A stretch of DNA of 64,000 bases from Pelagibacterium nitratireducens (GTDB taxonomy: Bacteria > Pseudomonadota > Alphaproteobacteria > Rhizobiales > Devosiaceae). Numbering within the stretch: the stretch's first letter is position 1; every line of letters starts with the position of its first letter. Made by a program: the position numbers and the translations under genes. This document shows, piece after piece, positions 1 through 64,000 of the stretch. The notes beneath the pieces were generated by a model. It was not told the origin of the DNA. It did no database searches and saw only the letters and a program-made list of their open reading frames with translations. The DNA is taken from NCBI RefSeq assembly GCF_037044555.1, contig NZ_CP146275.1, positions 3,142,501 to 3,206,500 of the forward strand. The letters are read 5' to 3'.

Positions 1-285
1 CACGATCATGTCGGAAATGACATGGCGGATGTGGTGGTCGTCCGCTTCATAGTGAACGTGCTTGGCGTGTCGCGTGCCGCGGACCAGCCGCGCGGCGCGC
101 AGCAGGCGCAGATGGTGGCTGACGAGGGACTGAGACGCATCGATCTTGCGGGCGATATCGCCCACCGCCATGGGCTGATCGAGGCAGGCGAGCAGGATCT
201 TGAGACGGGTGGGATCGCCGAGCAGCTTGAAGGTCTCGGCAACGACGAGGATTTCGGTTTCCGTTGGGCTGCGGCTGTCTCTCAA
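1..285 (-). CDS. ArsR/SmtB-family metal-responsive repressor, C-terminus cut by window edge
   Basis: The frame is open from a TTG at 285 to the first base of the window, giving 95 codons. It reads as a winged helix-turn-helix of the ArsR family: FKLLGDPTRLKILLACL, then the recognition region ASQSLVSHHLRLLRAARLV, then a wing ending in HVHYEADDHH. The last visible helix has the pattern DDHHIRHVISDMI, which resembles the alpha-5 zinc-binding helix of SmtB/CzrA (Asp-x-His followed by later His ligands), so a zinc- or cobalt-type sensor is inferred. The remaining ligands would lie beyond the window. The TTG start is a choice by homology length; no ATG is available nearby. It probably represses a metal exporter outside the window and is unrelated to the PQQ operon upstream of it. 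Confidence 0.8.
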   Translation of the reverse strand, partial: MRDSRSPTETEILVVAETFKLLGDPTRLKILLACLDQPMAVGDIARKIDASQSLVSHHLRLLRAARLVRGTRHAKHVHYEADDHHIRHVISDMIV

Positions 286-305
286 AAGGGGGCCTCGTGC
301 GGGCG

Positions 306-329
306 GTATGAACTATGGGATCGTCATAC
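306..329. promoter_or_regulatory. Possible operator upstream of the ArsR-family gene
   Basis: The 92-base gap between the ArsR-type gene and the binding-protein gene holds an inverted repeat, GTATGA then 12 bases then TCATAC, about 20 bases upstream of the TTG start. ArsR-family zinc sensors bind imperfect inverted repeats of similar layout near their own promoter. With a 6-bp arm this is only suggestive. Confidence 0.25.
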
Positions 330-377
330 TACCCGGATTCTGCCGCGCATGCACAATGGGTTCGTTCTCGCGGATGG

Positions 378-1172
378 TCAGGGCGTCTCGGTCTCGACCG
401 CATCGATCGCCTGATCGATCATGGTACGCAGCATCTGATCCTGCGTGCGCATGAGGACCGCAACAGCGCGGGTGTCGCGCTCAAGGGGCGCAACCGTGCC
501 CTGATGGGAATAGAAATCGCCCGACTGCAGGGCGGGCCGGTCGAGATGGGGTTGCCAGACGATGGCTGCATCGAGTTCGCCGGCCTCCATCAAGGACACC
601 ATGAGCTCGGGGCGGTCGTAGGGCAGCCGGCGGACCCCATCGAAAGTTCCGGCCGCGATGGCGAGCATGATATCGGCGTCGATCGGCGAATAAAGGGGCA
701 CGCCCAGACGCGTTCCGGGCGCCAGATCGGTCAGATCTTCGATCTCATCGTCGCGCGTCAAGAGGACATAGGGCGCTTCGAAATAGGGCCGCGACAAGGT
801 CATCCAATCGGGCGTGATTTCGCCGGGGACGATCTGGACGCCCATGACGCCGACGCATTTTTCCGCGAGGTGGACAAGAATGGAGGGCCAGAGGCCCTCA
901 TTGTCGAGGAGCTCGATATTGACGTCCATTTCGACGATTTCGGGCTCGAGCAGCAGGACATGGGCCAACTCGGTGGCAACCTCGCGGTCACGGACGAGCG
1001 TGGGGCTGTTGGGAATGACACAGAGCGGCAGCCGGTTTTCAAAGTCGGGGCGGGTGCGGTTATAGGATTCCACGGGCACGAAGGGTTGGGCCAGCGCCGA
1101 CGATGCAGCCGGAAGCGCGACAACCAGCAGGCTCGCACAGCAGATAATCTGTTTTAGCACGCCAAGACCCAT
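378..1172 (-). CDS. Periplasmic family 3 solute-binding-like protein of a PQQ dehydrogenase operon (MxaJ/XoxJ-like)
   Basis: A 264-residue protein with an N-terminal signal peptide (hydrophobic stretch to about residue 29, ending in SSALAQP). The body has the fold signature of family 3 extracellular solute-binding proteins: the DITPDW-like segment GEITPDWMTLSRPYFEAPYVLL, then LAPGTRLGVPLYSPIDADIM, then a C-terminal lobe with MEAGELDAAIVWQP. Proteins of this type (MxaJ/XoxJ) regularly accompany quinoprotein alcohol dehydrogenases and are thought to help deliver cofactor or assemble the enzyme rather than feed an ABC transporter. No permease or ATPase is adjacent, which fits. It is the last gene of the minus-strand operon ThuA-cytochrome c-PQQ dehydrogenase-this gene, 88 bases after the dehydrogenase. 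The exact ligand is unknown. Confidence 0.72.
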   Translation of the reverse strand: MGLGVLKQIICCASLLVVALPAASSALAQPFVPVESYNRTRPDFENRLPLCVIPNSPTLVRDREVATELAHVLLLEPEIVEMDVNIELLDNEGLWPSILVHLAEKCVGVMGVQIVPGEITPDWMTLSRPYFEAPYVLLTRDDEIEDLTDLAPGTRLGVPLYSPIDADIMLAIAAGTFDGVRRLPYDRPELMVSLMEAGELDAAIVWQPHLDRPALQSGDFYSHQGTVAPLERDTRAVAVLMRTQDQMLRTMIDQAIDAVETETP

Positions 1173-1260
1173 GCGCCCCTCAAATCAATTTCCCGGTTTC
1201 GCTCTTAAACAGGAGATGGGCCGGCGTGTGCCGACCCATCAATTTGCTGCCTTCTGACCG

Positions 1261-2955
1261 TCAGCCCCGATCGGGCAGAGCGAAAACGAGGACGGCGTTG
1301 CCCGAGCTCGGACGCTTGATTTCAGGCGTCAGCTGGCTCGGGACGCTCGACGACCAGGAATAGCCCCCGACGCCGACCGGAACCGCAACATACTGCTTTC
1401 CATCGACGGCATAGGCGATGGGATAACCCTGGGCAGCCTGAGGCAGGCGGGTTTCCCAAAGCACTTCGCCGGTTTCTTCGTCCCATGCATACATGTGACG
1501 ATCCCAATCGCCGCCGAACACCAGGCCGCCCGCGGTGGTGAGCATGGCCGTATTGGCCGGAGAGCGCGAGGGGTTCTCCCAGAGCACTTCGCCGGTATCG
1601 ATGTTCATGGCAACGAAGCGGCCGATATTGTCCGGGCTGTCGGGATGGATGGCACGGGTGCTGCCGACCTGGCCGTTGCCGCCGCCGCCCTCGACCATCT
1701 CGACTTCGCCATAGGTCATGGCCGTGTCGCAGTTGATGCTCATGGGGATATAGACGGCGCGAGTCTGCGGGCTGTAGGCAAGCGAACGCCAGCTGCGGAA
1801 CCCGGTCGTGCTCGGGCACATGGTAATGGGCTCACCCAGTTCGGCAATCTTGCCTTCGCGATAGTTGGCAAAAGTGCCTTCATCGGTGATGTCGATCTGG
1901 TCCTGCCAGCCGAGGTCGAAGGCGAGATAGGGCTCACCCGTCTCGCGGTTGCCGCGCCAGAGAATGGCCAGCTTGCCCATGTTGACGTAGGAGGGCTCCC
2001 CGTCGATATCGACAAGGATGTGCTCGAAAGCTTCGTCCATGTCGTTTGTTTCGCCCGGAATGTACTGGCGGAACCATTCGATTTCGCCTGTATCGGGGTC
2101 GAGCGCCAGGGTGGAGCTGGTATAGAGGGAGGCATCGTCCTGGCCGCGGCTGACGCGGGCCCAGGGCTTGGCCTGGGAGGAGCCGATATAGACCAGATCG
2201 GCTTCGGGATCGTAGGACGCCGAGGTCCAGATATCACCACCGCCGCGCAGGACGTAAGGCATACCGCCCCAGCTGTCTTCGCCTTCGGGGGCATCGGAAA
2301 CGGTGATGGTGCGCCAGACTTCGTCACCGGTTTCGGTATCGAACGCGGCAACACCGCACTTGTCCTCAACAAAACCAAAGCAACCCATATAGCCGACGAT
2401 GACCTTGCCGTCGGCGATTACGGGAGCGGCGGTCACGGTCTTGCCCTCTCCGGCGACGTCCGTTTCCCAGACAACCTGCCCCGAGACCGCGTCAAGCGCG
2501 ACAAGTCCCGCGTCGGGCGTGGCAAAAAAGACCTTGTCGCCGTAAATGGCCAAACCACGGCTCATCATGCCCGGGCGGAACCCTTCGGGCATTTCGCGCC
2601 GATACTCCCACAAAAGATCGCCGGTCACCGCATCGAGCGCCTGGGCGATACCATCAGGATTGGCGAGGTACATGACGCCATCATAGACGATGGGCGCCGT
2701 TTCCTGCCAGCCTGGTTCCATGGACCAGCCCCAGGCAAGGGTCAGATCGCTTACGTTTTCGCGGTCAATCTCATCGAGCGGGGAATAGCCCCAGCTGTCG
2801 AGGGCGCGGCGCCAAAGCAGCCAGTCGCCATCGGCGGGGGCGCTCAGCATCGCATCGGTGACCGGGGTGAACGCATCGTCCTGGGCCCATGCAGGGGCCG
2901 AGACGCCAAGGGCAGCGATCAACGCTGCCGCGCTGACAATAGATTTGAGTTTCAT
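1261..2955 (-). CDS. PQQ-dependent (quinoprotein) alcohol dehydrogenase, methanol/ethanol family
   Basis: A 564-residue periplasmic enzyme with a signal peptide ending in SAPAWAQ (residue 25) and the repeated tryptophan-docking motifs of the eight-bladed quinoprotein propeller, for example ALDAVTGDLLWEY, ALDAVSGQVVWET, AFDTETGDEVWRT, ALDPDTGEIEWF and AWDEETGEVLWET. It should oxidise an alcohol and pass electrons to the cytochrome c encoded just upstream. Two oddities are visible. The adjacent-cysteine pair that forms the ring disulphide above PQQ in methanol dehydrogenases is absent (GMMSRG at 129-134). Residues 305-307 read Asp-Met-Asp at the position of the catalytic Asp, the DxD spacing used by lanthanide-dependent enzymes, although the usual Glu and Asn metal ligands are not obvious. 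A strong ribosome site precedes the ATG. The substrate cannot be named; devosias use related enzymes on sterically large alcohols. Confidence 0.88.
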   Translation of the reverse strand: MKLKSIVSAAALIAALGVSAPAWAQDDAFTPVTDAMLSAPADGDWLLWRRALDSWGYSPLDEIDRENVSDLTLAWGWSMEPGWQETAPIVYDGVMYLANPDGIAQALDAVTGDLLWEYRREMPEGFRPGMMSRGLAIYGDKVFFATPDAGLVALDAVSGQVVWETDVAGEGKTVTAAPVIADGKVIVGYMGCFGFVEDKCGVAAFDTETGDEVWRTITVSDAPEGEDSWGGMPYVLRGGGDIWTSASYDPEADLVYIGSSQAKPWARVSRGQDDASLYTSSTLALDPDTGEIEWFRQYIPGETNDMDEAFEHILVDIDGEPSYVNMGKLAILWRGNRETGEPYLAFDLGWQDQIDITDEGTFANYREGKIAELGEPITMCPSTTGFRSWRSLAYSPQTRAVYIPMSINCDTAMTYGEVEMVEGGGGNGQVGSTRAIHPDSPDNIGRFVAMNIDTGEVLWENPSRSPANTAMLTTAGGLVFGGDWDRHMYAWDEETGEVLWETRLPQAAQGYPIAYAVDGKQYVAVPVGVGGYSWSSSVPSQLTPEIKRPSSGNAVLVFALPDRG

Positions 2956-3016
2956 TGTATCTCCTCCAGAAATTTCCAGAATTGGTATCGGGCCCCGCGC
3001 TCGGGTCCCGCAGGTA

Positions 3017-3460
3017 TCAGGGAGCGGTTATGGTGATGGCCTGAAGGGCCTCGGGATCGGCCGGCAGTTCACCATCTTGTGTCGCCGACACGCCGTTGGC
3101 GGACAGAATGTAGGCGACGATATCGACATAGGTCTGGTCCGAGAGCGACCCGCCCATGCCGGCGGGCATGGTTGTCGAAATGACGTTGTATTTGGCGCCG
3201 ACCGTCTGCCCGACCCAGCCATATTTGAACACGGACCCTGTAAGATCGGGTGCCGTCGAAAGGACCGAATGGAGGTCCTCGCCATGGCAACTCGAACAGT
3301 TTGCCATGTACTCCTCCTGACCGCGCTCGACCTGCTCGACGCCGATGGAGCCGCCCTCAAGCGCATGGTCCTGCGCGATCGCCGGAAGCCCGGTGAAGGC
3401 CGCCATTGCGAGCGCGCACCCAAGGACCTGGATGTGCGGGTGCGTGAAGAGAGTTTGCAC
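3017..3460 (-). CDS. Periplasmic class I cytochrome c, electron acceptor of the PQQ dehydrogenase
   Basis: The 147-residue product has a signal sequence ending near GLPAIAQ and one haem-attachment motif, CSSCH, followed by a mono-haem fold with a later Met-rich segment TTMPAGMGGSLSDQTY that supplies the likely axial methionine. I take the GTG at 3460 as start because it is preceded by GGAG at normal distance and puts the hydrophobic signal segment at the N-terminus. The open frame continues further upstream, but that part overlaps the end of the ThuA gene's intergenic region and has no signal-peptide logic. It sits 61 bases upstream of the quinoprotein dehydrogenase gene in the same operon, so its job is to take electrons from reduced PQQ and hand them to the respiratory chain. 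Confidence 0.85.
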   Translation of the reverse strand: MQTLFTHPHIQVLGCALAMAAFTGLPAIAQDHALEGGSIGVEQVERGQEEYMANCSSCHGEDLHSVLSTAPDLTGSVFKYGWVGQTVGAKYNVISTTMPAGMGGSLSDQTYVDIVAYILSANGVSATQDGELPADPEALQAITITAP

Positions 3461-3552
3461 GGGAGAACTCCATTGATGCAGAGAGGGAAAGCGAGGCGCG
3501 GATGCCCTGCCGGAGCGCCAAAAGGCGCATCCGGCAGGCACACCCGGGAGGA

Positions 3553-4446
3553 TCAGTCCTGACAGAAGGGCTCTTTGCCCATCACGCTGTCGATGCCGCC
3601 AAGCACGTGCTGGCGCCAGTTCTCGTCCTCGAGAATTTCGAAGCTGTGGCCGAGTGTGGTGAGCCATGCCCGGCCGCCATCGTAGTAGTGACACCAGGAC
3701 ACGGGGTTGGTGTCGCCCATGCCGGGATTGCCGTAATAGCCGGCCAGTCCCTGCTCGCGCGTCGCATTGTCGACGCTGAGCAGAATGCGGACATCGCTGA
3801 GCCAACGCGGATCGGGGTTGAGGTTGTAGAACTCTTCATCGCTGAATTGAGTGCCCTCGGCCAGATGCGCGACCGAGACGTCGTTCTCGCTCTCGACGAT
3901 GACGGCGCCTGCCTGACGCGGGCCGTGGTCATAGAGCTGGGCGCCAAGAAGACCTTCGAACCATGTCGAGTTGAAATTGGTGCCGAATGCGTTGTGGATA
4001 CCCACAAAGCCGCCACCGCCCTCGACATAGATGCGCAGAGCCATCATGCCCAGGCTGGTCACGGCATCGCGGCCGGTGTTGAAGAATACGATGGCATCAT
4101 AGGGGCGAAGACCGAATCCGCTTTCGAGATCGGCGGGGTCCTGGCTGGTGGTGACCTCGTAGCCCTGTCCCTCGAGCAGTTCAGTGAGCGCCTCGACGCC
4201 CGCATCGCGGTTGTCATGCGGGTTCACGCCCGTAGCGACGTGAGAGAAGATAAAGACCTTCCAGGGCTCTTCGTCACCCGAAGTACGGTCATACCAGGCG
4301 TTGTAGCAGCTATCGTCGATGCTGCCGCAAAAGCCGTATTTCTCGAACGTCGTGTACTGCTCGGGCTGTTGCGCCAGAACGGGCATGGCGGTCAGGGCAG
4401 TCAACACCGTGGCGGCGCCGGCAAGGCGCGCGATTAGCTTGGTCAT
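3553..4446 (-). CDS. Exported ThuA-domain (glutamine-amidotransferase-like) protein
   Basis: A 297-residue protein with signal peptide (cleavage near MPVLAQQ). The body matches the ThuA/trehalose-utilisation family: KVFIFSHVATGVNPHDNRDAGVE near residues 63-85, YDAIVFFNTGRD, then the glycine-rich turn YVEGGGGFVGIHNA, and C-terminal PVSWCHYYDGGRAWLTTLGH. ThuA-like domains adopt a class I glutamine amidotransferase fold and are linked to sugar 3-keto derivatives and glycoside metabolism, but their chemistry is largely unproven. It is the first gene of the PQQ operon, with 92 bases between it and the cytochrome gene. Four cysteines in the mature protein could form disulphides in the periplasm. 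Presence next to a quinoprotein suggests that the oxidised product, perhaps a keto-sugar or keto-alcohol, is handled by this protein; that is inference. Confidence 0.8.
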   Translation of the reverse strand: MTKLIARLAGAATVLTALTAMPVLAQQPEQYTTFEKYGFCGSIDDSCYNAWYDRTSGDEEPWKVFIFSHVATGVNPHDNRDAGVEALTELLEGQGYEVTTSQDPADLESGFGLRPYDAIVFFNTGRDAVTSLGMMALRIYVEGGGGFVGIHNAFGTNFNSTWFEGLLGAQLYDHGPRQAGAVIVESENDVSVAHLAEGTQFSDEEFYNLNPDPRWLSDVRILLSVDNATREQGLAGYYGNPGMGDTNPVSWCHYYDGGRAWLTTLGHSFEILEDENWRQHVLGGIDSVMGKEPFCQD

Positions 4447-4595
4447 CTAAGTCTCCTCCAAAAATCTCGGTCGGGCTGCAGCGCCGCTGAGCGGTGATGG
4501 CCAGCGGCTGCGCCGGTTGGACAATCTGATCTCCAGCCCCCGCGATTGATGGCACGATAAAATCCGTCATGCAAGATTTAATATGAGACTTTGTA

Positions 4596-4613
4596 TTTCA
4601 TATGTTGATTTCG
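4596..4613. promoter_or_regulatory. Candidate regulatory motif upstream of the PQQ operon
   Basis: The AT-rich stretch 150 bases upstream of the ThuA start contains TTTCATATGTTGATTTCG. The same core, TTTCATATG followed after one or two bases by GATTT, occurs in reverse orientation at 8781-8796 in front of the GntR-family gene. A partial second copy, ATATGAGACTTTG, lies at 4581-4593. Shared binding by that GntR protein is possible but rests on few bases. The rest of 4447-4736 shows no gene. Confidence 0.3.
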
Positions 4614-4736
4614 CTTTTCGTCGTCAAAACGACAAACGTCAACACCCGGACGTACAGAATACGACCGGCTGGAGCCTGATTTGCGCTGTCGGTTGCCGGG
4701 CTCGGGCGCGCTGTCGATGGAGCCGCCGGCAGGCTC

Positions 4737-4843
4737 CTAGAGCCGTTCAGGATTTGATTGAGTCAAATCCTTGGCTCCAAGTCCTTGTTTTTTCGCGTGT
4801 CCGAGCCGCAAAAATCGTTTCACTTTTGCTGGACACGCTCTAG
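4737..4843. repeat. Short palindromic intergenic repeat element of rhizobial type
   Basis: The segment begins and ends with CTAG and contains two stem-loops. One is GGATTTGA-TTGAG-TCAAATCC at 4750-4770. The other is CGTGTCC at 4796-4802 pairing with GGACACG at 4831-4837, with an inner GCAAAA/TTTTGC match. Elements with these two arms (AGGATTTGA...TCAAATCC and CGTGTCC...GGACACGCTCTAG) are common between genes in Rhizobiales genomes. Its right-hand end supplies the TAG stop codon of the neighbouring HbpS/GlcG-like gene. Only one copy is in the window. Confidence 0.7.
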
Positions 4844-5256
4844 GTCTGAACTATGCGGCCCGCCGCGAATTCGGCGGCGATGCGTTCAGCCAGCTCGGTC
4901 TCAGTATCCTCACGGGCACCGCTCAGCCCCATAGCGCCGAAGAAGACACCGTCACGCTCGAGCAGAACGCCGCCGCCGAGCGGTGTCACATGGGGAAGAT
5001 GAGCCAGGGGCATGCCCTCCTTGACCCGCCGCGAAAAGTCCGAGGTCGGCCTGCGAAACAGGGCAGCGCTACGGGCCTTGGCCAGGGCGGCATCGACCGC
5101 TGCGGGAAACGCGCCATCCATGCGCATTTGAACGTTGGACCAGCCGCCATCATCAACTATGGCGATGGCCAGCTCGAACCCTTTCTCGCGCGCACCGGCC
5201 ATTGCCGCTTTGGCGATGGCCTCAGCTTGAGCACATGTGAGCGCACGCCGTTCCAT
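4840..5256 (-). CDS. HbpS/GlcG-family protein of the quinate module
   Basis: The 138-residue product matches the GlcG/HbpS family (DUF336): an N-terminal helix LTCAQAEAIAKAAMAGAREKG, the strand FELAIAIVDDGG, the segment MRMDGAFPAAVDAALAKARSAA, then HLPHVTPLGGGVLLERDGVFFGAMGLSGA and a helix TETELAERIAAEF. Members bind haem or small organic ligands and often accompany catabolic operons; a catalytic role is not established. The ATG at 5256 begins two bases after the stop of the dehydroquinase gene and is preferred over an upstream in-frame ATG at 5286 that would overlap it. The stop codon lies in the terminal CTAG of the palindromic repeat, so the repeat seems to have inserted at or just before the end of this gene. 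It is the last gene of the dctPQM-dehydroquinase operon. Confidence 0.78.
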   Translation of the reverse strand: MERRALTCAQAEAIAKAAMAGAREKGFELAIAIVDDGGWSNVQMRMDGAFPAAVDAALAKARSAALFRRPTSDFSRRVKEGMPLAHLPHVTPLGGGVLLERDGVFFGAMGLSGAREDTETELAERIAAEFAAGRIVQT

Positions 5257-5258
5257 GG

Positions 5259-5699
5259 TCAGTTCAGAAGGTCCTTGCGGGCACACATGGCCCGAACGGC
5301 CATGCCATAGCCATCCGCACCCATTCCCGCCATGACCGCGGTTGCGACCTTGGACACATAGGAATGGTGATAGATGGCCTCACGCCGGTGCACATTTGTG
5401 ATGTGGAACTCAAAGATCGGGCCTGGGAACATCTTGAGCGCGTCGAGCAGGGCAAGCGAGGTGAAGGTGAAGGCCGCCGGATTGATGATGATGCCGGCCG
5501 CGGTGTCGATCGCTTCGTGCACCCAATCGATCAGGCGTTCTTCGGAATTGGTCTGCCGGAACTCGATCGGACGGGTTCCCGCGCTTGCCCGGCACAGGTC
5601 TTCGACCTGGGCCAGCGTGGTTGCGCCATACAGCTCGGGTTCACGAAGACCAAGCCGGTTGAGATTGGGGCCGTTGAGCACGAAAATGGGTTTGGTCAT
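5259..5699 (-). CDS. aroQ: Type II 3-dehydroquinate dehydratase (catabolic)
   Basis: The 146-residue protein has the length and order of type II dehydroquinases: FVLNGPNLNRLGLREPELYG with the conserved Arg19 and catalytic Tyr24, RQTNSEERLIDWVHEA, the Asn73 loop, then EFHITNVHRRE with Glu97 and His99. It dehydrates 3-dehydroquinate to 3-dehydroshikimate in the cytosol. Two substrate-hydroxyl ligands differ from the well-studied enzymes: the His of the THTS motif is Phe79 (TFTS), and the Arg after the VHxRE motif is Tyr110. It lies 18 bases downstream of the TRAP large permease gene and in the same operon, so a degradative role on imported quinate is more likely than aromatic amino-acid biosynthesis. 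The substitutions leave open a slightly different cyclitol substrate. Confidence 0.88.
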   Translation of the reverse strand: MTKPIFVLNGPNLNRLGLREPELYGATTLAQVEDLCRASAGTRPIEFRQTNSEERLIDWVHEAIDTAAGIIINPAAFTFTSLALLDALKMFPGPIFEFHITNVHRREAIYHHSYVSKVATAVMAGMGADGYGMAVRAMCARKDLLN

Positions 5700-5717
5700 T
5701 ACGCGAACTTTCGAAAA

Positions 5718-7019
5718 CTAACCCTGATAGCCGAACATACGCGGCAGCCACAGGACGGTATCGGGAACGAAGGTGAAAAGAAGCAACGCCGCCAGGAGGA
5801 CGCCCAGGAAAGGAAGCGTATCGCCCACGATGTGGCGCAGCTTGGCCCGTGAGATCGACTGCATGACAAAGAGCAGCATGCCGTAAGGCGGGGTAATCAG
5901 CCCGATCATCACGTTGATGACGACGACCACGCCGAAATGGACAAGATCGATGCCCAACGCCGCTGCCGAGGGCACGAGCACCGGCACGATGATCAGGATG
6001 ATCGCCGTCCCCTCCAGCATGCACCCCAAAAGCAAAAGTACGACATTGACGAAGATCAGGAAGGTGATCGGATCGAGATTCCAAGCGGTCAGTATGGAGC
6101 TGAGGGTGGCGGGAATGTTTTCGACGGTGACGACGTAATTGAGAACCAGTGCCCCGGCGATCAGCATGCCGATTGAGACCGTCGTCTTCGAAGAGGTTAC
6201 CAGCGACCGGTAGAAACTCCTGAGGCTGATCGAGCGATAAAGAACAATCGAGATGATGAGTGCGTAAGCGGCGGCGACCGCTGCGGCTTCGGTGGGCGTT
6301 GTGATGCCGCTGTAAATGCAGAATAGCAGAACGACGGGCATCATCAGCGCGGGAAGCGAAGTCCAGGTGATGCGCGGCAACTCGCGCAGCGGCACCGGGT
6401 CTTCCACCGGGAAGTTGTTGGTGCGGGCCTTGAAATAGACAATGATTGCCAGCGAAATGCCCATGATGGCGCCGGGGACGATGCCGCCCAAAAACAGGTA
6501 TCCGATCGAGGCGTCGGAAACGAGGGCGTAAAGCACCATGGGGATCGAGGGCGGAATGATCGGCCCGATCACCGCGGACGATGCGGTGAGCGCCGCGGCA
6601 AAGGAAGCGGGGTATTTGCCGTCGCGGGTCATGAGCGAATAGATCATCTTGCCAGTGCCGGCAGCGTCGGCAATGGCGGATCCGGACATGCCGGCAAACA
6701 CCATCGATTGGAGCACGTTGACCTGGGCCAGCCCGCCCCGGAAACGGCCGACGACCGCGTTGCACCATGCCAGCAGCCTGTCGGACAGCGAGCCGGTGTT
6801 CATGAACTCGGCAGCGAGGATGAAGAGCGGAACGGCCAGGATGATGTAGTTGGAATACATGCGGTTGAGGAACTGCTCGGCCGCGATGCCCATGTCGAGG
6901 CCCGACATGAACAGATAGAGAATGGACCCGGCGATCATGGAAAGGCCGATCGGCAGGCCGAGCACGGCAAGCACCAAAATCGAGACGATGCAGAGAAAGA
7001 AGGGATCGAGAAAAATCAT
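5718..7019 (-). CDS. dctM: TRAP transporter large membrane subunit (DctM)
   Basis: A 433-residue, very hydrophobic inner-membrane protein with roughly twelve membrane spans. Family landmarks include the N-terminal LPIGLSMIAGSILYLF, the loop MFAGMSGSAIADAAGTGKM (a strongly conserved TRAP M-subunit signature), the segment IIPPSIPMVLY, and the C-terminal NVMIGLITPPYGMLLFVM. It carries the sodium-coupled translocation pathway of a tripartite ATP-independent periplasmic transporter. Its ATG overlaps the end of the DctQ gene by four bases, which implies coupled translation of the two membrane subunits. The dehydroquinase gene follows, and the operon shares an operator with the dehydrogenase and QuiC genes. 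Quinate, shikimate or a related hydroxy-acid is therefore the inferred cargo. Confidence 0.93.
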   Translation of the reverse strand: MIFLDPFFLCIVSILVLAVLGLPIGLSMIAGSILYLFMSGLDMGIAAEQFLNRMYSNYIILAVPLFILAAEFMNTGSLSDRLLAWCNAVVGRFRGGLAQVNVLQSMVFAGMSGSAIADAAGTGKMIYSLMTRDGKYPASFAAALTASSAVIGPIIPPSIPMVLYALVSDASIGYLFLGGIVPGAIMGISLAIIVYFKARTNNFPVEDPVPLRELPRITWTSLPALMMPVVLLFCIYSGITTPTEAAAVAAAYALIISIVLYRSISLRSFYRSLVTSSKTTVSIGMLIAGALVLNYVVTVENIPATLSSILTAWNLDPITFLIFVNVVLLLLGCMLEGTAIILIIVPVLVPSAAALGIDLVHFGVVVVINVMIGLITPPYGMLLFVMQSISRAKLRHIVGDTLPFLGVLLAALLLFTFVPDTVLWLPRMFGYQG

Positions 7020-7522
7020 TTGGCCGGGCCTTCCAACTCGTCATCGGCATCCTTGCCCCACACCGCAACGCCCGCCCGCCAGATGTAGCGGGCCATGGTC
7101 ACCACGGTAAAAACAATGAAGATCGAATAGACATAGTCGTAACGGAATTTGAGATAGGCGGTCTTTTCCACCTTCATGAACAGCACGTAATCGACGATGG
7201 CGGGCAGGGCCAGCCCGAACAGGGCGACGAGCGCAATGGCCGTGATCACGGTCATTATCCTGCGAGACCGCGAACTTACCGAGCTGTAGATGATGTCGAG
7301 CCGCACATCGTCGCGCGAGCGCAAGACGAAAGTTGTCCCGAAAAGGACGATCCAGACCCACAAGATTGCGCTGAGTTCATAGGCCCAGCCACTCTGCATG
7401 CGCAGCCCGTAGCGGAACACGATCTGCAGAATGAACAGCGTAAACATGGCGCCGAGCATCAAGGCCAGGATGTTCTCGGCCCGCGCGACAAGCCAGCGCC
7501 CAACACGCAATAGTCCGGACAT
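7016..7522 (-). CDS. dctQ: TRAP transporter small membrane subunit (DctQ)
   Basis: The 168-residue product has four predicted membrane helices. It shows the DctQ features of a first span followed by the conserved FRYGLRMQSGWAYELSAILWVWIVLFGTTF region and the DVRLDIIYSSV loop. I place the start at the ATG at 7522 (MSGLLRVG), which has GAAGAGGAG eight bases upstream; an in-frame ATG 33 bases earlier lacks such a site. DctQ holds DctM in place and contacts the binding protein. The gene lies about 100 bases after dctP, with a stable hairpin in the gap that may lower expression of the membrane subunits relative to the binding protein. Confidence 0.9.
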   Translation of the reverse strand: MSGLLRVGRWLVARAENILALMLGAMFTLFILQIVFRYGLRMQSGWAYELSAILWVWIVLFGTTFVLRSRDDVRLDIIYSSVSSRSRRIMTVITAIALVALFGLALPAIVDYVLFMKVEKTAYLKFRYDYVYSIFIVFTVVTMARYIWRAGVAVWGKDADDELEGPAK

Positions 7523-7587
7523 GAAAATCTCCTCTTCCCTAAACACTCCGGGCAAAACCCGGGGCAGACGTCAGGGAAATACAGAAA

Positions 7588-7615
7588 GGGCGCCGCGGCA
7601 ATAAGCACGGCGCCC
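7588..7615 (-). terminator. Intercistronic hairpin between dctP and dctQ
   Basis: GGGCGCCG and CGGCGCCC pair across a 12-base loop. On the transcribed minus strand the hairpin is followed by CCTTTCTGTATTT, a weak uridine-rich stretch. It most likely acts as a leaky terminator or 3-prime stabiliser so that dctP mRNA exceeds dctQM mRNA, as is usual for binding-protein genes. Confidence 0.6.
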
Positions 7616-7625
7616 GATATGCGCC

Positions 7626-8612
7626 CTAAAGGGCGTTGATGGCTTCAAGCGCGCCTTCGGGCCAGCTGTCCGAAATCTCGGAGTTCAGGTACTGCTCCTG
7701 CGCATAGGCGCGGAAGGCGTCCTGATCGGGCTCGTAGATGTTGAGACCGGCAGCTTCGAACTCGCCGATCAACTGCTCTTCCATGGCGATGTGTTCGGCC
7801 TGGCTCCAGTTGATGGCCTCGCTGGCAGCGGCCTGGAAGGCTTCCTGGTCTTCTGCCGACATGGCGTTCCATGCGTCGGACGAGATCACCAGAAGATCAT
7901 ACCCGATCAGGTGCGACGTCAGAACGATCTGGTCCATCACCTCGTAGAACTTCATGTTCTGAACGTTGGGAAGCGGGTTGTCCTGGCCGTCGATGGCGCC
8001 GGTCTGAAGGCCGGTATAGACCTCGGCATAATCCATCGGTGTGGGGTTAGCGCCAATGGAGCTACCCAGGAACTGCCAGGCATCGCCGCCCGGCATGCGC
8101 AGGCGCACGCCTTCCATATCGGCCGGGGTCTGAATTTCCTTATCGATGCGCAGACCAACCTGGCGGGCGCCAAAATAGGTGGGGCCCAGAATGTGAACGC
8201 CGAGCTGATCTTCGGCCATCTGCTTGAATTCTTCGCCCACTTCGCTCTCAAAGAACGTACGCAGGTGCTCGGCATCACGGAACAGATAGGCCGAGGTCAA
8301 AAGCGACCATTCGGGAATCTGGTTGGAGATATCCTGAGGGGCGATATTGCCCATCTCGAGGTTTCCACGCTGCAGTGCGACGAGCTCGGTGCCTTGACGG
8401 AACAGGGTTCCGCCGTAATAGGGCTCGATGGTGGCGATGTCGCGCACTGCATCGGCGAACTGGCCCATCATGGCGGCGCGGATGTCCTGATCGGAAAACA
8501 CAGCCGAAAAGCGGAGCGTGGGCGCGTCCTGCGCCATGACCGGCATCGATACTGCAGCCGCAACTGCAACCGAGCCGAGCATGAGAGCCCGGCGGGTGAG
8601 ATTCAAAAGCAT
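7626..8612 (-). CDS. dctP: TRAP transporter periplasmic binding protein (DctP)
   Basis: The 328-residue protein begins with a signal peptide (MLLNLTRRALMLGSVAVAAA... ending MPVMAQ). It continues with the DctP fold: LRFSAVFSDQD, the conserved segment ELVALQRGNLEMGNI, and VGLRIDKEIQTPADMEGVRLRMPGG, in which the Arg of RMPGG is the carboxylate-binding residue of TRAP receptors. Then come YAEVYTGLQTGAIDGQDNPLPNV and a C-terminal helix set. The start at 8612 is set by AAGGAGGAAGA just upstream; a longer frame reading into the promoter is spurious and would include the operator. It captures an organic acid in the periplasm; quinate or shikimate is inferred from the operon and its shared operator. 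Confidence 0.93.
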   Translation of the reverse strand: MLLNLTRRALMLGSVAVAAAVSMPVMAQDAPTLRFSAVFSDQDIRAAMMGQFADAVRDIATIEPYYGGTLFRQGTELVALQRGNLEMGNIAPQDISNQIPEWSLLTSAYLFRDAEHLRTFFESEVGEEFKQMAEDQLGVHILGPTYFGARQVGLRIDKEIQTPADMEGVRLRMPGGDAWQFLGSSIGANPTPMDYAEVYTGLQTGAIDGQDNPLPNVQNMKFYEVMDQIVLTSHLIGYDLLVISSDAWNAMSAEDQEAFQAAASEAINWSQAEHIAMEEQLIGEFEAAGLNIYEPDQDAFRAYAQEQYLNSEISDSWPEGALEAINAL

Positions 8613-8696
8613 AATTATCTTCCTCCTTGTTGCATCCGGCGACGATTGGCGCAGCGTCACGACGCGCGACATCTCCCCTCTCTCGCCGATCTCAAA

Positions 8697-8718
8697 TGTA
8701 CGAACTAGTTCGTTTATG
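8697..8718. promoter_or_regulatory. Quinate-module operator, copy 1 (dctP promoter)
   Basis: TGTACGAACTAGTTCGT at 8697-8713 contains the perfect 14-bp palindrome ACGAACTAGTTCGT. It lies 85 bases upstream of the dctP start in the divergent region shared with the GntR-family gene. Near-identical copies stand before the dehydrogenase/TetR pair and before quiC, so the three form one regulon. The TetR protein encoded at 10609 is the likeliest binder. Confidence 0.8.
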
Positions 8719-8780
8719 TCAAGCAGCTTTCCACCTGCTGTCAATGCATCTATCTTTACCAATAACGTCTGTCAATTTTG

Positions 8781-8802
8781 AAAATCTCATATGAAACAAT
8801 TT
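8781..8802. promoter_or_regulatory. Candidate operator before the GntR-family gene
   Basis: AAAATCTCATATGAAACAAT lies about 80 bases upstream of the GntR-family start. Read on the other strand it gives TTTCATATGAGATTTT, resembling TTTCATATGTTGATTT at 4596 upstream of the PQQ operon. Autoregulation is plausible but unproven. Confidence 0.3.
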
Positions 8803-8875
8803 TACACCGTGATAACGTGAAGGTGACAAGTGCGCAGAGACGTGGCAGGAACAGGCGACGGGGAAGAAAACGATC

Positions 8876-9565
8876 ATGGCAAACGCAAAACCGCTGCACG
8901 ACACAATGGACGAAATCTCCGACACCGTAGGCGAGCAGGCCTTCCGAAAGATTCGCGGCGACATCGTATCGGGCGATCTCAAGCCGGGGCAAAAGCTCAA
9001 GCTCGAACAGCTCAAGAGCAAATATGGCGTCAGCGTTTCCACGCTTCGCGAAATCCTCAACCGGCTCACGACCGAGGATCTGGTGGTGGCGGAGGGACAG
9101 CGCGGGTTCGAAGTCAGCCCCGCCTCGGTGGACAATCTGCGTGAAGTGGGCGACCTGCGGCTGGTTCTCGAAAACCACGCGCTCGCGCTTTCCTTTGCGG
9201 CGGGCGACCTCGACTGGGAAGCGGATGTGGTTGCGGCCCATCACAAGCTGTCATCGATCGAACGGGCGCTGCTGGGGGGCGATGCGAATCGGACATTTGA
9301 GTGGATCAAATACGATTTTGCGTTTCACCATGCGCTGATTTCGGCCTGCGGATCAAAGTCGCTGCTGGCGATCCATCAGTCGATTTTCGACCGCTTCATG
9401 CGCTACCACCTTCTGGCTGCGAGCTTTCGCGGCGACGGGGTTTCCGAGGACCACAAGGAGTTGTTCCGGCTGGCGCTTGAACGGGACGTTGCCGGAGCCC
9501 AGGCCAAGCTGGCCCAGCACATTCATTCGGGCATCGACCATATCCTGAGCACCGGCCGGCTCTAG
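8876..9565 (+). CDS. GntR-family regulator with FCD ligand domain
   Basis: A 229-residue protein with an N-terminal winged helix (AFRKIRGDIVSGDLKPGQKLKLEQLKSKYGVSVSTLREILNRL, about residues 22-64, with the SxSTLREIL recognition helix). A C-terminal helical FCD domain follows, in which LRLVLENHALALS, a later FHHALISACGS and a final HIHSGIDHIL carry the His/Asp positions that usually hold a metal and an organic acid. FCD regulators respond to carboxylic acids and often repress neighbouring uptake genes. It is divergent from dctP across a 263-base region. A second regulator, of TetR type, serves the same module and seems the better match to the repeated operator, so this protein may instead control the PQQ operon or its own gene. 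Confidence 0.9.
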   Translation: MANAKPLHDTMDEISDTVGEQAFRKIRGDIVSGDLKPGQKLKLEQLKSKYGVSVSTLREILNRLTTEDLVVAEGQRGFEVSPASVDNLREVGDLRLVLENHALALSFAAGDLDWEADVVAAHHKLSSIERALLGGDANRTFEWIKYDFAFHHALISACGSKSLLAIHQSIFDRFMRYHLLAASFRGDGVSEDHKELFRLALERDVAGAQAKLAQHIHSGIDHILSTGRL

Positions 9566-9575
9566 CGTCGGACGA

Positions 9576-10514
9576 TCAGGCCGCCGCTTCAAAGCTGCGG
9601 GTCATTTCCTCACGCGATGGCACGCGACCGGTGAACAGCTCAAATGCCTTGACGGCCTGAAATATGGCCATGCCGGTGCCCGGGAGCGTGGCGCATCCCG
9701 CTGCAGCCGCGCGCTTTACCAGCGCGGTTTCGCGCGGGAAATAGACGATATCGGCAACCCATTGGCCAGCGCTCAAAAGCTCGGCATCGACCGGCAGGCC
9801 GGGATATTTATCCATTCCGACCGGGGTGGCATTGACGATGCCATCGAAACTGGAAACCGACGAGATGTCGGTGGTTGCAGTCACTTGATAGGCCATCTCG
9901 CGCATGCGCGCCGCAAGGCCCTGGCTGCGGGCGGCGTCCATGTCGAAGACGACCAACTCCTCTACCCCGACCTCGATCAGGGCGCGGGCAACGGCGGCAC
10001 CGGCACCCCCTGCCCCGATCTGGAGCACGCGCTTGCGCTGCGCGTTGGGCAGGCCGAGCCGAAAACTTTCGGCAAATCCCCAACAATCGGTGTTGTGGCC
10101 GATCCGCTGTCCGGCATCGAATATCACGGTGTTGACCGCCCCGATCTCCTTTGCATCGGGCGCGAGACCATTGAGGTGCTCAATCACGGCCTGCTTGAAC
10201 GGATGGGTAACATTGACACCGCGGAACCCGACCTTTTCCAGCAGATCGACAACGTCACCCAAATGCTCGTTGCCCAGGGCGAGCGCGTCAAAATCGATCA
10301 GGTGGTAATGATAGTCGAGCCCCTGGCGCTCGCCTTCCTGCCTGTGCATGGTGGGAGAGAGCGATGCGCCGATTCCACGGCCAAGCAATCCGATATGAAT
10401 GGCCCCCTTGGCGCCGATATCGAGCAATTCCGCAAGATTGCCGCCCAGATTCGCCATGCCTGAAGATCCCGCTTGTGCTGACAGTGCAGTCAAATCCATT
10501 CCCCTTCGGGCCAT
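9576..10514 (-). CDS. Quinate/shikimate dehydrogenase (catabolic AroE-family)
   Basis: The protein is up to 312 residues. It has the two domains of the shikimate dehydrogenase family: an N-terminal substrate domain with LLGRGIGASLSPTMHRQEG, the catalytic lysine in NVTHPFKQ, GAVNTV and the catalytic aspartate in HNTDCWGF, then a Rossmann domain with GAGGAGAAVARAL. The nucleotide loop reads VVFDMD, an acidic residue where NADP-specific AroE enzymes have Asn-Arg-Thr, so NAD is the likely cofactor, as in catabolic quinate dehydrogenases. The SLSP segment with HRQEG also follows the catabolic branch. It oxidises quinate or shikimate to the 3-dehydro acid. The start is uncertain (ATG at 10514 or 10499). 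It is divergent from the tetR gene with a shared operator between them and ends 10 bases from the convergent GntR-family gene. Confidence 0.88.
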   Translation of the reverse strand: MARRGMDLTALSAQAGSSGMANLGGNLAELLDIGAKGAIHIGLLGRGIGASLSPTMHRQEGERQGLDYHYHLIDFDALALGNEHLGDVVDLLEKVGFRGVNVTHPFKQAVIEHLNGLAPDAKEIGAVNTVIFDAGQRIGHNTDCWGFAESFRLGLPNAQRKRVLQIGAGGAGAAVARALIEVGVEELVVFDMDAARSQGLAARMREMAYQVTATTDISSVSSFDGIVNATPVGMDKYPGLPVDAELLSAGQWVADIVYFPRETALVKRAAAAGCATLPGTGMAIFQAVKAFELFTGRVPSREEMTRSFEAAA

Positions 10515-10577
10515 TGCCTTGCCCTTGTGTTTTTTGACCGTCTCGACCTAAATGCAGGCGCGACAGTAGGTGAATGA

Positions 10578-10599
10578 TGTACGAACTAGTTAGTTTAGT
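10578..10599. promoter_or_regulatory. Quinate-module operator, copy 2 (dehydrogenase/tetR divergent promoter)
   Basis: TGTACGAACTAGTTAGT differs from copy 1 by one base. It sits between the divergently transcribed dehydrogenase gene and the TetR-family gene, 10-30 bases upstream of the regulator start, a normal place for autorepression. Confidence 0.8.
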
Positions 10600-10608
10600 C
10601 AATCCACG

Positions 10609-11295
10609 ATGCATGGTGACAGGGGCGGGATATTGAGCACTACCGAGGATACGAAACGGCCCGGCCGACGTCAGCAGGACCCCGAGGGCACCCGGCGCAA
10701 CATCATAGAGGTCGCCTCGAACGAATTTGCTCTCAATGGGTTGGCCGGGGCACGTATTGACGAGATTGCCGAAAAGACCCGCGCCAGCAAGCGCATGATC
10801 TATTATTATTTCGGCGACAAGGAGGGCCTTTACGTCAGCGCTCTCGAAAACGCCTATCGCGTGGTGCGCGAAGGGGAGGCCGAGCTTGATATCGAAAGCC
10901 TGCCGCCGCTCGAGGGATTGCGCCGTCTCGTGGGCTTTACATTCGATCATCATTCCGAGCATGAGGATTTCATCCGCATGGTGATGATCGAAAACATTCA
11001 TTCGGGGCGTTATATGGAACGCTCACCGGCGCTGCGCGCCGTCAACGAGGCCGCTATCGCGCGGATCGGATCGATCTACACCAAGGGCGTCGCGGATGGC
11101 GTTTTCCGGGACGGGCTGGACCCTCTGGAAATCCACTGGCAGATCAGCGCGCTGTGCTTTTTCAACGTATCGAACCGGGCGACCTTTTCCCACCTGTTCG
11201 GCCGCGACATGGGTTCGGCGCAAAATCAGGCAACGCTGCGCCAGAACGCCATCGACATGGTTTTTCGGTATCTGGCCAAGCCCGAATATATCTAG
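10609..11295 (+). CDS. TetR-family regulator of the quinate module
   Basis: The protein is up to 228 residues. The N-terminal helix-turn-helix runs NIIEVASNEFALNGLAGARIDEIAEKTRASKRMIYYYFGDKEGLY (about residues 30-75), with the typical TetR YYYFGDKE end of the DNA-binding domain. The rest is a helical ligand domain with a TetR_C-like segment (FDHHSEHEDFIRMVMIENIHSGRYM). The start is uncertain. The ATG at 10609 has no ribosome site, while an in-frame TTG at 10633 follows AGGGGCGGG and would remove eight residues. The gene lies between the dehydrogenase and quiC genes, and repeated palindromes precede both and also dctP, so this is the best candidate for the repressor of the module, released by quinate or a pathway intermediate. 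Confidence 0.88.
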   Translation: MHGDRGGILSTTEDTKRPGRRQQDPEGTRRNIIEVASNEFALNGLAGARIDEIAEKTRASKRMIYYYFGDKEGLYVSALENAYRVVREGEAELDIESLPPLEGLRRLVGFTFDHHSEHEDFIRMVMIENIHSGRYMERSPALRAVNEAAIARIGSIYTKGVADGVFRDGLDPLEIHWQISALCFFNVSNRATFSHLFGRDMGSAQNQATLRQNAIDMVFRYLAKPEYI

Positions 11296-11372
11296 GTATC
11301 GATCGGGCGGGAGCCCTCGGAACTCAGGCTCGCGCGCACCACATTGACCGGCAGGGCAAGCGGCCTGTAGAA

Positions 11373-11394
11373 TGTACGAAACAGTTCGTATGTT
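11373..11394. promoter_or_regulatory. Quinate-module operator, copy 3 (quiC promoter)
   Basis: TGTACGAAACAGTTCGTA matches copies 1 and 2 except for the two central bases and retains the symmetric TACGAA-N4-TTCGTA arms. It ends 12-16 bases before the quiC start codon, so a bound repressor would block initiation or early elongation. Confidence 0.78.
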
Positions 11395-11405
11395 GTGGAG
11401 CCATC

Positions 11406-13295
11406 ATGAAGACCTCAATCGCGACGGTATCGATCAGCGGCGATCTGCGCGAAAAGCTTGCCGCGATTGCCGGGGCCGGGTTTGACGGGATCGAGATTTT
11501 CGAAAACGACTTTCTGGCGTTTGACGGTGGCCCGCGCGAAGTTGGGCGCATGGTGCGCGATCATGGGCTCGAAATATCGCTGTTCCAGCCATTCCGCGAT
11601 TTCGAGGGCCTGCCCGAGCCCGAACGCAGCCGGGCGTTCGATCGGGCTGAACGCAAGTTCGATGTGATGGAAGAGCTGGGCACGGATCTGGTGCTGATCT
11701 GCTCGAACGTCTCGCCTGCCGCGCTGGGCGGCATCGATCGCGCCGCAGCCGACCTGCGCGAATTGGGCGAGCGTGCGAAAAGGCGCGGCTTGCGGATTGG
11801 CTATGAGGCGCTGGCCTGGGGGCGGCATGTCAACGACCACCGCGATGCATGGGAGATCGTACGGCGTGCCGATCACGCCAATGTCGGCCTGATTGTCGAC
11901 AGCTTTCACACCATTGTGCGCAAGATCGACCCGCAAACCATACGCTCGATACCGGGCGACAAGATATTCTTCGTGCAACTGGCCGATGCGCCATTGATCG
12001 ATATGGACCTGCTCTATTGGAGCCGGCATTTCCGCACCATGCCCGGACAGGGCGATCTCGATGTCACCGGCTTTGCCGCAGCCGTCGCGGCCAGCGGCTA
12101 TGACGGGATGTGGTCGCTGGAGATTTTCAACGACCAGTTCCGTGGCGGCACGCCCGGCACCATCGCGGCTGACGGGCATCGCTCGCTGATCGCGCTGATG
12201 GATGCAGTGCGGCGCGCCGAGCCGGCCGTCAAGACCGATCTGGCACCCATGCCCGCACCGATTGCCGTCGAGGGGGTCGAATTCATCGAATTTGCCGCCA
12301 ACGAGACCGAGGCGGAAGATCTGAAGACGATGCTGGCGTCGATGGGGTTTGCCCATGCGGGACGCCACATCGCCAAGCATGTCGATCTCTACCGCAATGG
12401 CGGGGTCAATATCGTCATCAACACCGAGCGCGAGGGCTTTGCCCATTCCGCCTATCTGATGCACGGTACCTGCGTGTGCGATATCGGGCTCAAGGTCGAG
12501 GATGCGCAGGCGACGGTGGCGCGCGCCAGAGCGCTTGGGGCCGAACCGTTCGAGCAGCCGGTTGGGCCGGGCGAGCTCAAGATTCCGGCCATTCGCGGTG
12601 TGGGCGGCGGGCTGATGCATTTCGTGGACGACAAGACCGAACTGGCCAAAGTCTGGGAGACAGAATTCACCCCGGTGACCGACCAGGGCACACCCGATAT
12701 GGGCGTTACCCATGTCGACCATGTCGGCCAGACCATGAATTACGAGGAACTTCTGACCTGGCTGTTGTTCTACACGACCCTGTTTGACACGCGCAAAACC
12801 CCAATGCTCGACGTGGTCGATCCGGCGGGGCTGGTGCGGTCGCAGGTGATCGAGAACGAGAAAGGCACCATAAGGTTTACCCTGAACGGCGCCGATCAGC
12901 GCTCGACGCTGGCGGGACATTTCATTTCGGAAAGTTTCGGATCGTCGGTCCAGCACATCGCCTTTGCGTCGTCGGACATTTTCAGGACCGCCGAGGCGCT
13001 CAGGGCCACCGGGTTCAAGTTCCTTGGGATTTCTGCCAACTACTTTGCCGATCTGCAGGCCCGGTTCGGGCTGGCGGATGAATTCGTCGCTCGACTCAAG
13101 GCCGGCAACATCCTTTACGACCGCGACGGAGACGGGGAGTATTTCCAGCTCTACTCCTCGCTATACGGCGATGGGTTCTTCTTTGAAATCGTCGAGCGCC
13201 GCGGCGGATACAACGGCTATGGCGCGCCCAATGCCCAGTTCAGAATTGCCGCCCAGAAGCGGAGCCTGAGGGACAGAAAAATTCCCGCACGCTAG
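11406..13295 (+). CDS. quiC: 3-dehydroshikimate dehydratase, QuiC-type two-domain protein
   Basis: The 629-residue protein joins a xylose-isomerase-like TIM barrel (residues 1 to about 280) to a hydroxyphenylpyruvate-dioxygenase-like vicinal-oxygen-chelate half (about 290-629). Barrel metal-site segments include IGYEALAWGRHVNDH, VGLIVDSFHT, FFVQLADAP and WSLEIFND. The C-terminal half has VTHVDHVGQTM, VQHIAFAS and GFFFEIVERRGGY, matching His-His-Glu metal ligands. This length and domain order is that of bacterial QuiC enzymes, which dehydrate 3-dehydroshikimate to protocatechuate; the role of the second domain in QuiC is not catalytic for dioxygenation. I use the ATG at 11406, 12 bases after the operator, instead of a longer open frame that would run back into tetR. 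Protocatechuate ring-cleavage genes are not in the window. Confidence 0.9.
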   Translation: MKTSIATVSISGDLREKLAAIAGAGFDGIEIFENDFLAFDGGPREVGRMVRDHGLEISLFQPFRDFEGLPEPERSRAFDRAERKFDVMEELGTDLVLICSNVSPAALGGIDRAAADLRELGERAKRRGLRIGYEALAWGRHVNDHRDAWEIVRRADHANVGLIVDSFHTIVRKIDPQTIRSIPGDKIFFVQLADAPLIDMDLLYWSRHFRTMPGQGDLDVTGFAAAVAASGYDGMWSLEIFNDQFRGGTPGTIAADGHRSLIALMDAVRRAEPAVKTDLAPMPAPIAVEGVEFIEFAANETEAEDLKTMLASMGFAHAGRHIAKHVDLYRNGGVNIVINTEREGFAHSAYLMHGTCVCDIGLKVEDAQATVARARALGAEPFEQPVGPGELKIPAIRGVGGGLMHFVDDKTELAKVWETEFTPVTDQGTPDMGVTHVDHVGQTMNYEELLTWLLFYTTLFDTRKTPMLDVVDPAGLVRSQVIENEKGTIRFTLNGADQRSTLAGHFISESFGSSVQHIAFASSDIFRTAEALRATGFKFLGISANYFADLQARFGLADEFVARLKAGNILYDRDGDGEYFQLYSSLYGDGFFFEIVERRGGYNGYGAPNAQFRIAAQKRSLRDRKIPAR

Positions 13296-13400
13296 ATCGG
13301 CCCGCCTCCCATCCATCGCAATAAACACTTTGTCTGCTCGGCCCTGGCAGCCGGAGAGGGCCTGTGTTCCTCGGCCCGAGCCAGGGACAACGCGCGCCAA

Positions 13401-13430
13401 CGTCAATAAGGTAACTCACTTGTGTTATTG
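13401..13430. promoter_or_regulatory. ROK-module operator, copy 1 (exported PIG-L promoter)
   Basis: Read on the minus strand this stretch begins CAATAACACAAGTGAGTTAC and ends CTTATTGACG. It matches at most positions the elements at 20692-20721 and 20829-20858, which flank the ROK repressor and ABC-importer promoters. The common pattern is AATAAC, two bases, AAGT, then TTA, then TTATTGAC. It lies 104 bases upstream of the PIG-L start. Confidence 0.75.
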
Positions 13431-13533
13431 TTTTTCACGGCGCATACTCGTGGTCGAATTGGACGGAAAGATCCGATGCCAGGCGCCGCTGAACGGGCCA
13501 TAGGAGTGTAATTTCAAAGGTAGGACAAACCCG

Positions 13534-16026
13534 ATGACCAAGATCACACGACGCATGTTCATGGCGTCCTTGCCGGTGATGTATGCAGCCTCGCACATCC
13601 CCGCCTGGGCGGCTCCGCTCAGCGATCTCGACCTGATCGCCCAGCAAAAACTCGAGCCGGCCATCGTTACTCTCTATCGCCGTCTCGAGCGCCTGACTTC
13701 CACCGCCACAATCATGACCACAGGGGCGCACCCCGATGACGAACCGTCGGCGATGCTGGCGGCGTTGCGCCATGTCTATGGCATCCATCCGGTAGTCTAT
13801 GCCATCACGCGCGGCGAAGGCGGTCAGAACTCGATCGGGCCGGAACTGGGCTCGGTGCTGGGCGTGCTGCGCACCCGCGAAATGGAAGAAGCCTCGCGCT
13901 CGCTCGATGCCTCGCTGGCATTCGGCAGTTTCGGGCACACCGATTCCGTTCACGATTTCGGCTTTTCCAAAGACCCCAACGAGACCATCGACCAGTGGGG
14001 CCGCGACAAGATCGTCGAGCGCATGACGGCGGCGTTCCGCAAGTACAAGCCCGACATCATCATGAACTGCTTCCTCGATGTCCCTGGCCAGCATGGCCAC
14101 CACAGGGCGGCCAACGTCGCGACATTCATTGCCGCCGAGCTGTCGGGCAACCCGCAGGAATTCCCCGACCAGATCGCCGGCGGCCTCGACACCTGGGAGG
14201 TGCCGAAAATCTATCAGCCAGCCTATGGCGGCGGCGGCGGGGTCTATGACGACGAGGTGCCGCCTCCCCCCGTGACGCTGGTGGTGACTGCACCCGAACG
14301 CGACAAGATTTCCGGTGCGACTTTCCCCCAGATGGGCGAATGGTCCCGCTCCTGCCACCGCACACAGGGCATGGGCCGCTGGCGGCCCGAGCCGACGACC
14401 GAATGGGAGCTCAATCTCTCCCGCATTACCGGTGGTGGCGAAGGCGCCCAGGAAAGCGATATTCGCGAAGGGCTCATCGCCACAGTCGGGGACATCGCCG
14501 AACTCGACGGCATGCCGTCCGACACCGCAGATGCACTGCGTGAGGCCCAGGGGCTGATCGAGGAAGCCATTGCCGATTATGGCGACCCGGTCGTCGTTCT
14601 GGCGAAAGTGGGACGGGTTGGTGAAATCATCGACATGGCCCGCGAGAGCCTGCCCGAAGCGCTGCATGCCAATGTCGCACACCGGCTGGATCGCAAGGTC
14701 AAGGAGATCGACCTCGCCCTTGCCGCCGCGGCCGGTGTTCAGATCCGGTCCTATACCGAGGGCGGCGATGTGACGCCGGGCGACGAAGTGGTCATCAAGA
14801 CCATCGTCGATGGTCCCGAGGACGTAACAATCGAGGGTGTCGAGATCGTCGCGCGCGAGGGTCTCACGGCTTCGGGTGAAACGGTTTCTGTTGCCGAAGA
14901 CGCCAGCTACACCAACCCGCTCAGCGAAGAGTTCGATCCGCTGGGTGGCAATGGCGATGCTTATACAAAGGTGTCGCTCAATATCGGCGGACGCACGGTT
15001 GTGCTCGACGTCGATCTGGAAGACCAGCTGCGCGTCATTCCCACGGCTTCGATGACAATCGAACCGAGCGCAATCGTCTTCAATACCACCGCCGAGCTGG
15101 GTCCGGTGCCGCTGACGGCGACACTGACCAACGCGACGCTGGGTGACCTCTCGATGCCGGTTCCCCAGGGTTGGGCGCTCGATGAAACCGAGCGCGCCTC
15201 GGACATGAGCGGCACGTTCGCGCTGGTGCCACCTGACGGGCTCGAGCAGTTGCGCTTCGATATCGAACCCGAACTTCTCGGTGAGCAGGCCTATCAGATC
15301 GACACCTTCACCTACCCCCATATCGGCCGGTCGGTGGTTCCCACCACGGTATCGGTTCCCGTGCAGGCAGTCGGCGCCGAGCTGCCATCGGTCAAGCGCA
15401 TCGGGTACGTATCGGGCGGCAACGACAATGTCGGGCTGTGGATGGAACGGCTCGGGCTCGAGGTCGTGGAATTGTCTCCCGAGGACATTTCGAGCGGTAC
15501 CTATGGCGATCTCGGCACGATCGTTGTCGGTATTTTCGCGTTCGGGCGGCGCCCCGATCTGGCAGAGAACATTGATGGCATCCACGAATGGGTGCGCAAT
15601 GGCGGGCATCTGGTGACCCTTTATCACCGCCCGTCCGACGGCTGGGATCCCGAGACCATTCCGGTCGCCTATCTCAAGATCGGCTCACCCTCGATCCGTT
15701 TCCGCGTGACCGACCCCAATGCGGAAGTCGATGTTCTCGAGCCTGACCATCCGCTGCTCAACTACCCCAACACCATCGGAGCGGACGACTGGGCGAACTG
15801 GGACAAGGAACGCGGGCTGTATTTCGCCGAGGAGTGGGACGAGGTCTACAAGCCGCTTCTGGCCATGCACGATAGCGGGGAAGATCCGCTGGCAGGCTCG
15901 CTGCTTTCGGCCCAGATCGGGGCCGGACGGCATACGCACACCAGTCTGATCCTGCACCACCAGCTCGACAATCTGGTGCCCGGCGCTTTCCGGCTGCTCG
16001 CCAACCTCGTCCAGCCGGCTGAATAG
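13534..16026 (+). CDS. Exported PIG-L (LmbE) family deacetylase with large C-terminal region
   Basis: An 830-residue protein. The N-terminus has a twin-arginine-like leader (TRRMFMASLP, then a hydrophobic stretch ending PAWAAP near residue 28). The PIG-L zinc hydrolase domain follows, with AHPDDE at residues 65-70 (His66, Asp68/69) and the partner histidines in GQHGHH at 186-190. The middle third is beta-rich and resembles NEW3/NPCBM-type sugar-binding modules. The last 200 residues (GYVSGGNDNVGLWMERLGLE, VVGIFAFGRRPDLAE, GGHLVTLYHRPSDGW) form a class I amidotransferase/ThuA-like fold. Known PIG-L enzymes remove acetyl from N-acetyl-amino-sugars. Export suggests action on an extracellular glycan or conjugate. 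It has a dedicated promoter with the ROK-module operator and ends at a strong terminator. A shorter cytosolic paralogue lies at 17030-19381. Confidence 0.88.
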   Translation: MTKITRRMFMASLPVMYAASHIPAWAAPLSDLDLIAQQKLEPAIVTLYRRLERLTSTATIMTTGAHPDDEPSAMLAALRHVYGIHPVVYAITRGEGGQNSIGPELGSVLGVLRTREMEEASRSLDASLAFGSFGHTDSVHDFGFSKDPNETIDQWGRDKIVERMTAAFRKYKPDIIMNCFLDVPGQHGHHRAANVATFIAAELSGNPQEFPDQIAGGLDTWEVPKIYQPAYGGGGGVYDDEVPPPPVTLVVTAPERDKISGATFPQMGEWSRSCHRTQGMGRWRPEPTTEWELNLSRITGGGEGAQESDIREGLIATVGDIAELDGMPSDTADALREAQGLIEEAIADYGDPVVVLAKVGRVGEIIDMARESLPEALHANVAHRLDRKVKEIDLALAAAAGVQIRSYTEGGDVTPGDEVVIKTIVDGPEDVTIEGVEIVAREGLTASGETVSVAEDASYTNPLSEEFDPLGGNGDAYTKVSLNIGGRTVVLDVDLEDQLRVIPTASMTIEPSAIVFNTTAELGPVPLTATLTNATLGDLSMPVPQGWALDETERASDMSGTFALVPPDGLEQLRFDIEPELLGEQAYQIDTFTYPHIGRSVVPTTVSVPVQAVGAELPSVKRIGYVSGGNDNVGLWMERLGLEVVELSPEDISSGTYGDLGTIVVGIFAFGRRPDLAENIDGIHEWVRNGGHLVTLYHRPSDGWDPETIPVAYLKIGSPSIRFRVTDPNAEVDVLEPDHPLLNYPNTIGADDWANWDKERGLYFAEEWDEVYKPLLAMHDSGEDPLAGSLLSAQIGAGRHTHTSLILHHQLDNLVPGAFRLLANLVQPAE

Positions 16027-16053
16027 TTGCCCAAGGCATGGTTGTGACGATGA

Positions 16054-16082
16054 GCGCCCCGGTTTGCCGGGGCGCTTTTTTT
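16054..16082 (+). terminator. Rho-independent terminator after the exported PIG-L gene
   Basis: GCGCCCCGG-TTTG-CCGGGGCGC forms a perfect nine-pair stem followed by seven T residues, 28 bases after the stop codon. On the other strand it has no T tract until further away, so it serves mainly the plus-strand gene. Confidence 0.92.
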
Positions 16083-16138
16083 GTCGTATCGCGCGGTCGA
16101 ACCGAAAAAGTCGGCACCTTTTTCAGACAGCACCCCGG

Positions 16139-17029
16139 CTATCGCTCTGTCTCGGAATTGGCCTTGCGCCGGATGGCGGCGGCTTCGAGCATGTTGGTCG
16201 ATTGCAGCGCGATAAGGATGATCGCCACGCCGATGACCGTCGCCCAGGATGGGACTTCGTTGAAAAAGACAAACCCGGCAAGCGCGGCAAAGCCGATGGA
16301 AAGATATCCCAGAGGCGCCAGTATGCGGGCCGGGGTCGTCTGGTAGGCGCGCAGGAAGCAGTACTGTCCGATCTGGGCCAGGATGCCGATGGCAAGGAGC
16401 GTCGGCCAATCGGCCGATGCCACGGGCTGCCAGACAACCATCGCGGGAATGGCGGTCAGCACGGAGAGCCCGACGGTATAAAAGACCATGAGGACGGCGG
16501 TATCCTCGTTTTCCATGGCGCGGATCTGGATGACGGCAAGCGAGCCAAACAGCACCGAGCCGAACGCCGCGGCAAGGCCCCATGAGAACGTCACTTCGCC
16601 CGGCGCGAGGATGACAAGAATGCCGACAAAGCCGATGGCGGTGCCGATCCAGCGCACGGGGGCGATTCTTTCGGCCAGCAGCCACGCAGCAAAAACCATG
16701 ACGACCAGCGGCCGCATGAAGCCAATCGCATTGACCAGCGCAAGTGGCAGAGCCGCAAGCGCTGTGAAATTGCAGGTCAGGGCCAGCGTGTTGCATCCCA
16801 CCCGCACCAGATGCCGCAGGGGCTGTTTGGTACCGATGACCGCATGGCGCTTGCGCCAAGCCAGCGGCAGGATGGAGACCAACCCGATCAGCGAGCGGAT
16901 GAACACCAGCTGGATCGCCGGATAGGTGGCGCCCTCGAACTTGACGAGAACGGTCATGACCGTAATCAACGTCATGTCGGCCAAAAGCCAGGCGATGCCG
17001 CTGCGATAGGAAGGCGCCGGGTCGGCCAT
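16139..17029 (-). CDS. EamA/DMT-family membrane permease
   Basis: A 296-residue inner-membrane protein with ten hydrophobic spans arranged as two EamA repeats. Landmarks are VFIRSLIGLVSILPLAW and ALVNAIGFMRPLVVMVFAAWLLAERI in the first half and FLRAYQTTPARILAPLGYLSIGFAALAGFVFFNEVPSW in the second, the latter a clear EamA motif. Members export or exchange small metabolites such as amino acids, nucleosides or sugars. Its ATG is directly adjacent to the TAG stop of the cytosolic PIG-L gene, so it is third in the operon ROK-PIG-L-EamA. An exporter in a catabolic operon might relieve accumulation of a toxic intermediate; the cargo is unknown. Confidence 0.88.
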   Translation of the reverse strand: MADPAPSYRSGIAWLLADMTLITVMTVLVKFEGATYPAIQLVFIRSLIGLVSILPLAWRKRHAVIGTKQPLRHLVRVGCNTLALTCNFTALAALPLALVNAIGFMRPLVVMVFAAWLLAERIAPVRWIGTAIGFVGILVILAPGEVTFSWGLAAAFGSVLFGSLAVIQIRAMENEDTAVLMVFYTVGLSVLTAIPAMVVWQPVASADWPTLLAIGILAQIGQYCFLRAYQTTPARILAPLGYLSIGFAALAGFVFFNEVPSWATVIGVAIILIALQSTNMLEAAAIRRKANSETER

Positions 17030-19381
17030 CTACATGCGGCCGCCCGCCACGAGGTTTGCCAGGATGCGGAAGGCGCCGGGCACGAGATGATCGAGCTGGT
17101 GGTGGAGGACGAGGCTGGTGTGGGTGTGACGGCCCTTGCCGATTTCGGCCGTCAGGAGCGAGCCTTTCAGCGGGCTTTCGCCCTTGTCGCTCATGGCAAG
17201 GAGCGGGGTATAGGCATCGTCCCATTCTGATGCAAAATAGAGGCCCCGCTCCTTGTTCCAACCCTGGAAGTCGCCCACCGAGATCGGGTTGGGGCCGGCA
17301 AAAATCGGATTGTCCGCCGCCAGTATCTCCACCGGCGCATCGGGATTGGTCACCCGCCAGCGCAGTGACGGCTGGCCAATCTTGAGAAAGCGCGGCGGAA
17401 CGGCGTCCGGCGTCCAGCCATCCCAGGGGCGATGGTAGAGGGTGACAAGATTGCCGCCTGCCTCGACATAAGCGCGGAGCGCTTGAGTGCTGGCAGCCAG
17501 ATCGGGGCGCAGCCCGAAGGCGAAGATGCCAACGACAATGGCGGGAAATCCCGAAAGATCTTCGGAAAGCGCCCGCGCGTCGAGTTCGGTCACCTTGAAC
17601 CCCATGCGCGCCAGCCAGAGGCCGACATTGTCGGCACCGCCCCCGATATAGGCAACGCGGCGGTCCTCGGGGAGAGCGAGGGTGAGCGCAAGAATATCGA
17701 GACGCGCGGGGGTCAGGTAAAGGCTTTTACCGATATGGGCGTAGTCAATGGGCTGGACGGTGAAGGCCGGCGCATCGTCGAGAAGCGCGTCGAGGGTATA
17801 GCGGCCCTCGACCAGCCCGCTTCCCGAGAGCGTAACGCCGTCCCTGCCTGGCACGATTTCGATGCCTTGAGCGCTGGAAAGACTTAGATTGCCGGTATCG
17901 CCTTCGATCCTGGCTTCCACCGACAGACCTGAAAATTCGGCATCTGCCGCCACCAGCAGGGCGCTGGGCGTCAGGCTGACCGAGGCTGCCGGGACGATGG
18001 TGAGTGGGCGTTCCAGACCGAAGGCGCGCGCTATGGTGCGTCCGGAAACGGTCAGAGTCAGGACGATGCACGCATCGCCATTGGCACCCGAGGCCGTGAA
18101 CGACTGGGTAAATGGCCCGGTGACGGGGGCGTCGGGCGCCACCTCCAGTGTATATCTGCCCGGCGGCTGCGCAATGATCGAGACACCGTCGGGCAGGATC
18201 AGATCGATCGAAACGTCTTGGGGTACACCACGAAGCGTAAGGCTGAGATCGACCGTCTGGCCCTGCGCCACCACCGGCCGGTCGAGCGCGGCGACACAAT
18301 CGATGCCGGCTGCGACGAGCATTGCAGATTCGAGATCGGCAATCATGGTTTCGATGCGATGGACGTGTTCGGCCGGGACCGTTTCGGCATGAGCCTCGAT
18401 GATCTCAAGGGCCACCGCCAAGGGGGCAATGATCTCATCGGCCTTGGGGAAGGCCGCGATGGCTGTGGCAATGGCCGAATCGGCAGAGGCGAGCCCGGGA
18501 ACAATGTCGGCGAGGCGGCCGGGAAGATTGTCGGTGATCTCGCCGATATCATCTGGCCCGACCCGGAGATGGAGCGGCCATTCGGTCCTGGGATTTTCCG
18601 GCCAGCGCCCCATGCCCTGGCTGGCATGATAGAGCCGGGACCACTCCCCGATCTCATCAAACGGCACGCCGGTTGCAAAATCGGGGTTGGTCGCAACCAA
18701 CTTTACCGTTTGGGGCGGCGGTGGCACCTCGTCATCATAAGTCGATCCCCCGCCAGACCAGGCGGGCAGATAATATTTGGTGACCTGCCAGGGCGCCAGG
18801 CCCTGAGCGAAATGCTCGGGATAGGCGTTGGGGTCTGCAGCCAGCGCAATCGCCTCCTCGGCGGCCATGGTCATGGCGCGATGATGACCGTGCTGGCCGG
18901 GCACATCGAGAAATGTGGGGATGACGATATCGGGCTTTTCACTGCGATAGGCGCGAACCATACGCTCAACGATCAGGTCGTGCTGCCAGCGTTCGAGGGT
19001 GTCGTGACCGTTTTTCGAGAACCCGAAATCGTGGACGGGATCGCTCGGGCCGAACCCGAACCATACGATATCGGCATCGATAACCTTTGCCGATTCTTCA
19101 AGCTCGCGGGTGCGAACCACTCCAAGCGCGCCGCCGCGCTCGGGACCGAGCGTATTCTGGCCGCCCTCCCCGCGCGTCGAACAGCCGATGATGGTACGCA
19201 TGCCGAGCCCGAAGCGCATGAAGGCAAGCATGGCGTTCTGCTCGTCGTCAGGATGGGCGCCGGTGTGAAGCACCGTGACGCACGATTTCAACCGAGCCAG
19301 GGCCCGGTGGAGTGCAACCAGTCGTGAATTGGCGCGACGCTGGGTGAAGCGATGGGAAAGCTCAAGGCGCGATAGGGGCAT
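17030..19381 (-). CDS. Cytosolic PIG-L (LmbE) family deacetylase, paralogue of the exported one
   Basis: The 783-residue product starts MPLSRLELSHRF with no signal peptide. The PIG-L domain carries AHPDDE at residues 42-47, CSTRGEGGQNTLGPERGG, FGFGPSDPVHDFGFSKNG and DVPGQHGHHRAM. A beta-rich middle and a C-terminal ThuA-like region (VAYIGGGADNVGLWLARMG, VVGIFAFGLRPDLA, GRHTHTSLVLHHQLDHLVPGAFRILAN) align along the full length with the exported PIG-L protein. The start at 19381 has AGGA nine bases upstream and leaves an 8-base gap to the ROK gene; a longer open frame runs backwards through the ROK gene and is spurious. Two copies that differ by export signal suggest sequential or compartment-specific deacetylation of the same substrate class. 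Confidence 0.87.
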   Translation of the reverse strand: MPLSRLELSHRFTQRRANSRLVALHRALARLKSCVTVLHTGAHPDDEQNAMLAFMRFGLGMRTIIGCSTRGEGGQNTLGPERGGALGVVRTRELEESAKVIDADIVWFGFGPSDPVHDFGFSKNGHDTLERWQHDLIVERMVRAYRSEKPDIVIPTFLDVPGQHGHHRAMTMAAEEAIALAADPNAYPEHFAQGLAPWQVTKYYLPAWSGGGSTYDDEVPPPPQTVKLVATNPDFATGVPFDEIGEWSRLYHASQGMGRWPENPRTEWPLHLRVGPDDIGEITDNLPGRLADIVPGLASADSAIATAIAAFPKADEIIAPLAVALEIIEAHAETVPAEHVHRIETMIADLESAMLVAAGIDCVAALDRPVVAQGQTVDLSLTLRGVPQDVSIDLILPDGVSIIAQPPGRYTLEVAPDAPVTGPFTQSFTASGANGDACIVLTLTVSGRTIARAFGLERPLTIVPAASVSLTPSALLVAADAEFSGLSVEARIEGDTGNLSLSSAQGIEIVPGRDGVTLSGSGLVEGRYTLDALLDDAPAFTVQPIDYAHIGKSLYLTPARLDILALTLALPEDRRVAYIGGGADNVGLWLARMGFKVTELDARALSEDLSGFPAIVVGIFAFGLRPDLAASTQALRAYVEAGGNLVTLYHRPWDGWTPDAVPPRFLKIGQPSLRWRVTNPDAPVEILAADNPIFAGPNPISVGDFQGWNKERGLYFASEWDDAYTPLLAMSDKGESPLKGSLLTAEIGKGRHTHTSLVLHHQLDHLVPGAFRILANLVAGGRM

Positions 19382-19389
19382 GGACAGTC

Positions 19390-20631
19390 CTATGGCCGGG
19401 CAGCTGCGACCGCCGGCGAATATTCGAGTGAGAGTTGAGGCGACAAGATATCGTGCAGGGCGAGAGCAGCCGCACCCAGTGCCGCGGTAAAGCGCCCCGT
19501 TTGCCCGCGAACGACTCGCGGCTGGGCACGTCCGGTACGGGTGGAGACAGAAACCGGCAGCGGTTCGAGCGCCGCGATCAGCGCATCGAGGATAACATCG
19601 GGAAGATTGCCGCCGAACACCACGGTTTCGGGATCGAAGATGTTTTCGATCATGGCAACTGTGGGCGCCAGATAGTCGGCCGCTTGCTTGATCCAATCGG
19701 CAAGGACCGGATCGTTCTGGGTGAAAAGCGGTTCGAGAGCGCCGCTGTCGATGTTGGGACGGCCACTGGCCGCCAGTTTTTCGCGCAAGGCATACAACGA
19801 AGCAAAGCGCTCCAGCGCACCGTCGGGACCGTAACTTGGTAAGCCATGGCGCGGCACCAGCGCCACATGGCCGATTTCGCCAGCATTGCCGAAGGCACCG
19901 CGCAGTGGAACGCCGTCCTTGAGAACGCCAAGACCCAGGCCGACGCCGAAATAGAGAAAGCAGAAATTGGAAATCTGGCGCCCGGCCCCGTAGAGCCGTT
20001 CGCCAACGGCGGCGGCGGTGGCGTCATTTTCGATCGACACGGGCTGGCCAATGGCCCGGGAGAGTGTCGCCTTGGCGTCGATGCCCTTCCAGCCGGGCAG
20101 CGTCGCGGGTCCGACCGAACTCATCCCTTCGACCTCGAACGGCCCCGGCATCACGGCGCCAAACCCGATCAGCCGGTCTCGCGAAGCGCCGATCTGGGCG
20201 CAGAGCTTGTCGATTTCCTCCGATACCCTGCCGGGCACCTGATCGGGCGTTGCCGATTGAAGGGGAGCGATCGCCTGAGCGCGGACGGCACCAGAGAGAT
20301 CGAGCAGGGTGGTCGCTATATGATCGGCGGCGATTTCCACGCCCCCGGTCAAGGGGCCGTCGGGATTGATGGCAAACTGGATCGGCGGCTGGCCGCGGCC
20401 CGAACGCAGCCGGCCCAGTTGCACCAGCATGCCCTCGCTCAAAAGGTCATCGACGATATTGGCGACGGCCTGAGGCGTAATGCGGGCGCGGCGGGCAATT
20501 TCGGTGCGTCCCATATGACCATGGGTGCGAATGACTTCGAGCACCACGCGCCTGTTATGGGCCCGGTTGCGCTCTGGATTGGAACCGATGACGAGGCGTG
20601 GGCCACGACCGTGCTTTTCCGAACTGGTCAA
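19390..20631 (-). CDS. ROK-family transcriptional repressor
   Basis: A 413-residue protein with an N-terminal winged helix (RRVVLEVIRTHGHMGRTEIARRARITPQAVANIVDDLLSEGML, about residues 27-70) and a ROK sugar-kinase-like domain (GGVEIAADHIATTLLDLSG, then GFGAVMPGPFEVEG, ENDATAAAVGERLYG and FGVGLGLGVLKDG). The zinc-binding cysteine cluster of NagC/Mlc-type proteins (CxCGxxGC) is absent; the corresponding place reads GLPSYGPDGALERFAS. ROK repressors sense sugars or amino-sugars, often as phosphates. It heads the operon with PIG-L and EamA and is divergent from the ABC importer operon. Matching operators lie in front of itself, the importer and the exported PIG-L gene, so it likely represses all three and responds to a PfkB-phosphorylated or free sugar. 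Confidence 0.9.
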   Translation of the reverse strand: MTSSEKHGRGPRLVIGSNPERNRAHNRRVVLEVIRTHGHMGRTEIARRARITPQAVANIVDDLLSEGMLVQLGRLRSGRGQPPIQFAINPDGPLTGGVEIAADHIATTLLDLSGAVRAQAIAPLQSATPDQVPGRVSEEIDKLCAQIGASRDRLIGFGAVMPGPFEVEGMSSVGPATLPGWKGIDAKATLSRAIGQPVSIENDATAAAVGERLYGAGRQISNFCFLYFGVGLGLGVLKDGVPLRGAFGNAGEIGHVALVPRHGLPSYGPDGALERFASLYALREKLAASGRPNIDSGALEPLFTQNDPVLADWIKQAADYLAPTVAMIENIFDPETVVFGGNLPDVILDALIAALEPLPVSVSTRTGRAQPRVVRGQTGRFTAALGAAALALHDILSPQLSLEYSPAVAAARP

Positions 20632-20691
20632 GGTTTCCCCTCTTGCCGATTGGGCGCGCGCTATCGGACCAGCAGATTATGCACGCCATCC

Positions 20692-20721
20692 GAATAACAC
20701 AAGTAGATTAATTTAATCGCG
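20692..20721. promoter_or_regulatory. ROK-module operator, copy 2 (rok promoter)
   Basis: GAATAACACAAGTAGATTAA followed by TTTAATCGCG, 61 bases upstream of the ROK start. It shares AATAACACAAGT exactly with copy 1 and the AATAAC, AAGT and ATTA blocks with copy 3. The 334-base divergent region 20632-20965 holds this copy, copy 3 and no gene. Confidence 0.75.
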
Positions 20722-20828
20722 CGTAATCCGCGGCCGCAGCGGCACCGGACGCGGAGTGGATTGGTCATTGTTTCGATTTTTCGCGGCTGCGCCAAGCGTT
20801 AATCTCGATCCGGCGTGACTCGTCGCTC

Positions 20829-20858
20829 CAATAACGAAAGTAAATTATTTTATTGACA
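20829..20858. promoter_or_regulatory. ROK-module operator, copy 3, overlapping a -35-like box of the importer promoter
   Basis: CAATAACGAAAGTAAATTAT followed by TTTATTGACA. The final TTGACA (20853-20858) looks like a sigma-70 -35 element for the ABC importer operon that starts at 20966, so operator occupancy would block RNA polymerase. The -10 box is not distinct. The match to copy 1 covers both ends of the element. Confidence 0.75.
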
Positions 20859-20965
20859 AGGCATCGCACATCATTTGACGATGACCGGATGGTGGACGGA
20901 GGGGTCCGAGCCGCCAAGCAATCACGCAGGGAAGATGTTTCCCTGCTCCCAAAGGAGGGATTAGC

Positions 20966-22228
20966 ATGCGTAGAGCACTTGCATTGACCGCACTTTCAGC
21001 CGGCGTCAGCCTGGCTGCCCTGGGTTCGGCCCAGGCGGTGGAAATCGAATACTGGCAGTATGTATTTGACACCCGCGTCCAGGCAATGGACCAGTTGATC
21101 GCCAATTTCGAGGAAGCCAATCCCGATATCACGGTCAATCACCAGACATTCCCCTATGCCGATTACCAGACCCGCGTCGTGGCCGCCAATGTTGCCGGTC
21201 AGGGTCCGGATGTAGCCCAGCTGTTTTATGGCTGGCTCGACAATTTCATCGCTGGCGGATTGATCCAGCCGCTCGATCCCGAGGTTTTCCCGACCGAGGA
21301 AATCGAAGCCGATTTCTTCCCCATCGTTTCCGCCATGGAGCGTGACGGACAGTATTGGGGACTGCCCACCGCCGTGCGTTCGCTGGCCCTGTTCTACAAC
21401 AAGGACATTCTCGAAGCTGCCGGGCTCGATCCGGAAAGCCCTCCGCAGACGCTCGACGAGCTCGTCGAAGCTGCGGAAGCGACAGTTGAGCGTGACGGCG
21501 GCGGCAACATCACGACGGTCGGCATTGCGATGGGCATGGCCGGTCAGGACCACCAGTGGTGGCGCGAGGGCCTCGTCCGCCAGTTCGGCGGCCAGCCTTA
21601 TTCCGACGATGGTCGCACCGTGACCTACAATGACGAGGCGGGCCTTGCCGCAACAACATGGCAGGCCGACCTCTATCTGGGCGATGATGCCGTGACCCAG
21701 GTCGGGTTCATGGATGAGCCGCAGGCCGCCTTCCGCGCCGGCCGCGCCGCAATGACCATCGATGGCACTTTCCGTCTTGGTGCGTTCGGCTCCATCGAGG
21801 AATTCGAGTGGGGTGTGACCGAGTTGCCTGCCAATGAAGACGGCATGCGTTCGAACTATGCGAGCTATTTTGCCAATGCGATCGGCGCGCGCGCCGAAGG
21901 CGAAGAGCTCGAAGCGGCCCAGAAGTTCCTCGCCTATATCAGCTCGCCCGAAGCCATGGAAATCTGGCTCGACGTGGTGGGCGAACTTCCCGCGCGCAAG
22001 GATGTTGCGCTGACCGAGGAAAATCTTTCAGACCCCATCTATGGTCCGTTCCTTGCAGGACTTGAATACGCCCACACCACGATCTTTGTGGACGAGGCCG
22101 CCCAGCGGCAGGTGGCGATCGACATGGAAAGCCGTATGTCGCTGCAGGGTCAGTCGCCCGCAGACTCGCTGGCTGCGGCCGCCGAGGAAGAACAGGCCAT
22201 CCTCGACGACTTCTACGCCGACCAGTAA
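20966..22228 (+). CDS. ABC importer periplasmic sugar-binding protein (family 1)
   Basis: A 420-residue extracellular solute-binding protein of the family 1/MalE-like class. It has a signal peptide ending in GSAQAVE near residue 25, the N-terminal strand VEIEYWQYVFDTR, then NHQTFPYADYQTRVVAANVAGQGPDVAQLFYGWLDNF, GQYWGLPTAVRSLALFYNKDIL and AAMTIDGTFRLGAF in the hinge region. It captures a carbohydrate or glycoside for the two permeases that follow. An aggAGGGATTAGC site precedes the ATG. It is the first gene of the operon repressed at the ROK operator. A strong hairpin after the gene should make its mRNA more abundant than that of the permeases. The ligand is unknown; amino-sugar conjugates are suggested by the deacetylases in the regulon. 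Confidence 0.92.
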   Translation: MRRALALTALSAGVSLAALGSAQAVEIEYWQYVFDTRVQAMDQLIANFEEANPDITVNHQTFPYADYQTRVVAANVAGQGPDVAQLFYGWLDNFIAGGLIQPLDPEVFPTEEIEADFFPIVSAMERDGQYWGLPTAVRSLALFYNKDILEAAGLDPESPPQTLDELVEAAEATVERDGGGNITTVGIAMGMAGQDHQWWREGLVRQFGGQPYSDDGRTVTYNDEAGLAATTWQADLYLGDDAVTQVGFMDEPQAAFRAGRAAMTIDGTFRLGAFGSIEEFEWGVTELPANEDGMRSNYASYFANAIGARAEGEELEAAQKFLAYISSPEAMEIWLDVVGELPARKDVALTEENLSDPIYGPFLAGLEYAHTTIFVDEAAQRQVAIDMESRMSLQGQSPADSLAAAAEEEQAILDDFYADQ

Positions 22229-22235
22229 CAATGGG

Positions 22236-22269
22236 AGCGGACCGGTTGACTGACCGGTCCGCTCTTTTG
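22236..22269 (+). terminator. Intercistronic hairpin after the binding-protein gene
   Basis: GAGCGGACCGGT pairs perfectly with ACCGGTCCGCTC across a six-base loop, followed by four T residues. It lies 8 bases after the stop of the binding-protein gene and 72 bases before the first permease. A partial terminator that sets a high binding-protein to permease ratio is the usual role. Confidence 0.82.
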
Positions 22270-22340
22270 GCATTCGATCCAATCGGGCCGGACAACAGCC
22301 CGGCCGTACCGGTTATGCAAATCAGCAGGAGTGGCAGGCG

Positions 22341-23273
22341 ATGACTGCGGCAGCATCGGCAAGTGGCACCGTGGAGCGACCCGGAGCCTGGAATCGTCTC
22401 AGCATTGGACAGAAGCGCCTGGTCTGGGTGTGGACGTTTTTGGCCCTGCCCGTGGTCTTTTACGTGGTGATCCGTTTCTATCCCACTGTGCAGGCGTTCT
22501 GGCTGTCGTTCACCGATTGGGATCTTCTGCGACCGGCCGAGTTCATCGGGGCCGAAAATTATATCGAGCTCTACAACGATCCGCTGTTCTGGCAGGTGTT
22601 CCGCAATACGTTCGCGTATCTGATTGTCGGCACGCCGATCAGCCTCGTCATCTCGTTCGCCGTGGCCTATTATCTCGACCGCGTGCGGTTCATGCACAGT
22701 TTCATACGTGCCCTTTATTTCCTGCCGTTCCTGACGACGGCCGCCGCCATGGCGTGGGTTTGGCGCTGGTTCTATCAGCCGCCACCGATCGGCATCATCA
22801 ACGGCTTTCTGGGCACTGTGGGCCTTCCGGCCCAGCCCTTCCTGCGCTCGACAGAGCAAGCTCTGCCCGCCATCATGGTGACGGCGATCTGGGCGGGGCT
22901 GGGGTTCCAGATCATCATTTTCATGGCCGGACTGCGGGCCATTCCCCAGACCTATTATGAAGCGGCGCGCATTGACGGGCTTGGCGAGTGGGCCATCCTG
23001 CGCAAGATCACCCTGCCGCTTCTCAAGCCCACGACCGTATTCCTCGTCGTCTTTTCCTCGATCGGATTCCTGCGGATTTTCGATCAGGTCTACAACATGA
23101 CCAGCAACGATCCGGGCGGGCCGCTCAACACGACAAAGCCGCTGGTGCTGATGATTTACCAGACGGCCTTTTCTTCCTTCAACATGGGCTATGCGGCAGC
23201 GCAGACGGTGGTGCTCTTTACCATCCTTCTGATCGTTTCGCTGCTGCAACTCTGGGTTCTGAGGACACGCTGA
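22341..23273 (+). CDS. ABC importer permease, MalF/LacF type
   Basis: A 310-residue inner-membrane protein with six main spans and a cytoplasmic N-terminus. The binding-protein-dependent transport signature with the EAA loop reads YYEAARIDGLGEWAILRKITLPLLKPT. Upstream landmarks are FWLSFTDWDLLRPAEFIGAENYIELYNDPLFWQVFRNTFAYL and AWVWRWFYQPPPIGIINGFLG. It pairs with the next permease to form the channel for a sugar-type substrate. The start ATG overlaps no other gene and is preceded by CAGGAG. The end overlaps the next gene by one base (TGATG), implying translational coupling. Confidence 0.93.
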   Translation: MTAAASASGTVERPGAWNRLSIGQKRLVWVWTFLALPVVFYVVIRFYPTVQAFWLSFTDWDLLRPAEFIGAENYIELYNDPLFWQVFRNTFAYLIVGTPISLVISFAVAYYLDRVRFMHSFIRALYFLPFLTTAAAMAWVWRWFYQPPPIGIINGFLGTVGLPAQPFLRSTEQALPAIMVTAIWAGLGFQIIIFMAGLRAIPQTYYEAARIDGLGEWAILRKITLPLLKPTTVFLVVFSSIGFLRIFDQVYNMTSNDPGGPLNTTKPLVLMIYQTAFSSFNMGYAAAQTVVLFTILLIVSLLQLWVLRTR

Positions 23274-24133
23274 TGACCGCCACAGCTGCCACGAGCTCCG
23301 AGCTCAAACACAACGCCGCCTCCATCCGCCCGGACCGTATCCTGATCTGGACACTGTTGCTCATTGGCGGAGTGCTGATGATCACACCACTGCTGTTCAT
23401 GTTTTCGACCTCGCTGAAAACGGCGAGCCAGGTTTATGATTTGCGGCTCATCCCAGCGGCGCCCACCTTCGACAATTATATCAAGGTGCTATCGGACGGG
23501 CGTTTCGTGCGGTGGTTCTTCAATTCGACGCTGGTCGCGGTAAGCGTGACGCTTTCGAACGTCTTTTTCGACTCCCTGGTTGGTTACACGCTGGCGAAAT
23601 TCCAGTTTCGTGGCCGGTACCTGATTTTCATTGCCATTCTGTCGACCCTGATGATCCCCACCGAAATGCTGGTGATCCCGTGGTATCTGATGAGCGCGCA
23701 ACTGGGCTGGATCGACAGCTATTGGGGCATCATGTTCCCGGGCATGATGACGGCGTTCGGTACGTTCCTGATGAAGCAGTTCTTTGAAACCGTGCCCGAC
23801 GATTTCCTCGAAGCGGCGCGCGTGGATGGGCTGAACGAATTCACGATCTGGTGGAAAATTGCCATGCCCATGGTGGCCCCGGCCATCTCGGCTCTGGCGA
23901 TCTTTACCTTCCTGGGCAACTGGACGGCGTTTTTCTGGCCGCTCATCGTCACCAACAGCCGCGAGCTTTATACGCTGCCGGTGGGGCTTTCGAGCTTTGC
24001 GGTCGAGCAATCGATCCAGTGGGAAATGATCATGACCGGCGCAGCGCTTGCGACCATCCCCACCCTGCTCGTTTTCCTCGTCCTCCAGCGCTACATCGTA
24101 CGCGGTGTGATGCTGGCCGGCTTGAAGGGCTGA
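23273..24133 (+). CDS. ABC importer permease, MalG/LacG type
   Basis: The 286-residue product has six membrane spans. Its signature segments are TSLKTASQVYDLRLIPAAPTFDNYIKVL, VGYTLAKFQFRGRYLIFIAILSTLMIPTEMLVIPWYLM and the EAA loop FLEAARVDGLNEFTIWWKIAMPMVAPA. The start is fixed by the TGATG overlap with the preceding permease; a much longer open frame running back into that gene is a shadow. It completes the translocation pore with the MalF-type subunit. Three bases separate its stop from the lyase gene, so the five downstream genes are one transcript. Confidence 0.93.
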   Translation: MTATAATSSELKHNAASIRPDRILIWTLLLIGGVLMITPLLFMFSTSLKTASQVYDLRLIPAAPTFDNYIKVLSDGRFVRWFFNSTLVAVSVTLSNVFFDSLVGYTLAKFQFRGRYLIFIAILSTLMIPTEMLVIPWYLMSAQLGWIDSYWGIMFPGMMTAFGTFLMKQFFETVPDDFLEAARVDGLNEFTIWWKIAMPMVAPAISALAIFTFLGNWTAFFWPLIVTNSRELYTLPVGLSSFAVEQSIQWEMIMTGAALATIPTLLVFLVLQRYIVRGVMLAGLKG

Positions 24134-24136
24134 TCG

Positions 24137-25639
24137 ATGACCGCGATGAAAGATACGAGCGTTTTTCCCGATCCTGTCTACAAGGAGGCCGTGCTTCGCC
24201 CGCTTTTCGACGGCGCCAAGGATCATCATGCCGACGGGTTCAGGGCCATCGATCGGGCGCATCTGGTCATGCTGGCCGAAACCGGTATCCTCAAACGCGA
24301 GCAGGCCGCGTCCATTGCCAGGGCTCTTGTCGCCATCGATGCCGAAATCGATCTCGACAGCCTGGTTTATACCGGCGAGGTCGAGGATTTCTTCTTCCTG
24401 ATCGAAAAGCACCTCAAGGGCCGGCTCGGACCCGACCTGGCGGGGCGGCTTCATACCTCGCGGTCGCGCAATGATATCGATCACACCTTGTTCAAGCTCG
24501 GGCTCAAGCCGCGCACCGAAATCCTGCTCGAAAAGATGCGGGCGCTGCTCGACGCGGTGCTGACAACAGCCGAGCGGGAAGCGGAAACGCTGATCGTTGC
24601 CTATACGCATGGGCAGCCGGCGCAGCCGACGACCTTCGGGCACTATCTTGGCGCCATGGCCGAGGTGCTGATCCGCGACATCGAGAAAGTGGAAGCGGCC
24701 CTCGAGGTGATCGATCTCTCGCCCATGGGCGCCGCGGCGATCACCACATCGGGTTTCCCAATCGAGCGGGAGCGGGTGGCCGAGTTGCTCGGGTTTTCCC
24801 GTCCGCTGGAAAATTCCTATGGCTGCATTGCGTCGGTCGATTACATCACCGGCATTTATGGCGCGATGGCGCTGAGCTTTCTCCATCTCGGCCGGCCCAT
24901 CCAGGACTTTCAGGTCTGGTCGAGCTTCGAGGTGGCGCAGCTCTACGTGCCCAACTCGCTGGTTCAGATTTCATCGATCATGCCGCAAAAGCGCAATCCG
25001 GTGCCCATAGAGCACCTTCGCCATCTGGCGAGCCAAACCTATGGCCGGGCCAAGGCGATGCTCGACATCATGCACAACACGCCCTTCACCGACATGAACG
25101 ATAGCGAGGGTGAAAGCCAGGCCATGGGCTATCAGGCGTTCGATGCCGCCTATCGCGTGCTCGACCTTTTCACCGCACTGACCGCGCAGGTGTCGATCAA
25201 CGCCGAACGGGTTGAGATCAACACCAAGCGCTCATGCATCACCATTACCGAATTGGCCGACAGTCTCGTCCGGCTCGAGGATCTCTCGTTCCGGCAGGCG
25301 CACGAGGTTTCGGCGGCGGTTGCACGAGCCGTGGTTGCGGCCGAGGGCTCGCTGGCCGAGGACGGATACGGGCCCTTTACATCGGCATTCGAAGACGCAA
25401 CGGGGCGGGCTTCAAACCTTTCGCCCGAGCGATTTGCCGAACTGGTTTCGGCAAGGCATTTCGTTTCGGTTCGCGACCGGCTCGGGGGTCCTGCACCTGC
25501 AGCACTTCGAGCCTCGCTCGGACGCTATCGCGAAAAGCTCGCGACATTTTCCGCCGGCGCGGCCCGACGCGCGGAACGGCAAAAAAACGCACACAGCGAA
25601 CTCAATGACAAATTCAATGCACTTTTAGGAGCGGCGTGA
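24137..25639 (+). CDS. Argininosuccinate-lyase-like enzyme of the fumarase/aspartase superfamily
   Basis: A 500-residue protein covering the ArgH fold: HTSRSRNDIDHT near residues 111-122, THGQPAQPTTFGHYL, SPMGAAAITTSGFPIERERVAELLGF, and the flexible catalytic loop ISSIMPQKRNPVPIEH (about 278-293). Superfamily members cleave a C-N or C-O bond next to a carboxylate, usually releasing fumarate. Deviations from true ArgH are visible: the loop begins Ile-Ser-Ser where ArgH has Gly-Ser-Ser, and the HTGRSRNDQ motif reads HTSRSRNDI. Its place between sugar permeases and their ATPase, in the ROK regulon, argues against arginine synthesis. An N-(sugar or amine)-substituted aspartate or O-linked malate is a more likely substrate; that is inference. 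Confidence 0.82.
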   Translation: MTAMKDTSVFPDPVYKEAVLRPLFDGAKDHHADGFRAIDRAHLVMLAETGILKREQAASIARALVAIDAEIDLDSLVYTGEVEDFFFLIEKHLKGRLGPDLAGRLHTSRSRNDIDHTLFKLGLKPRTEILLEKMRALLDAVLTTAEREAETLIVAYTHGQPAQPTTFGHYLGAMAEVLIRDIEKVEAALEVIDLSPMGAAAITTSGFPIERERVAELLGFSRPLENSYGCIASVDYITGIYGAMALSFLHLGRPIQDFQVWSSFEVAQLYVPNSLVQISSIMPQKRNPVPIEHLRHLASQTYGRAKAMLDIMHNTPFTDMNDSEGESQAMGYQAFDAAYRVLDLFTALTAQVSINAERVEINTKRSCITITELADSLVRLEDLSFRQAHEVSAAVARAVVAAEGSLAEDGYGPFTSAFEDATGRASNLSPERFAELVSARHFVSVRDRLGGPAPAALRASLGRYREKLATFSAGAARRAERQKNAHSELNDKFNALLGAA

Positions 25640-26709
25640 TGGCAGAAATCCAGTTGGAAGGCCTCGTTAAGCGCTATGGCAAGGTGACCGCCGTTCACGG
25701 CATCGACCTCGAAATTGCCGATGGCGAGTTCGTGGTTTTCGTCGGGCCATCGGGCTGTGGAAAATCGACAACCCTGCGTATGATCGCCGGGCTCGAGGAA
25801 ATTTCGGGCGGCGTGCTCAAGATCGGCGATACAATCGTCAATCAGTACGAACCCAAGCAGCGCAACATCGCCATGGTGTTCCAGAACTACGCCATTTATC
25901 CCCACATGACGGTGGGGCAGAATATCGGGTTCGGGCTTTACACCTCCAAACTTTCCAAGTCCGAAAAGCAGCGGCGCATTGCCGAGGCCGGCAAGATTCT
26001 GGGCCTTGAAGATCTGCTCGAGCGCCGTCCGGCTGCACTTTCGGGCGGCCAGCGCCAGCGTGTCGCCATCGGGCGCGCCATGGTGCGCGATCCGGCAGCG
26101 TTCCTGTTCGATGAACCGCTCTCCAACCTCGACGCACAATTGCGCTCGCAGATGCGCATCGAAATCAAGCGCCTGCATCAGCGCCTTGGAACCACCATCG
26201 TCTATGTCACCCACGACCAGATCGAGGCGATGACCATGGCCGACCGTATCGTTGTGATGCGCGACGGGCTCATCTTGCAGGTGGGCACGCCGACCGAGCT
26301 CTACGACAGCCCCGTCGATGTTTTTACCGCACGGTTTATCGGCAGCCCGTCCATGAACCTGATCGATGGCAGCGCGGCAGACGGCGCGCTGACAGCTGGA
26401 GGCGTCAAGGTCAAGGGCACCCTGCCCCAGGCCCGATCGGGCAAAATCCTTGTCGGAGTCCGACCGCATGACCTCCTCGTGGGCGAAGCCCCGGCCGATG
26501 CCGCGCTGGCCTTTGACGGCAAGGTCACCGCGGTCGAGCCGCTCGGTTCGGAAACTCTGGTGCATCTCGATATCGCCGGATCATCGGCCATTGCCACGGC
26601 ACCGGGCAAGCTTTTGCCCGCAGTCGACAGTATCGTTACAGCCTGGGCGGCTCCGGGGAATCTCTATCTCTTCGACGCGCAGAGCGAAAAAGCCTTGGGG
26701 CGTCTATGA
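25639..26709 (+). CDS. ABC importer ATPase, MsmK/UgpC type
   Basis: A 356-residue ATPase with Walker A GPSGCGKST, Q-loop MVFQNYAIYPHMTVGQN, ABC signature LSGGQRQRVAIGRAMV, Walker B FLFDEPLSNLDAQLRSQ and the switch His in VTHDQIEAMTMADR. A C-terminal OB-like regulatory domain follows, with VGVRPHDLLVG. This is the class that energises family 1 sugar importers. The ATG at 25639 overlaps the TGA of the lyase gene by one base; a GTG directly before it is less likely. It serves the permeases at 22341-24133. Its end overlaps the kinase start by four bases. Confidence 0.94.
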   Translation: MAEIQLEGLVKRYGKVTAVHGIDLEIADGEFVVFVGPSGCGKSTTLRMIAGLEEISGGVLKIGDTIVNQYEPKQRNIAMVFQNYAIYPHMTVGQNIGFGLYTSKLSKSEKQRRIAEAGKILGLEDLLERRPAALSGGQRQRVAIGRAMVRDPAAFLFDEPLSNLDAQLRSQMRIEIKRLHQRLGTTIVYVTHDQIEAMTMADRIVVMRDGLILQVGTPTELYDSPVDVFTARFIGSPSMNLIDGSAADGALTAGGVKVKGTLPQARSGKILVGVRPHDLLVGEAPADAALAFDGKVTAVEPLGSETLVHLDIAGSSAIATAPGKLLPAVDSIVTAWAAPGNLYLFDAQSEKALGRL

Positions 26710-27608
26710 ATCTGAAATCGCCGCGCGACGCTGTGATCAGCGTCGGCCGCATCTATTGCGACCTTGTTTTCTCCGGACTCTCGGGCATGCCGCAAATGGG
26801 CCATGAGGTTTTTGCGCGTTCCATGCAGCCTGTGCTTGGCGGCGGGGCGTTCATCGCCGCGGCCCATCTGTCCCATCTTGACCGCCCGGCTGCCCTGCTG
26901 GCCGCTTATGGCACCGACCCGCTGTCGCAAACGCTGGCGCCCCAACTTGAAGAGAGTGGCATCGATCTGCGTTTTCTCGAGCGTCGGGCCGATGCGGGGC
27001 CGCAGGTCACCGTCGTGATGACCAATGCGGAGGACAGGGCCTTTCTTTCATGTCGAGCCGGACGCGCCGTACCGACTCGCTTTGCGAACGCGCTGGCCTG
27101 GGAGCGGGCAGCTCTCTTACACATCGCCGAATATGCAACGCTCGATGAACAGCCAGATCTTGTTTCGCGTGCCAAGGCGGCCGGGCTGGTCGTCGCGCTC
27201 GATCCAAGCTGGGATGAAACACTCATCGGCCAACCGGGGCTGCTCAAGGCCTGCGCGGGTGTGGACATCTTTCTTCCCAATGCCGAGGAAGCGGCCGCCA
27301 TCACCGGCAAGTCCGATCTCGCACAGGCGCTCGATGTGCTGGCCGATCATTTTCCCATCGTCGCGATCAAATGCGGCGGCCGGGGCGGATTGCTCGGCGC
27401 AGGCAAGACGCGGCTCTCGACTACGGCGCCCAAGGTTCATGTCGTCGATACGACGGGAGCGGGCGATGCCTTCAACGCGGGCCTGATCGATGCGTATCTT
27501 TCCGGGCGCGCTCTGGGCGAGTGCCTCGATGCGGGCGTTACGGCCGGATCTTTGTCGGTGCAGTCGATCGGCGGCGCGCCACGCCCCGCTACGTCGGTCG
27601 CCGTGTGA
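26706..27608 (+). CDS. PfkB-family carbohydrate kinase
   Basis: A 300-residue kinase of the ribokinase/PfkB family. The N-terminal glycine motif is in VLGGGAFIAAAHLSHL and the C-terminal anion-hole and catalytic Asp motif is DTTGAGDAFNAGLIDAYLSG near residues 248-267. An additional helper motif is VDIFLPNAEEAAAITG. It phosphorylates a sugar or similar alcohol with ATP in the cytosol. As last gene of the importer operon (ATGA overlap with the ATPase), it probably acts on the imported compound or on the sugar released by the deacetylase or lyase. PfkB kinases of this size also act on fructosamines in Amadori-product pathways, which gives one testable alternative. The gene ends 29 bases from the convergent M20 gene. 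Confidence 0.88.
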   Translation: MNLKSPRDAVISVGRIYCDLVFSGLSGMPQMGHEVFARSMQPVLGGGAFIAAAHLSHLDRPAALLAAYGTDPLSQTLAPQLEESGIDLRFLERRADAGPQVTVVMTNAEDRAFLSCRAGRAVPTRFANALAWERAALLHIAEYATLDEQPDLVSRAKAAGLVVALDPSWDETLIGQPGLLKACAGVDIFLPNAEEAAAITGKSDLAQALDVLADHFPIVAIKCGGRGGLLGAGKTRLSTTAPKVHVVDTTGAGDAFNAGLIDAYLSGRALGECLDAGVTAGSLSVQSIGGAPRPATSVAV

Positions 27609-27636
27609 TCGGCCGCTTGGGCGGTGCCGGCCAGTC

Positions 27637-28806
27637 TTACCGAGATCGACCGGAGGCCGCAGCCTCGCCCAGACGAACCAGATAACTGACGCCGGCCGGG
27701 ATGATCTCGTCGTTGAAATCGTAGGTGTCGGTGTGAAGCCCGCTTGTCTGGCCGTTGCCAATGAAGACATAGGCTCCCGGGCGGCGTTCGAGCATGAACG
27801 CGAAATCTTCTCCGCCCATCATCGGCACGAGATCGGGATTGACGTTTTCGGTGCCGACGATTTCCTGGGCGATTGCACAGGCAAACCGGGTGTGCTCGGG
27901 ATCGTTGACGGTTACAGGGTATCCACGGCGGAAATCGAGCTTTGCGGCGGCACCAAAGGCACTGGCGATGTGCGAAACAACCGCGTTCATTTTCGCTTCG
28001 ACCGTATCGCGCGTCTCGGGGGCAAGCGTGCGAACGGTTCCCGATAGTTGTGCTGTACCGGGGATAACGTTGTAGGCACTGCCCGCTTCCATGCGGGTTG
28101 TCGAAATCACCGCCGAGGCAAGCGGATCGACATTGCGCGCAACGATCGACTGGAGCGCGGTAATCATGTGACCGGCAACGAGTACGGGATCGATGGCCTC
28201 ATGAGGCCAGGCGGCATGCCCGCCTTGGGCCGTGATCTCTATATCGAATTCATCGGCCGATGCCATGATGGCGCCCGAACAGGTGGCAAAGCTGCCTTCG
28301 GGCAAGCCGGGCAGATTGTGCATGCCATAGACCGCTTCGATGCCGAACCGCTCGAACAAACCGTCTTCGGCCATGGCCAATCCGCCCGCTCCGCCCTCTT
28401 CGGCGGGTTGGAAGATCACCATGATCGTGCCATCGAAATTTCGGGTCTGGGCCAGATGTCGAGCCGCCCCGAGGAGCATGGCGCTGTGTCCGTCATGGCC
28501 GCAGGCGTGCATCAGCCCTTGTGTGGTGCTCGCATGAGGCAGGCCCGTTGCCTCCTTGATCGGCAGCGCATCCATATCGGCCCGCAGTCCTATGGACTTG
28601 CCTGGTGCGCGCCCGCGGATCACGCCAACGACGCCGGTCCTGCCGATACCGGTCACGACTTCGTCGACGCCAAAGCTTTCAAGACGCTCGGCGATCTTTG
28701 CCGCCGTTCGGTCCACATCGTAAAGCAGTTCGGGATGGGCATGAAAATCGCGCCGCCAGGCGACGATGTCATCGAGCATTTCATTGATGGAATTGATAAT
28801 CGGCAT
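27637..28806 (-). CDS. M20-family metallo-amidohydrolase
   Basis: A 389-residue protein with the di-metal hydrolase motifs of the M20D/hippurate hydrolase group: GLRADMDALPI, ACGHDGHSAMLLGAA, FQPAEEGGAGGLAM (catalytic Glu pair), YGMHNLPGLPEG, QGGHAAWPHEAIDPV in the lid domain and the final metal ligand in MMGGEDFAFML. These enzymes hydrolyse N-acyl or N-carbamoyl amino acids or the amide of small peptides. It is the last gene of the eight-gene operon starting at 38092 and follows the DppF-type ATPase by nine bases. In company with HyuA/HyuB it may open the N-carbamoyl or N-acyl product of ring hydrolysis, or hydrolyse an imported dipeptide. Confidence 0.9.
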   Translation of the reverse strand: MPIINSINEMLDDIVAWRRDFHAHPELLYDVDRTAAKIAERLESFGVDEVVTGIGRTGVVGVIRGRAPGKSIGLRADMDALPIKEATGLPHASTTQGLMHACGHDGHSAMLLGAARHLAQTRNFDGTIMVIFQPAEEGGAGGLAMAEDGLFERFGIEAVYGMHNLPGLPEGSFATCSGAIMASADEFDIEITAQGGHAAWPHEAIDPVLVAGHMITALQSIVARNVDPLASAVISTTRMEAGSAYNVIPGTAQLSGTVRTLAPETRDTVEAKMNAVVSHIASAFGAAAKLDFRRGYPVTVNDPEHTRFACAIAQEIVGTENVNPDLVPMMGGEDFAFMLERRPGAYVFIGNGQTSGLHTDTYDFNDEIIPAGVSYLVRLGEAAASGRSR

Positions 28807-28815
28807 GGTGGACCT

Positions 28816-29796
28816 TCAGAGAATGTCGTCGCGGATGCAGGCCTTGAGGTGGCCGGGCGCGACCTCACGCAATTCCGGGCGAATTTGGGCGCATTCGGGA
28901 AGCGCGTAGCGGCACCGCGTTCTCAACACGCACCCCGACGGCGGATCGATGGGGCTTGGGATATCCCCCTCGAGAACGATACGGTGGCCTTGTCTGTCGG
29001 GGTCGGGAGCAGGCGCGGCCGACAGCAGCGCTTCGGTATAGGGATGCTTGGGAGATGCGTAGAGCCGGTCGCGAGGGGCGATCTCCATGATGCGACCCAG
29101 ATACATAACGATCACCCGATCGCAAAAATGTTCAACCACGGCAAGATCGTGGGCGATGAACAAGATCGTGAGTCCAAGCTGATCCTTAAGGTCCTGCAAG
29201 AGGTTGAGAACCTGGGCCTGAACGGACACGTCGAGCGCGGAAACCGGCTCGTCGGCGACGATAAAGCCCGGGGAAACCGCGAGTGCGCGTGCAATGCCAA
29301 TGCGCTGGCGCTGGCCGCCGGAAAATTCATGCGGAAACCGTTGGGCGGCATCAGCGGGTAGCCCGACAAGCTCGAGCAGTCGCGCCACTTCGGCCTCACG
29401 CTCCTTGCGCGTGCCAATGCCATGGATTTCCATGCCTTCGGCGATCAGTTCGCCCACCTTCCTGCGCGGATTGAGGCTCGCAAAAGGGTCCTGAAACACC
29501 ATCTGAATCTTGCGCCGGAAGGCCATCATTTCGCGTTCAGGCAAGCTGGCGATGTCAGTGCCTTCATAGACGATTTCGCCTTCGGTCGGGTCGGTCAGCC
29601 GCATTATGGTGCGCCCGATCGTGGTCTTGCCCGACCCCGATTCCCCAACGAGCCCGACGACCTCGCCGCGGGCGATCTCAAAACTCACATCGTCGACCGC
29701 GTGCACCTGGCGCTTTTCGCGCGAAAAGGGCTGGCCCTTGACCGGAAAGCGCTTGGACAGATTATTGACGGACAAAAGAGCTTTTGAAGCACTCAT
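28816..29796 (-). CDS. dppF: Dipeptide-type ABC transporter ATPase, DppF-like
   Basis: A 326-residue ATPase with Walker [16 protein letters not shown]-loop [16 protein letters not shown], signature [15 protein letters not shown] and Walker [19 protein letters not shown]-terminal oligopeptide-transporter extension follows, with the cysteine pair in [25 protein letters not shown] (a pattern linked to an iron-sulphur site in some members). It works with the DppD-like ATPase whose end overlaps its start by four bases (ATGA). Confidence 0.93.
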
Positions 29797-30806
29797 TGGC
29801 TCACCTCCTGCCAGCGGATGCAGCGTGCGCCATGGTCGGCACCGACATCAAACAAGGGTGGCGGCGCCTCGCGGCAGGCGTCGATGGCCAGCGGGCAGCG
29901 TGGCGCGAAACGGCAACCTTTCGGCAGGTCCAGAGGGTTTGGAGGCGCGCCGCCAATGGTTTCGAGCTTGCTTGACGCAGACCTGACGGCGGGGTTGGGA
30001 ATGGATTTGAGCAGACCCACGGTATAGGGGTGGCGCGGGGCGGAAAAGATTGTCCGAACGGGCCCTTCCTCGACCACCTGGCCCGCATACATCACCGCCA
30101 CACGATCGGCGATTTCCGCAACGACACCGAGATTGTGGGTGATGAACAGCACCGACATGCCGATCTCTTTCTGGAGGCGGCGGATGAGATCGAGAATCTG
30201 GGCCTGAATGGTCACATCGAGCGCGGTTGTCGGCTCGTCGGCGATCAACAGGGAGGGCCGGCACGATAGCGCAATGGCGATCATCACTCTTTGGCGCATG
30301 CCTCCCGAGAGCTGATGGGGGAAATCGTCGACCCGGTTTTCCGGCGCGGGGATCCCCACCAGCCGGAGCATTTCGATAGCTTTTTCGCGTGCTTGCTTTT
30401 TCGATACGTTCTGGTGGAGCCTGATGGCTTCGATGATCTGCGCCCCAATCGACCACACGGGGTCAAGACTGGTCATGGGCTCCTGGAAGATCATCGCGAC
30501 GTCGTTGCCGCGCACGGCGCGCATGGCTCTTTCGTCAAGCGCCCGGATATCGATTTCCGGCCCGCCGGGCCTGTTGAACCTGATGGATCCTTCGTCGATG
30601 CTGCCGCCCCCGCGCCCGACAAGGCGCATTATGGACAGCGAGGTCACCGATTTTCCGGAACCGGACTCCCCGACGACACCCAGTGTTTTGCCGGCGGGAA
30701 TGGAAAACGATACATCGTCGACACTGCGCACGACCCCCCTTGGGGTGGCAAACGAGGTCTTGAGACCTTTCACCTCGAGCAGCGGAATTGCAGCGGGATC
30801 GGTCAT
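29793..30806 (-). CDS. dppD: Dipeptide-type ABC transporter ATPase, DppD-like
   Basis: The 337-residue product has Walker [16 protein letters not shown]-loop [18 protein letters not shown], signature [15 protein letters not shown], Walker [17 protein letters not shown], and the C-terminal oligopeptide domain with [20 protein letters not shown]. The ATG at 30806 ([12 protein letters not shown]) follows TAGGAGTTGAGGCT; a 13-residue longer start overlaps the end of the DppB gene and lacks a ribosome site. It pairs with DppF to drive a peptide- or amide-type importer. Confidence 0.93.
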
Positions 30807-30810
30807 AGCC

Positions 30811-31812
30811 TCAACTCCTACGCACGCGCGGATCGACATAGCCATAGAGAATGTCGACCAGCAGATTGACGCCGATATAGATTATGGCGCTGAGCATGAT
30901 GAATGCCTGCACCACCGCATAGTCCTGGCGCAGGATCCCATCGATCACCAGAGTGCCGATCCCCGGCCAGACGAAAATCCGCTCGACAAGCACGCTGCCC
31001 CCTAAAAGCTGGGCAAGGATAAGTCCGCCCGCCGTCAGGGTGGGCAAAAAGGCATTGGGCAGGATGTGCCGGAAATGGGTCGAGATGGGCGCCACGCCCT
31101 TGGCATGCAGGACGGTGACGAACGGCTCGCTGACCACATCGAGAAGATTGGCCCGCAACAGACGCACCAGATACCCCAGTGGCCCGAGCGCCAGGGCCAG
31201 GGCCGGAAGCGCCAGATGGTGGAACGCAGTGGCAAATCCGGCCAGGTTGCCTTCCAGAAGATAGTCGAACGTATAAAAGCCGGTGCGGAGGTCGGCGGGC
31301 ACCGGTCCCCGCCCCACAGGACCGGGGAACCAGCCGAGCTGCTCGAAAAAGACCATCAGGAACAGCAGTGCCAACCAGAATGGGGGAATTCCCACGCTGA
31401 TGAAGGAAAAGAGCCGCAACAGCCGGTCGAGCCATCTCGACTGGAGGAAACTGACCAGAACCGTAATAAGAACCGCCCCGACAAAAGCGAACACGAATGC
31501 ATAAAGCGCCAATTCGGCGCTGGCGGGCAACCGCTCAAGGATCTGGGACAGGACCGGCTGGCCGGCACTGTAGGAAAATCCCCAGTCGCCCGAGAAGAAT
31601 GAAACGACATAGTCGAAATACTGAACGAAGAGCGGCTTATCGAGGCCCAGTTGGGCGGTGATGCTGGCGATCACTTCGTCATTGGCGAACGGGCCGGCGA
31701 TCAGACGGGCCGGATTGGTCGGCACGGCACGCAGAACCACAAAGGCCAGCACCGAGGCTCCGAAAACCGTAATGAAAGCTGAACCGATCCGTCCAAGCAG
31801 AAAATTTATCAT
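30811..31812 (-). CDS. dppB: Dipeptide-type ABC transporter permease, DppB-like
   Basis: The 333-residue protein shows the DppB/OppB N-terminal motif LLGRIGSAFITVFGASVLAFVVLRAVPTNPARLIAGPFA, then QLGLDKPLFVQYFDYVVSFFSGDWGFSYSAGQPVLSQI and the transport signature GVAPISTHFRHILPNAFLPTLTAGG, with six membrane spans. The ATG at 31812 follows TAGGAGCGG and removes 23 residues from the longest open frame. Ten bases separate it from the DppC gene upstream. Confidence 0.93.
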   Translation of the reverse strand: MINFLLGRIGSAFITVFGASVLAFVVLRAVPTNPARLIAGPFANDEVIASITAQLGLDKPLFVQYFDYVVSFFSGDWGFSYSAGQPVLSQILERLPASAELALYAFVFAFVGAVLITVLVSFLQSRWLDRLLRLFSFISVGIPPFWLALLFLMVFFEQLGWFPGPVGRGPVPADLRTGFYTFDYLLEGNLAGFATAFHHLALPALALALGPLGYLVRLLRANLLDVVSEPFVTVLHAKGVAPISTHFRHILPNAFLPTLTAGGLILAQLLGGSVLVERIFVWPGIGTLVIDGILRQDYAVVQAFIMLSAIIYIGVNLLVDILYGYVDPRVRRS

Positions 31813-31822
31813 CTGACCGCTC

Positions 31823-32668
31823 CTAGATTGACAGTCGCGCGCCCGATTTCGGGTCGTAGATGTCGCGCAGCCGGTCGGCAATCAGGTTGGCCGATACCGC
31901 GAGCATGAAAATGCCCAACCCCGGGAAAAAGCCGAGCCACCATTGACCGGTCAGCGCAAAGGCAAGCCCCTCTGTGATCATGGTTCCCCATTCGGGAGTG
32001 GGGGGCTGGATGCCAAGGCCGACAAAGCCGAGGGCGGCAAGGGTCAGGATCGAAAAGCTGAAGACCGAGGAGGCCTGAATAAAGATCGTCGAGGTGGTCT
32101 GGGGCAGGATATGGAGCCGGATCAGACGGAAATTGGAGGCACCCAGGGCCTGGGCGGATTCCACGTACATCAGGGTGCGCAACCGCAGGACTTCGCTGCG
32201 CAGCAGCCGGAAGTACCAGGGGATGGCGGCAAGGATCACCCCGATGGCGGCCGAGACGATCCCCGCTCCGAGCCCAATGGCAACCGCCATTGCGAGAATG
32301 AGCGGCGGGAAGGCCAGGATAGCATCCATGACCCGCGAAATGACAGCATCGAACCACCCGCCGACAAGACCGGCAAGCAGACCGAGGGTGCCGCCGATAA
32401 GCGTTCCGGCGATCGTGACCCCGATGGCCACACCGATCGAGACCTGCGCCCCCTGGATGAAGCGCGCGAAGACGTCACGCCCCACATCGTCGGTGCCCAT
32501 CGGGTGCTCGAAGCTTGGCGGGAGCAGAGAGTTCAAAATATCGACGCGAAGCGGATCGAGGGGCCATAGCAGGCGACCGAACAGCGCAAGAAACACGATG
32601 ACGCCGAGAATGATCACGCCAAAGAGCAATTCGCGGTCATGGGCCAGTTGCGCAAAAAGTCGTCGCAC
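31823..32668 (-). CDS. dppC: Dipeptide-type ABC transporter permease, DppC-like
   Basis: The product of about 281 residues has a short N-terminus, one span, the periplasmic segment PPSFEHPMGTDDVGRDVFARFIQGAQVSIGVA that is diagnostic for DppC/OppC, and the EAA-like loop ESAQALGASNFRLIRLHILPQTTSTIF. I take GTG at 32668 because GAGAGGA lies eight bases upstream and because family members start close to the RRL...DRELLFG segment. The longest frame starts with ATG at 32731 but without a visible ribosome site. It follows hyuB by 68 bases. Confidence 0.9.
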   Translation of the reverse strand: MRRLFAQLAHDRELLFGVIILGVIVFLALFGRLLWPLDPLRVDILNSLLPPSFEHPMGTDDVGRDVFARFIQGAQVSIGVAIGVTIAGTLIGGTLGLLAGLVGGWFDAVISRVMDAILAFPPLILAMAVAIGLGAGIVSAAIGVILAAIPWYFRLLRSEVLRLRTLMYVESAQALGASNFRLIRLHILPQTTSTIFIQASSVFSFSILTLAALGFVGLGIQPPTPEWGTMITEGLAFALTGQWWLGFFPGLGIFMLAVSANLIADRLRDIYDPKSGARLSI

Positions 32669-32736
32669 CAAATCCGTCCTCTCAACATTTTTCGTTTCGG
32701 GAGTGCGATGACTTCGCCGCACTCCCGGCATTGGGC

Positions 32737-34461
32737 TCAGGCGAATGCGTGAGGATAGTGTTTCCGGGCATAGGCCTCGGTCATATAGCCATCCTCGACA
32801 TCGCGCTGGACGCTTGCAATGGGGCGTTCGGACGGATCGCCATAACCCCCGCCACCGCCGGTCTTCATTTGAAGAACCGAGTCCTTTGGCATGTGAAAGT
32901 GGGTCGATTTGGCGATCGAATGAACCTCACCATCCGGCATCTGCGCATAGCAATTGTTCGGCCGTGCTTCCTTGCCGCCCAACAATCCCCAGGGTGCGTT
33001 GAGAGACCGTTCGAACACGGTTGTAATCAGGGTATCCTCAGTCATGCGGATGTCGAGATTGAGCCCCGGACCGCCCCGCCATTTTCCCGGTCCAACCGAA
33101 TCGCTGGCCAGTGCCAGTTGCTCGACGATCCAGGGATTGCGCTGCTCCCAAACCTCTGCCGGAGTGAAACGGGTCGCGGATTCGGCTATGTGTAGCATCG
33201 TGCCGCCATCGCCGCCGTCCCACGCACCTTGTCCGGTGGGCAATGGAGTGCCGTCCGCCCAGGGTTCCCTGGTTTCTTCACGCTGTCCCCATGCAACAAT
33301 GGAACAGATGCAGCCGCCCGATTGAGCCGGAACGGCCTTGGGCAATGCATTGGCGACGGCATTGTAGATCACTTCGATGGCCTGCAAGCCCGGCCAGCCA
33401 TAAATAAAGGAGGGCGCTGGCGGCAGGGGATCGAACATCGACCCGGGGCGGGTGATGACCTTGAGGGCGCGGAAATGGCCCTCGTGGGGAGCCTCACCAT
33501 AGCCCGCCAGCATGGTGATGGCGACGCGGCTGGCCGAAATTGTCGTGGGGAGCGGCGAGTTCGTCGGGCCGACCTGTTCGTCCGGAACGCCTGAGAAATC
33601 GAGAACCACGTCCGATCCCTTGACCTCGAGCGCGATCTCGAAGGGGATACGATCCTTGGTGACCCCGTTGTTGTCCATCTCGCCCTTGCCGACATAACGG
33701 CCATCAGGGATTTTCTCGAAATAGGATCGCACGATGCGCTCGCCGTGGTCGAACATGTCGTCGACCGCCGCACGATAGGTTTCGAGCCCGAAGCGCTCGA
33801 CGACCTCGAGCAGCGACTTTACGCCGACCCGGCAACCGGTGATCTGGGCATCAAGGTCGCCCCGTACCATTTGGGGCACGCGGGTATTGGCCATGATCAT
33901 GCGGAAGATATCCTCGTTGAGAACCCCTTCCTTATAAATCTTGACCCCTGGAAAGATCACACCTTCCTGGAACACGTCGGTTGTATCGGTGCAGTAGGGA
34001 TCCTTGGCCCCGATGTCGAGCCAGTGGCCCTTGATCGCAGTATAGCCGATCAACTCCTCATCGTTGAGGAATACGGGCATGATGATGACCATGTCCTGGG
34101 GATGCGAGCCGGTCCCAAAGGGCCAGTTGTAGATCAGCGCGTCTCCCGGATTGAGGGTTTCGGGTCCCCCATTGGCCTTGACCGCCTCGTTGATGCAGAA
34201 GGACAGCGTGCCCATGAACATCGGAAGCGACGGCGCCTGGGAAAGCAGCCGGACTTCCTTGTCGTAGATAGCCACCGCGAAGTCGAGCACCTCGTAAATG
34301 ATGGGTGAAAACGACGTCCGGATCAGGGCCCGTTTCATCTGGTTGGCCGCGGAGTTGAGCGCGTGGCGGATGACTTCCGTTGTGATCGGATCCGCCTTTG
34401 TCTCGGTCATCCGGCCGAACATGCCCGCATTGTGGACGACTGGTTCGTGTCTCTTTGCCAT
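32737..34461 (-). CDS. hyuB: Hydantoinase/oxoprolinase subunit B (HyuB)
   Basis: The 574-residue product matches HyuB/acetone-carboxylase alpha-like proteins: DPITTEVIRHALNSAANQMKRALIRTSFSPIIYEVLDFAVAIYD, then GDALIYNWPFGTGSHPQDMVIIMPVF, GCRVGVKSLLEVVERFG, YGEAPHEGHFRALKVITRPGSMFDPLPPAP and the glycine-rich end TGGGGGYGDPSERP. With HyuA it forms an ATP-dependent enzyme that opens cyclic amides such as hydantoins or 5-oxoproline, or carboxylates ketones. The start at 34461 is one base beyond the HyuA stop, a normal coupled arrangement; a longer frame into hyuA is a shadow. The nearby peptide importer and M20 hydrolase favour a cyclic amide or lactam substrate. Confidence 0.9.
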   Translation of the reverse strand: MAKRHEPVVHNAGMFGRMTETKADPITTEVIRHALNSAANQMKRALIRTSFSPIIYEVLDFAVAIYDKEVRLLSQAPSLPMFMGTLSFCINEAVKANGGPETLNPGDALIYNWPFGTGSHPQDMVIIMPVFLNDEELIGYTAIKGHWLDIGAKDPYCTDTTDVFQEGVIFPGVKIYKEGVLNEDIFRMIMANTRVPQMVRGDLDAQITGCRVGVKSLLEVVERFGLETYRAAVDDMFDHGERIVRSYFEKIPDGRYVGKGEMDNNGVTKDRIPFEIALEVKGSDVVLDFSGVPDEQVGPTNSPLPTTISASRVAITMLAGYGEAPHEGHFRALKVITRPGSMFDPLPPAPSFIYGWPGLQAIEVIYNAVANALPKAVPAQSGGCICSIVAWGQREETREPWADGTPLPTGQGAWDGGDGGTMLHIAESATRFTPAEVWEQRNPWIVEQLALASDSVGPGKWRGGPGLNLDIRMTEDTLITTVFERSLNAPWGLLGGKEARPNNCYAQMPDGEVHSIAKSTHFHMPKDSVLQMKTGGGGGYGDPSERPIASVQRDVEDGYMTEAYARKHYPHAFA

Positions 34462-34462
34462 A

Positions 34463-36484
34463 TCAGTGGGTCCGCTCCAAAATGATCTCGCCCGCCTTGC
34501 CGTTCGAGATGGTCCATTGAACGTCGACATAGGTCGTCGTTGTCTCTTCGGTTATGATCGCCGGGCCCTTGACCCTGCCCGAAATCGTGCTCCGGGGGAT
34601 GATCCTGAACGGCACGCGCTCTTTGGTTTCGAAGGAATAGACGTCCATTACGCGATCGTTATTGCCATCGGAATGTTTCGGCGCGTAGCTCAGATCGCGG
34701 CGCGGCAGCAGAACCGTGGTGCTGGCCCGCACCGAAACCAGTTCGACGTCCTGGTTCATTGTGGCACCGAAGGTGCGCGCATATTCGGTTACAAACCGGT
34801 CGAGGATGACTGTTTCGTCTTCGGAAACCGCGCCGCCCTCTACCGCCACCTCGATGGAAAGCGTGTGTTCCTGCCCCTTGTAGCGAAGGTCCAGCCGGGC
34901 CGATTGCACAGCGTGGTTGGCATGGGCCGTGCTGCGCTCTGTCAGCGTTGCAAAAAGTTCGTCCAGAACGCCATTGACCTCCTGGAGAGCGCCGGAAACA
35001 AAGTCGATGACACGGGTGCGGGCGGCCGATTGCACCATGTCTGCTCCCAGAAGCCCCCAGGCCGAGAAATTTCCGGCCAGAGGCGGGATCACGACGTGGT
35101 TCATTTCGAGCTCATCGGCCAGAAGCGTGCCCATCAACGGCCCGGCGCCACCGAAAGGCACAAGCGTGATGGTACGCGGGTCGAGGCCCTGGTCGAGCGA
35201 AATCTCACGCATGGCATTTGCCATTGCCGCTGAGGATATACGCATCACGCCCGCGGCCGTCGCCTCGACATCCTGACCGATATGAGTTCCCACCGATTCG
35301 AGTGCGGACCTTGCCTTTTCGATATCGAGATGAATTCCGGCCGCCAGATCGCCAGGCCCGAGCATCCCCAGCCACGCTGCGGCATCGGTCATGGCCGGTT
35401 CGGTGCCGCCCTTGCCGTAGCAGGCGGGACCCGGCACGGCGCCGGCCGAGCGCGGCCCGACCCGCATAAGGCCGCCCGGATCGATATGGGCTATCGAGCC
35501 TCCGCCGGACCCGATCGAGCGGACATCCACCCAAGGGCTCTGGATTGGCATGTTGTCGATCATGCCCTCAAACAGTACCTGGGGCTTGCCGTCGATCACC
35601 AGGGCCGTATCGAAGCTGGTTCCGCCGACGTCAGCGGTTACCAGCGCCTTGATGCCGAGCATTCTGGCCAGCTCGCTGGCACCCTGTGCGCCGCCCACCG
35701 GACCGGACATGATGGTTTCAAACGGGCGATCCTCGGCTTCGGCAAAGGTCATCGAACCGGAGCCGGACCGGGTGATCAGCGATGTGCCCTTGAAACCGAG
35801 TTCACGCAACCGGCCATCGAGACGGCGCAGATAGTTGGACATGCGGCCACGCACAAACGCGTCAATACAGGTCGTCGAGGTCCGCTCATACTCGCGATAC
35901 TCGCCGGAAATCTTGTGCGAAAGCGAAATTCCGCCCTCGAACCCCTCGTCGCGCAAGATACGCTCGACAGCGAGTTCATGATCGGGGTTTGCATAGGCGT
36001 TAATGAGGCTGACGGCGATCGCATCGACGCCTTCTGCGATCAGTTTTTGTGCAGCAACCTTGACCGTATCTTCATCGAGAGGCCGATACTCGGAGCCGTT
36101 GCCCAGCACGCGCCCGTCCACTTCAAGACGCAGGCGCCGGGGCACCAGAGGTTCGGTCTGTTTCCAGAACAAATTGTACATTTCGGCCCGGTCGCCGCGA
36201 CGAATTTCGAGCACGTCGCGGAACCCGGTGGTGGTGATCAGGCCGACCCTCGAACCCCGACGCTCCAGAAGAGCGTTGAGGCCGACTGTGGTTCCGTGGA
36301 GAAAGAACTCGGCTTCCTCGATGATATCCTGAGGTACGTGGCTGGTGATCGCATGCACGACCCCCTCCTCTGGCGCGGAAGGTACAGTGGGAACCTTGCC
36401 TTCCGCCGTCTTGCCCGTCCGCTCGTCGAAATAGACGAGGTCAGTGAACGTGCCGCCAATATCGACACCAATACGCGTTGCCAT
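34463..36484 (-). CDS. hyuA: Hydantoinase/oxoprolinase subunit A (HyuA)
   Basis: A 673-residue protein with the actin-like ATPase layout of HyuA: N-terminal RIGVDIGGTFTDLVYFDERTGK, then FFLHGTTVGLNALLERRGSRVGLITTTGFRDVLEIRRG, SGPVGGAQGASELARMLG, ADVGGTSFDTALVIDGKPQ, GSGGGSIAHIDPGG and TLVPFGGAGPLMGTLLADEL. Subunit A binds and hydrolyses ATP to activate the substrate carbonyl while subunit B completes ring opening. The gene lies 21 bases after the binding-protein gene and two bases before hyuB. The exact ring substrate cannot be read from sequence. Confidence 0.92.
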   Translation of the reverse strand: MATRIGVDIGGTFTDLVYFDERTGKTAEGKVPTVPSAPEEGVVHAITSHVPQDIIEEAEFFLHGTTVGLNALLERRGSRVGLITTTGFRDVLEIRRGDRAEMYNLFWKQTEPLVPRRLRLEVDGRVLGNGSEYRPLDEDTVKVAAQKLIAEGVDAIAVSLINAYANPDHELAVERILRDEGFEGGISLSHKISGEYREYERTSTTCIDAFVRGRMSNYLRRLDGRLRELGFKGTSLITRSGSGSMTFAEAEDRPFETIMSGPVGGAQGASELARMLGIKALVTADVGGTSFDTALVIDGKPQVLFEGMIDNMPIQSPWVDVRSIGSGGGSIAHIDPGGLMRVGPRSAGAVPGPACYGKGGTEPAMTDAAAWLGMLGPGDLAAGIHLDIEKARSALESVGTHIGQDVEATAAGVMRISSAAMANAMREISLDQGLDPRTITLVPFGGAGPLMGTLLADELEMNHVVIPPLAGNFSAWGLLGADMVQSAARTRVIDFVSGALQEVNGVLDELFATLTERSTAHANHAVQSARLDLRYKGQEHTLSIEVAVEGGAVSEDETVILDRFVTEYARTFGATMNQDVELVSVRASTTVLLPRRDLSYAPKHSDGNNDRVMDVYSFETKERVPFRIIPRSTISGRVKGPAIITEETTTTYVDVQWTISNGKAGEIILERTH

Positions 36485-36505
36485 TCGTTCTTTCTCCTGG
36501 AAAGT

Positions 36506-38092
36506 CTATTTCGCCCAATAGCGGTAGTCGGGCAGCGGTGAGAAGGTGAACTCGGTCACCGCATCACTCAGCACGACGACCGGCTGGTCCTCGAAAAACA
36601 GGATCTTGGGATATTCCGACCGCCAGATTTCGGTCACCTGATCCATGATCGCCTGACGCTCTGCCTCATCGGAGGAGGCGCGCAACTGATCGACCAGTTC
36701 GTCGACTTCAGGGTTGCAATATTCGGTGAGATTATTGGAGTTGTCGCAGACGGCGTCGTAACCCCAATAGTAGCCGACCTCGAACACGCCCGGCCCATCG
36801 AGCCGCATCAGGGACTGAACCTGATGACCCTGCGACAGATCCTGGAACTCGGCAGCCGGTGCCACGCGAATGTTGAGATTGATGCCCAGATCCGCCCATG
36901 TGCTCTGCAGGACCGTCGCCAACTGCTGCTGGGTCGCATCGCCCTCCTGAATCATCACCTCGATATCGACCGGCGTGGCCACGCCGCTTTCGGCGATCAA
37001 CTCCCTGGCGCGATCGAGGTCGAAGGGGATGGGCTGGCTCAGTTCGGCATTGTATCCCGGCAAGCTCGGGGGGATGGGGCCGTAGTAGAGCGTGCCGTAG
37101 CCATAGGCGACGCGCTCCACGATGTCCTCATAGGGCACGGCATGGGCAACGGCCTCGCGGAAGAGAACGTTGTCCCAGGGCGCCTTGGTGTTCGGCAACA
37201 TCATCTGCTGCACGAAGGGGCTGGTATAGGCGATGGTGCGCGTGCCCGGGTTATCGGCAAGCGTGGTCACGGCCTGCTTTGCCAAACCAAAGGTGATATC
37301 GGCCTGCCCTGTGCGCGCCTGCAACAACAGGGTGGGCGCCGCCGTGATCCAGTTGACGCTGATCGCATCCGACGCCGGAGCTTCTCCAACAAACTCGGGA
37401 TTGGCAACCATCCGCGCACTCTGGTTTGCGGAATAGGATTCAAGCAGGAACGGACCGGACTCGGTCACATTGGCGGCCATGAATTCATTGGGTTGCCCCG
37501 CGACCACACCACCATTGGCTTCCACGACCGACGGATCAACGATCGATGCCGCATGGGTCGCCAGATCACCCAACATATTGCCGTTTGGCTTGTTGAGCCT
37601 GATGGTCAACGTGAACGGATCGACCACCTCGATCGCATCGATGATGACGGGATCGATGTGCCCGTCTGTCAAAAAGAAGCGCCCGCAGCCAGCCATGTCC
37701 AGGACACGCTGGAGCGAATAGCGCACCGCTTCGGCATCGACCGGAGCGCCGCTTTCGAAGGTATAACCCTCCTTGAGATGGAAGGTGTAGACCAACCCAT
37801 CGTCGCTGACCTCCCAGGAATCCGCAAGGTAGGGCTCTACGGTCGAATAATCGACGACGCGAGTACCCTCCGGACCCTCCGCCGTTCCGTACTGGGTAAG
37901 CCTTACATAGAAATTCTGGAGAAAGCTGATCTCCTGCAGCCCGCAGGCCCATGCAGGATCGAGCGTACTTGGCGCGACAGCGCTGTTGACCACCAGGTCC
38001 GAGTCCTGACCCAACGCCGGCCCTGCCACCATGGTGAGGGACGAAAGCAGTCCCGCCACAAGCGACAATTTTCCGATGTTTCCGATGCGCAT
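36506..38092 (-). CDS. dppA: Dipeptide-type ABC transporter periplasmic binding protein (family 5)
   Basis: The 528-residue protein has a signal peptide ending GPALGQ near residue 29 and family 5 features: APSTLDPAWACGLQE near the N-terminus, YLADSWEVSDDGLVYTFHLKEGYTFESGAPVDAEAVRYSLQRV, DPFTLTIRLNKPNG, VFEVGYYWGYDAV, and a C-terminal helix. The ATG at 38092 is preceded by GAAAGGACA; the longer frame adds ten residues and loses that site. It is the first gene of the operon and defines the ligand of the importer, probably a small peptide or cyclic amide given HyuA/HyuB and M20 downstream. Two operator-like repeats precede it. Confidence 0.92.
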   Translation of the reverse strand: MRIGNIGKLSLVAGLLSSLTMVAGPALGQDSDLVVNSAVAPSTLDPAWACGLQEISFLQNFYVRLTQYGTAEGPEGTRVVDYSTVEPYLADSWEVSDDGLVYTFHLKEGYTFESGAPVDAEAVRYSLQRVLDMAGCGRFFLTDGHIDPVIIDAIEVVDPFTLTIRLNKPNGNMLGDLATHAASIVDPSVVEANGGVVAGQPNEFMAANVTESGPFLLESYSANQSARMVANPEFVGEAPASDAISVNWITAAPTLLLQARTGQADITFGLAKQAVTTLADNPGTRTIAYTSPFVQQMMLPNTKAPWDNVLFREAVAHAVPYEDIVERVAYGYGTLYYGPIPPSLPGYNAELSQPIPFDLDRARELIAESGVATPVDIEVMIQEGDATQQQLATVLQSTWADLGINLNIRVAPAAEFQDLSQGHQVQSLMRLDGPGVFEVGYYWGYDAVCDNSNNLTEYCNPEVDELVDQLRASSDEAERQAIMDQVTEIWRSEYPKILFFEDQPVVVLSDAVTEFTFSPLPDYRYWAK

Positions 38093-38147
38093 TCGAATGT
38101 CCTTTCGATATGCGGGCGTCATTTATGACATGTGCGTATCACTACGC

Positions 38148-38179
38148 GGTGCACCCTCAACGCCCCTCAAGAGTGCACC
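38148..38179. promoter_or_regulatory. Inverted repeat GGTGCAC-N18-GTGCACC upstream of the dpp/hyu operon
   Basis: GGTGCAC and GTGCACC are perfect inverted repeats with 18 bases between them, 56-87 bases upstream of the binding-protein start. The wide spacing and self-complementary GTGCAC cores allow either a hairpin or paired regulator sites. No other copy was seen. Confidence 0.35.
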
Positions 38180-38190
38180 TAAAGGAAACT

Positions 38191-38210
38191 ATATTTCCGA
38201 TAGTACATAC
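38191..38210. promoter_or_regulatory. Divergent-promoter operator, copy 1
   Basis: ATATTTCCGATAGTACATAC matches 16 of 20 positions of the reverse complement of copy 2. It lies 99 bases upstream of the family 5 binding-protein gene. The 313-base region 38093-38405 between the divergent operons is AT-rich and contains no gene. Confidence 0.6.
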
Positions 38211-38367
38211 CCATCCGATGCTGTCAATCGACCAGTTTCGATTTTTTGTTCGATTAAACCCGATCGAATTGGTAGCGAAACGCCTATTTTTTGGGCATAT
38301 TCTTCAATTCAAGAACGAGAGCCATACCAAACACACTCCCTCTTGCACGGGTAACGAAAATCAATCT

Positions 38368-38387
38368 ATATTTCGTATCGGAAATAT
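38368..38387. promoter_or_regulatory. Divergent-promoter operator, copy 2
   Basis: ATATTTCGTATCGGAAATAT is a dyad with seven-base arms, ATATTTC and GAAATAT, spaced by six bases. It ends 18 bases before the Ldh-family start codon. With copy 1 it brackets the divergent promoters, so one regulator (the XRE-cupin protein at 39449 is nearest) could control both the dpp/hyu operon and the hydroxyproline reductase operon. Confidence 0.65.
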
Positions 38388-38405
38388 TCTCTACTGGAGC
38401 GCTTC

Positions 38406-39413
38406 GTGTCCACAACCATCGCCTATGCAGAACTCGTGGAACTTCTCGAAAAAATCTTCCTGCACCACGGGACGGACAAGGTCGTCGCGTCGATCCTGGC
38501 CGAGAACTGCGCCATGTGCGAGCGCGATGGCGCATATAGCCACGGCATCTTTCGCATGCGGGGCTACGTGGATTCCTTGGGCACAGGCTGGGTCGACGGC
38601 AGAGCCATTCCCGAGGTCGAAGACATCGCTCCGTCCTTTTGCCGGGTTGATGCGAGCAATGGCTTTGCCCAGGTCGCATTGGCGCGCGCTCGCGATCTGG
38701 CCGTCAGCAAGTGCCGGCAAACCGGAGTTTCGGTTCTGGCGATCCGCAATTCGCATCACTTGAGCGCGCTCTGGCCCGATATCGAACCGCTGGCCCGCGA
38801 AGGCCTGATTGCCATCAGTGCTGTCAACAGTTTTGCATGCACCGTGCCGTTCGATGGCAAGAGCCCGGTGTTCGGCACAAATCCCTTTGCCTTTGCGGCA
38901 CCACTCGATGGCGGCGATCCGATCGTTTTCGATCTCGCAACCTCTGCGATGGCCAATGGCGACGTGCAGATCGCAGCCCGCAAGGGACATGCTCTGTCAC
39001 CCGATTCCGGGGTCGACAAAGACGGCAAGCCAACCGATGACCCCCAGGCCGTGCTGGACGGTGGCGCCCTGCTGACCTTTGGCGGCCACAAGGGATCGTC
39101 GATTTCGATGATGGTGGAATTGCTCGGAGCGGCCCTTACGGGTGGGCACTTTTCCTTCGAGTTCGACTGGTCGGGACACAAGGGCGCGCAGACGCCGCAT
39201 ACCGGGCAGTTGATCATCCTGATCGACCCTTCACGCGCGGCGGGTGAACCGTTCGACCGGCGCGCGCATACACTGATCGCGGCAATGCAGGATGCGGGGG
39301 TTTCGCGACTACCGGGTCAGCGCCGCGCGGAAATTCGTGCCCAAACGACACAAAACGGCATACCCATTACTGCAGAAGACCTTGCCAGTCTCAGAACATT
39401 GGCAATAGCCTAA
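38406..39413 (+). CDS. Ldh-family NAD(P)H oxidoreductase, probable delta-1-pyrroline-2-carboxylate reductase
   Basis: A 335-residue protein of the malate/L-lactate dehydrogenase (LDH2) family, a fold distinct from Rossmann dehydrogenases. Landmarks are CERDGAYSHGIFRMRGYV (His of the active site), VDASNGFAQVALARARDLAV, GVSVLAIRNSHHLSALW, GTNPFAFAAPLDGG, VFDLATSAMANGDVQIAARKG and FGGHKGSSISMMVELL. In hydroxyproline clusters this family reduces delta-1-pyrroline-2-carboxylate to L-proline, the step after trans-3-hydroxyproline dehydration, and the dehydratase-type gene lies two genes downstream. The start is GTG at 38406, after an operator ending 18 bases upstream. Ureidoglycolate or other 2-keto-acid activities of the family are alternatives. 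Confidence 0.82.
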   Translation: MSTTIAYAELVELLEKIFLHHGTDKVVASILAENCAMCERDGAYSHGIFRMRGYVDSLGTGWVDGRAIPEVEDIAPSFCRVDASNGFAQVALARARDLAVSKCRQTGVSVLAIRNSHHLSALWPDIEPLAREGLIAISAVNSFACTVPFDGKSPVFGTNPFAFAAPLDGGDPIVFDLATSAMANGDVQIAARKGHALSPDSGVDKDGKPTDDPQAVLDGGALLTFGGHKGSSISMMVELLGAALTGGHFSFEFDWSGHKGAQTPHTGQLIILIDPSRAAGEPFDRRAHTLIAAMQDAGVSRLPGQRRAEIRAQTTQNGIPITAEDLASLRTLAIA

Positions 39414-39448
39414 AACTTGAACAAACCCACAGGACAGCGGCCGCGCTC

Positions 39449-40072
39449 ATGAACAGCACCCTCCCCAAGCCATCCGAGAAAAGCTCGCAGCGCCGGTCGC
39501 AACATTCCATCGCCGAAACCTTGCGCCATCTGCGGCAGAGCAATGGCTTTACCCTCAATGAACTGGCCCGGCGGTGTGATTTGGCCCCCTCGACGCTGTC
39601 CAAGATCGAGAACGGGCAGATGTCGCCGACATACGATACAATTCTGAGCCTGGCCGAAGGGCTGGGTGTGGACGTCGCCGATCTTTTTTCAGAACGCCAG
39701 ACCACAACTGTCAGTGGGCGCCGCACGGTAACGCGCGCCGGAGACGGGGTTCCTCTCGATACCGCGCAATACGACTATCAGATGTTGTGCACCGATCTGG
39801 CAAACAAGCAGTTTGTACCGCTTCGAGCCAGAATAAAGGCGAACTCGGTTTCCCGATTTGACGGCATGCTGTCCCATCCCGGTGAAGAGTTTGTTTTCGT
39901 GCTGTCGGGAGAGATCGAACTTCATACGCAGTTTTATGCACCCACCCGGCTTTCGGTGGGTGACAGTTGCTATTTCGACAGCACCATGGGCCACGCGCTC
40001 ATCAGGGCCTCGGAAGAGGATGCCGAGGTGCTCTGGATATGTTCGCGGGTCGTCGAGCCGCTCAGGGGATGA
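39449..40072 (+). CDS. XRE-family regulator with cupin domain
   Basis: A 207-residue protein with an N-terminal Cro/CI-type helix-turn-helix (IAETLRHLRQSNGFTLNELARRCDLAPSTLSKIENGQMSPTYDTILSLAEGLGV, residues 25-78) and a C-terminal cupin (RFDGMLSHPGEEFVFVLSGEIELHTQ, then SVGDSCYFDSTMGHAL). Such HTH-cupin proteins sense small amino-acid-derived ligands and regulate their catabolism. It lies between the Ldh-family gene and the dehydratase gene in the same direction with short gaps, so it may be autoregulated. The repeated ATATTTC...GAAATAT dyad in front of the operon is its most likely target. Confidence 0.9.
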   Translation: MNSTLPKPSEKSSQRRSQHSIAETLRHLRQSNGFTLNELARRCDLAPSTLSKIENGQMSPTYDTILSLAEGLGVDVADLFSERQTTTVSGRRTVTRAGDGVPLDTAQYDYQMLCTDLANKQFVPLRARIKANSVSRFDGMLSHPGEEFVFVLSGEIELHTQFYAPTRLSVGDSCYFDSTMGHALIRASEEDAEVLWICSRVVEPLRG

Positions 40073-40127
40073 CGCGCCGCACTCAGCCCGCATCACCGCA
40101 CCATTGCTGAACGGAGCTGCCTGACAC

Positions 40128-41165
40128 ATGCGGTCATCAAAAATCATCAATGTCGTAGGTTGTCACGCCGAAGGCGAGGTCGGCGACGTAATAGTGGGCG
40201 GATATGCGCCCCCACCCGGCGAAACCATCTGGGAGCAGGCACGATGGATCGCTGCCGACGACCGGCTACGTAATTTCGTTCTCAACGAGCCGCGTGGTGG
40301 CGTCTTCCGGCATGTCAATCTTCTGGTACCGCCCAAGGACCCGCGTGCGGCGATGGGCTGGATCATCATGGAACCGATCCATACGCCCCCGATGTCGGGA
40401 TCGAACTCGATCTGTGTTTCGACCGTGCTGCTCGATACGGGCATCATTGAAATGACCGAGCCTGAAACCCGCTTCACCCTTGAAGCGCCCGGCGGACTGA
40501 TCGAGGTCGTGGCGACATGCGAGAATGGCAAGGCCACCTCAATCCGCGTTATCAACCACCCCAGTTTTGCGGCAAAGCTTGACGCTGTGATCGAGGTCGA
40601 GGGGGTCGGGACCCTTCGGGTCGATACTGCTTATGGCGGGGACAGTTTTGTTCTTGTCGATGCCCATCAACTGGGGTTTTCCCTTGTTCCGGACGAGGCA
40701 TACGACCTTGCCAGCATGGGTATGAAATTGACTCGCGCCGCCACTGATCAGCTCGGATTTTCTCACCCCACGAACCCGGACTGGTCCCATATTTCATTTT
40801 GCCAGTTCACCGCACCGATCCAGGATATCGATGGGATAAAGACCGGTCGCAACACTGTCGCCATCGAACCGGGAAAGCTCGATCGCTCACCAACCGGCAC
40901 GGGCTGTTCGGCGCGCATGGCCGTTCTTCATGCACGCGGCGAGTTGGCGGTTGGTGAGGACTTTTATGGCGTTTCGATCATTGGCAGCCGCTTTGCCTGC
41001 CGGATCGAGCGCGAAACCACGATCGGCGACACACCGGCCATAGTTCCATCCATCTCAGGTCGGGCATGGATAACCGAAACCAGGCAACTCATGCTCGATC
41101 CGTCCGATCCCTGGCCGGAGGGATATCGTATCGGTGATACATGGCCCGCAGGCACGCCGGGGTGA
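40128..41165 (+). CDS. Proline-racemase-family trans-3-hydroxy-L-proline dehydratase-like enzyme
   Basis: A 345-residue member of the proline racemase superfamily ([11 protein letters not shown] at the start, EPRGG loop, [22 protein letters not shown]). The two catalytic positions read Ser (MSGSNS) and Thr ([15 protein letters not shown]), where racemases and 4-hydroxyproline epimerases have Cys-Cys. A Thr at the second position is the mark of trans-3-hydroxyproline dehydratases, which need only one acid-base partner to eliminate water and give delta-1-pyrroline-2-carboxylate. The product fits the Ldh-family reductase two genes upstream. It is convergent with the 4-hydroxyproline epimerase gene, ten bases away. 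Confidence 0.82.
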
Positions 41166-41174
41166 AGCCCGGCG

Positions 41175-42176
41175 TCAGATCACCGTAAAGCCGTGGGCGT
41201 AAGGGTCCCGGTCGTCAATGAAGATGGTGTTGAACCCGGTCTGGCGGGCCCAGCCTCCGATGGAGGGGATGATGGCTTCGAGGCTGCCCACCCGGGCCGC
41301 TGCCTCGATGCGACCGGAAAACAGTGAGCCGATAATGCTTTCGTGGACGAATTCGTCGCCCACAGCGAGCTTTCCCTTTGCGGTCAATTGCGCCATGCGC
41401 GCCGAAGTGCCGGTGCCGCAGGGCGAGCGATCGATCGCCTTGTCGCCGTAAAAGACGGCGTTGCGGGCCGTCGCGCCGTGTTGGGTCGGCTGTCCGGTCC
41501 ACTGGATGTGGCTCAACCCGCTGATTTGGGGGTACTCGGGGTGCACAAACTGGTATTTTTCGTTGAGCGCCGCGCGCAGCTTGGGCGACAGGCCGATCAG
41601 TTCGGCAGCCGAGAAATCGGCCATGTCGCGAAAGTTTTTTTGTGGCTCGACAATCGCGTAGAAATTGCCGCCATAGGCAACGTCGACGACGAGCTCTCCA
41701 AACCCTTCGATCTCGGCGGTCAGCCCTTCAGCGTGGAGGAAAGACGCCACGTTGGTCAGGCGCACTTCCTCAACGAACCGACCCTCCTGATGATAGGTGA
41801 TGTCGACCTTACCTGCGGGTGTTTCAATCGAGAGCTTTCCCGGTTCGCGCGGAGCGATCAGCCCGTTCTCGATCGCCATCGTGATGGTGCCTATGGTGCC
41901 GTGACCGCACATGGGCAGGCAGCCCGAGGTTTCGATGAACAACACCGCAACCTCGCAATCGGGGCGCGTGGGCGGATAAAGAATCGAGCCCGACATCATG
42001 TCATGTCCGCGCGGCTCGAACATCAGCCCGGTGCGGATCCAGTCGAATTCGGCCAGAAAGTGCGCGCGCCGTTCAAGCATGGTGTTACCCTTGAGCAGGG
42101 GCGCGCCGCCGGCGACCAGACGTACCGGATTGCCGCAGGTGTGTCCGTCGATGCACTGGAAGGTATGCTGGCTCAT
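41175..42176 (-). CDS. 4-hydroxyproline epimerase
   Basis: The 333-residue protein carries both catalytic cysteines of the proline racemase family: LPMCGHGTIGTITMAI (first Cys) and DRSPCGTGTSARMAQL (second Cys). Supporting segments are MSQHTFQCIDGHTCGNPVRLVAGG at the N-terminus and EPRGHDMMSGSILYPPTRPDCEVAVLFIETSG. These are typical of enzymes that interconvert trans-4-hydroxy-L-proline and cis-4-hydroxy-D-proline. The ATG at 42176 has GAGAAGAG upstream; the longer frame overlaps the oxidase gene. It follows the D-hydroxyproline oxidase gene by ten bases in the same operon, the next enzyme of the pathway. Confidence 0.9.
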   Translation of the reverse strand: MSQHTFQCIDGHTCGNPVRLVAGGAPLLKGNTMLERRAHFLAEFDWIRTGLMFEPRGHDMMSGSILYPPTRPDCEVAVLFIETSGCLPMCGHGTIGTITMAIENGLIAPREPGKLSIETPAGKVDITYHQEGRFVEEVRLTNVASFLHAEGLTAEIEGFGELVVDVAYGGNFYAIVEPQKNFRDMADFSAAELIGLSPKLRAALNEKYQFVHPEYPQISGLSHIQWTGQPTQHGATARNAVFYGDKAIDRSPCGTGTSARMAQLTAKGKLAVGDEFVHESIIGSLFSGRIEAAARVGSLEAIIPSIGGWARQTGFNTIFIDDRDPYAHGFTVI

Positions 42177-42186
42177 AAAACTCTTC

Positions 42187-43419
42187 TCAAAAACGGGTTG
42201 CCCGGAACGGCGTGATGTCGATGGAAGGCGGGGTATCGTCAACCAGATCGGCGATGATTTCTGCAGTTCCAGCCGATTGCGTGAGCCCCAGATGTCCATG
42301 ACCGAATGCCAGAATGACACGGGAATGGCCCGGCGCAAGATCAATGACCGGCAGGCTGTCGGGCATTGAGGGACGAAATCCCATCCAGCGGCGTCCACCG
42401 GCGGTCCTGAGTTCGGGCAGAAACCGCGCCGCCTTGGCCAGCAAGGCATCGGCACGGCTCATCCGCGGTGCCAGATCGAGCCCGCCGAGCTCCACGCCTC
42501 CACCGACGCGGATGCCGTCACCGATGCGGCTGACCACGAATCCGTGCCCTGCAAAGGTCACATGAGTGCGCAGATCGAAAGCGCCCTCAGGCAAGGTCAC
42601 ATTGTAGCCGCGCTCGGTTTCGAGCGGCAGACTGATCCCCAACGTCCGCGTCAGCCGGTTCGAATGAGCGCCTGCGGCCACAATGACTTTATCGAATACG
42701 AGACTTTTGTCTGAACCGGTCAGTTCCACGCCGTTTTCGGTGGGCGTGATGTCTGTGATCTCGGATCTGACAAATGTGGCGCCACGATCCTGTGCCCTGT
42801 CGGCGATTGCCGTGGTCCAGAGCGCGGGGTCAGTGACGTTTTTCCAGTCAGGGGTGAACCCTGCATGGGTAAAGCGCGGAGAAAGACCCGGCTGGATTTC
42901 GGCAATCGCTTCGGGGCGCGTGAGAAGGTCGAATTTGACACCCACGGCCTCGCGTTCTTCCCAACCGGGCAGGCTGGCCCTGAATTCGCGCTCGCCCTCG
43001 TAGAGTTGCAATTGCCCCTCACGGCGCAGCAGCTCTTCGAGATCGCAGGTTTTCACCAGACGCTCGAGCGCGGCAGCGGAGTGGCCCATCAAGGCGCCTT
43101 GCGCCACGACCGCGTCACCGTAACGGGCGGGCAGGCTCGCCTTGAAAAAGGCCAGGAGCCAGGGTGCAATCCTGAAGGCATAGGCGGGAGGAATGGAAAG
43201 CGGCCCGTTGGGGTCGAGAAGCCAGGCAGGCGCCTTTTTCATGATGCCGGGCGTTGCCAGCGGAATGACATCGGAAAAGGCAAATGCACCTGCATTGCCA
43301 CCCGAGGCGCCGGAGGCCACGCCCTGGCGGTCCAATATCGTTACCGCGTGCCCGCGTTCGGCCAGCGCCAGTGCGGCGGTCACGCCGATTACCCCTGCTC
43401 CGATTACCGCGACGCGCAT
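42187..43419 (-). CDS. FAD-dependent cis-4-hydroxy-D-proline oxidase (DadA-like)
   Basis: The protein of about 410 residues begins MRVAVIGAGVIGVTAALALAERGHAVTILDRQG, a DadA-like FAD-binding beta-alpha-beta unit, then GASGGNAGAFAFSDVIPLATPGI. It has a C-terminal VGGGVELGGLD and FGHGHLGLTQSAGTAEIIADLV, the second FAD contact. I place the start at 43419 because a conserved operator candidate at 43473-43490 would otherwise lie inside the longer frame. It oxidises the D-hydroxyproline made by the epimerase to delta-1-pyrroline-4-hydroxy-2-carboxylate, passing electrons to the respiratory chain or oxygen. Divergent from the GntR-family gene. Confidence 0.85.
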   Translation of the reverse strand: MRVAVIGAGVIGVTAALALAERGHAVTILDRQGVASGASGGNAGAFAFSDVIPLATPGIMKKAPAWLLDPNGPLSIPPAYAFRIAPWLLAFFKASLPARYGDAVVAQGALMGHSAAALERLVKTCDLEELLRREGQLQLYEGEREFRASLPGWEEREAVGVKFDLLTRPEAIAEIQPGLSPRFTHAGFTPDWKNVTDPALWTTAIADRAQDRGATFVRSEITDITPTENGVELTGSDKSLVFDKVIVAAGAHSNRLTRTLGISLPLETERGYNVTLPEGAFDLRTHVTFAGHGFVVSRIGDGIRVGGGVELGGLDLAPRMSRADALLAKAARFLPELRTAGGRRWMGFRPSMPDSLPVIDLAPGHSRVILAFGHGHLGLTQSAGTAEIIADLVDDTPPSIDITPFRATRF

Positions 43420-43472
43420 GGCATTTCGATCCCCGTTCAGCACCGCACCGTGTATATCGACGGGCAACAACT

Positions 43473-43490
43473 CTGTCGACATAGAAAATA
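43473..43490. promoter_or_regulatory. Hydroxyproline-regulator operator, copy 1
   Basis: CTGTCGACATAGAAAATA lies between the divergent oxidase and GntR-family genes. Sixteen of its 18 bases are identical in copy 2 at 44334-44351, upstream of the DapA-family gene. The central TGTCGACA is a perfect palindrome. Confidence 0.72.
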
Positions 43491-43561
43491 TTGGCTATCG
43501 ACTCCCTTCCCCGCATCAAAGTCCATCCTTATGAATGAATGCAGGAAAAGGGATGGGTGGC

Positions 43562-44284
43562 ATGGCCAGAGATACCGAGCAGGCAAGAACGGAAGGCACC
43601 GGCACACCCAAACGCGGGTCGGGTTCCAGCCATGTCTACAAGATCCTGCGCAACGAGATCATCGATCTCAAGCTGGCCCCCGGCAGCCCGATGGACGAGT
43701 TGCAACTCGCAGATCGCTTTTCGCTGTCGCGCACCCCGATCCGCGAAGCTCTCGTGCGGCTTTCGGTCGAAGGGCTGATTACCACGCTGCCCAACCGGGC
43801 CACCATTGTTTCTACAATCGACTTTCTCCATCTGCCTCAGTTTTTCGACGCGCTTACGCTTATGTACCGCGTGACAACGCGACTGGCTGCGGGCCATCAC
43901 AGCGCTGACGACATTGTCCGCATGCGCGGCAAGCAGGAGGAGTTCACACGGGCCGTGGAGGCCCGCGACGCGCTTGCGCTGATTGCCACCAACCGGGACT
44001 TCCATCTCGAAATCGCGCGGGCCGGCGGCAACAGCTATTACACCGAGCTTTTTGTGCGGCTGCTCGACGAGAACCGGCGAATCCTGCGGCTTTATTATTC
44101 CTCGTTCAACGACGAGTTGCCGCGCAAATACGTGACGGAACATGACCAGATGATCGCCGCGATCGCCGCGCGCGATGTCGAGGAGGCCGATCGGCTGGCC
44201 AGCGCTCATGCGGAGCAGATTGTCACCCAGATTCAGTCCTACATCACCGCCGACAAGCGCATCAACGCACATATGTCTTTGTAG
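43562..44284 (+). CDS. GntR-family regulator with FCD domain, hydroxyproline module
   Basis: The protein of about 240 residues has the winged helix SSHVYKILRNEIIDLKLAPGSPMDELQLADRFSLSRTPIREALVRLSVEGLI and an FCD ligand domain with FFDALTLMYRVTTRLAAGHH, FHLEIARAGGNSYYTELFVRL and HDQMIAAIAARDVEEADRLASAHAEQI. In-frame ATGs at 43535 and 43553 also exist; 43562 is preferred because AGGAAAAGGG stands ten bases upstream. It should repress the divergent oxidase-epimerase operon and the downstream deaminase gene, which share the CTGTCGACA element, and respond to hydroxyproline or the pyrroline intermediate. Confidence 0.88.
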   Translation: MARDTEQARTEGTGTPKRGSGSSHVYKILRNEIIDLKLAPGSPMDELQLADRFSLSRTPIREALVRLSVEGLITTLPNRATIVSTIDFLHLPQFFDALTLMYRVTTRLAAGHHSADDIVRMRGKQEEFTRAVEARDALALIATNRDFHLEIARAGGNSYYTELFVRLLDENRRILRLYYSSFNDELPRKYVTEHDQMIAAIAARDVEEADRLASAHAEQIVTQIQSYITADKRINAHMSL

Positions 44285-44333
44285 CAGCGGATCGAGGAGG
44301 AGCTCGACGCATTAAACCGTGCGTCCGAAATTT

Positions 44334-44351
44334 CTGTCGACAAACAAAATA
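44334..44351. promoter_or_regulatory. Hydroxyproline-regulator operator, copy 2
   Basis: CTGTCGACAAACAAAATA, 58 bases upstream of the DapA-family start and in the gap after the GntR-family gene. It matches copy 1 at 16 of 18 positions. Confidence 0.72.
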
Positions 44352-44408
44352 CAACGCGTATTATTGGGGTTCAAATGCCGAAACCGCCATGATCGAGGAG
44401 ACGTCGCG

Positions 44409-45368
44409 ATGGCCGCCAGCATCTTTTCAGGATGCATTCCTGCCCTGATGACCCCCTGCAAGCCGGACCGAACACCCGATTTCGACGCTTTGGTCCGCAA
44501 GGGCGAACAACTGATTTCTGCCGGCATGCGCGCTGTCGTCTACTGCGGATCGATGGGCGATTGGCCGCTCTTGACCGATGCCCAGCGCATGGAAGGTGTC
44601 GCCAGACTGGTTGGTGCGGGTGTGCCCGTTATTGTGGGAACCGGCGCGATCAACACGGCCTCGGCTGTCGCCATTGCAGCCCATGCCCAAGAGGTTGGGG
44701 CACAGGGCCTGATGGTCATTCCGCGCGTCCTGTCGCGCGGCCCCTCCACCACCGCGCAACGCCATCACTTCAAGGCAATCCTTTCGGCGGCACCCGACCT
44801 GCCCGCTGTGATTTACAACAGTCCCTATTATGGCTTTGCAACACGCGCCGACCTGTTCTTCGCGCTGCGTGCGGAACACAGAAATCTCGTCGGTTTCAAG
44901 GAGTTCGGCGGCACCGAATCCCTGACCTATGCTGCGGAAAACATCACCAGCCAGGATGATGAGATTTCGCTGATGATCGGTGTCGATACAACGGTCTTCC
45001 ACGGCTTCGTCAACTGCGGTGCGGCGGGCGCAATCACCGGGATCGGCAATGTCCTGCCCCGCGAAGTGCTCCACCTGTGCGCCCTGGCGCAGGCGGCAGC
45101 CGGTGGCGATGTGGATGCCCGCCAACGCGCACTCGAACTCGAAGGCGCGCTTGGCGCTCTGTCCTCATTCGATGAAGGGCCGGACCTTGTGCTTTTCTAC
45201 AAGCACCTGATGGCGATCAAGGGCGATGCCGAGTATGCCCTCAATTTCAACGAAACGGACGCCCTCACCGACAGCCAGCGCGGCTATGCCGAAAGCCAGT
45301 TGGAACTGTTCGAGAACTGGTACGCGCAATGGAGTACCCTGCCCGGCGCGGTCCAGATATACGCCTAG
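44409..45368 (+). CDS. DapA-family delta-1-pyrroline-4-hydroxy-2-carboxylate deaminase
   Basis: The 319-residue protein has the DapA/N-acetylneuraminate-lyase TIM barrel: SGCIPALMTPCKPDRTPDFDALVRKGEQLI, YCGSMGDWPLLTDAQRMEG, IYNSPYYGFATRADLF (conserved Tyr) and VGFKEFGGTESL with the Schiff-base lysine. In hydroxyproline operons this family converts the pyrroline intermediate to 2-oxoglutarate semialdehyde with loss of ammonia. Start at 44409 after GAGGAGACG. The 2-oxoglutarate-semialdehyde dehydrogenase that should complete the route is not in the window. Lysine biosynthetic DapA is unlikely here given the regulator, operator and neighbours. Confidence 0.86.
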   Translation: MAASIFSGCIPALMTPCKPDRTPDFDALVRKGEQLISAGMRAVVYCGSMGDWPLLTDAQRMEGVARLVGAGVPVIVGTGAINTASAVAIAAHAQEVGAQGLMVIPRVLSRGPSTTAQRHHFKAILSAAPDLPAVIYNSPYYGFATRADLFFALRAEHRNLVGFKEFGGTESLTYAAENITSQDDEISLMIGVDTTVFHGFVNCGAAGAITGIGNVLPREVLHLCALAQAAAGGDVDARQRALELEGALGALSSFDEGPDLVLFYKHLMAIKGDAEYALNFNETDALTDSQRGYAESQLELFENWYAQWSTLPGAVQIYA

Positions 45369-45392
45369 CGGGAGGTTGTCGGGTAACCAACC

Positions 45393-45409
45393 CATTAGCG
45401 CGGGTAATA
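45393..45409. promoter_or_regulatory. LysR-module operator, copy 1
   Basis: CATTAGCGCGGGTAATA, 63 bases upstream of the phosphatase-superfamily gene. It shares the ATTA-N7-TAAT dyad and the AGCGC core with copies at 47856 and 54314. Confidence 0.72.
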
Positions 45410-45471
45410 GTGCGTCAACAGCGTGACACGGGGACGACGTAGTGGACTTGAACATCGTTTAGCAAAGAGAG

Positions 45472-46932
45472 ATGTTCGTGACCCACAATCGTTTCGTTGT
45501 CGTCGTTCTGGATGGCCTGCGGCCTGATCTCGTTACCCTGGACAGGATGCCCAACCTTGCCCGCTTCCGCGAAGAGGCGGCGGTACTGGGCGGAAGCCGG
45601 GCGCTCTATCCCAGCCATACCAGGGTCAACAAGACGGGCCTTGGAACCGGCACGACGCCGAAATATCACGGCATCCATTTCAATAAGATCGCCGGCGGCA
45701 CACTCAAGCCCGGCGGCATTCTCGATGTCGGCGATTTTGCCCAGATGGCTGGTCTTGACCCCAGCGCGGACCTTGTGACGGCAACGCCGCTGGGCCAGGC
45801 ACTGGCCGATGCGGACCGGACCATGGCGGTCATCCATTGCGGCGCCTCGGGTGCGCCCCAATTGCTCAACTACCGTGCGGCCGAACGCGGACAACATTAT
45901 TTGTCGCTGGCCGGACCGCAGTTCAGCTCTGAACGTTTATGGTCTGCGGTGGAAGCCGAGCTGGGGCCCATGCCTTCTCCGAGCGGGGTCAATCTCGAAC
46001 GTTCGCGCTATGCGATCAGAGCGATGACCGAAATCGTCTATCCCCAGCTTTTGCCGGACGTTACGGTCGTTTGGTCGGACGAGCCTGACAAATCCCTCCA
46101 TGTCGACGGCTTTGGCGGGCCGGTAAGCGCAGCGGCACTTTCCCATGCCGACGACCTGGTCGGCGAGGTCATTAAGTGGTGGCGCGGGCTGGGCGATGAC
46201 GCGCCCAATCTGCTGTTTCTGTCCGACCACGGACATGTGGAAACCTCCGGCACGATTGCACTGAAAGCCCTTTTCGCCGAAACCGGCCTGCCGGTTACCA
46301 CCGATCCGGCCCAACCCGGTGCCTTGCTGTTGCCGTTTGGCAGCGGCGGCATTTATCTGCGCGATACCGACAGCTCGGTCCTGGCCGATATCGTTTCCTG
46401 GATGCAGGCCCAGCCATGGTGCGGCAATCTATTGACCGCCGGCGGCGACGGCGTGGCCGGTGCGATCCCCGGCACGTTTTCGACCAGCCTGCTCTCACTC
46501 GATCATGAACGCGCACCGGACCTGTTTTTTCAACTGCGCCGCATGGACGCCGATGGGCATGAACGGCAGTACGGCCATTGTCTCAATGCGGGCGACAAGG
46601 GCCCGAGCGGGTCGAGCCATGGCGGGCTGCATGCGGAAGAACTCGCGACCGTATTTTTTGCCGCGGGGCCGGACTTCAAAGGTCATTTTCGGACGGAAAC
46701 CGTCGGCGGCATGGTCGATGTGGCCGCAACCATCCTGTCGCTGTTCGGCATCGAGCAGCCCCAATCGATGGTCGGACGACCATTGGGCGGATTGCTGGTC
46801 AACGGCACCGAGCCTTCCGATGCGCTGCCTGAAGTGGAAACCGTATCGGTCAGCAACGGCGCCTTTGAGCAGCATCTGCAGATCCGCAGGCTGGACCGCC
46901 GTACCGTTGCCGATCATGGCTGGGTGGGATGA
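45472..46932 (+). CDS. Alkaline-phosphatase-superfamily hydrolase (phosphodiesterase or phosphonate type)
   Basis: A 486-residue protein with metal-site motifs of the superfamily: VVVVLDGLRPDLVTLDRMPNLARF (first metal Asp), the nucleophile region YPSHTRVNKTGLGTGTTP with a candidate Thr, DEPDKSLHVDGFG, LSDHGHVETSG, and a late SSHGGLHAEEL. This set resembles nucleotide pyrophosphatase/phosphodiesterase and phosphonoacetate-hydrolase relatives, which cleave phosphodiesters or the C-P bond of phosphonoacetate. No signal peptide is visible, so it acts in the cytosol after uptake. It has its own promoter with a copy of the 17-bp LysR-module operator and lies upstream of the LysR gene. The substrate is not known. 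Confidence 0.82.
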   Translation: MFVTHNRFVVVVLDGLRPDLVTLDRMPNLARFREEAAVLGGSRALYPSHTRVNKTGLGTGTTPKYHGIHFNKIAGGTLKPGGILDVGDFAQMAGLDPSADLVTATPLGQALADADRTMAVIHCGASGAPQLLNYRAAERGQHYLSLAGPQFSSERLWSAVEAELGPMPSPSGVNLERSRYAIRAMTEIVYPQLLPDVTVVWSDEPDKSLHVDGFGGPVSAAALSHADDLVGEVIKWWRGLGDDAPNLLFLSDHGHVETSGTIALKALFAETGLPVTTDPAQPGALLLPFGSGGIYLRDTDSSVLADIVSWMQAQPWCGNLLTAGGDGVAGAIPGTFSTSLLSLDHERAPDLFFQLRRMDADGHERQYGHCLNAGDKGPSGSSHGGLHAEELATVFFAAGPDFKGHFRTETVGGMVDVAATILSLFGIEQPQSMVGRPLGGLLVNGTEPSDALPEVETVSVSNGAFEQHLQIRRLDRRTVADHGWVG

Positions 46933-46968
46933 AACGGCTGGGCACCGGGTTCAGGGCCCGGTGCCCGC

Positions 46969-47829
46969 TCAATCCATGCAATCGAAAAAGCTGCGGATGA
47001 TGGCCAGATCGCGCACGTCGCTGTTGCACGCCGCCACCAGGGAATAGGAATCGGCAAGGTCGGCAATTGGGATGGCGCGCAGGCGCGGTTCGGACTGCAC
47101 GGCCTCTCCATAGGTGATGCCAATACCCAGGCCGTTGCTGACCGCCTCGACGGCCATCGGGGTCGACCCGACGGTCATGATATCGGGCAAACGCACGCCC
47201 AGTTCGACGGCGCGCCGCTCGAAACGCCAGCGGGCGAATGAGCGAGAACTGGCAAGAACCACAGTGGTTTGCGCCATTTGGGCAATGGTAATTTCGGGTG
47301 CTTCGAACAGCGGGTGCCCCTTGTAAACCAAGGCCATGTGAACGCGCTCTTCGATCGGCCACAGGTAGAGCCCGGCGGCATTTTCAGGTTGGGGCATGAG
47401 TGCCACATCGGCGTCCCGATTGCGAAGCAGATCGGCGCATTGGCGCCAACTTGCGTTGTCGAAGGCCAACTCGATTCCCGGGTGCCGCTCCTTGAACCGG
47501 CTCAGATAGGACAGCGCCGGCTGAGATGCCGCAGCGACCACGCGCAGGAGCCCCTTATTGAGGTGGGCGTATTCACCCATGCGCTCTTCGAGCACCAGAT
47601 AGAGGTGGCCGATTTCTTCTGTCACCGAATGGATTTTGCTTCCGGCCGGGGTCAGCACGAGCCCGGTGCGCCGACGCTCGAACAGCCGTGCGCCGATCTC
47701 GGCTTCGAATTTGGCCACGTTCTGGGTGACCGAGGATTGGGTCACCCCAAGCGCCTTGGCCGCGCTCGAAAATCCTTTGTGCCGGCACGCGGCGTTGAAG
47801 GCGACGATCTGGTGATGATTGATTTTCAA
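46969..47829 (-). CDS. LysR-family transcriptional regulator
   Basis: A 286-residue LysR protein with the N-terminal helix-turn-helix INHHQIVAFNAACRHKGFSSAAKALGVTQSSVTQNVAKFEAEIGARLFERRRTGLVLTPAG and the periplasmic-binding-protein-like effector domain (LLRVVAAASQPALSYLSRFKERHPGIELAFDN and on). It is divergent from the metallophosphoesterase gene, with a GTAT-N11-ATAC element of the T-N11-A class between them. The same 17-bp element precedes the phosphatase-superfamily gene and the family 5 binding-protein gene, so it probably activates all three promoters in response to a phosphorus- or amine-containing ligand. Confidence 0.92.
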   Translation of the reverse strand: MKINHHQIVAFNAACRHKGFSSAAKALGVTQSSVTQNVAKFEAEIGARLFERRRTGLVLTPAGSKIHSVTEEIGHLYLVLEERMGEYAHLNKGLLRVVAAASQPALSYLSRFKERHPGIELAFDNASWRQCADLLRNRDADVALMPQPENAAGLYLWPIEERVHMALVYKGHPLFEAPEITIAQMAQTTVVLASSRSFARWRFERRAVELGVRLPDIMTVGSTPMAVEAVSNGLGIGITYGEAVQSEPRLRAIPIADLADSYSLVAACNSDVRDLAIIRSFFDCMD

Positions 47830-47855
47830 TGGCCGTTCCCGGAGCGTGATCGATG

Positions 47856-47872
47856 TATAAACAGCGCTAATA
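47856..47872. promoter_or_regulatory. LysR-module operator, copy 2 (divergent lysR/phosphoesterase promoter)
   Basis: TATAAACAGCGCTAATA; on the other strand TATTAGCGCTGTTTATA. It sits in the 69-base gap between the divergent LysR and metallophosphoesterase genes, within GTAT-N11-ATAC (47855-47873). Confidence 0.75.
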
Positions 47873-47898
47873 CTACATCACCGCGACGTGACAGTTCG

Positions 47899-48822
47899 AT
47901 GATATCGGCGGGAGAGTTTCAATTTGAATGCGTCTACGAGGCCCCGTTGCTCAAGCTTATCCATATGACCGATCTTCATCTGACCGGAACCGGCGAACTC
48001 CATTTCGGTCATGACACTCACGAGGCGACGCGGCAGGCGCTCGATCATGCCCGCACCCATTTCGCCGATGCCGGATTTGTGGTCATCACCGGCGACCTTG
48101 CCAATTGGGGCGAGGTTGAAGCCTATCGCAAGTTGAAGGGCCTTTTGGCCGACTATCCGCTGCCCGTCTATCTGATGATCGGCAATCACGACAATCGGGA
48201 GAACTTCCTGTCGGTGTTCGGCGAGCGTCATCGGTTTGACGCACCCTTCATGCAGTACTGGGTCGATCATGATCGCTATCGGCTCCTGTTTCTCGATACC
48301 CAGACCGCCGGCACTGCAGGTGGCGCCTTCGGCAGCCACCGCCTGCGCTGGCTCGATCAGCGGCTGGCCGAAAGCGAGCGCGAGGTGCTGATGTTCATGC
48401 ACCATCACCCCACCCCGACCGGAGCTTTTGCAATGGATGCCAAAGGGGTTGCGGACTGGGACGCCTTTCACAAGGTCCTGGCTCGGCACAGCGCAAAGAT
48501 CCGGCATATTTTTCACGGTCATTGCCACACCGACATGCAAGGTCATGTCGAAGGCATTTCCTTTTCGGGCCTGCGCTCGATGGGCTCGCAAGTCTATCCC
48601 GACCTTTCGACCGATCTGGTCTCGCGCTGGGAAGGCGCGCCCCATTACGCCGTTGCGCTGGTCGGTGAGCGCAGCCTTGTGACCCACCAGCAGGATTTCA
48701 CCTATGCCGGCGATGTCCACACGCACCCAAGGGGTCAGTTCACCGATTTCGTGGACAATTGCGCTAAGCGGGGTGTGAGTGTCCCCGACGCCGATCCCGA
48801 CCCGCTGGAGATCGCATCATGA
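47899..48822 (+). CDS. Calcineurin-like metallophosphoesterase (CpdA/GpdQ-like phosphodiesterase)
   Basis: The product of about 307 residues carries all blocks of class III cyclic-nucleotide/glycerophosphodiester phosphodiesterases: LKLIHMTDLHL, VVITGDLANWGEVEAYRKL, YLMIGNHDNREN, VLMFMHHHPTPTG and HIFHGHCHTDMQG, giving a complete di-metal site. GpdQ and CpdA relatives hydrolyse phosphodiesters such as glycerophosphodiesters or cAMP. The start is uncertain; ATG at 47899 gives an 18-residue lead and ATG at 47965 or a TTG near 47947 would begin at the first strand. It overlaps the DppD-like ATPase gene by four bases (ATGA), so it belongs to the importer operon and probably acts on what is imported. 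Confidence 0.88.
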   Translation: MISAGEFQFECVYEAPLLKLIHMTDLHLTGTGELHFGHDTHEATRQALDHARTHFADAGFVVITGDLANWGEVEAYRKLKGLLADYPLPVYLMIGNHDNRENFLSVFGERHRFDAPFMQYWVDHDRYRLLFLDTQTAGTAGGAFGSHRLRWLDQRLAESEREVLMFMHHHPTPTGAFAMDAKGVADWDAFHKVLARHSAKIRHIFHGHCHTDMQGHVEGISFSGLRSMGSQVYPDLSTDLVSRWEGAPHYAVALVGERSLVTHQQDFTYAGDVHTHPRGQFTDFVDNCAKRGVSVPDADPDPLEIAS

Positions 48823-49871
48823 CGCTATCACTGCCTGTCCCCGCCCCCTCCTTCGCCGCGATGGCGGAGCCCCGTTCAATCGCACGCAAATCTCCGGCCT
48901 TTGCCATCGAAAATCTCGCTGTCAGCGTTCCATCTCCGGGCGGCAGGCTCGACCTCGTCCACGATGTGAGCCTTTCGGTTTCTCGTGGCGAGTGCCATGC
49001 CATCGTTGGAGAAAGCGGGTGCGGCAAGACCGTGACATGCCTGGCGGCGCTCGGTCTCATGCCGCGCAGTACACAGGTTTCGGGCTCGGTGCGATTGGGG
49101 GAAACCCAGTTGCTGGGCGGGAACCGCGCCGGGCTCGAAGCGGTGCGGGGCCGCAAGATCGGCATGATCTTTCAGGATCCCCAGGGCGCGCTCAATCCGG
49201 TGCGCACCATCGGCGTGCAACTGGTCGAGCCGCTGCGGATGCATATGGGCATGACCCGGAAACAAGCACGCGCCAGAGCCTGCGAGCTCTTGGCCATGGT
49301 TGGCATTTCCGCGCCCGAAACGCGGCTCGACGCCTATCCGCACCAACTTTCCGGCGGCACCTGCCAGAGGGTGATGATCGCGATGGCCCTGACCACCGAG
49401 CCCGAGATCCTGATTGCAGACGAGCCGACCACAGCACTCGATGCGACTGTGCAACTCCAAGTTCTGGACCTGCTCAGGTCGATCCAGCGCCAGCGCGACC
49501 TTGCCATCGTACTGATTACCCACGATCTTGGCGTCGTCTCGGAAATCTGCGACCGGGTTACAGTGCTCTATGCGGGTCGATCGGTGGAATCGCGATCCAT
49601 GACCGATCTGTTTGACCGACCGCAGCATCCCTATACCCGCGCGCTGCTCGACTGTCTGCCCTCGCTCGACCCGCAAGCACCACCACCGGCTGCTATTCCC
49701 GGCGAGGTGCCCGGCCCGCAACAGCGCGTTTCGGGATGTGCTTTTCATCCGCGCTGCTCGCACGCCACCGCCCATTGCGCACAGGTTCTTCCCGAGCGTG
49801 TCGCCCTCGCAGCCGAGGACATGGTGCGCTGCCACAACCCGCTCGGTTCGACCGGATTCAGCGTTCAATGA
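48819..49871 (+). CDS. Dipeptide-type ABC transporter ATPase, DppD-like (LysR module)
   Basis: A 350-residue ATPase with Walker A GESGCGKTVTCLAAL, Q-loop GMIFQDPQGALNPVRTIG, signature LSGGTCQRVMIAMAL (the usual Gln-Arg replaced by Thr-Cys before Gln), Walker [17 protein letters not shown] and the C-terminal oligopeptide domain GCAFHPRCSHATAHCAQV. It starts inside the last codon of the metallophosphoesterase gene (ATGA) and itself overlaps the DppF-like gene by four bases. It drives the importer whose membrane and binding subunits are encoded convergently at 50839-54223. Confidence 0.92.
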   Translation: MTLSLPVPAPSFAAMAEPRSIARKSPAFAIENLAVSVPSPGGRLDLVHDVSLSVSRGECHAIVGESGCGKTVTCLAALGLMPRSTQVSGSVRLGETQLLGGNRAGLEAVRGRKIGMIFQDPQGALNPVRTIGVQLVEPLRMHMGMTRKQARARACELLAMVGISAPETRLDAYPHQLSGGTCQRVMIAMALTTEPEILIADEPTTALDATVQLQVLDLLRSIQRQRDLAIVLITHDLGVVSEICDRVTVLYAGRSVESRSMTDLFDRPQHPYTRALLDCLPSLDPQAPPPAAIPGEVPGPQQRVSGCAFHPRCSHATAHCAQVLPERVALAAEDMVRCHNPLGSTGFSVQ

Positions 49872-50824
49872 CCACGTTGCTCACCCTCGACAATATCGAA
49901 AAGACCTTCCATGTCGCGGGCGAGGGCATATTCTCGCCGCGGCGCGCGCTTGCCGCCGTCGGCGGAGTTTCGCTTTCGATCGCTCCGGGTCGGGCGTTGG
50001 GGCTGGTGGGAGAAAGCGGATGCGGCAAGTCCACGCTCGCCCGTATCGCCACCCATTTTCTCGACCCGAGTGCCGGCATGGTTCGCATCGACGGGCGCAG
50101 CCTTGATGCGGTTGGGCCGCAAGAGCGGCGGCAGTTGAGGCGCAGCGTTCAGATGGTTTTCCAGAATCCGGCCGGCGCGCTGGATTCGCGCATGACCATT
50201 GGCGACCAGATCGAAGAGGCGGTAGGGATTGCCTTTAGCGGCTCTCATCCAGATCGGCTCGCCGAGCGCGACCGCCTGCTTACGCTTGTGGGCTTGTCCA
50301 CCGACATGGCCGAGCGGTTTCCGCACCAGATTTCAGGCGGGCAGAAACAGCGTGTGGTCATTGCACGCGCGCTGGCGGCCCGGCCCAAACTTCTGGTTTG
50401 TGATGAACCCCTTTCGGCGCTCGACGTTTCAGTGCAGGCCCAGATTCTCGGTCTGCTTGAAAAGCTGCGCCGGGAATTGGGGCTGGCCTATCTGTTCATT
50501 TCCCACCAGCTCTCCAGCGTCCGCTATCTTTGCGATGAGATCGCGGTGATGTATGCGGGGCGGATTGTCGAATACGGTCCCACGACCGAAATCTTTGCAA
50601 CACCGCGTCATCCTTATACGCGGGTCCTGCTCTCTGCAGCGCTGGATCCGCGCCGCGATCGGCGGGACGAGGCGGCCATCGGCGAGCCACCCAACCCCCT
50701 CGCCCTGCCCGCGGGATGCCCCTTCCATCCGCGATGCGCCCACGCCATGCCGATTTGCAGCACAGAGCGGCCGCAATTGCGGCACGACGGTACCGCCCGG
50801 CAGATCGCCTGCCATCTCGACTGA
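49868..50824 (+). CDS. Dipeptide-type ABC transporter ATPase, DppF-like (LysR module)
   Basis: The 318-residue product has Walker A GESGCGKSTLARIA, Q-loop VQMVFQNPAGALDSRMTIG, signature ISGGQKQRVVIARAL, Walker [17 protein letters not shown] and the C-terminal GCPFHPRCAHAMPICSTERPQL. Start at 49868 set by the ATGA overlap; the longer frame is a shadow of the DppD-like gene. It ends 14 bases from the convergent DppC-like gene, with no clear terminator between the two operons. Confidence 0.92.
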   Translation: MTTLLTLDNIEKTFHVAGEGIFSPRRALAAVGGVSLSIAPGRALGLVGESGCGKSTLARIATHFLDPSAGMVRIDGRSLDAVGPQERRQLRRSVQMVFQNPAGALDSRMTIGDQIEEAVGIAFSGSHPDRLAERDRLLTLVGLSTDMAERFPHQISGGQKQRVVIARALAARPKLLVCDEPLSALDVSVQAQILGLLEKLRRELGLAYLFISHQLSSVRYLCDEIAVMYAGRIVEYGPTTEIFATPRHPYTRVLLSAALDPRRDRRDEAAIGEPPNPLALPAGCPFHPRCAHAMPICSTERPQLRHDGTARQIACHLD

Positions 50825-50838
50825 TTGCACCGACAGCA

Positions 50839-51681
50839 TTACCGGGATTGGGAGAGCGGATCGAGCCGGTCGCGCAGCCAATCGCCCAGAATGCTCATCG
50901 ACAGGGTCGTGAGAAAAATCACGCTGCCGGGAAACACGGCAATCCACCACGCATTGAGAAGAAAATTGCGCCCCTGTCCCAGCATCAGCCCCAGGCTCGT
51001 GTTGGGCGGCTGCACGCCCAGGCCGAGAAAGCTGAGGCCGGTTTCAAGCAGCACGGTCGCCGGGAAATTGAGCGTGAGCTGAACGATCAGCGCACTGCCG
51101 ATGTTGGGCAGAATGTGGCGCAGATAGATCGTTGACTGGCTGAGCTCGAGCCCCTGCAGCGCCATGACGTAGTTCTGCTCTTTGGCGCTCAGCACCATGC
51201 CGCGCGTCAGGCGGGCATAGACTTCCCATCCTGCCAGCCCCACCAGCAGGAGGAATATCCACAGTCCACTCCCCGCGATTGCCATGAAGAACAGGACGAG
51301 GATGATGAAGGGAACAGCCGCCTGAAAGTCGACGGCCGCCATGATGATCTGATCGACCGGACCGCGAAAATGAGCGGCCACAAACCCCAGCAGCGTGCCG
51401 ACGACGGCGCCGACCATGGTGCCGAGCGCTGCGATCAGAAGGCTTGTCCTCAGGCCGAAAAGAATGCGCGACAGCACGTCGCGCCCGATCTCGTCGGTTC
51501 CAAGCACATGGTCCCAGCCGCCACCAGCAAGAAGAGGCGGCTGGAGGCGCGCGAGAATATCGGTGTCGCGATAATCATAGGGCGCCAGAAAATCGGCACC
51601 CAGTCCCAGAACGATGAGCGCGACAAGGAAGATCAGGGCCAGCTGCGTTGTCAAAGGCATGTTGTAAAAGAGCTTTTTCAT
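50839..51681 (-). CDS. Dipeptide-type ABC transporter permease, DppC-like (LysR module)
   Basis: The 280-residue membrane protein has the DppC marker segment HVLGTDEIGRDVLSRILFGLRTSL and the EAA-like loop GLELSQSTIYLRHILPNIGSALIVQL, with an N-terminal span and five further spans. The ATG at 51681 overlaps the DppB stop (ATGA); an extra nine-residue extension is in frame but unlikely. It is the last gene of the minus-strand operon binding protein-DppB-DppC. Confidence 0.92.
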   Translation of the reverse strand: MKKLFYNMPLTTQLALIFLVALIVLGLGADFLAPYDYRDTDILARLQPPLLAGGGWDHVLGTDEIGRDVLSRILFGLRTSLLIAALGTMVGAVVGTLLGFVAAHFRGPVDQIIMAAVDFQAAVPFIILVLFFMAIAGSGLWIFLLLVGLAGWEVYARLTRGMVLSAKEQNYVMALQGLELSQSTIYLRHILPNIGSALIVQLTLNFPATVLLETGLSFLGLGVQPPNTSLGLMLGQGRNFLLNAWWIAVFPGSVIFLTTLSMSILGDWLRDRLDPLSQSR

Positions 51682-52598
51682 GATTTGCGCAGCCGCGGAT
51701 CGAGCCATCCATAGGCGATGTCGACGGCAAGGTTGGCGAGGACCATTGTGGTGGCGGTGGCAAGGACGATGATCTGAACGACGGCGAGGTCGCGGCTCAT
51801 GACCGATTCAGCCAATAGCCGGCCGATGCCGGGCCAGGCAAAGACGGTCTCGACAATTATGGCCCCAGCCACCAGATCGCCCAGCCGCAAACCCAGGATT
51901 GTCACCAGCGGGATCGAGGCGTTGGGCAGTGCATGCAGGATCGTCCGTCGCTGTGGGCGGATGCCGCGGGCCCGGGCTGCCAGCATATAGGGTTGATTGA
52001 GAACATCGAGCATGCAGGAGCGCGCGAAACGTGCGATGGCGCCGGCGCTTGACAGGCCCAATGTCATCACGGGCAGGATGAGATGAAGAAGCGAGCCGCT
52101 TCCAAAAGTGGGAAGCCAGCGCAGATGGAGCGAGAACAACAGGATGAACAGAATGCCGAGAAAGAAGTTCGGCATCGAAAAGGCCATGACCGACAGTGAC
52201 ATGACGAACCGATCGAGCGCGGTATTGTGGCGCAGCGCTGCGATGATCCCCAGCGGCAGGCCAATGGCGATGCTGAGTGCAAGGCTGGTAAGCCCCAGCA
52301 CAATTGTGGCCGGCAGACGTTCGAGAAAAAGTTCGGCCGCAGGCATCCCGGTCACGATGGAGTATCCGAATTCGCCCTGGAAAATGCCACTCAGAAAGGC
52401 GAACAACTGCTCGTAGAGTGGCCGATCCAGGCCCCAGCGTTCACGCATGCGCTCGATCTGGAGCGGATCGGCATCGGGCCCGGCGATGATGGCGATTGGG
52501 TCACCCGACAGCCGGACCATAAAGAACACGGCGACGGCCACGACCAGAAGGGTAATGCCCATGCGCATCGCGCGGGCGGCAACAGGGTGGGCTTTCAC
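51678..52598 (-). CDS. Dipeptide-type ABC transporter permease, DppB-like (LysR module)
   Basis: A 306-residue membrane protein with RMGITLLVVAVAVFFMVRLSGDPIAIIAG, RERWGLDRPLYEQLFAFLSGIFQGEFGYSI and the transport loop RGIRPQRRTILHALPNASIPLVTILG. Six spans. It is preceded by the family 5 binding-protein gene (59-base gap) and overlaps the DppC-like gene by four bases. Confidence 0.92.
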   Translation of the reverse strand: MKAHPVAARAMRMGITLLVVAVAVFFMVRLSGDPIAIIAGPDADPLQIERMRERWGLDRPLYEQLFAFLSGIFQGEFGYSIVTGMPAAELFLERLPATIVLGLTSLALSIAIGLPLGIIAALRHNTALDRFVMSLSVMAFSMPNFFLGILFILLFSLHLRWLPTFGSGSLLHLILPVMTLGLSSAGAIARFARSCMLDVLNQPYMLAARARGIRPQRRTILHALPNASIPLVTILGLRLGDLVAGAIIVETVFAWPGIGRLLAESVMSRDLAVVQIIVLATATTMVLANLAVDIAYGWLDPRLRKS

Positions 52599-52657
52599 AA
52601 GTCCGAACTCCCGGAAATTGAGGCGGATGGCACAGACGCGCCACCCGCCGCTGATCC

Positions 52658-54223
52658 TTATTCGAAAGAGAGATTGTTGGGGCCCAGATCCATCATCCAG
52701 AAAGAATAGGGCTGCCAGTCAATGCCTTCTCGGACACCGAAATATTCGACGTGCTGGAACAATTCCATTTGCGGGGCCTCCGCCTCGACGATATCGAGCG
52801 CTTCGTTGAAATAGGCGACACGCTCATCGGCATCGAGAGTGGTGTTGAGCAGATCGTGCAATTCAAGCAAGTGCGCGGGCGGGGTCCAGGTGTACCGGAA
52901 ATCGTCAGGGTTGGTGCGGATCGAGGTGGCGCCCCAGGCATTGATCATGGGATGGGTGAGATCGGGCATCTGCATGCCGTTCGACCAGGCGCGCATATGC
53001 CATACCCCCTCGACCAGCGCTCCACCGCCCTCGGTCGAGGACTCGATGGTCACGTTGATCCCCGCGTCGCGCCACATCTGCTGGAGCACCTGGGCGACTT
53101 CGAGGTAGTTGGTGTAATACCCGCCATTGATGCGGAAGATGAGGTCTTCACCATTGTAGTCCGAAGCCTCAAGAAGCCGCGCGGCTTCTTGCGGATCGTA
53201 GTGGGCCGCCTCGCGGCCGGAAAAGATTTCCTCACCATGGCTGGGAAACACCAGCTCGGGTAGCACCTGGGAGTCGCCACCCCAAAGCGCTTCGACCACC
53301 GCCTGACGATCGACGGCATAGGCCATGGCGCGGCGCAGATTGGCATCGTCCATGGGAGCCTGGACCGTGTTAAAGACAATCACGCGCGAATTGTCGATCA
53401 ACGCCGGCATGAGTTGCACGTTGCCGGCTTGTTCGAGCGTGCCCTTCTGGTCGGGAGAGATATCGGTGATCATGTCGAGTTCACCGGTCATCAGCCCGGC
53501 GATACGGGTCGACATCTCGGGAACTTCGAGGAAGGTGATCTCGCGGGCCGGCGGCAGGCCGCCCCAATACGCGTCGTTTGATTCAAGCCGGATGAATTCA
53601 CCCTGCCGCATTTCAGCAAGCTTGTAGGGACCGGTGCCGATGGGGGCGAGATTGAATTCTTCGGGACCGAGTTCGAGATAATAGTCTTTCGGTACGACCT
53701 TTCCCATGGTGGCGGTGAAGCGATAGGGAAAGATGGGATCAGGAGCGCTGGTGGTGAAGATAACCGTGTCCTCATCGACCACCTCGACAGCGGTGAAGTT
53801 GCCGAAATAGGTGGGGCCGACAGCAACGAGGCGGTCCGCGCCGAACACCCGTTCTTCGCCAAACGAGAAGGCGATGTCTTCCGCCGTCATCGGCGTTCCG
53901 TCGTGGAAGACCACGTCGGTGCGGATATCGACTTCCCATTCCTTGGGAGAGACATTGCGCCACTCGGTGGCCAGGGACGGAGCCAGTTCGGTCCCGTTGC
54001 CGTTGCCGTTGCCACCTTCCCAATAGGCGCGACGGATCAACTCGTCGAAAATCGAATAATTGACCCGCTGGCCGACATTGGAAATGTTGAGGCCGGGGCC
54101 GAAACCGGCGGGCAGGGACTGCACGCCGATGGTAAGGGTTGGACGATCGTCCTGGGCGGCGGCGGGTGCCGCCATCGCCAGAATCGCGGCCGATACCATG
54201 ACCACCCTTTTGAGGACTGTCAT
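52658..54223 (-). CDS. Periplasmic family 5 solute-binding protein (LysR module)
   Basis: A 521-residue protein with a signal peptide (ending AAPAAAQD near residue 23) and family 5 features: LPAGFGPGLNISNVGQRVNYSIFDELIRR, LATEWRNVSPKEWEVDIRTDVVFHDGTPMTAEDIAFSF, APIGTGPYKLAEM and a C-terminal lobe with YFNEALDIVEAEAPQMELFQHVEYFGVRE. It binds the importer substrate, which could be a phosphodiester, phosphonate or peptide. Its promoter carries the third LysR-module operator, and its ATPases are on the opposite strand in the convergent operon, so both halves must be co-regulated. Confidence 0.92.
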   Translation of the reverse strand: MTVLKRVVMVSAAILAMAAPAAAQDDRPTLTIGVQSLPAGFGPGLNISNVGQRVNYSIFDELIRRAYWEGGNGNGNGTELAPSLATEWRNVSPKEWEVDIRTDVVFHDGTPMTAEDIAFSFGEERVFGADRLVAVGPTYFGNFTAVEVVDEDTVIFTTSAPDPIFPYRFTATMGKVVPKDYYLELGPEEFNLAPIGTGPYKLAEMRQGEFIRLESNDAYWGGLPPAREITFLEVPEMSTRIAGLMTGELDMITDISPDQKGTLEQAGNVQLMPALIDNSRVIVFNTVQAPMDDANLRRAMAYAVDRQAVVEALWGGDSQVLPELVFPSHGEEIFSGREAAHYDPQEAARLLEASDYNGEDLIFRINGGYYTNYLEVAQVLQQMWRDAGINVTIESSTEGGGALVEGVWHMRAWSNGMQMPDLTHPMINAWGATSIRTNPDDFRYTWTPPAHLLELHDLLNTTLDADERVAYFNEALDIVEAEAPQMELFQHVEYFGVREGIDWQPYSFWMMDLGPNNLSFE

Positions 54224-54313
54224 ATTGCTCTCCGTTCGTGAATAACTTGCTCACGACCTCGGGGGTCGTCGCCGGGGACGTTAGGGAGAGGCAATAAACG
54301 GGCAATGACACAA

Positions 54314-54330
54314 TATTAACACGGCTAATA
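54314..54330. promoter_or_regulatory. LysR-module operator, copy 3
   Basis: TATTAACACGGCTAATA; on the other strand TATTAGCCGTGTTAATA. It lies 91 bases upstream of the family 5 binding-protein start in the divergent region shared with the LacI-family gene. Confidence 0.72.
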
Positions 54331-54469
54331 CCCGCGTAAGGCAGGCGCCATTTCCAATGCCGGCGAAGTCGCCGATTGCCGGGCCGAATGCTTCCATGCT
54401 CCCTCAATCAGCTCCCATGCCGCGAGATGGCGATCCATTTTTCGGGCGCGTCTTTACAGGTGCAAATCC

Positions 54470-54489
54470 GTTTGGTAACGTTCCCAAAA
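54470..54489. promoter_or_regulatory. LacI-module operator, copy 1 (lacI promoter)
   Basis: GTTTGGTAACGTTCCCAAAA matches the perfect palindrome at 55620 in 18 of 20 positions. It lies 32 bases upstream of the LacI-family start, consistent with autorepression. Confidence 0.8.
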
Positions 54490-54520
54490 ATGGGAGGAAG
54501 CGGCTAAGCCGCATCAAGGC

Positions 54521-55576
54521 ATGACCACGCGCCGGAACAAGCAGCCGACGATCATAGACATTGCGGAAGTGGCGGGTGTTTCCAAGAGCACCGTCGCGCG
54601 CGCCCTGTCGGGGTCGCCCCATATCGGGGAAAAGACGCGAGAACGGGTGCTTACCGCCGTGCGGGCGCTGGGCTATGAGCGCAACCATCTTGCCCATTCG
54701 CTGCGCTCGGGAAAGACCGGGCTGATCGGCCTGGTCATCCCCGATATTGCCAACCCGTTCTGGGCCGAAGTGGCACGCGGCGCTCAGGATGCCGCAGCGG
54801 CCAGCGGCGCTTCACTTTTGATTTTCAGCTCCGACTGGGACCCCGAGCGCGAGGCGCATCATTTGCGCGCCTTGCGCCAGGCGCGTGTCGACGGGGCCAT
54901 CGTCAATCCGGTTGCCGACAATGTGGACGGGCTGGGCCGGTTCGGCCTCCCGGTTGTGCTTATCGGGTCGAGCGCCGAGCGGTTTCCCGAGCTCTCGAGC
55001 GTGGGCAGCGATATCGCACAAGGCGTTGCTCTGGGCCTCGATCACCTTGCCAGCCTCGATCATCACCGCCCGGCGCTTCTGGTTGGCTCGGCAAACCGTT
55101 TGGCCCGCGTGCGCTTCATGCGCGTGGTTCACGACTATTGCATTGGCCACGATATCGATCCGGCAACGCTGGTGATCGAAGAAGGCAGTTATACAGTCGA
55201 ATCGGGGCGCGCGGCGATGCTGCGCCTGCTGGAACGCGACCCGAAGGCGGCCCGGTGCGTCTTTGCCGCAAACGATCTGATGGCACTCGGCGCCCTGCTG
55301 GCCGTGCGCGAAGCCGGACTGCGCTGTCCCAACGACGTATCGATCCTGGGCTTTGACGGCATTCCCGCGGCCGCCTTTTCAGATCCCGGTCTGACCACCA
55401 TCGAAAAGCCGGCCCGCGCCATCGGCGTCGAGGGCATGCATCTGCTGGCCGAAACCATCGAAGGCAAACTCGAGCATCGGCGTGTCCTGCTGGACTGCGC
55501 GCTCACTTCACGCGGATCGCTGGCCCATAACAGCGACCTCGGTCCGACCCGCCTGATGGCCGTGGGGAGCAACTAG
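54521..55576 (+). CDS. LacI-family repressor
   Basis: A 351-residue LacI/GalR protein: N-terminal TIIDIAEVAGVSKSTVARALSGSPHIGEKTRERVLTAVRALGYERNHLAHSLRSGKTGLIGLVIPDIANPFW covers the helix-turn-helix, the hinge helix and the start of the sugar-binding domain. The C-terminal domain has VFAANDLMALGALLAVREAGLRCPNDVSILGFDGIPAAAFSDPGLTTIEKP. It should bind its palindromes at 54470 and 55620, 1.15 kb apart, which allows looping, and be released by a sugar-like inducer. It is co-directional with the importer operon; its stop lies two bases before the first permease start. Confidence 0.93.
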   Translation: MTTRRNKQPTIIDIAEVAGVSKSTVARALSGSPHIGEKTRERVLTAVRALGYERNHLAHSLRSGKTGLIGLVIPDIANPFWAEVARGAQDAAAASGASLLIFSSDWDPEREAHHLRALRQARVDGAIVNPVADNVDGLGRFGLPVVLIGSSAERFPELSSVGSDIAQGVALGLDHLASLDHHRPALLVGSANRLARVRFMRVVHDYCIGHDIDPATLVIEEGSYTVESGRAAMLRLLERDPKAARCVFAANDLMALGALLAVREAGLRCPNDVSILGFDGIPAAAFSDPGLTTIEKPARAIGVEGMHLLAETIEGKLEHRRVLLDCALTSRGSLAHNSDLGPTRLMAVGSN

Positions 55577-55578
55577 CC

Positions 55579-56556
55579 ATGAGCCTTGACGAAAAAGAGC
55601 TGGCTTCAACAGTTTCTAATTTTGGGAACGTTCCCAAAAGCGCAAAACGTGTTTCACGGCGAGCTGCGTTGGGCTTCAAGCTCCAGGCCTGGTGGCCCTA
55701 CTACGCTATGATGGCTCCGGGCATCGTCTATTTTCTGGTGTTTCACTATTTCCCCATCTACCAGGCCAAGCTCGCCTTCGAGGATTTCCGGATTTTCGGC
55801 GACAACCTGTTCGTGGGCTTCAAACACTTCGACACATTGTTCGACTCTCCGGCCTTTTTTCAGGTTCTCGCCAACACGCTGATCATCTCGGCCATGAAGA
55901 TGGTTTTCGTCTTCCCCGTGCCCATCTTCATTGCGCTGTTCATCAACGAGGTGCGCAGCACCAATTTGCGCCGTTTCATTCAGTCGGCGATCTATCTGCC
56001 CCACTTTCTGTCATGGGTGGTGATCGCCGGCATCTTCATCGCAGCGCTCTCGCCGTCGAGCGGTGTCGTCAACGATATCGGGCAGGCACTCGGCTTTGCG
56101 CCGCGGTCGTTCATGACCGAGTCCGGCTCCATTCGCTGGGTCATCGTGTTTTCCGAAATGTGGCGCACGGCGGGCTGGGATTCGCTGCTCTATTTCGCTG
56201 CGATCATGGCCATCGACCCCCAGCTTTATGATGCTGCGGAAATGGACGGGGCCAATCGCTGGCAAAAGATCGTGCACGTCACCCTGCCCGGCATCACCCC
56301 GACCATCGCGACCCTGTTCATCCTCAATGTCGGCCTGTTCATGAATGCGGGGTTTGACCAGGTCTTCAACCTCTCCAACGACGCCATCCGCGACCAGATC
56401 GATATCATCGACACTTATGTCTATCGGATCGGCCTGCAGTCGGGTCAGTTCTCGCTGGCGACAGCGGCGGGCCTGTTCAAGGGGGTCATCGGCATGGTGC
56501 TGATCGTTGCCGCGCACACCATTTCCAAGCGCCTGACCGGCAAGGGAGTGTGGTAA
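55579..56556 (+). CDS. Sugar-type ABC importer permease (LplB-like), with an operator inside its 5-prime end
   Basis: The 325-residue membrane protein has a long cytoplasmic N-terminus, then AWWPYYAMMAPGIVYFLVFHYFPIYQAKLAFEDF, six spans and the EAA loop LYDAAEMDGANRWQKIVHVTLPGITPTI. It belongs to the LplB-like permeases of oligosaccharide importers. Codons 14-20 (Asn-Phe-Gly-Asn-Val-Pro-Lys) are specified by the perfect palindrome TTTTGGGAACGTTCCCAAAA. The ATG at 55579 has GGGAGCAA upstream and follows the lacI stop closely, so it is a real start. A second start downstream of the palindrome (in-frame TTG at 55669 or ATG at 55705) cannot be excluded and would serve a separate mRNA made from a promoter near the operator. 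Confidence 0.9.
   Translation: MSLDEKELASTVSNFGNVPKSAKRVSRRAALGFKLQAWWPYYAMMAPGIVYFLVFHYFPIYQAKLAFEDFRIFGDNLFVGFKHFDTLFDSPAFFQVLANTLIISAMKMVFVFPVPIFIALFINEVRSTNLRRFIQSAIYLPHFLSWVVIAGIFIAALSPSSGVVNDIGQALGFAPRSFMTESGSIRWVIVFSEMWRTAGWDSLLYFAAIMAIDPQLYDAAEMDGANRWQKIVHVTLPGITPTIATLFILNVGLFMNAGFDQVFNLSNDAIRDQIDIIDTYVYRIGLQSGQFSLATAAGLFKGVIGMVLIVAAHTISKRLTGKGVW
55620..55639. promoter_or_regulatory. LacI-module operator, copy 2: 20-bp perfect palindrome within the permease gene
   Basis: TTTTGGGAACGTTCCCAAAA is fully self-complementary. It lies 41-60 bases inside the permease reading frame. The CG-centred GGGAACGTTCCC core is typical of LacI-family operators, and a two-mismatch copy precedes the lacI gene. 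Confidence 0.88.
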
Positions 56557-57452
56557 TGGCCAACGCCAATTCCACCCGTTTCGAGCGTCTCGAACAAACG
56601 ATCATCGTATCGAGCCTTTTGCTCATGGTGGTCGTGACGGTCCAGCCGATCCTCAATCTGCTCGCCATCTCATTTTCGGACTCCGCACAGGTGCCCGGAA
56701 TGAGTGGCCTCGCCGTTGTCCCGAGGGGATTTTCGCTCGATGTCTGGACGCTGCTGATCGCCAATCCCGAAGTCCAGCGGGGCTTGCTCAATTCGCTGTT
56801 CATCACGATCACCGGCACGATCCTCAACGTGACCTTTACGGCGCTGATGGCGTGGGCACTGTCGCGCCCACGGTTGCCGGGGCGCCGCATCCTGTTCGTT
56901 TTCGTGCTGGCCACCATCGTCTTCGAACCCGGCCTGATCCCCGACTATTTCGTGGTGCGCGAGTTGGGCCTGCTCAACACCTATTGGGCCGTCATTCTCT
57001 ATAAGCTCGTCAACGCCTGGTATCTGATCATCCTGATCCGGTTCTTTGAGGAAGTGCCCGGCGAGTTGCTCGAGGCGGCAGAACTCGATGGCGCCAATGC
57101 CTTCCAGACGCTGTGGAAAGTGGTGCTGCCGCTGACCATGCCGGCGCTGGCCACCATTACGCTGTTCTATCTCGTCTATCACTGGAACGAGTTCCTGCGC
57201 CCGATGATCTATCTCAACGATTCCAGCATGCATCCGCTGCAGGTCGTTTTGCGCAAGTTCGTTCTCGACGGCGACAAGTCCTCGATGGTGGGGCTTGCGG
57301 CCATGTCGAACTATCAGGGCGCGGCCCAGATCAGCACGCGGGCCCTCAATGCCGGCATGATCATGCTGACCATCCTGCCCATTCTGGCGGTCTATCCGCT
57401 GATCCTGAAATTCTTCACGAAGGGCACCATGAGCGGTGCCCTGAAGGGATAA
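56556..57452 (+). CDS. Sugar-type ABC importer permease (LplC/AraQ-like)
   Basis: A 298-residue membrane protein with PILNLLAISFSDSAQVPGMSGLAVVPRGFSLDVWTLL, NSLFITITGTILNVTFTALMAWALSRPRLPGRRILF and the EAA loop LLEAAELDGANAFQTLWKVVLPLTMPALA. The ATG at 56556 overlaps the TAA of the LplB-like gene by one base. It forms the channel with that subunit. The binding-protein gene follows after 33 bases with an AAGGAGGAGG ribosome site. Confidence 0.92.
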   Translation: MANANSTRFERLEQTIIVSSLLLMVVVTVQPILNLLAISFSDSAQVPGMSGLAVVPRGFSLDVWTLLIANPEVQRGLLNSLFITITGTILNVTFTALMAWALSRPRLPGRRILFVFVLATIVFEPGLIPDYFVVRELGLLNTYWAVILYKLVNAWYLIILIRFFEEVPGELLEAAELDGANAFQTLWKVVLPLTMPALATITLFYLVYHWNEFLRPMIYLNDSSMHPLQVVLRKFVLDGDKSSMVGLAAMSNYQGAAQISTRALNAGMIMLTILPILAVYPLILKFFTKGTMSGALKG

Positions 57453-57485
57453 CACAAGCAAAATTCCAACAAGGAGGAGGACCAG

Positions 57486-58883
57486 ATGCTTGCAAGACAC
57501 CTTATGACCACGGTCGCTGCCGTGGCGGCCACGCTGAGTTTGGGAGGCGGCGTTCTCGCGCAGGACACCCCGACCGTAACCATCATCGCGCACGACAACC
57601 CAGGCGATGCCGAGCTTTTCGAGCGTATCGAGGCGGGCATGGCCGACGCCGGAACACCGGTTAATATCGAACTGGTCGGGCTGCCCAGTTCGGGCTATGC
57701 CGACGCGCTCAGCCTGCGCCTTCTATCGGGTGAAATCCCCGACATCATCTACTTCCAGGGGGCCGATGCCGAATTTGCCAATCAAGGCATATTGGAGGAT
57801 CTGGGTCCGTGGATAGAGCAGTCGGAGCACATCCAGAACGCCATGTGGCCGCACAATGAAGCGCGCATGGAGAACTACCCCTACCTTCTCTACATCTTCC
57901 CGGCGCGGACAAAATCGGCAGTGATGCGCTCTGACTGGCTCGAACAGAGCGGGCTCGACGCACCGACAAATCTCGATGAATGGACCGCGTTCCTCACCGA
58001 GATGTCCCAGTCAGATTTCGACGGCAATGGCGAGCAGGACACGTACGGCATTCTGGCGCCGGACAACACCGCCGAACTCGATGCCATTTTCAACCAGTCG
58101 TTCGGTGTATCGGCGACCTGGCTCGAAGACGAAAACGGCGAGTGGATCCATTCGCGCGTGTCGGATGCAGAGCGCGACAAGCTGGCCTACTACCAGATGC
58201 TCTATGCCGAAGGCATTCTCGATCCCGAATATGTCACCTCGAACTGGGAAGTGAAGGAAGACAAATTCTATTCGGGCCGCGTTGCCGTGATCATGGGCAC
58301 CGCCGGTCCGGTGGTCGAAATCTACAAAACCAAGATGGCCGAGGCCAATCCGGGCGCCGATCTCGCCCTGCTCGATCCTCCCGACGGGCTTGAAGCGGTC
58401 AACGTGGCCAAGGAAGACCGTGGTTACGCCATCCACGCCATGAGCGAGAACAAGGAAGCCGCTTTCGCGGTTCTCGATTTCCTCGCCAGTCCCGAAGGCC
58501 AGTTCATCGACCGCATGGGTGTCGAGGGTGAGCATTACACCCGCAACGGCGATAGTTTCGAAGTGCTGCCCGCCATGGGCGGCTGGTATCCGCGCTTCTG
58601 GACGGCAAACCCTGACTATTGGACGCCGCCCGTCCCCTTGCTGTCGGACGTGGCTCAGGGTTCGCTTGAGCAAGGCGCCGAATATTTTGTCGCCGACAAC
58701 GCCTTTGTCTGGCCCGCGGACCTCGCACCGAGTGTTGATGCGGCCGAACAATATTATCGCACCTCGGTGTTCCGCTTCGTTTCTGGTGAATGGTCGATGG
58801 ACCAGTGGGACCAGTATGTCGAGGGATGGTACGCCGCCGGAGGGCAGGCGATGACCGATCACGCAAGGACCGTTCTTCCATGA
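57486..58883 (+). CDS. Periplasmic family 1 solute-binding protein of the LacI module
   Basis: A 465-residue binding protein with signal peptide ending GGVLAQD near residue 26. Its body has VTIIAHDNPGDAELFERIEAGMADAG, LLSGEIPDIIYFQGADAEFANQGIL, ALSENKEAAFAVLDFLASPEGQFIDRMG-like repeats and a C-terminal segment WPADLAPSVDAAEQYYRTSVFRFV. It resembles LplA-type receptors for oligosaccharides or glycosides. Its last codon overlaps the first ADP-ribosylglycohydrolase gene (ATGA), which ties the hydrolases to the imported compound. The ligand is unknown. Confidence 0.9.
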   Translation: MLARHLMTTVAAVAATLSLGGGVLAQDTPTVTIIAHDNPGDAELFERIEAGMADAGTPVNIELVGLPSSGYADALSLRLLSGEIPDIIYFQGADAEFANQGILEDLGPWIEQSEHIQNAMWPHNEARMENYPYLLYIFPARTKSAVMRSDWLEQSGLDAPTNLDEWTAFLTEMSQSDFDGNGEQDTYGILAPDNTAELDAIFNQSFGVSATWLEDENGEWIHSRVSDAERDKLAYYQMLYAEGILDPEYVTSNWEVKEDKFYSGRVAVIMGTAGPVVEIYKTKMAEANPGADLALLDPPDGLEAVNVAKEDRGYAIHAMSENKEAAFAVLDFLASPEGQFIDRMGVEGEHYTRNGDSFEVLPAMGGWYPRFWTANPDYWTPPVPLLSDVAQGSLEQGAEYFVADNAFVWPADLAPSVDAAEQYYRTSVFRFVSGEWSMDQWDQYVEGWYAAGGQAMTDHARTVLP

Positions 58884-60088
58884 CCACACTGCAGAACACG
58901 GGCCCGGCTTTCAAAAGCCGGGTCCGCGGACTGCTCCATGGCGTCGCCTTCGGCGACGCCATCGGGGCGCCCGTCGAAAAGCTCACTCCGGCGGAAATCC
59001 AGTCCATGTATGGGCGGGTCAATTCTCTGGACAACCAATGGCACCGCACCAGCCGCGACCCGGCCGCCGGCAATGGACGCGTGCGCGGCAATGGCATCGT
59101 CACCGACGATACGCTCATGACCCTCTCGCTCATGGCCGTCTATAATGAAACCGGCCGCCATATCGACGCCTGGGACATGGCCGACGGGATGGTGCGCCAG
59201 ATCGCCTGGGTCAAACGCTACGTTCCAGAGCTCCAGCGCGAATGTCCACTGCTCGAGCGCCTGTTCTATCCCGAGAAATGGATTTTCCAACGCCACCAAC
59301 TCTCCGGCTGCGATCCGCGCCAGGGCGGGATCGGCAACATGGTCAATTGTGGTGCAGCGATGTACATTGCGCCGATCGGCGTCGTGAACGCGTGTGATCC
59401 GCGCGCCGCCTATGACGAGGCTATCGCGTTCGCCTCGGGCCATCAGCAAAGCTATGGGCTGGAAGCTGCCGGCGTTCTGGCCGCCGCCGTCGCTGCCGCC
59501 TTCGTTCCTGGGACAAGCATCGATGCCGTGGTCGATACCGCCTATGGCCTCGCCAAGGACGGCACCCGTGCAGCCATCGGCGCGATTGCCGAAACCGCCA
59601 GGGATTTGCGCATCAGGGGAGCCGGTCATGCCGAGGTGGTACAGGCGTTTCATCAGGCCATCCTGCCTTTTTCGCCGCTCGGCGACGATCTGGACCACAC
59701 CGCTGCAAAGGCTGGCCGACCGACCCAGAATTATCAGCCCTCCCGGTTCTTCTCGATCGAGGAGTTGCCCCTGGCCCTGGGCTTTGCGCTTGTCGCCGAT
59801 GGCGATTTCCGCCGGGCCGTCGAAGACGGCGTCAATTCGGGTCGCGATACCGATTCCATCGGGGTGATGGCCGGAGCGATCCTTGGCGCGATGCACGGGG
59901 AAGCCGTCATCGATGCCGGTGAAGCCGACCAGATCGACACGATCAACAGGCTGGACCTTGCCGGCGAAGCCGCCCGCTTTGCCGCAACGTGCAGCACCAT
60001 AATGAGCGTCGACCAGAAGCGTCTGGAAACGCTCGCTGCTCAGCGTGCAGCCATCCTTGAAGCGCCCGTCAGCGCGGCGCAGAACTGA
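58880..60088 (+). CDS. ADP-ribosylglycohydrolase-family hydrolase 1
   Basis: The 402-residue product is a complete ADP-ribosylglycohydrolase fold: GVAFGDAIGAP at residues 21-31, the metal-binding TDDTLM at 75-80, and the paired late motif GRDTDSIGVMAGAILGA. Both halves of the di-magnesium site are therefore present. Family members hydrolyse the glycosidic bond of ADP-ribose on proteins or nitrogenase reductase, or act on simpler ribosides. Start set by the ATGA overlap with the binding protein; no signal peptide, so cytosolic. In an importer operon, hydrolysis of an N- or O-riboside or similar small glycoside is more likely than reversal of protein ADP-ribosylation. Confidence 0.88.
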   Translation: MTTLQNTGPAFKSRVRGLLHGVAFGDAIGAPVEKLTPAEIQSMYGRVNSLDNQWHRTSRDPAAGNGRVRGNGIVTDDTLMTLSLMAVYNETGRHIDAWDMADGMVRQIAWVKRYVPELQRECPLLERLFYPEKWIFQRHQLSGCDPRQGGIGNMVNCGAAMYIAPIGVVNACDPRAAYDEAIAFASGHQQSYGLEAAGVLAAAVAAAFVPGTSIDAVVDTAYGLAKDGTRAAIGAIAETARDLRIRGAGHAEVVQAFHQAILPFSPLGDDLDHTAAKAGRPTQNYQPSRFFSIEELPLALGFALVADGDFRRAVEDGVNSGRDTDSIGVMAGAILGAMHGEAVIDAGEADQIDTINRLDLAGEAARFAATCSTIMSVDQKRLETLAAQRAAILEAPVSAAQN

Positions 60089-60114
60089 TACCCCTTTTTC
60101 AAACAGGAATTTGA

Positions 60115-62211
60115 ATGCTTTCCTCCTCCGATCTCGTCCACCGCATCTATTCGGGCTTTCTGGGCAAGGCCATTGGCGTGCGCCTTGGCGCGCCGGTCGA
60201 GCCGACCATCTGGAGCTATGAGCGGATCCGCGACACCTATGGCGAGATCACCGGCTATCTGCGCGATTTCAAGACGTTTGCGGCAGATGACGACACGAAC
60301 GGTCCCGTCTATTTCATCCGCGCCATGCGCGACTACCAGCTTGTGCCCACACCGCACGAAGTTGCCAAGACCTGGCTCAACTATGCCGCGGAGGGCCACG
60401 GCATGTATTGGTGGGGCGGCTATGGCCGTTCGACCGAGCACACCGCGTACCTCAATTTGCGTGCCGGCATCGAAGCGCCGCAATCGGGTTCGATAGCCCA
60501 GAATGGCTCTGCAATTGCCGAACAGATCGGTGGGCAGATCTTTATCGACAGCTGGGGCTGGGTGAACGCAGGCAACCCTGAACGCGCCGCCGAGATGTCG
60601 GCCAGCGCCGCTTCGGTCGCCCATGATGGAGAAGGGCTCAACGGCGCCCGGTTCTGCGCGGCGATGATCGCTGCAGCGTTCACCGCAAAGTCGGTCGAGC
60701 AATTGTTCGAAATCGGCCTTTCGGTCATCCCTTCGGATTCAACCTATGCCGCGGTCGTCAGGGCCGTGCTCGGCCAGCATCAAAATGACCCCGATGACTG
60801 GCGCGCCTGCCGCGATCTTTTGACCCGCGACTGGGGCTATGACCGCTATCCGGGTGTCTGCCACATCATTCCAAATGCCGGTGTTCTGGCGCTCGCCATG
60901 ATCTACGGCAAGGGCGAACTCTGCCGCACCGTCGAGATCGCCACAATGTGCGGTTGGGACACTGACTGCAACGCCGGCAATGCCGGGGCGGTCATCGGCA
61001 CCTTCGAGGGTGTCCAGCCGGGCTGGGACAAATACCGTAAGCCCATCAACGATATGGTCGTGACCTCGGGCGTCACCGGCGCGCTCAACATCGTCGATAT
61101 CCCCAATTTCGCCCGCGAACTGGCGACGCTCGCCCTGCAACTGGACGGCAAGAATGTGCCCGAAGGCTGGGCAGAGGCGATGGACGATCGCGGCATCCAT
61201 TTCGACTTTTCGCTGCCCGGCTCCACACATGGGTTCAAGACTTCGGGCACCAACCAGCTCGAACTGAGCTGGACCGACAAGGACAATGGAGCAGGAGTTG
61301 GCGCTCTGGAAATCCTCATCGACCGTTTCGAGCGTGGGCAGTCAGGCAAGGTGTTCTGGAAACCGTTCTACCGGCGCGCCGATTTCGACGATGAGCGCTA
61401 CCGCCCGATGTTCTCGCCGCTGGTTGCCAGCGGACAGACCGTATCGTTCGATATCTTCATGGAGCCATGGGAAGGCGATGGCCATTTGCGCATCGCGCCC
61501 TATGTCCGTGCCACGATGAGCAAGACGATCGTCGAAACCGGGGCTTACCAGCAGCCGGCTGCAGGGTCCTGGACCCATATCGAATTTACAGTGCCCGACG
61601 CCGATGGCGAAGCCATCGACGAAATCGGTCTCGACATCGAATATTTCGGCCGGCTCAAATTTCTGGGCAAGCTCCATCTCGCCAATTTCCGCGTCACCGG
61701 CAAAGGCACAACCCGCATCGATCCGGCAAAAGAGGTCGAGGAGTGGGATGCCATCACCCGATTTACCTGGAACCGGGGCTATTGGAAGAAGGACGGCGCA
61801 ACCATCACCGGTCTCACCGATACCGATGCCGATCTGTGGACGGGTCACCTTTATACGCGTGATGCCGTCGTCAGCGCCGAGATCACCCCACAGTCGGGCG
61901 CCTCGCATCTTGTGAGTTTTCGGGCCCAGGGCACGTCGCGTTTCTACGCCGCCGGATTTGAGGACGGCAAGCTCCGGATTATCCGCGAAGACTTCGGCAA
62001 GAGCGTCCTGGCCGAGACCGATTTCGCCGTCGAATTTGGCCGCACCTATCGTCTCGCAGTCGACGTCAAGGAGACCTCCATTGCCGTCAGCGTCGATGGC
62101 GAGAAGCTTCTGACAGCAAGCGATGACCGTTTCGCTTACGGGCAGGCCGGCGTCCGGCTGGGCGGTCCAGGCCGGCTTGCGGTCTCCAAGTTTGAAATCG
62201 TCGAGCAATAG
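60115..62211 (+). CDS. ADP-ribosylglycohydrolase-family hydrolase 2 with beta-rich C-terminal domain
   Basis: A 698-residue protein. The first 340 residues follow the ADP-ribosylglycohydrolase fold: GFLGKAIGVRLGAPVEP (Lys in place of the Asp of GDAIG), AADDDTNG at 56-63 and MCGWDTDCNAGNAGAVIGTFEG with Trp281-Asp282-Thr283-Asp284. The remaining 350 residues are beta-rich, with GVGALEILIDRFERGQSGKVFWKPFYRR and a C-terminal half (WTGHLYTRDAVVSAEITPQSGASHLVSFRAQG, YRLAVDVKETSIAVSVDGEKL) typical of concanavalin-like sugar-binding modules. No signal peptide. The second domain may position a glycan-like substrate. It lies 26 bases after hydrolase 1 and in the same operon. Confidence 0.84.
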   Translation: MLSSSDLVHRIYSGFLGKAIGVRLGAPVEPTIWSYERIRDTYGEITGYLRDFKTFAADDDTNGPVYFIRAMRDYQLVPTPHEVAKTWLNYAAEGHGMYWWGGYGRSTEHTAYLNLRAGIEAPQSGSIAQNGSAIAEQIGGQIFIDSWGWVNAGNPERAAEMSASAASVAHDGEGLNGARFCAAMIAAAFTAKSVEQLFEIGLSVIPSDSTYAAVVRAVLGQHQNDPDDWRACRDLLTRDWGYDRYPGVCHIIPNAGVLALAMIYGKGELCRTVEIATMCGWDTDCNAGNAGAVIGTFEGVQPGWDKYRKPINDMVVTSGVTGALNIVDIPNFARELATLALQLDGKNVPEGWAEAMDDRGIHFDFSLPGSTHGFKTSGTNQLELSWTDKDNGAGVGALEILIDRFERGQSGKVFWKPFYRRADFDDERYRPMFSPLVASGQTVSFDIFMEPWEGDGHLRIAPYVRATMSKTIVETGAYQQPAAGSWTHIEFTVPDADGEAIDEIGLDIEYFGRLKFLGKLHLANFRVTGKGTTRIDPAKEVEEWDAITRFTWNRGYWKKDGATITGLTDTDADLWTGHLYTRDAVVSAEITPQSGASHLVSFRAQGTSRFYAAGFEDGKLRIIREDFGKSVLAETDFAVEFGRTYRLAVDVKETSIAVSVDGEKLLTASDDRFAYGQAGVRLGGPGRLAVSKFEIVEQ

Positions 62212-62232
62212 AGGCCGACAGGGAGGATTTCG

Positions 62233-63297
62233 ATGTCCCAGATCACGCTCAGGAATGTCCACAAGCGCTACGGTCAGGTGCCCGTGCTCAACGACATCTC
62301 CATCGACATCGCGCAAGGTGAATTTGTCGTTCTGGTTGGCCCATCGGGGTGCGGAAAATCGACATTGCTGCGTATGATCGCCGGGCTCGAAGACATAACG
62401 GGCGGCGATGTGGAAATCGGCGGCAAGGTGGTCAACACCATGCCGGCCAAGCAGCGCGACCTCGCCATGGTGTTTCAGTCCTACGCGCTTTATCCGCACA
62501 TGAAGGTCGCCGACAATATGAGTTTCGCGCTCAAGCTGGCTGGCCAGCCCAAAGCCGAAATCGAGGAACGGGTGAAGATCGCCGCCGACATTCTGGGCCT
62601 CGAAAACCTCCTCGACCGCCTGCCGCGCGAGCTTTCGGGCGGGCAGCGCCAGCGTGTTGCCATGGGCCGCGCCATCGTGCGCAATCCCACCGCCTTCCTG
62701 TTCGATGAACCGCTTTCCAATCTCGATGCCAAGCTGCGCGTCAAGATGCGCTCGGAGATCAAGAAACTGCACCAGCGGCTGGGCAAGACGATGATCTATG
62801 TCACCCACGACCAGACCGAGGCTATGACGCTGGCCGACCGCATCGTCGTCCTGCACGATGGCAATATCGCCCAACTGGGCACGCCGCTCGAGGTGTATCA
62901 GGACCCGGCCAACGCCTTTGTTGCCGGTTTCATTGGATCGCCCGAGATCAATTTGCTCGCCGCCAAAACTCTTGGCTCCGACGCTGCCGAAGTCGAGATG
63001 ACCGACGGCACCCGCATGCCGCTTCCCGGGCCGGTGACACTCGAAAAAGGTACGCCGGTCACATATGGCATTCGGCCGCAGCATTTCACCGTGTCCGATA
63101 CCGGCATCAACGCCGAAATCGTTCTGGTCGAACCCACCGGCGACAGCCAGGAACTCGTCGTGCGCGTTGGGCAGACCGAACTTTCGGTGGTGCTGCACAA
63201 TCGGGCAATCCTTTCGGCCGGGGAGACGATCTTTATCGCACCCGATGCGGGCAAGGCGCTGCTGTTTGACACCAGGTCCGGCGCGAGGCTGCGCTGA
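62233..63297 (+). CDS. Sugar-type ABC importer ATPase, MsmK/UgpC type
   Basis: A 354-residue ATPase with Walker A GPSGCGKSTLLRMI, Q-loop AMVFQSYALYPHMKVADN, signature LSGGQRQRVAMGRAIV, Walker B FLFDEPLSNLDAKLRVK and switch VTHDQTEAMTLADR. The C-terminal regulatory domain contains YGIRPQHFTVSDTGINAEI. It is similar in layout to the ATPase at 25639, but each importer has its own copy. Its TGA overlaps the CoA-transferase start by one base. Confidence 0.94.
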   Translation: MSQITLRNVHKRYGQVPVLNDISIDIAQGEFVVLVGPSGCGKSTLLRMIAGLEDITGGDVEIGGKVVNTMPAKQRDLAMVFQSYALYPHMKVADNMSFALKLAGQPKAEIEERVKIAADILGLENLLDRLPRELSGGQRQRVAMGRAIVRNPTAFLFDEPLSNLDAKLRVKMRSEIKKLHQRLGKTMIYVTHDQTEAMTLADRIVVLHDGNIAQLGTPLEVYQDPANAFVAGFIGSPEINLLAAKTLGSDAAEVEMTDGTRMPLPGPVTLEKGTPVTYGIRPQHFTVSDTGINAEIVLVEPTGDSQELVVRVGQTELSVVLHNRAILSAGETIFIAPDAGKALLFDTRSGARLR

Positions 63298-64000
63298 TGG
63301 TGCGAAGGTTCACCCCCGACGCCGAAGGTCCGCTCAAGGGCGTAAAGGTCATTGACCTCTCACGGCTGGTGGCGGGGAACATGACCTCGCTCCAACTTGG
63401 CGATTTCGGCGCCGAGGTGATCAAGGTCGAACCGCCCGCCGGCGACCCCTTGCGCGCCTGGAAGGACGGCGGCGCATCGTTTTTCTGGAAGGTCTATGGC
63501 CGCAACAAGCGCTCCATAGCCCTCGATCTTCGCCGTCCTGCAGCCATGGCGGCCCTCTGGTCGCTTATCGATGGCGCCGATGTGCTGATCGAGAACTACC
63601 GCCCCGGTACGCTCGAAAAGATGGGGCTTGGCCCCGACGCGCTGCATGCGCGCAATCGCGGGCTGATCGTGTTGCGGGTGTCGGGCTATGGACAGACTGG
63701 GCCCTATGCTCACCTTCCCGGCTTCGGCACGATCGTTGAAGCGATGAGCGGTTACGCCTATCGCACCGGCTTTCCCGACCGCGAACCGGTCCTTCCGCCA
63801 CTCGCGCTGGCCGATATGATCGCCGGCGTTTATGGCGCATCCGCTGTCACCACGGCGTTGCTGGCGCGGGAAAAGGGGCAGGCCAAGGGTCAGGTCATCG
63901 ATCTTTCGCTGCTCGAGCCGATCTTTTCCGTACTCGGCCCGGAAGCCGCTATCTTTGCAAAGACCGGCACCGTCAAGGAGCGCATCGGGTCCGCGTCGAA
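63297..64000 (+). CDS. Class III CoA-transferase (CaiB/BaiF family), C-terminus beyond window
   Basis: The 234 visible codons are the N-terminal part of a family III CoA-transferase: GPLKGVKVIDLSRLVAGNMTSLQLGDFGAEVIKVEPPAGDPLR, then RNKRSIALDLRRP, ADVLIENYRPGTLEKMGLGPDAL and LRVSGYGQTGPYAHLPGFGTIVEAMSG, followed by LADMIAGVYGASAVTTALLARE with the catalytic Asp in the first of these. These enzymes move CoA between carboxylic acids. As the last visible gene of the operon it implies that the imported substrate yields a carboxylic acid that must be activated. The window ends inside the gene. Confidence 0.93.
   Translation, partial: MVRRFTPDAEGPLKGVKVIDLSRLVAGNMTSLQLGDFGAEVIKVEPPAGDPLRAWKDGGASFFWKVYGRNKRSIALDLRRPAAMAALWSLIDGADVLIENYRPGTLEKMGLGPDALHARNRGLIVLRVSGYGQTGPYAHLPGFGTIVEAMSGYAYRTGFPDREPVLPPLALADMIAGVYGASAVTTALLAREKGQAKGQVIDLSLLEPIFSVLGPEAAIFAKTGTVKERIGSAS

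Follow-up and report, generated by a model that had tools for sequence, protein, structure and literature searches.

A conserved ROK-linked gene cluster with an ArgH-like lyase and large PIG-L proteins is a candidate catabolic regulon for a glucosamine conjugate

Ten genes in a 64,000-nucleotide stretch of DNA (the window; positions 3142501-3206500 of contig C1 in a genome of 3.85 Mb) may constitute a dedicated regulon for the catabolism of a glucosamine conjugate, which would be imported, N-deacylated, cleaved by a lyase and phosphorylated. On balance we lean toward this account. Its central enzyme, an ArgH-like lyase, is predicted from sequence to have a new activity. The protein families are known and the pathway is apparently undescribed: we found no description of the gene set in open-licence full-text papers, in keeping with the first-pass annotation of this DNA, whose author knew of no described pathway with this combination.

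Results

Gene content and organization of the cluster

All ten genes of the cluster were found as open reading frames carrying the expected domains (list of open reading frames and profile scans of the window; Table 1), so that the gene set given by the first-pass annotation is borne out in both domains and positions. The solute-binding protein (SBP; SBP_bac_1), two BPD permeases and a UgpC/MalK ATPase together have the composition of a UgpBAEC-type carbohydrate importer, and the best solved relatives of the SBP carry names of sugar-binding proteins. The start of permease B was picked from its overlap with the stop of permease A. In the ROK protein, the match to a MarR HTH falls under the cut-off of that model. 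Because gene ends nearly abut from ROK through PIG-L B to EamA, and again from the permeases through the lyase and the ATPase to PfkB, a simple reading is that the cluster consists of two operons plus PIG-L A.

Table 1. Genes and putative operator sites of the cluster, numbered from the first letter of the window.
Feature	Position	Strand	Remarks
Putative ROK operator, ahead of PIG-L A	13412-13429	-	exact AATAACRMAAGTRRRTTA match
PIG-L A	13534-16026	+	830 aa; PF02585 48.8 bits; AHPDDE and GQHGHH motifs
EamA/DMT permease	16139-17029	-	296 aa; PF00892 92.7 bits
PIG-L B	17030-19381	-	783 aa; LmbE ~33-289, beta domains, GATase1/ThuA-like C-terminal ~572-783
ROK-family repressor with HTH	19390-20631	-	PF00480 138.8 bits
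Putative ROK operator, nearest ROK start	20693-20710	+	exact AATAACRMAAGTRRRTTA match; footprint in ROK-SBP intergenic regions
Putative ROK operator, ahead of SBP operon	20830-20847	+	exact AATAACRMAAGTRRRTTA match; footprint in ROK-SBP intergenic regions
Family 1 solute-binding protein (SBP)	20966-22228	+	PF01547 139.4 bits
ABC permease A (UgpA-like)	22341-23273	+	PF00528
ABC permease B (UgpE-like)	23270-24133	+	PF00528, scanned from upstream start
ArgH-like lyase	24137-25639	+	500 aa; relatives annotated argH
UgpC/MalK-type ABC ATPase	25636-26709	+	NF008653 464 bits, cut-off 432
PfkB sugar kinase, predicted glucosamine kinase	26706-27608	+	PF00294 129.7 bits

The same pattern lies upstream of all of these presumed transcription units. 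With up to three mismatches allowed, AATAACRMAAGTRRRTTA has three matches in the window, all of them exact, where 0.12 are expected. A looser pattern, AATAACNNAAGTNRRTTA, was searched genome-wide with up to two mismatches and has three exact matches, all in the cluster, and one match elsewhere with two mismatches; the reversed control pattern has three genome-wide matches within two mismatches. The 18-base sites precede PIG-L A, ROK/PIG-L B/EamA, and the unit from SBP to PfkB, one exact copy ahead of each, as expected if the promoters share a common operator. Across related loci, the ROK-SBP intergenic region matches at 15 or more of the 18 positions in 92 of 140 cases, compared to 1% of random segments of equal length, which were drawn from the same loci and may include a true site. 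Family f64 accounts for a large share of the other 48 loci, many of which show shorter or differing palindromes by eye. The operator pattern supports a dedicated ROK regulon, in which the ROK protein would repress the three transcription units until substrate or product appears.

Conservation of the neighbourhood

We asked how often the genes of the cluster accompany the lyase in other genomes. Loci were selected by the presence of the lyase, near-identical genomes remain among them and many loci end at contig ends; a match is a tblastn hit at E 1e-8 with at least 30% query coverage anywhere in the locus. On these terms, 161 distinct loci (165, that is 20 + 80 + 15 + 40 + 10, minus four with identical lyase DNA) have matches to the importer genes in 158 cases, to PIG-L in 149, to the ROK regulator in 141, to PfkB in 122 and to EamA in 84. 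Any kinase or kinase-like ROK protein is matched in 134, a figure that counts as kinase-like the ROKkin165 matches of 10 loci, where the L165 protein has an N-terminal extra stretch of about 100 residues and may be kinase or regulator. A compact ROK kinase is present in two loci (L155 and L148).

These loci come from samples of increasing breadth. Among close relatives, 25 of 100 other genomes have a lyase orthologue, with 54-92% identity for the unbroken ones (that of G046 is split over two contig pieces) and near 34% for genuine ArgHs. Twenty of the 25 orthologue loci were fetched, and all 20 have the SBP and both permeases, with a PIG-L B match in 18. When one genome per species was scanned, 518 stretches were found to encode a lyase relative. 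In the best 80 of these 518, every locus has matches to ROK, SBP, lyase, ATPase and the two permeases, and there are 77 with PIG-L B, 74 with PfkB and 51 with EamA. The closest named lyase relative among these 80 is from a Pelagibacterium metagenome-assembled genome (99% identity), and by their record titles they reach Rhizobiales and Skermanella. The lyase is found in 44 of 295 genomes of family f64 (taken, from its kin, as Rhodobacteraceae). It is also found in 12 of 385 genomes of a class sample and 6 of 398 of a phylum sample, each count including the window's own genome and each search run at E 1e-80, a threshold blind to Deinococcus-like lyases (about 32% identity). All 15 other genomes from the class and phylum samples were fetched, as were 40 of the 41 from f64 that had not been fetched earlier; G1117 was left out of the loci sample. 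Finally, 10 plasmid records were picked by eye, leaving out L156, L158, L164 and L235-L238 (other ArgH paralogues or unannotated).

As a control, we analyzed the neighbourhoods of 20 genuine ArgHs (8 kb on each side), 19 from genomes of the window's family, its own included, and one from its order. None of the 20 has a match to NagB, PIG-L, PfkB, SBP or permease; all 20 have generic ABC-ATPase matches, which are hence uninformative. We rejected coincidence as an explanation of the neighbourhood given its linkage across 161 loci and its absence around these 20 ArgHs. Clustering of unmatched neighbours revealed no widely common extra gene, the largest cluster covering 10 of the 161 loci. In three loci of family f98 (L141-L143), PIG-L and the lyase adjoin divergently without a UgpB-type importer nearby, suggesting that these two are a possible core pair.

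A version of the cluster is also found in Deinococcus. The order on Deinococcus ficus pDFI1 is ROK, lyase, large PIG-L, SBP, permease, permease, small PIG-L and PfkB, and a D. wulumuqiensis plasmid has the same order. D. deserti has this arrangement without the large PIG-L, and Deinococcus sp. KNUC1210 keeps just the lyase, SBP and permeases. In D. ficus, the large PIG-L has NEW3 and CBM9-like domains and the lyase is about a third identical to that of the window. The Deinococcus and alphaproteobacterial sets possibly share a common descent by transfer, followed by rearrangement. With a neighbourhood that is conserved in Alphaproteobacteria and rearranged in Deinococcus, the genes behave as one system, as had been supposed for the window at the outset.

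The lyase is distinct from ArgH

The lyase is like ArgH in fold, in catalytic motifs and in its score against TIGR00838 (argH), which at 285.5 bits is just above the cut-off of 279.5. PRK06705 scores higher on the lyase (320 bits) and does not reach its own cut-off of 883. The genome encodes a separate ArgH that is 34% identical to the lyase. In a phylogenetic tree, 27 cluster lyases form one clade (100/99) and 20 genuine ArgHs another (100/100). Long branches lead to the EDDS lyase and to most rows labelled "other", the stem of the Deinococcus lyases is long as well, and L235, one of the "other" rows, also joins the cluster side; the one firm result of the tree is therefore that cluster lyases and ArgHs are separate. 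Residues S110, R111, N112, S280, K285 and N287 are kept in every cluster, Deinococcus and ArgH row, and all 27 cluster lyases have the motifs SRND and SSIMPQKRN, which follow the fumarase/ArgH superfamily patterns (SRND, SSxMPxKxN); in the structural model of the lyase, the catalytic loop 285-288 has pLDDT below 50. The pocket differs: V289, H293, H313, N314, D319 and N321 are found in 27/27 cluster and 4/4 Deinococcus lyases, whereas the same six positions are D, L, K, G, Y and K in 20/20 ArgHs.

The first-pass annotation named a grouping of lyase relatives with true ArgH, together with a neighbourhood that is not conserved, as evidence against its reading, and we find instead that the lyase has its own clade and a different pocket and that the neighbourhood is conserved. 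An argininosuccinate- or arginine-related system that adjoins a sugar importer by chance would be in line with the narrow pass of TIGR00838 and the argH annotation of relatives; given the separate ArgH in the genome, the separate clades, the changed pocket and the fixed neighbourhood, we regard this as extremely improbable. ArgH function was itself considered and rejected in view of the tree, the pocket and the separate ArgH. Judged by its sequence, the ArgH-labelled enzyme is probably not an arginine-synthesis enzyme.

A second point of comparison is the EDDS lyase of Chelativorans sp. BNC1 (PDB 6g3d-6g3i), which is about 28% identical to the window lyase; the latter is surrounded by importer, PIG-L and kinase genes. 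The window lyase has H158, V289 and D319 in place of Q159, D290 and Y320 of the EDDS lyase, which lie near the substrate (PMC12363623). The replacement of D290 and Y320 is consistent with an alternative in which the amino-sugar conjugate carries neither malate nor aspartate but some other acid, such as a sulfonated or phosphonated one, and the lyase eliminates that acid. XcbC, which eliminates an acid in coenzyme M synthesis, is among the models matched by the lyase (177 bits; cut-off 575). However, all six of the conserved residues listed above, which are those of the fumarate-forming ArgH and EDDS lyase, are kept, and we consider a different acid quite unlikely.

PIG-L proteins

PIG-L A and PIG-L B are paralogues (43% identity over 814 aligned positions) and the sole PF02585 matches found in the genome. 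Both score above the PF02585 cut-off of 28.2 bits (52.1 for PIG-L B), and by this measure and the AHPDDE motif they are PIG-L/LmbE N-deacylases. PIG-L A has a Tat-like leader by eye (TRRMFMAS...AWA) and is probably an exported N-deacylase; by eye, none is visible in PIG-L B. The proposed pair, with one PIG-L exported and the other cytosolic, is predicted for the window and occurs in some genomes only: of the 13 loci retrieved with some 14 kb of sequence preceding the lyase (L023-L035), 6 have a PIG-L A match. The corresponding figure of 7 in the best 80 is an undercount because the 10 kb flank cuts PIG-L A off. One of those seven matches (L092) sits in the PIG-L B position.

The two proteins belong to the same LmbE/PIG-L superfamily as BshB and Bca of bacillithiol metabolism and MshB and Mca of mycothiol metabolism. 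BshB deacetylates GlcNAc-malate and Bca cleaves bacillithiol conjugates (PMC4101496). Proteins of the window type differ from these four in having about 790 aa, beta domains, a GATase1-like tail and HGHH in place of HPDH. Of the NCBI equivalog models, Mca alone is matched by the window PIG-L proteins at E 0.001, with 23.7 and 24.5 bits against a cut-off of 277, so that neither is assigned to BshB, MshB or Mca, nor to Bca, for which no separate model is known in that set.

Linked deaminases point to glucosamine-6-phosphate

The cluster genes of the window do not include a deaminase; one NagB-type (PF01182) gene is located elsewhere in the genome. In other genomes, a NagB-I or NagB-II match is linked to the lyase in 25 of 161 loci, compared to 0 of 20 ArgH control loci, and 21 of these 25 share the strand of the lyase and lie 2.4-4.2 kb downstream of its start (more than 3 kb of sequence behind the lyase is available in 153 loci). 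We scanned nine of the 25 proteins with profiles and find four of NagB-I and five of NagB-II type. Two of the four NagB-I proteins pass TIGR00502 (257.6 and 242.1 bits; cut-off 236.9), one is just below and one is ambiguous; NF046059 is the best model for all five NagB-II proteins, none of which reaches its strict cut-off. For instance, in Roseomonas haemaphysalidis (L155) the ATPase is followed by a compact ROK kinase and a SIS protein, the latter scoring 313 bits with the NagB-II model (cut-off 430) and 27 with that of the fructoselysine-6-P deglycase FrlB. In a second example, Paroceanicella profunda has a ROK protein and a nagB gene at the same post-ATPase position. The strongest argument for glucosamine-6-phosphate as the product of the kinase is that deaminases of two unrelated types have come to the same place in the operon. 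Phosphorylation of the sugar had already been suggested as the last step, and the linked deaminases now point to this particular amino-sugar phosphate. The Nag regulon, comprising the GlcNAc/GlcN catabolic operons, likewise has a ROK regulator, a kinase and a GlcN-6-P deaminase, the last found in some of our loci, and differs from the present cluster, which has an ArgH-like lyase and large PIG-L proteins.

These data also bear on Amadori-type sugar-amino acids, one of the two substrate classes put forward initially. Here the substrate would be fructosyl-aspartate or a similar compound, which the lyase would split into fumarate and 1-amino-1-deoxyfructose for phosphorylation by PfkB in the manner of FrlD. 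The fructose-asparagine (fra) and fructoselysine (frl) pathways resemble this scheme in the idea of a sugar-amino acid conjugate and in a PfkB-type kinase, and PfkB of the window does weakly match the fructoselysine 6-kinase model (48.5 bits; cut-off 247). However, ribokinase and other models score higher on PfkB, and the present cluster differs from fra and frl in having a lyase and in that the scanned SIS proteins are of NagB-II/GlmS type. Besides the low FrlB score in L155, FrlB is absent at E 1e-15 for four further scanned SIS proteins, the linked type I deaminases are NagB-like, and PIG-L would be left without a role. One linked FAD oxidase was compared and is sarcosine-oxidase-like, with 250 bits against 37 for fructosyl-amine oxidase. 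The SIS and oxidase results together weaken the case for Amadori (C1-amine) sugars, which we now think very unlikely substrates.

Discussion

Based on the linked deaminases, we propose that PIG-L probably N-deacylates the conjugate, that the lyase frees glucosamine and that the kinase phosphorylates it. The ABC importer, whose genes are observed, would take the conjugate into the cell. The N-acyl group of glucosamine would then be hydrolysed by the cytosolic PIG-L B and, in some species, by the exported PIG-L A, as their family suggests. From its catalytic residues and superfamily chemistry, the lyase is expected to beta-eliminate the carrier acid, giving free glucosamine and fumarate. PfkB, or a ROK protein in its place, would produce glucosamine-6-phosphate, and NagB would convert this to fructose-6-phosphate, both steps being suggested by the deaminase genes behind the kinase in other genomes.

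We next consider the nature of the conjugate. Elimination of the carrier acid should give an unsaturated acid that is stable, which by family chemistry would be fumarate; this leads to malate if the acid is O-linked or aspartate if N-linked. In the N-linked case, the lyase would cleave the C-N bond of an N-succinyl-type glucosamine (a Heyns-type product of fructose and aspartate, or a similar N-substituted aspartate) to glucosamine and fumarate, and PIG-L would work on another acyl group or on a precursor. No new bond type would be required, as the closest relatives, ArgH and the EDDS lyase, both act by cleaving C-N bonds (PMC12363623 for the latter). An N-linked acid would also explain genomes without a large PIG-L, such as G821 (L149) with its lyase, kinase and NagB-II match. 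A secondary-amine oxidase (FAD) of the sarcosine-oxidase family is linked in seven loci, mostly from Devosia kin, and is in favour of this alternative. Yet PIG-L is matched in 149 of 161 loci and an N-succinylated nitrogen offers no acyl group, and we consider the N-linked conjugate unlikely. This same prevalence of PIG-L speaks for a glucosamine that is N-acylated and carries its acid through an O-linkage.

GlcNAc-malate and bacillithiol are known compounds of this type. Our leading guess for the substrate is therefore glucosamine-malate derivatives (bacillithiol, GlcNAc-malate) from other bacteria. In a more specific form, soil and marine Alphaproteobacteria and Deinococcus would scavenge bacillithiol, importing it or its GlcNAc-malate core; PIG-L would act as amidase or deacetylase, EamA would export the freed cysteine, and the argH-labelled gene would encode the first known lyase to split a sugar-O-malate by beta-elimination, to glucosamine and fumarate. 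We hold this scavenging scheme as tentative and somewhat unlikely. A search for BshC in 61 genomes, the window's own included, found it in none, with a control that was found in 3 of 14 known genomes; these bacteria would thus be scavengers, and only a biosynthetic role is excluded. Several observations count against glucosamine-malate: by eye, an arginine with which BshB contacts its substrate is not conserved, and the lyase occurs without a large PIG-L in five of six genomes tested, four of them being 99-100% complete. Against bacillithiol itself, there are no linked cysteine genes, apart from a cysteine dioxygenase that adjoins the cluster only in Roseinatronobacter (1 of 165 loci) and, being confined to one locus, carries no weight as a sign of bacillithiol. 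In open-licence papers, a set that most subscription journals fall outside, we found no report of bacillithiol degradation, uptake or scavenging or of a glucosamine malate lyase.

In the public records examined, relatives of the lyase carry the label argH, so that pathway tools may count the gene towards arginine synthesis and a catabolic route may go unnoticed. With the linked deaminases, the candidate substrates are narrowed to glucosamine conjugates and hence to a short list of compounds that can be tested. If the malate guess is true, the cluster would represent a catabolic route for bacillithiol.

Genes neighbouring the cluster and its relatives

Among related loci, taken from other genomes and plasmids, seven (L119, L027, L035, L047, L055, L084 and L085) carry an FAD oxidase that belongs to the sarcosine-oxidase family. 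In each of these, the oxidase lies on the PIG-L strand immediately past PIG-L B or EamA, and in L047 it was recovered as two aligned pieces. Among proteins of solved structure, the one from L119 matches monomeric sarcosine oxidase best, at 250 bits. Cysteine dioxygenase is a neighbour at a single Roseinatronobacter locus (L162), and no other case was found beside the cluster among the 165 loci that hold relatives of the cluster lyase. At L145, which has no PIG-L gene, a frame that by eye resembles a Gfo/Idh/MocA oxidoreductase follows the importer, behind the ATPase.

Coordinates of neighbouring genes
Feature	Location	Strand	Position
GntR/FCD regulator, shikimate dehydrogenase-like protein and fusion protein	window 8876-13295
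M20 peptidase and Opp/Dpp-type ABC importer	window 27637-32731	minus	immediately adjoins cluster
FAD oxidase, sarcosine-oxidase family	L119:1026-2195	PIG-L strand
Cysteine dioxygenase	L162:300-953 (Roseinatronobacter)		adjoins EamA and PIG-L

In the window itself, the cluster is flanked by two further gene sets. Given that the M20 peptidase has a match in only 2 of 165 related loci, the downstream set is probably unrelated to the cluster. Upstream, the fusion protein joins a xylose-isomerase-like barrel to an HPPD-like glyoxalase domain, and the genes look like a shikimate/quinate catabolic set, going by known fusions of that type.

Lastly, other ArgH paralogues occur at L158, L164, L235 and L238 in surroundings that differ from those of the cluster. 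One has an importer and mandelate-racemase-type enzymes as neighbours, another an Opp-type importer and CoA transferases, and a further one an amidase and a branched-chain-type importer. A Sinorhizobium fredii paralogue is preceded by a cysteine-synthase-like gene. The different surroundings of the four loci suggest that their paralogues are additional lyases with different substrates.
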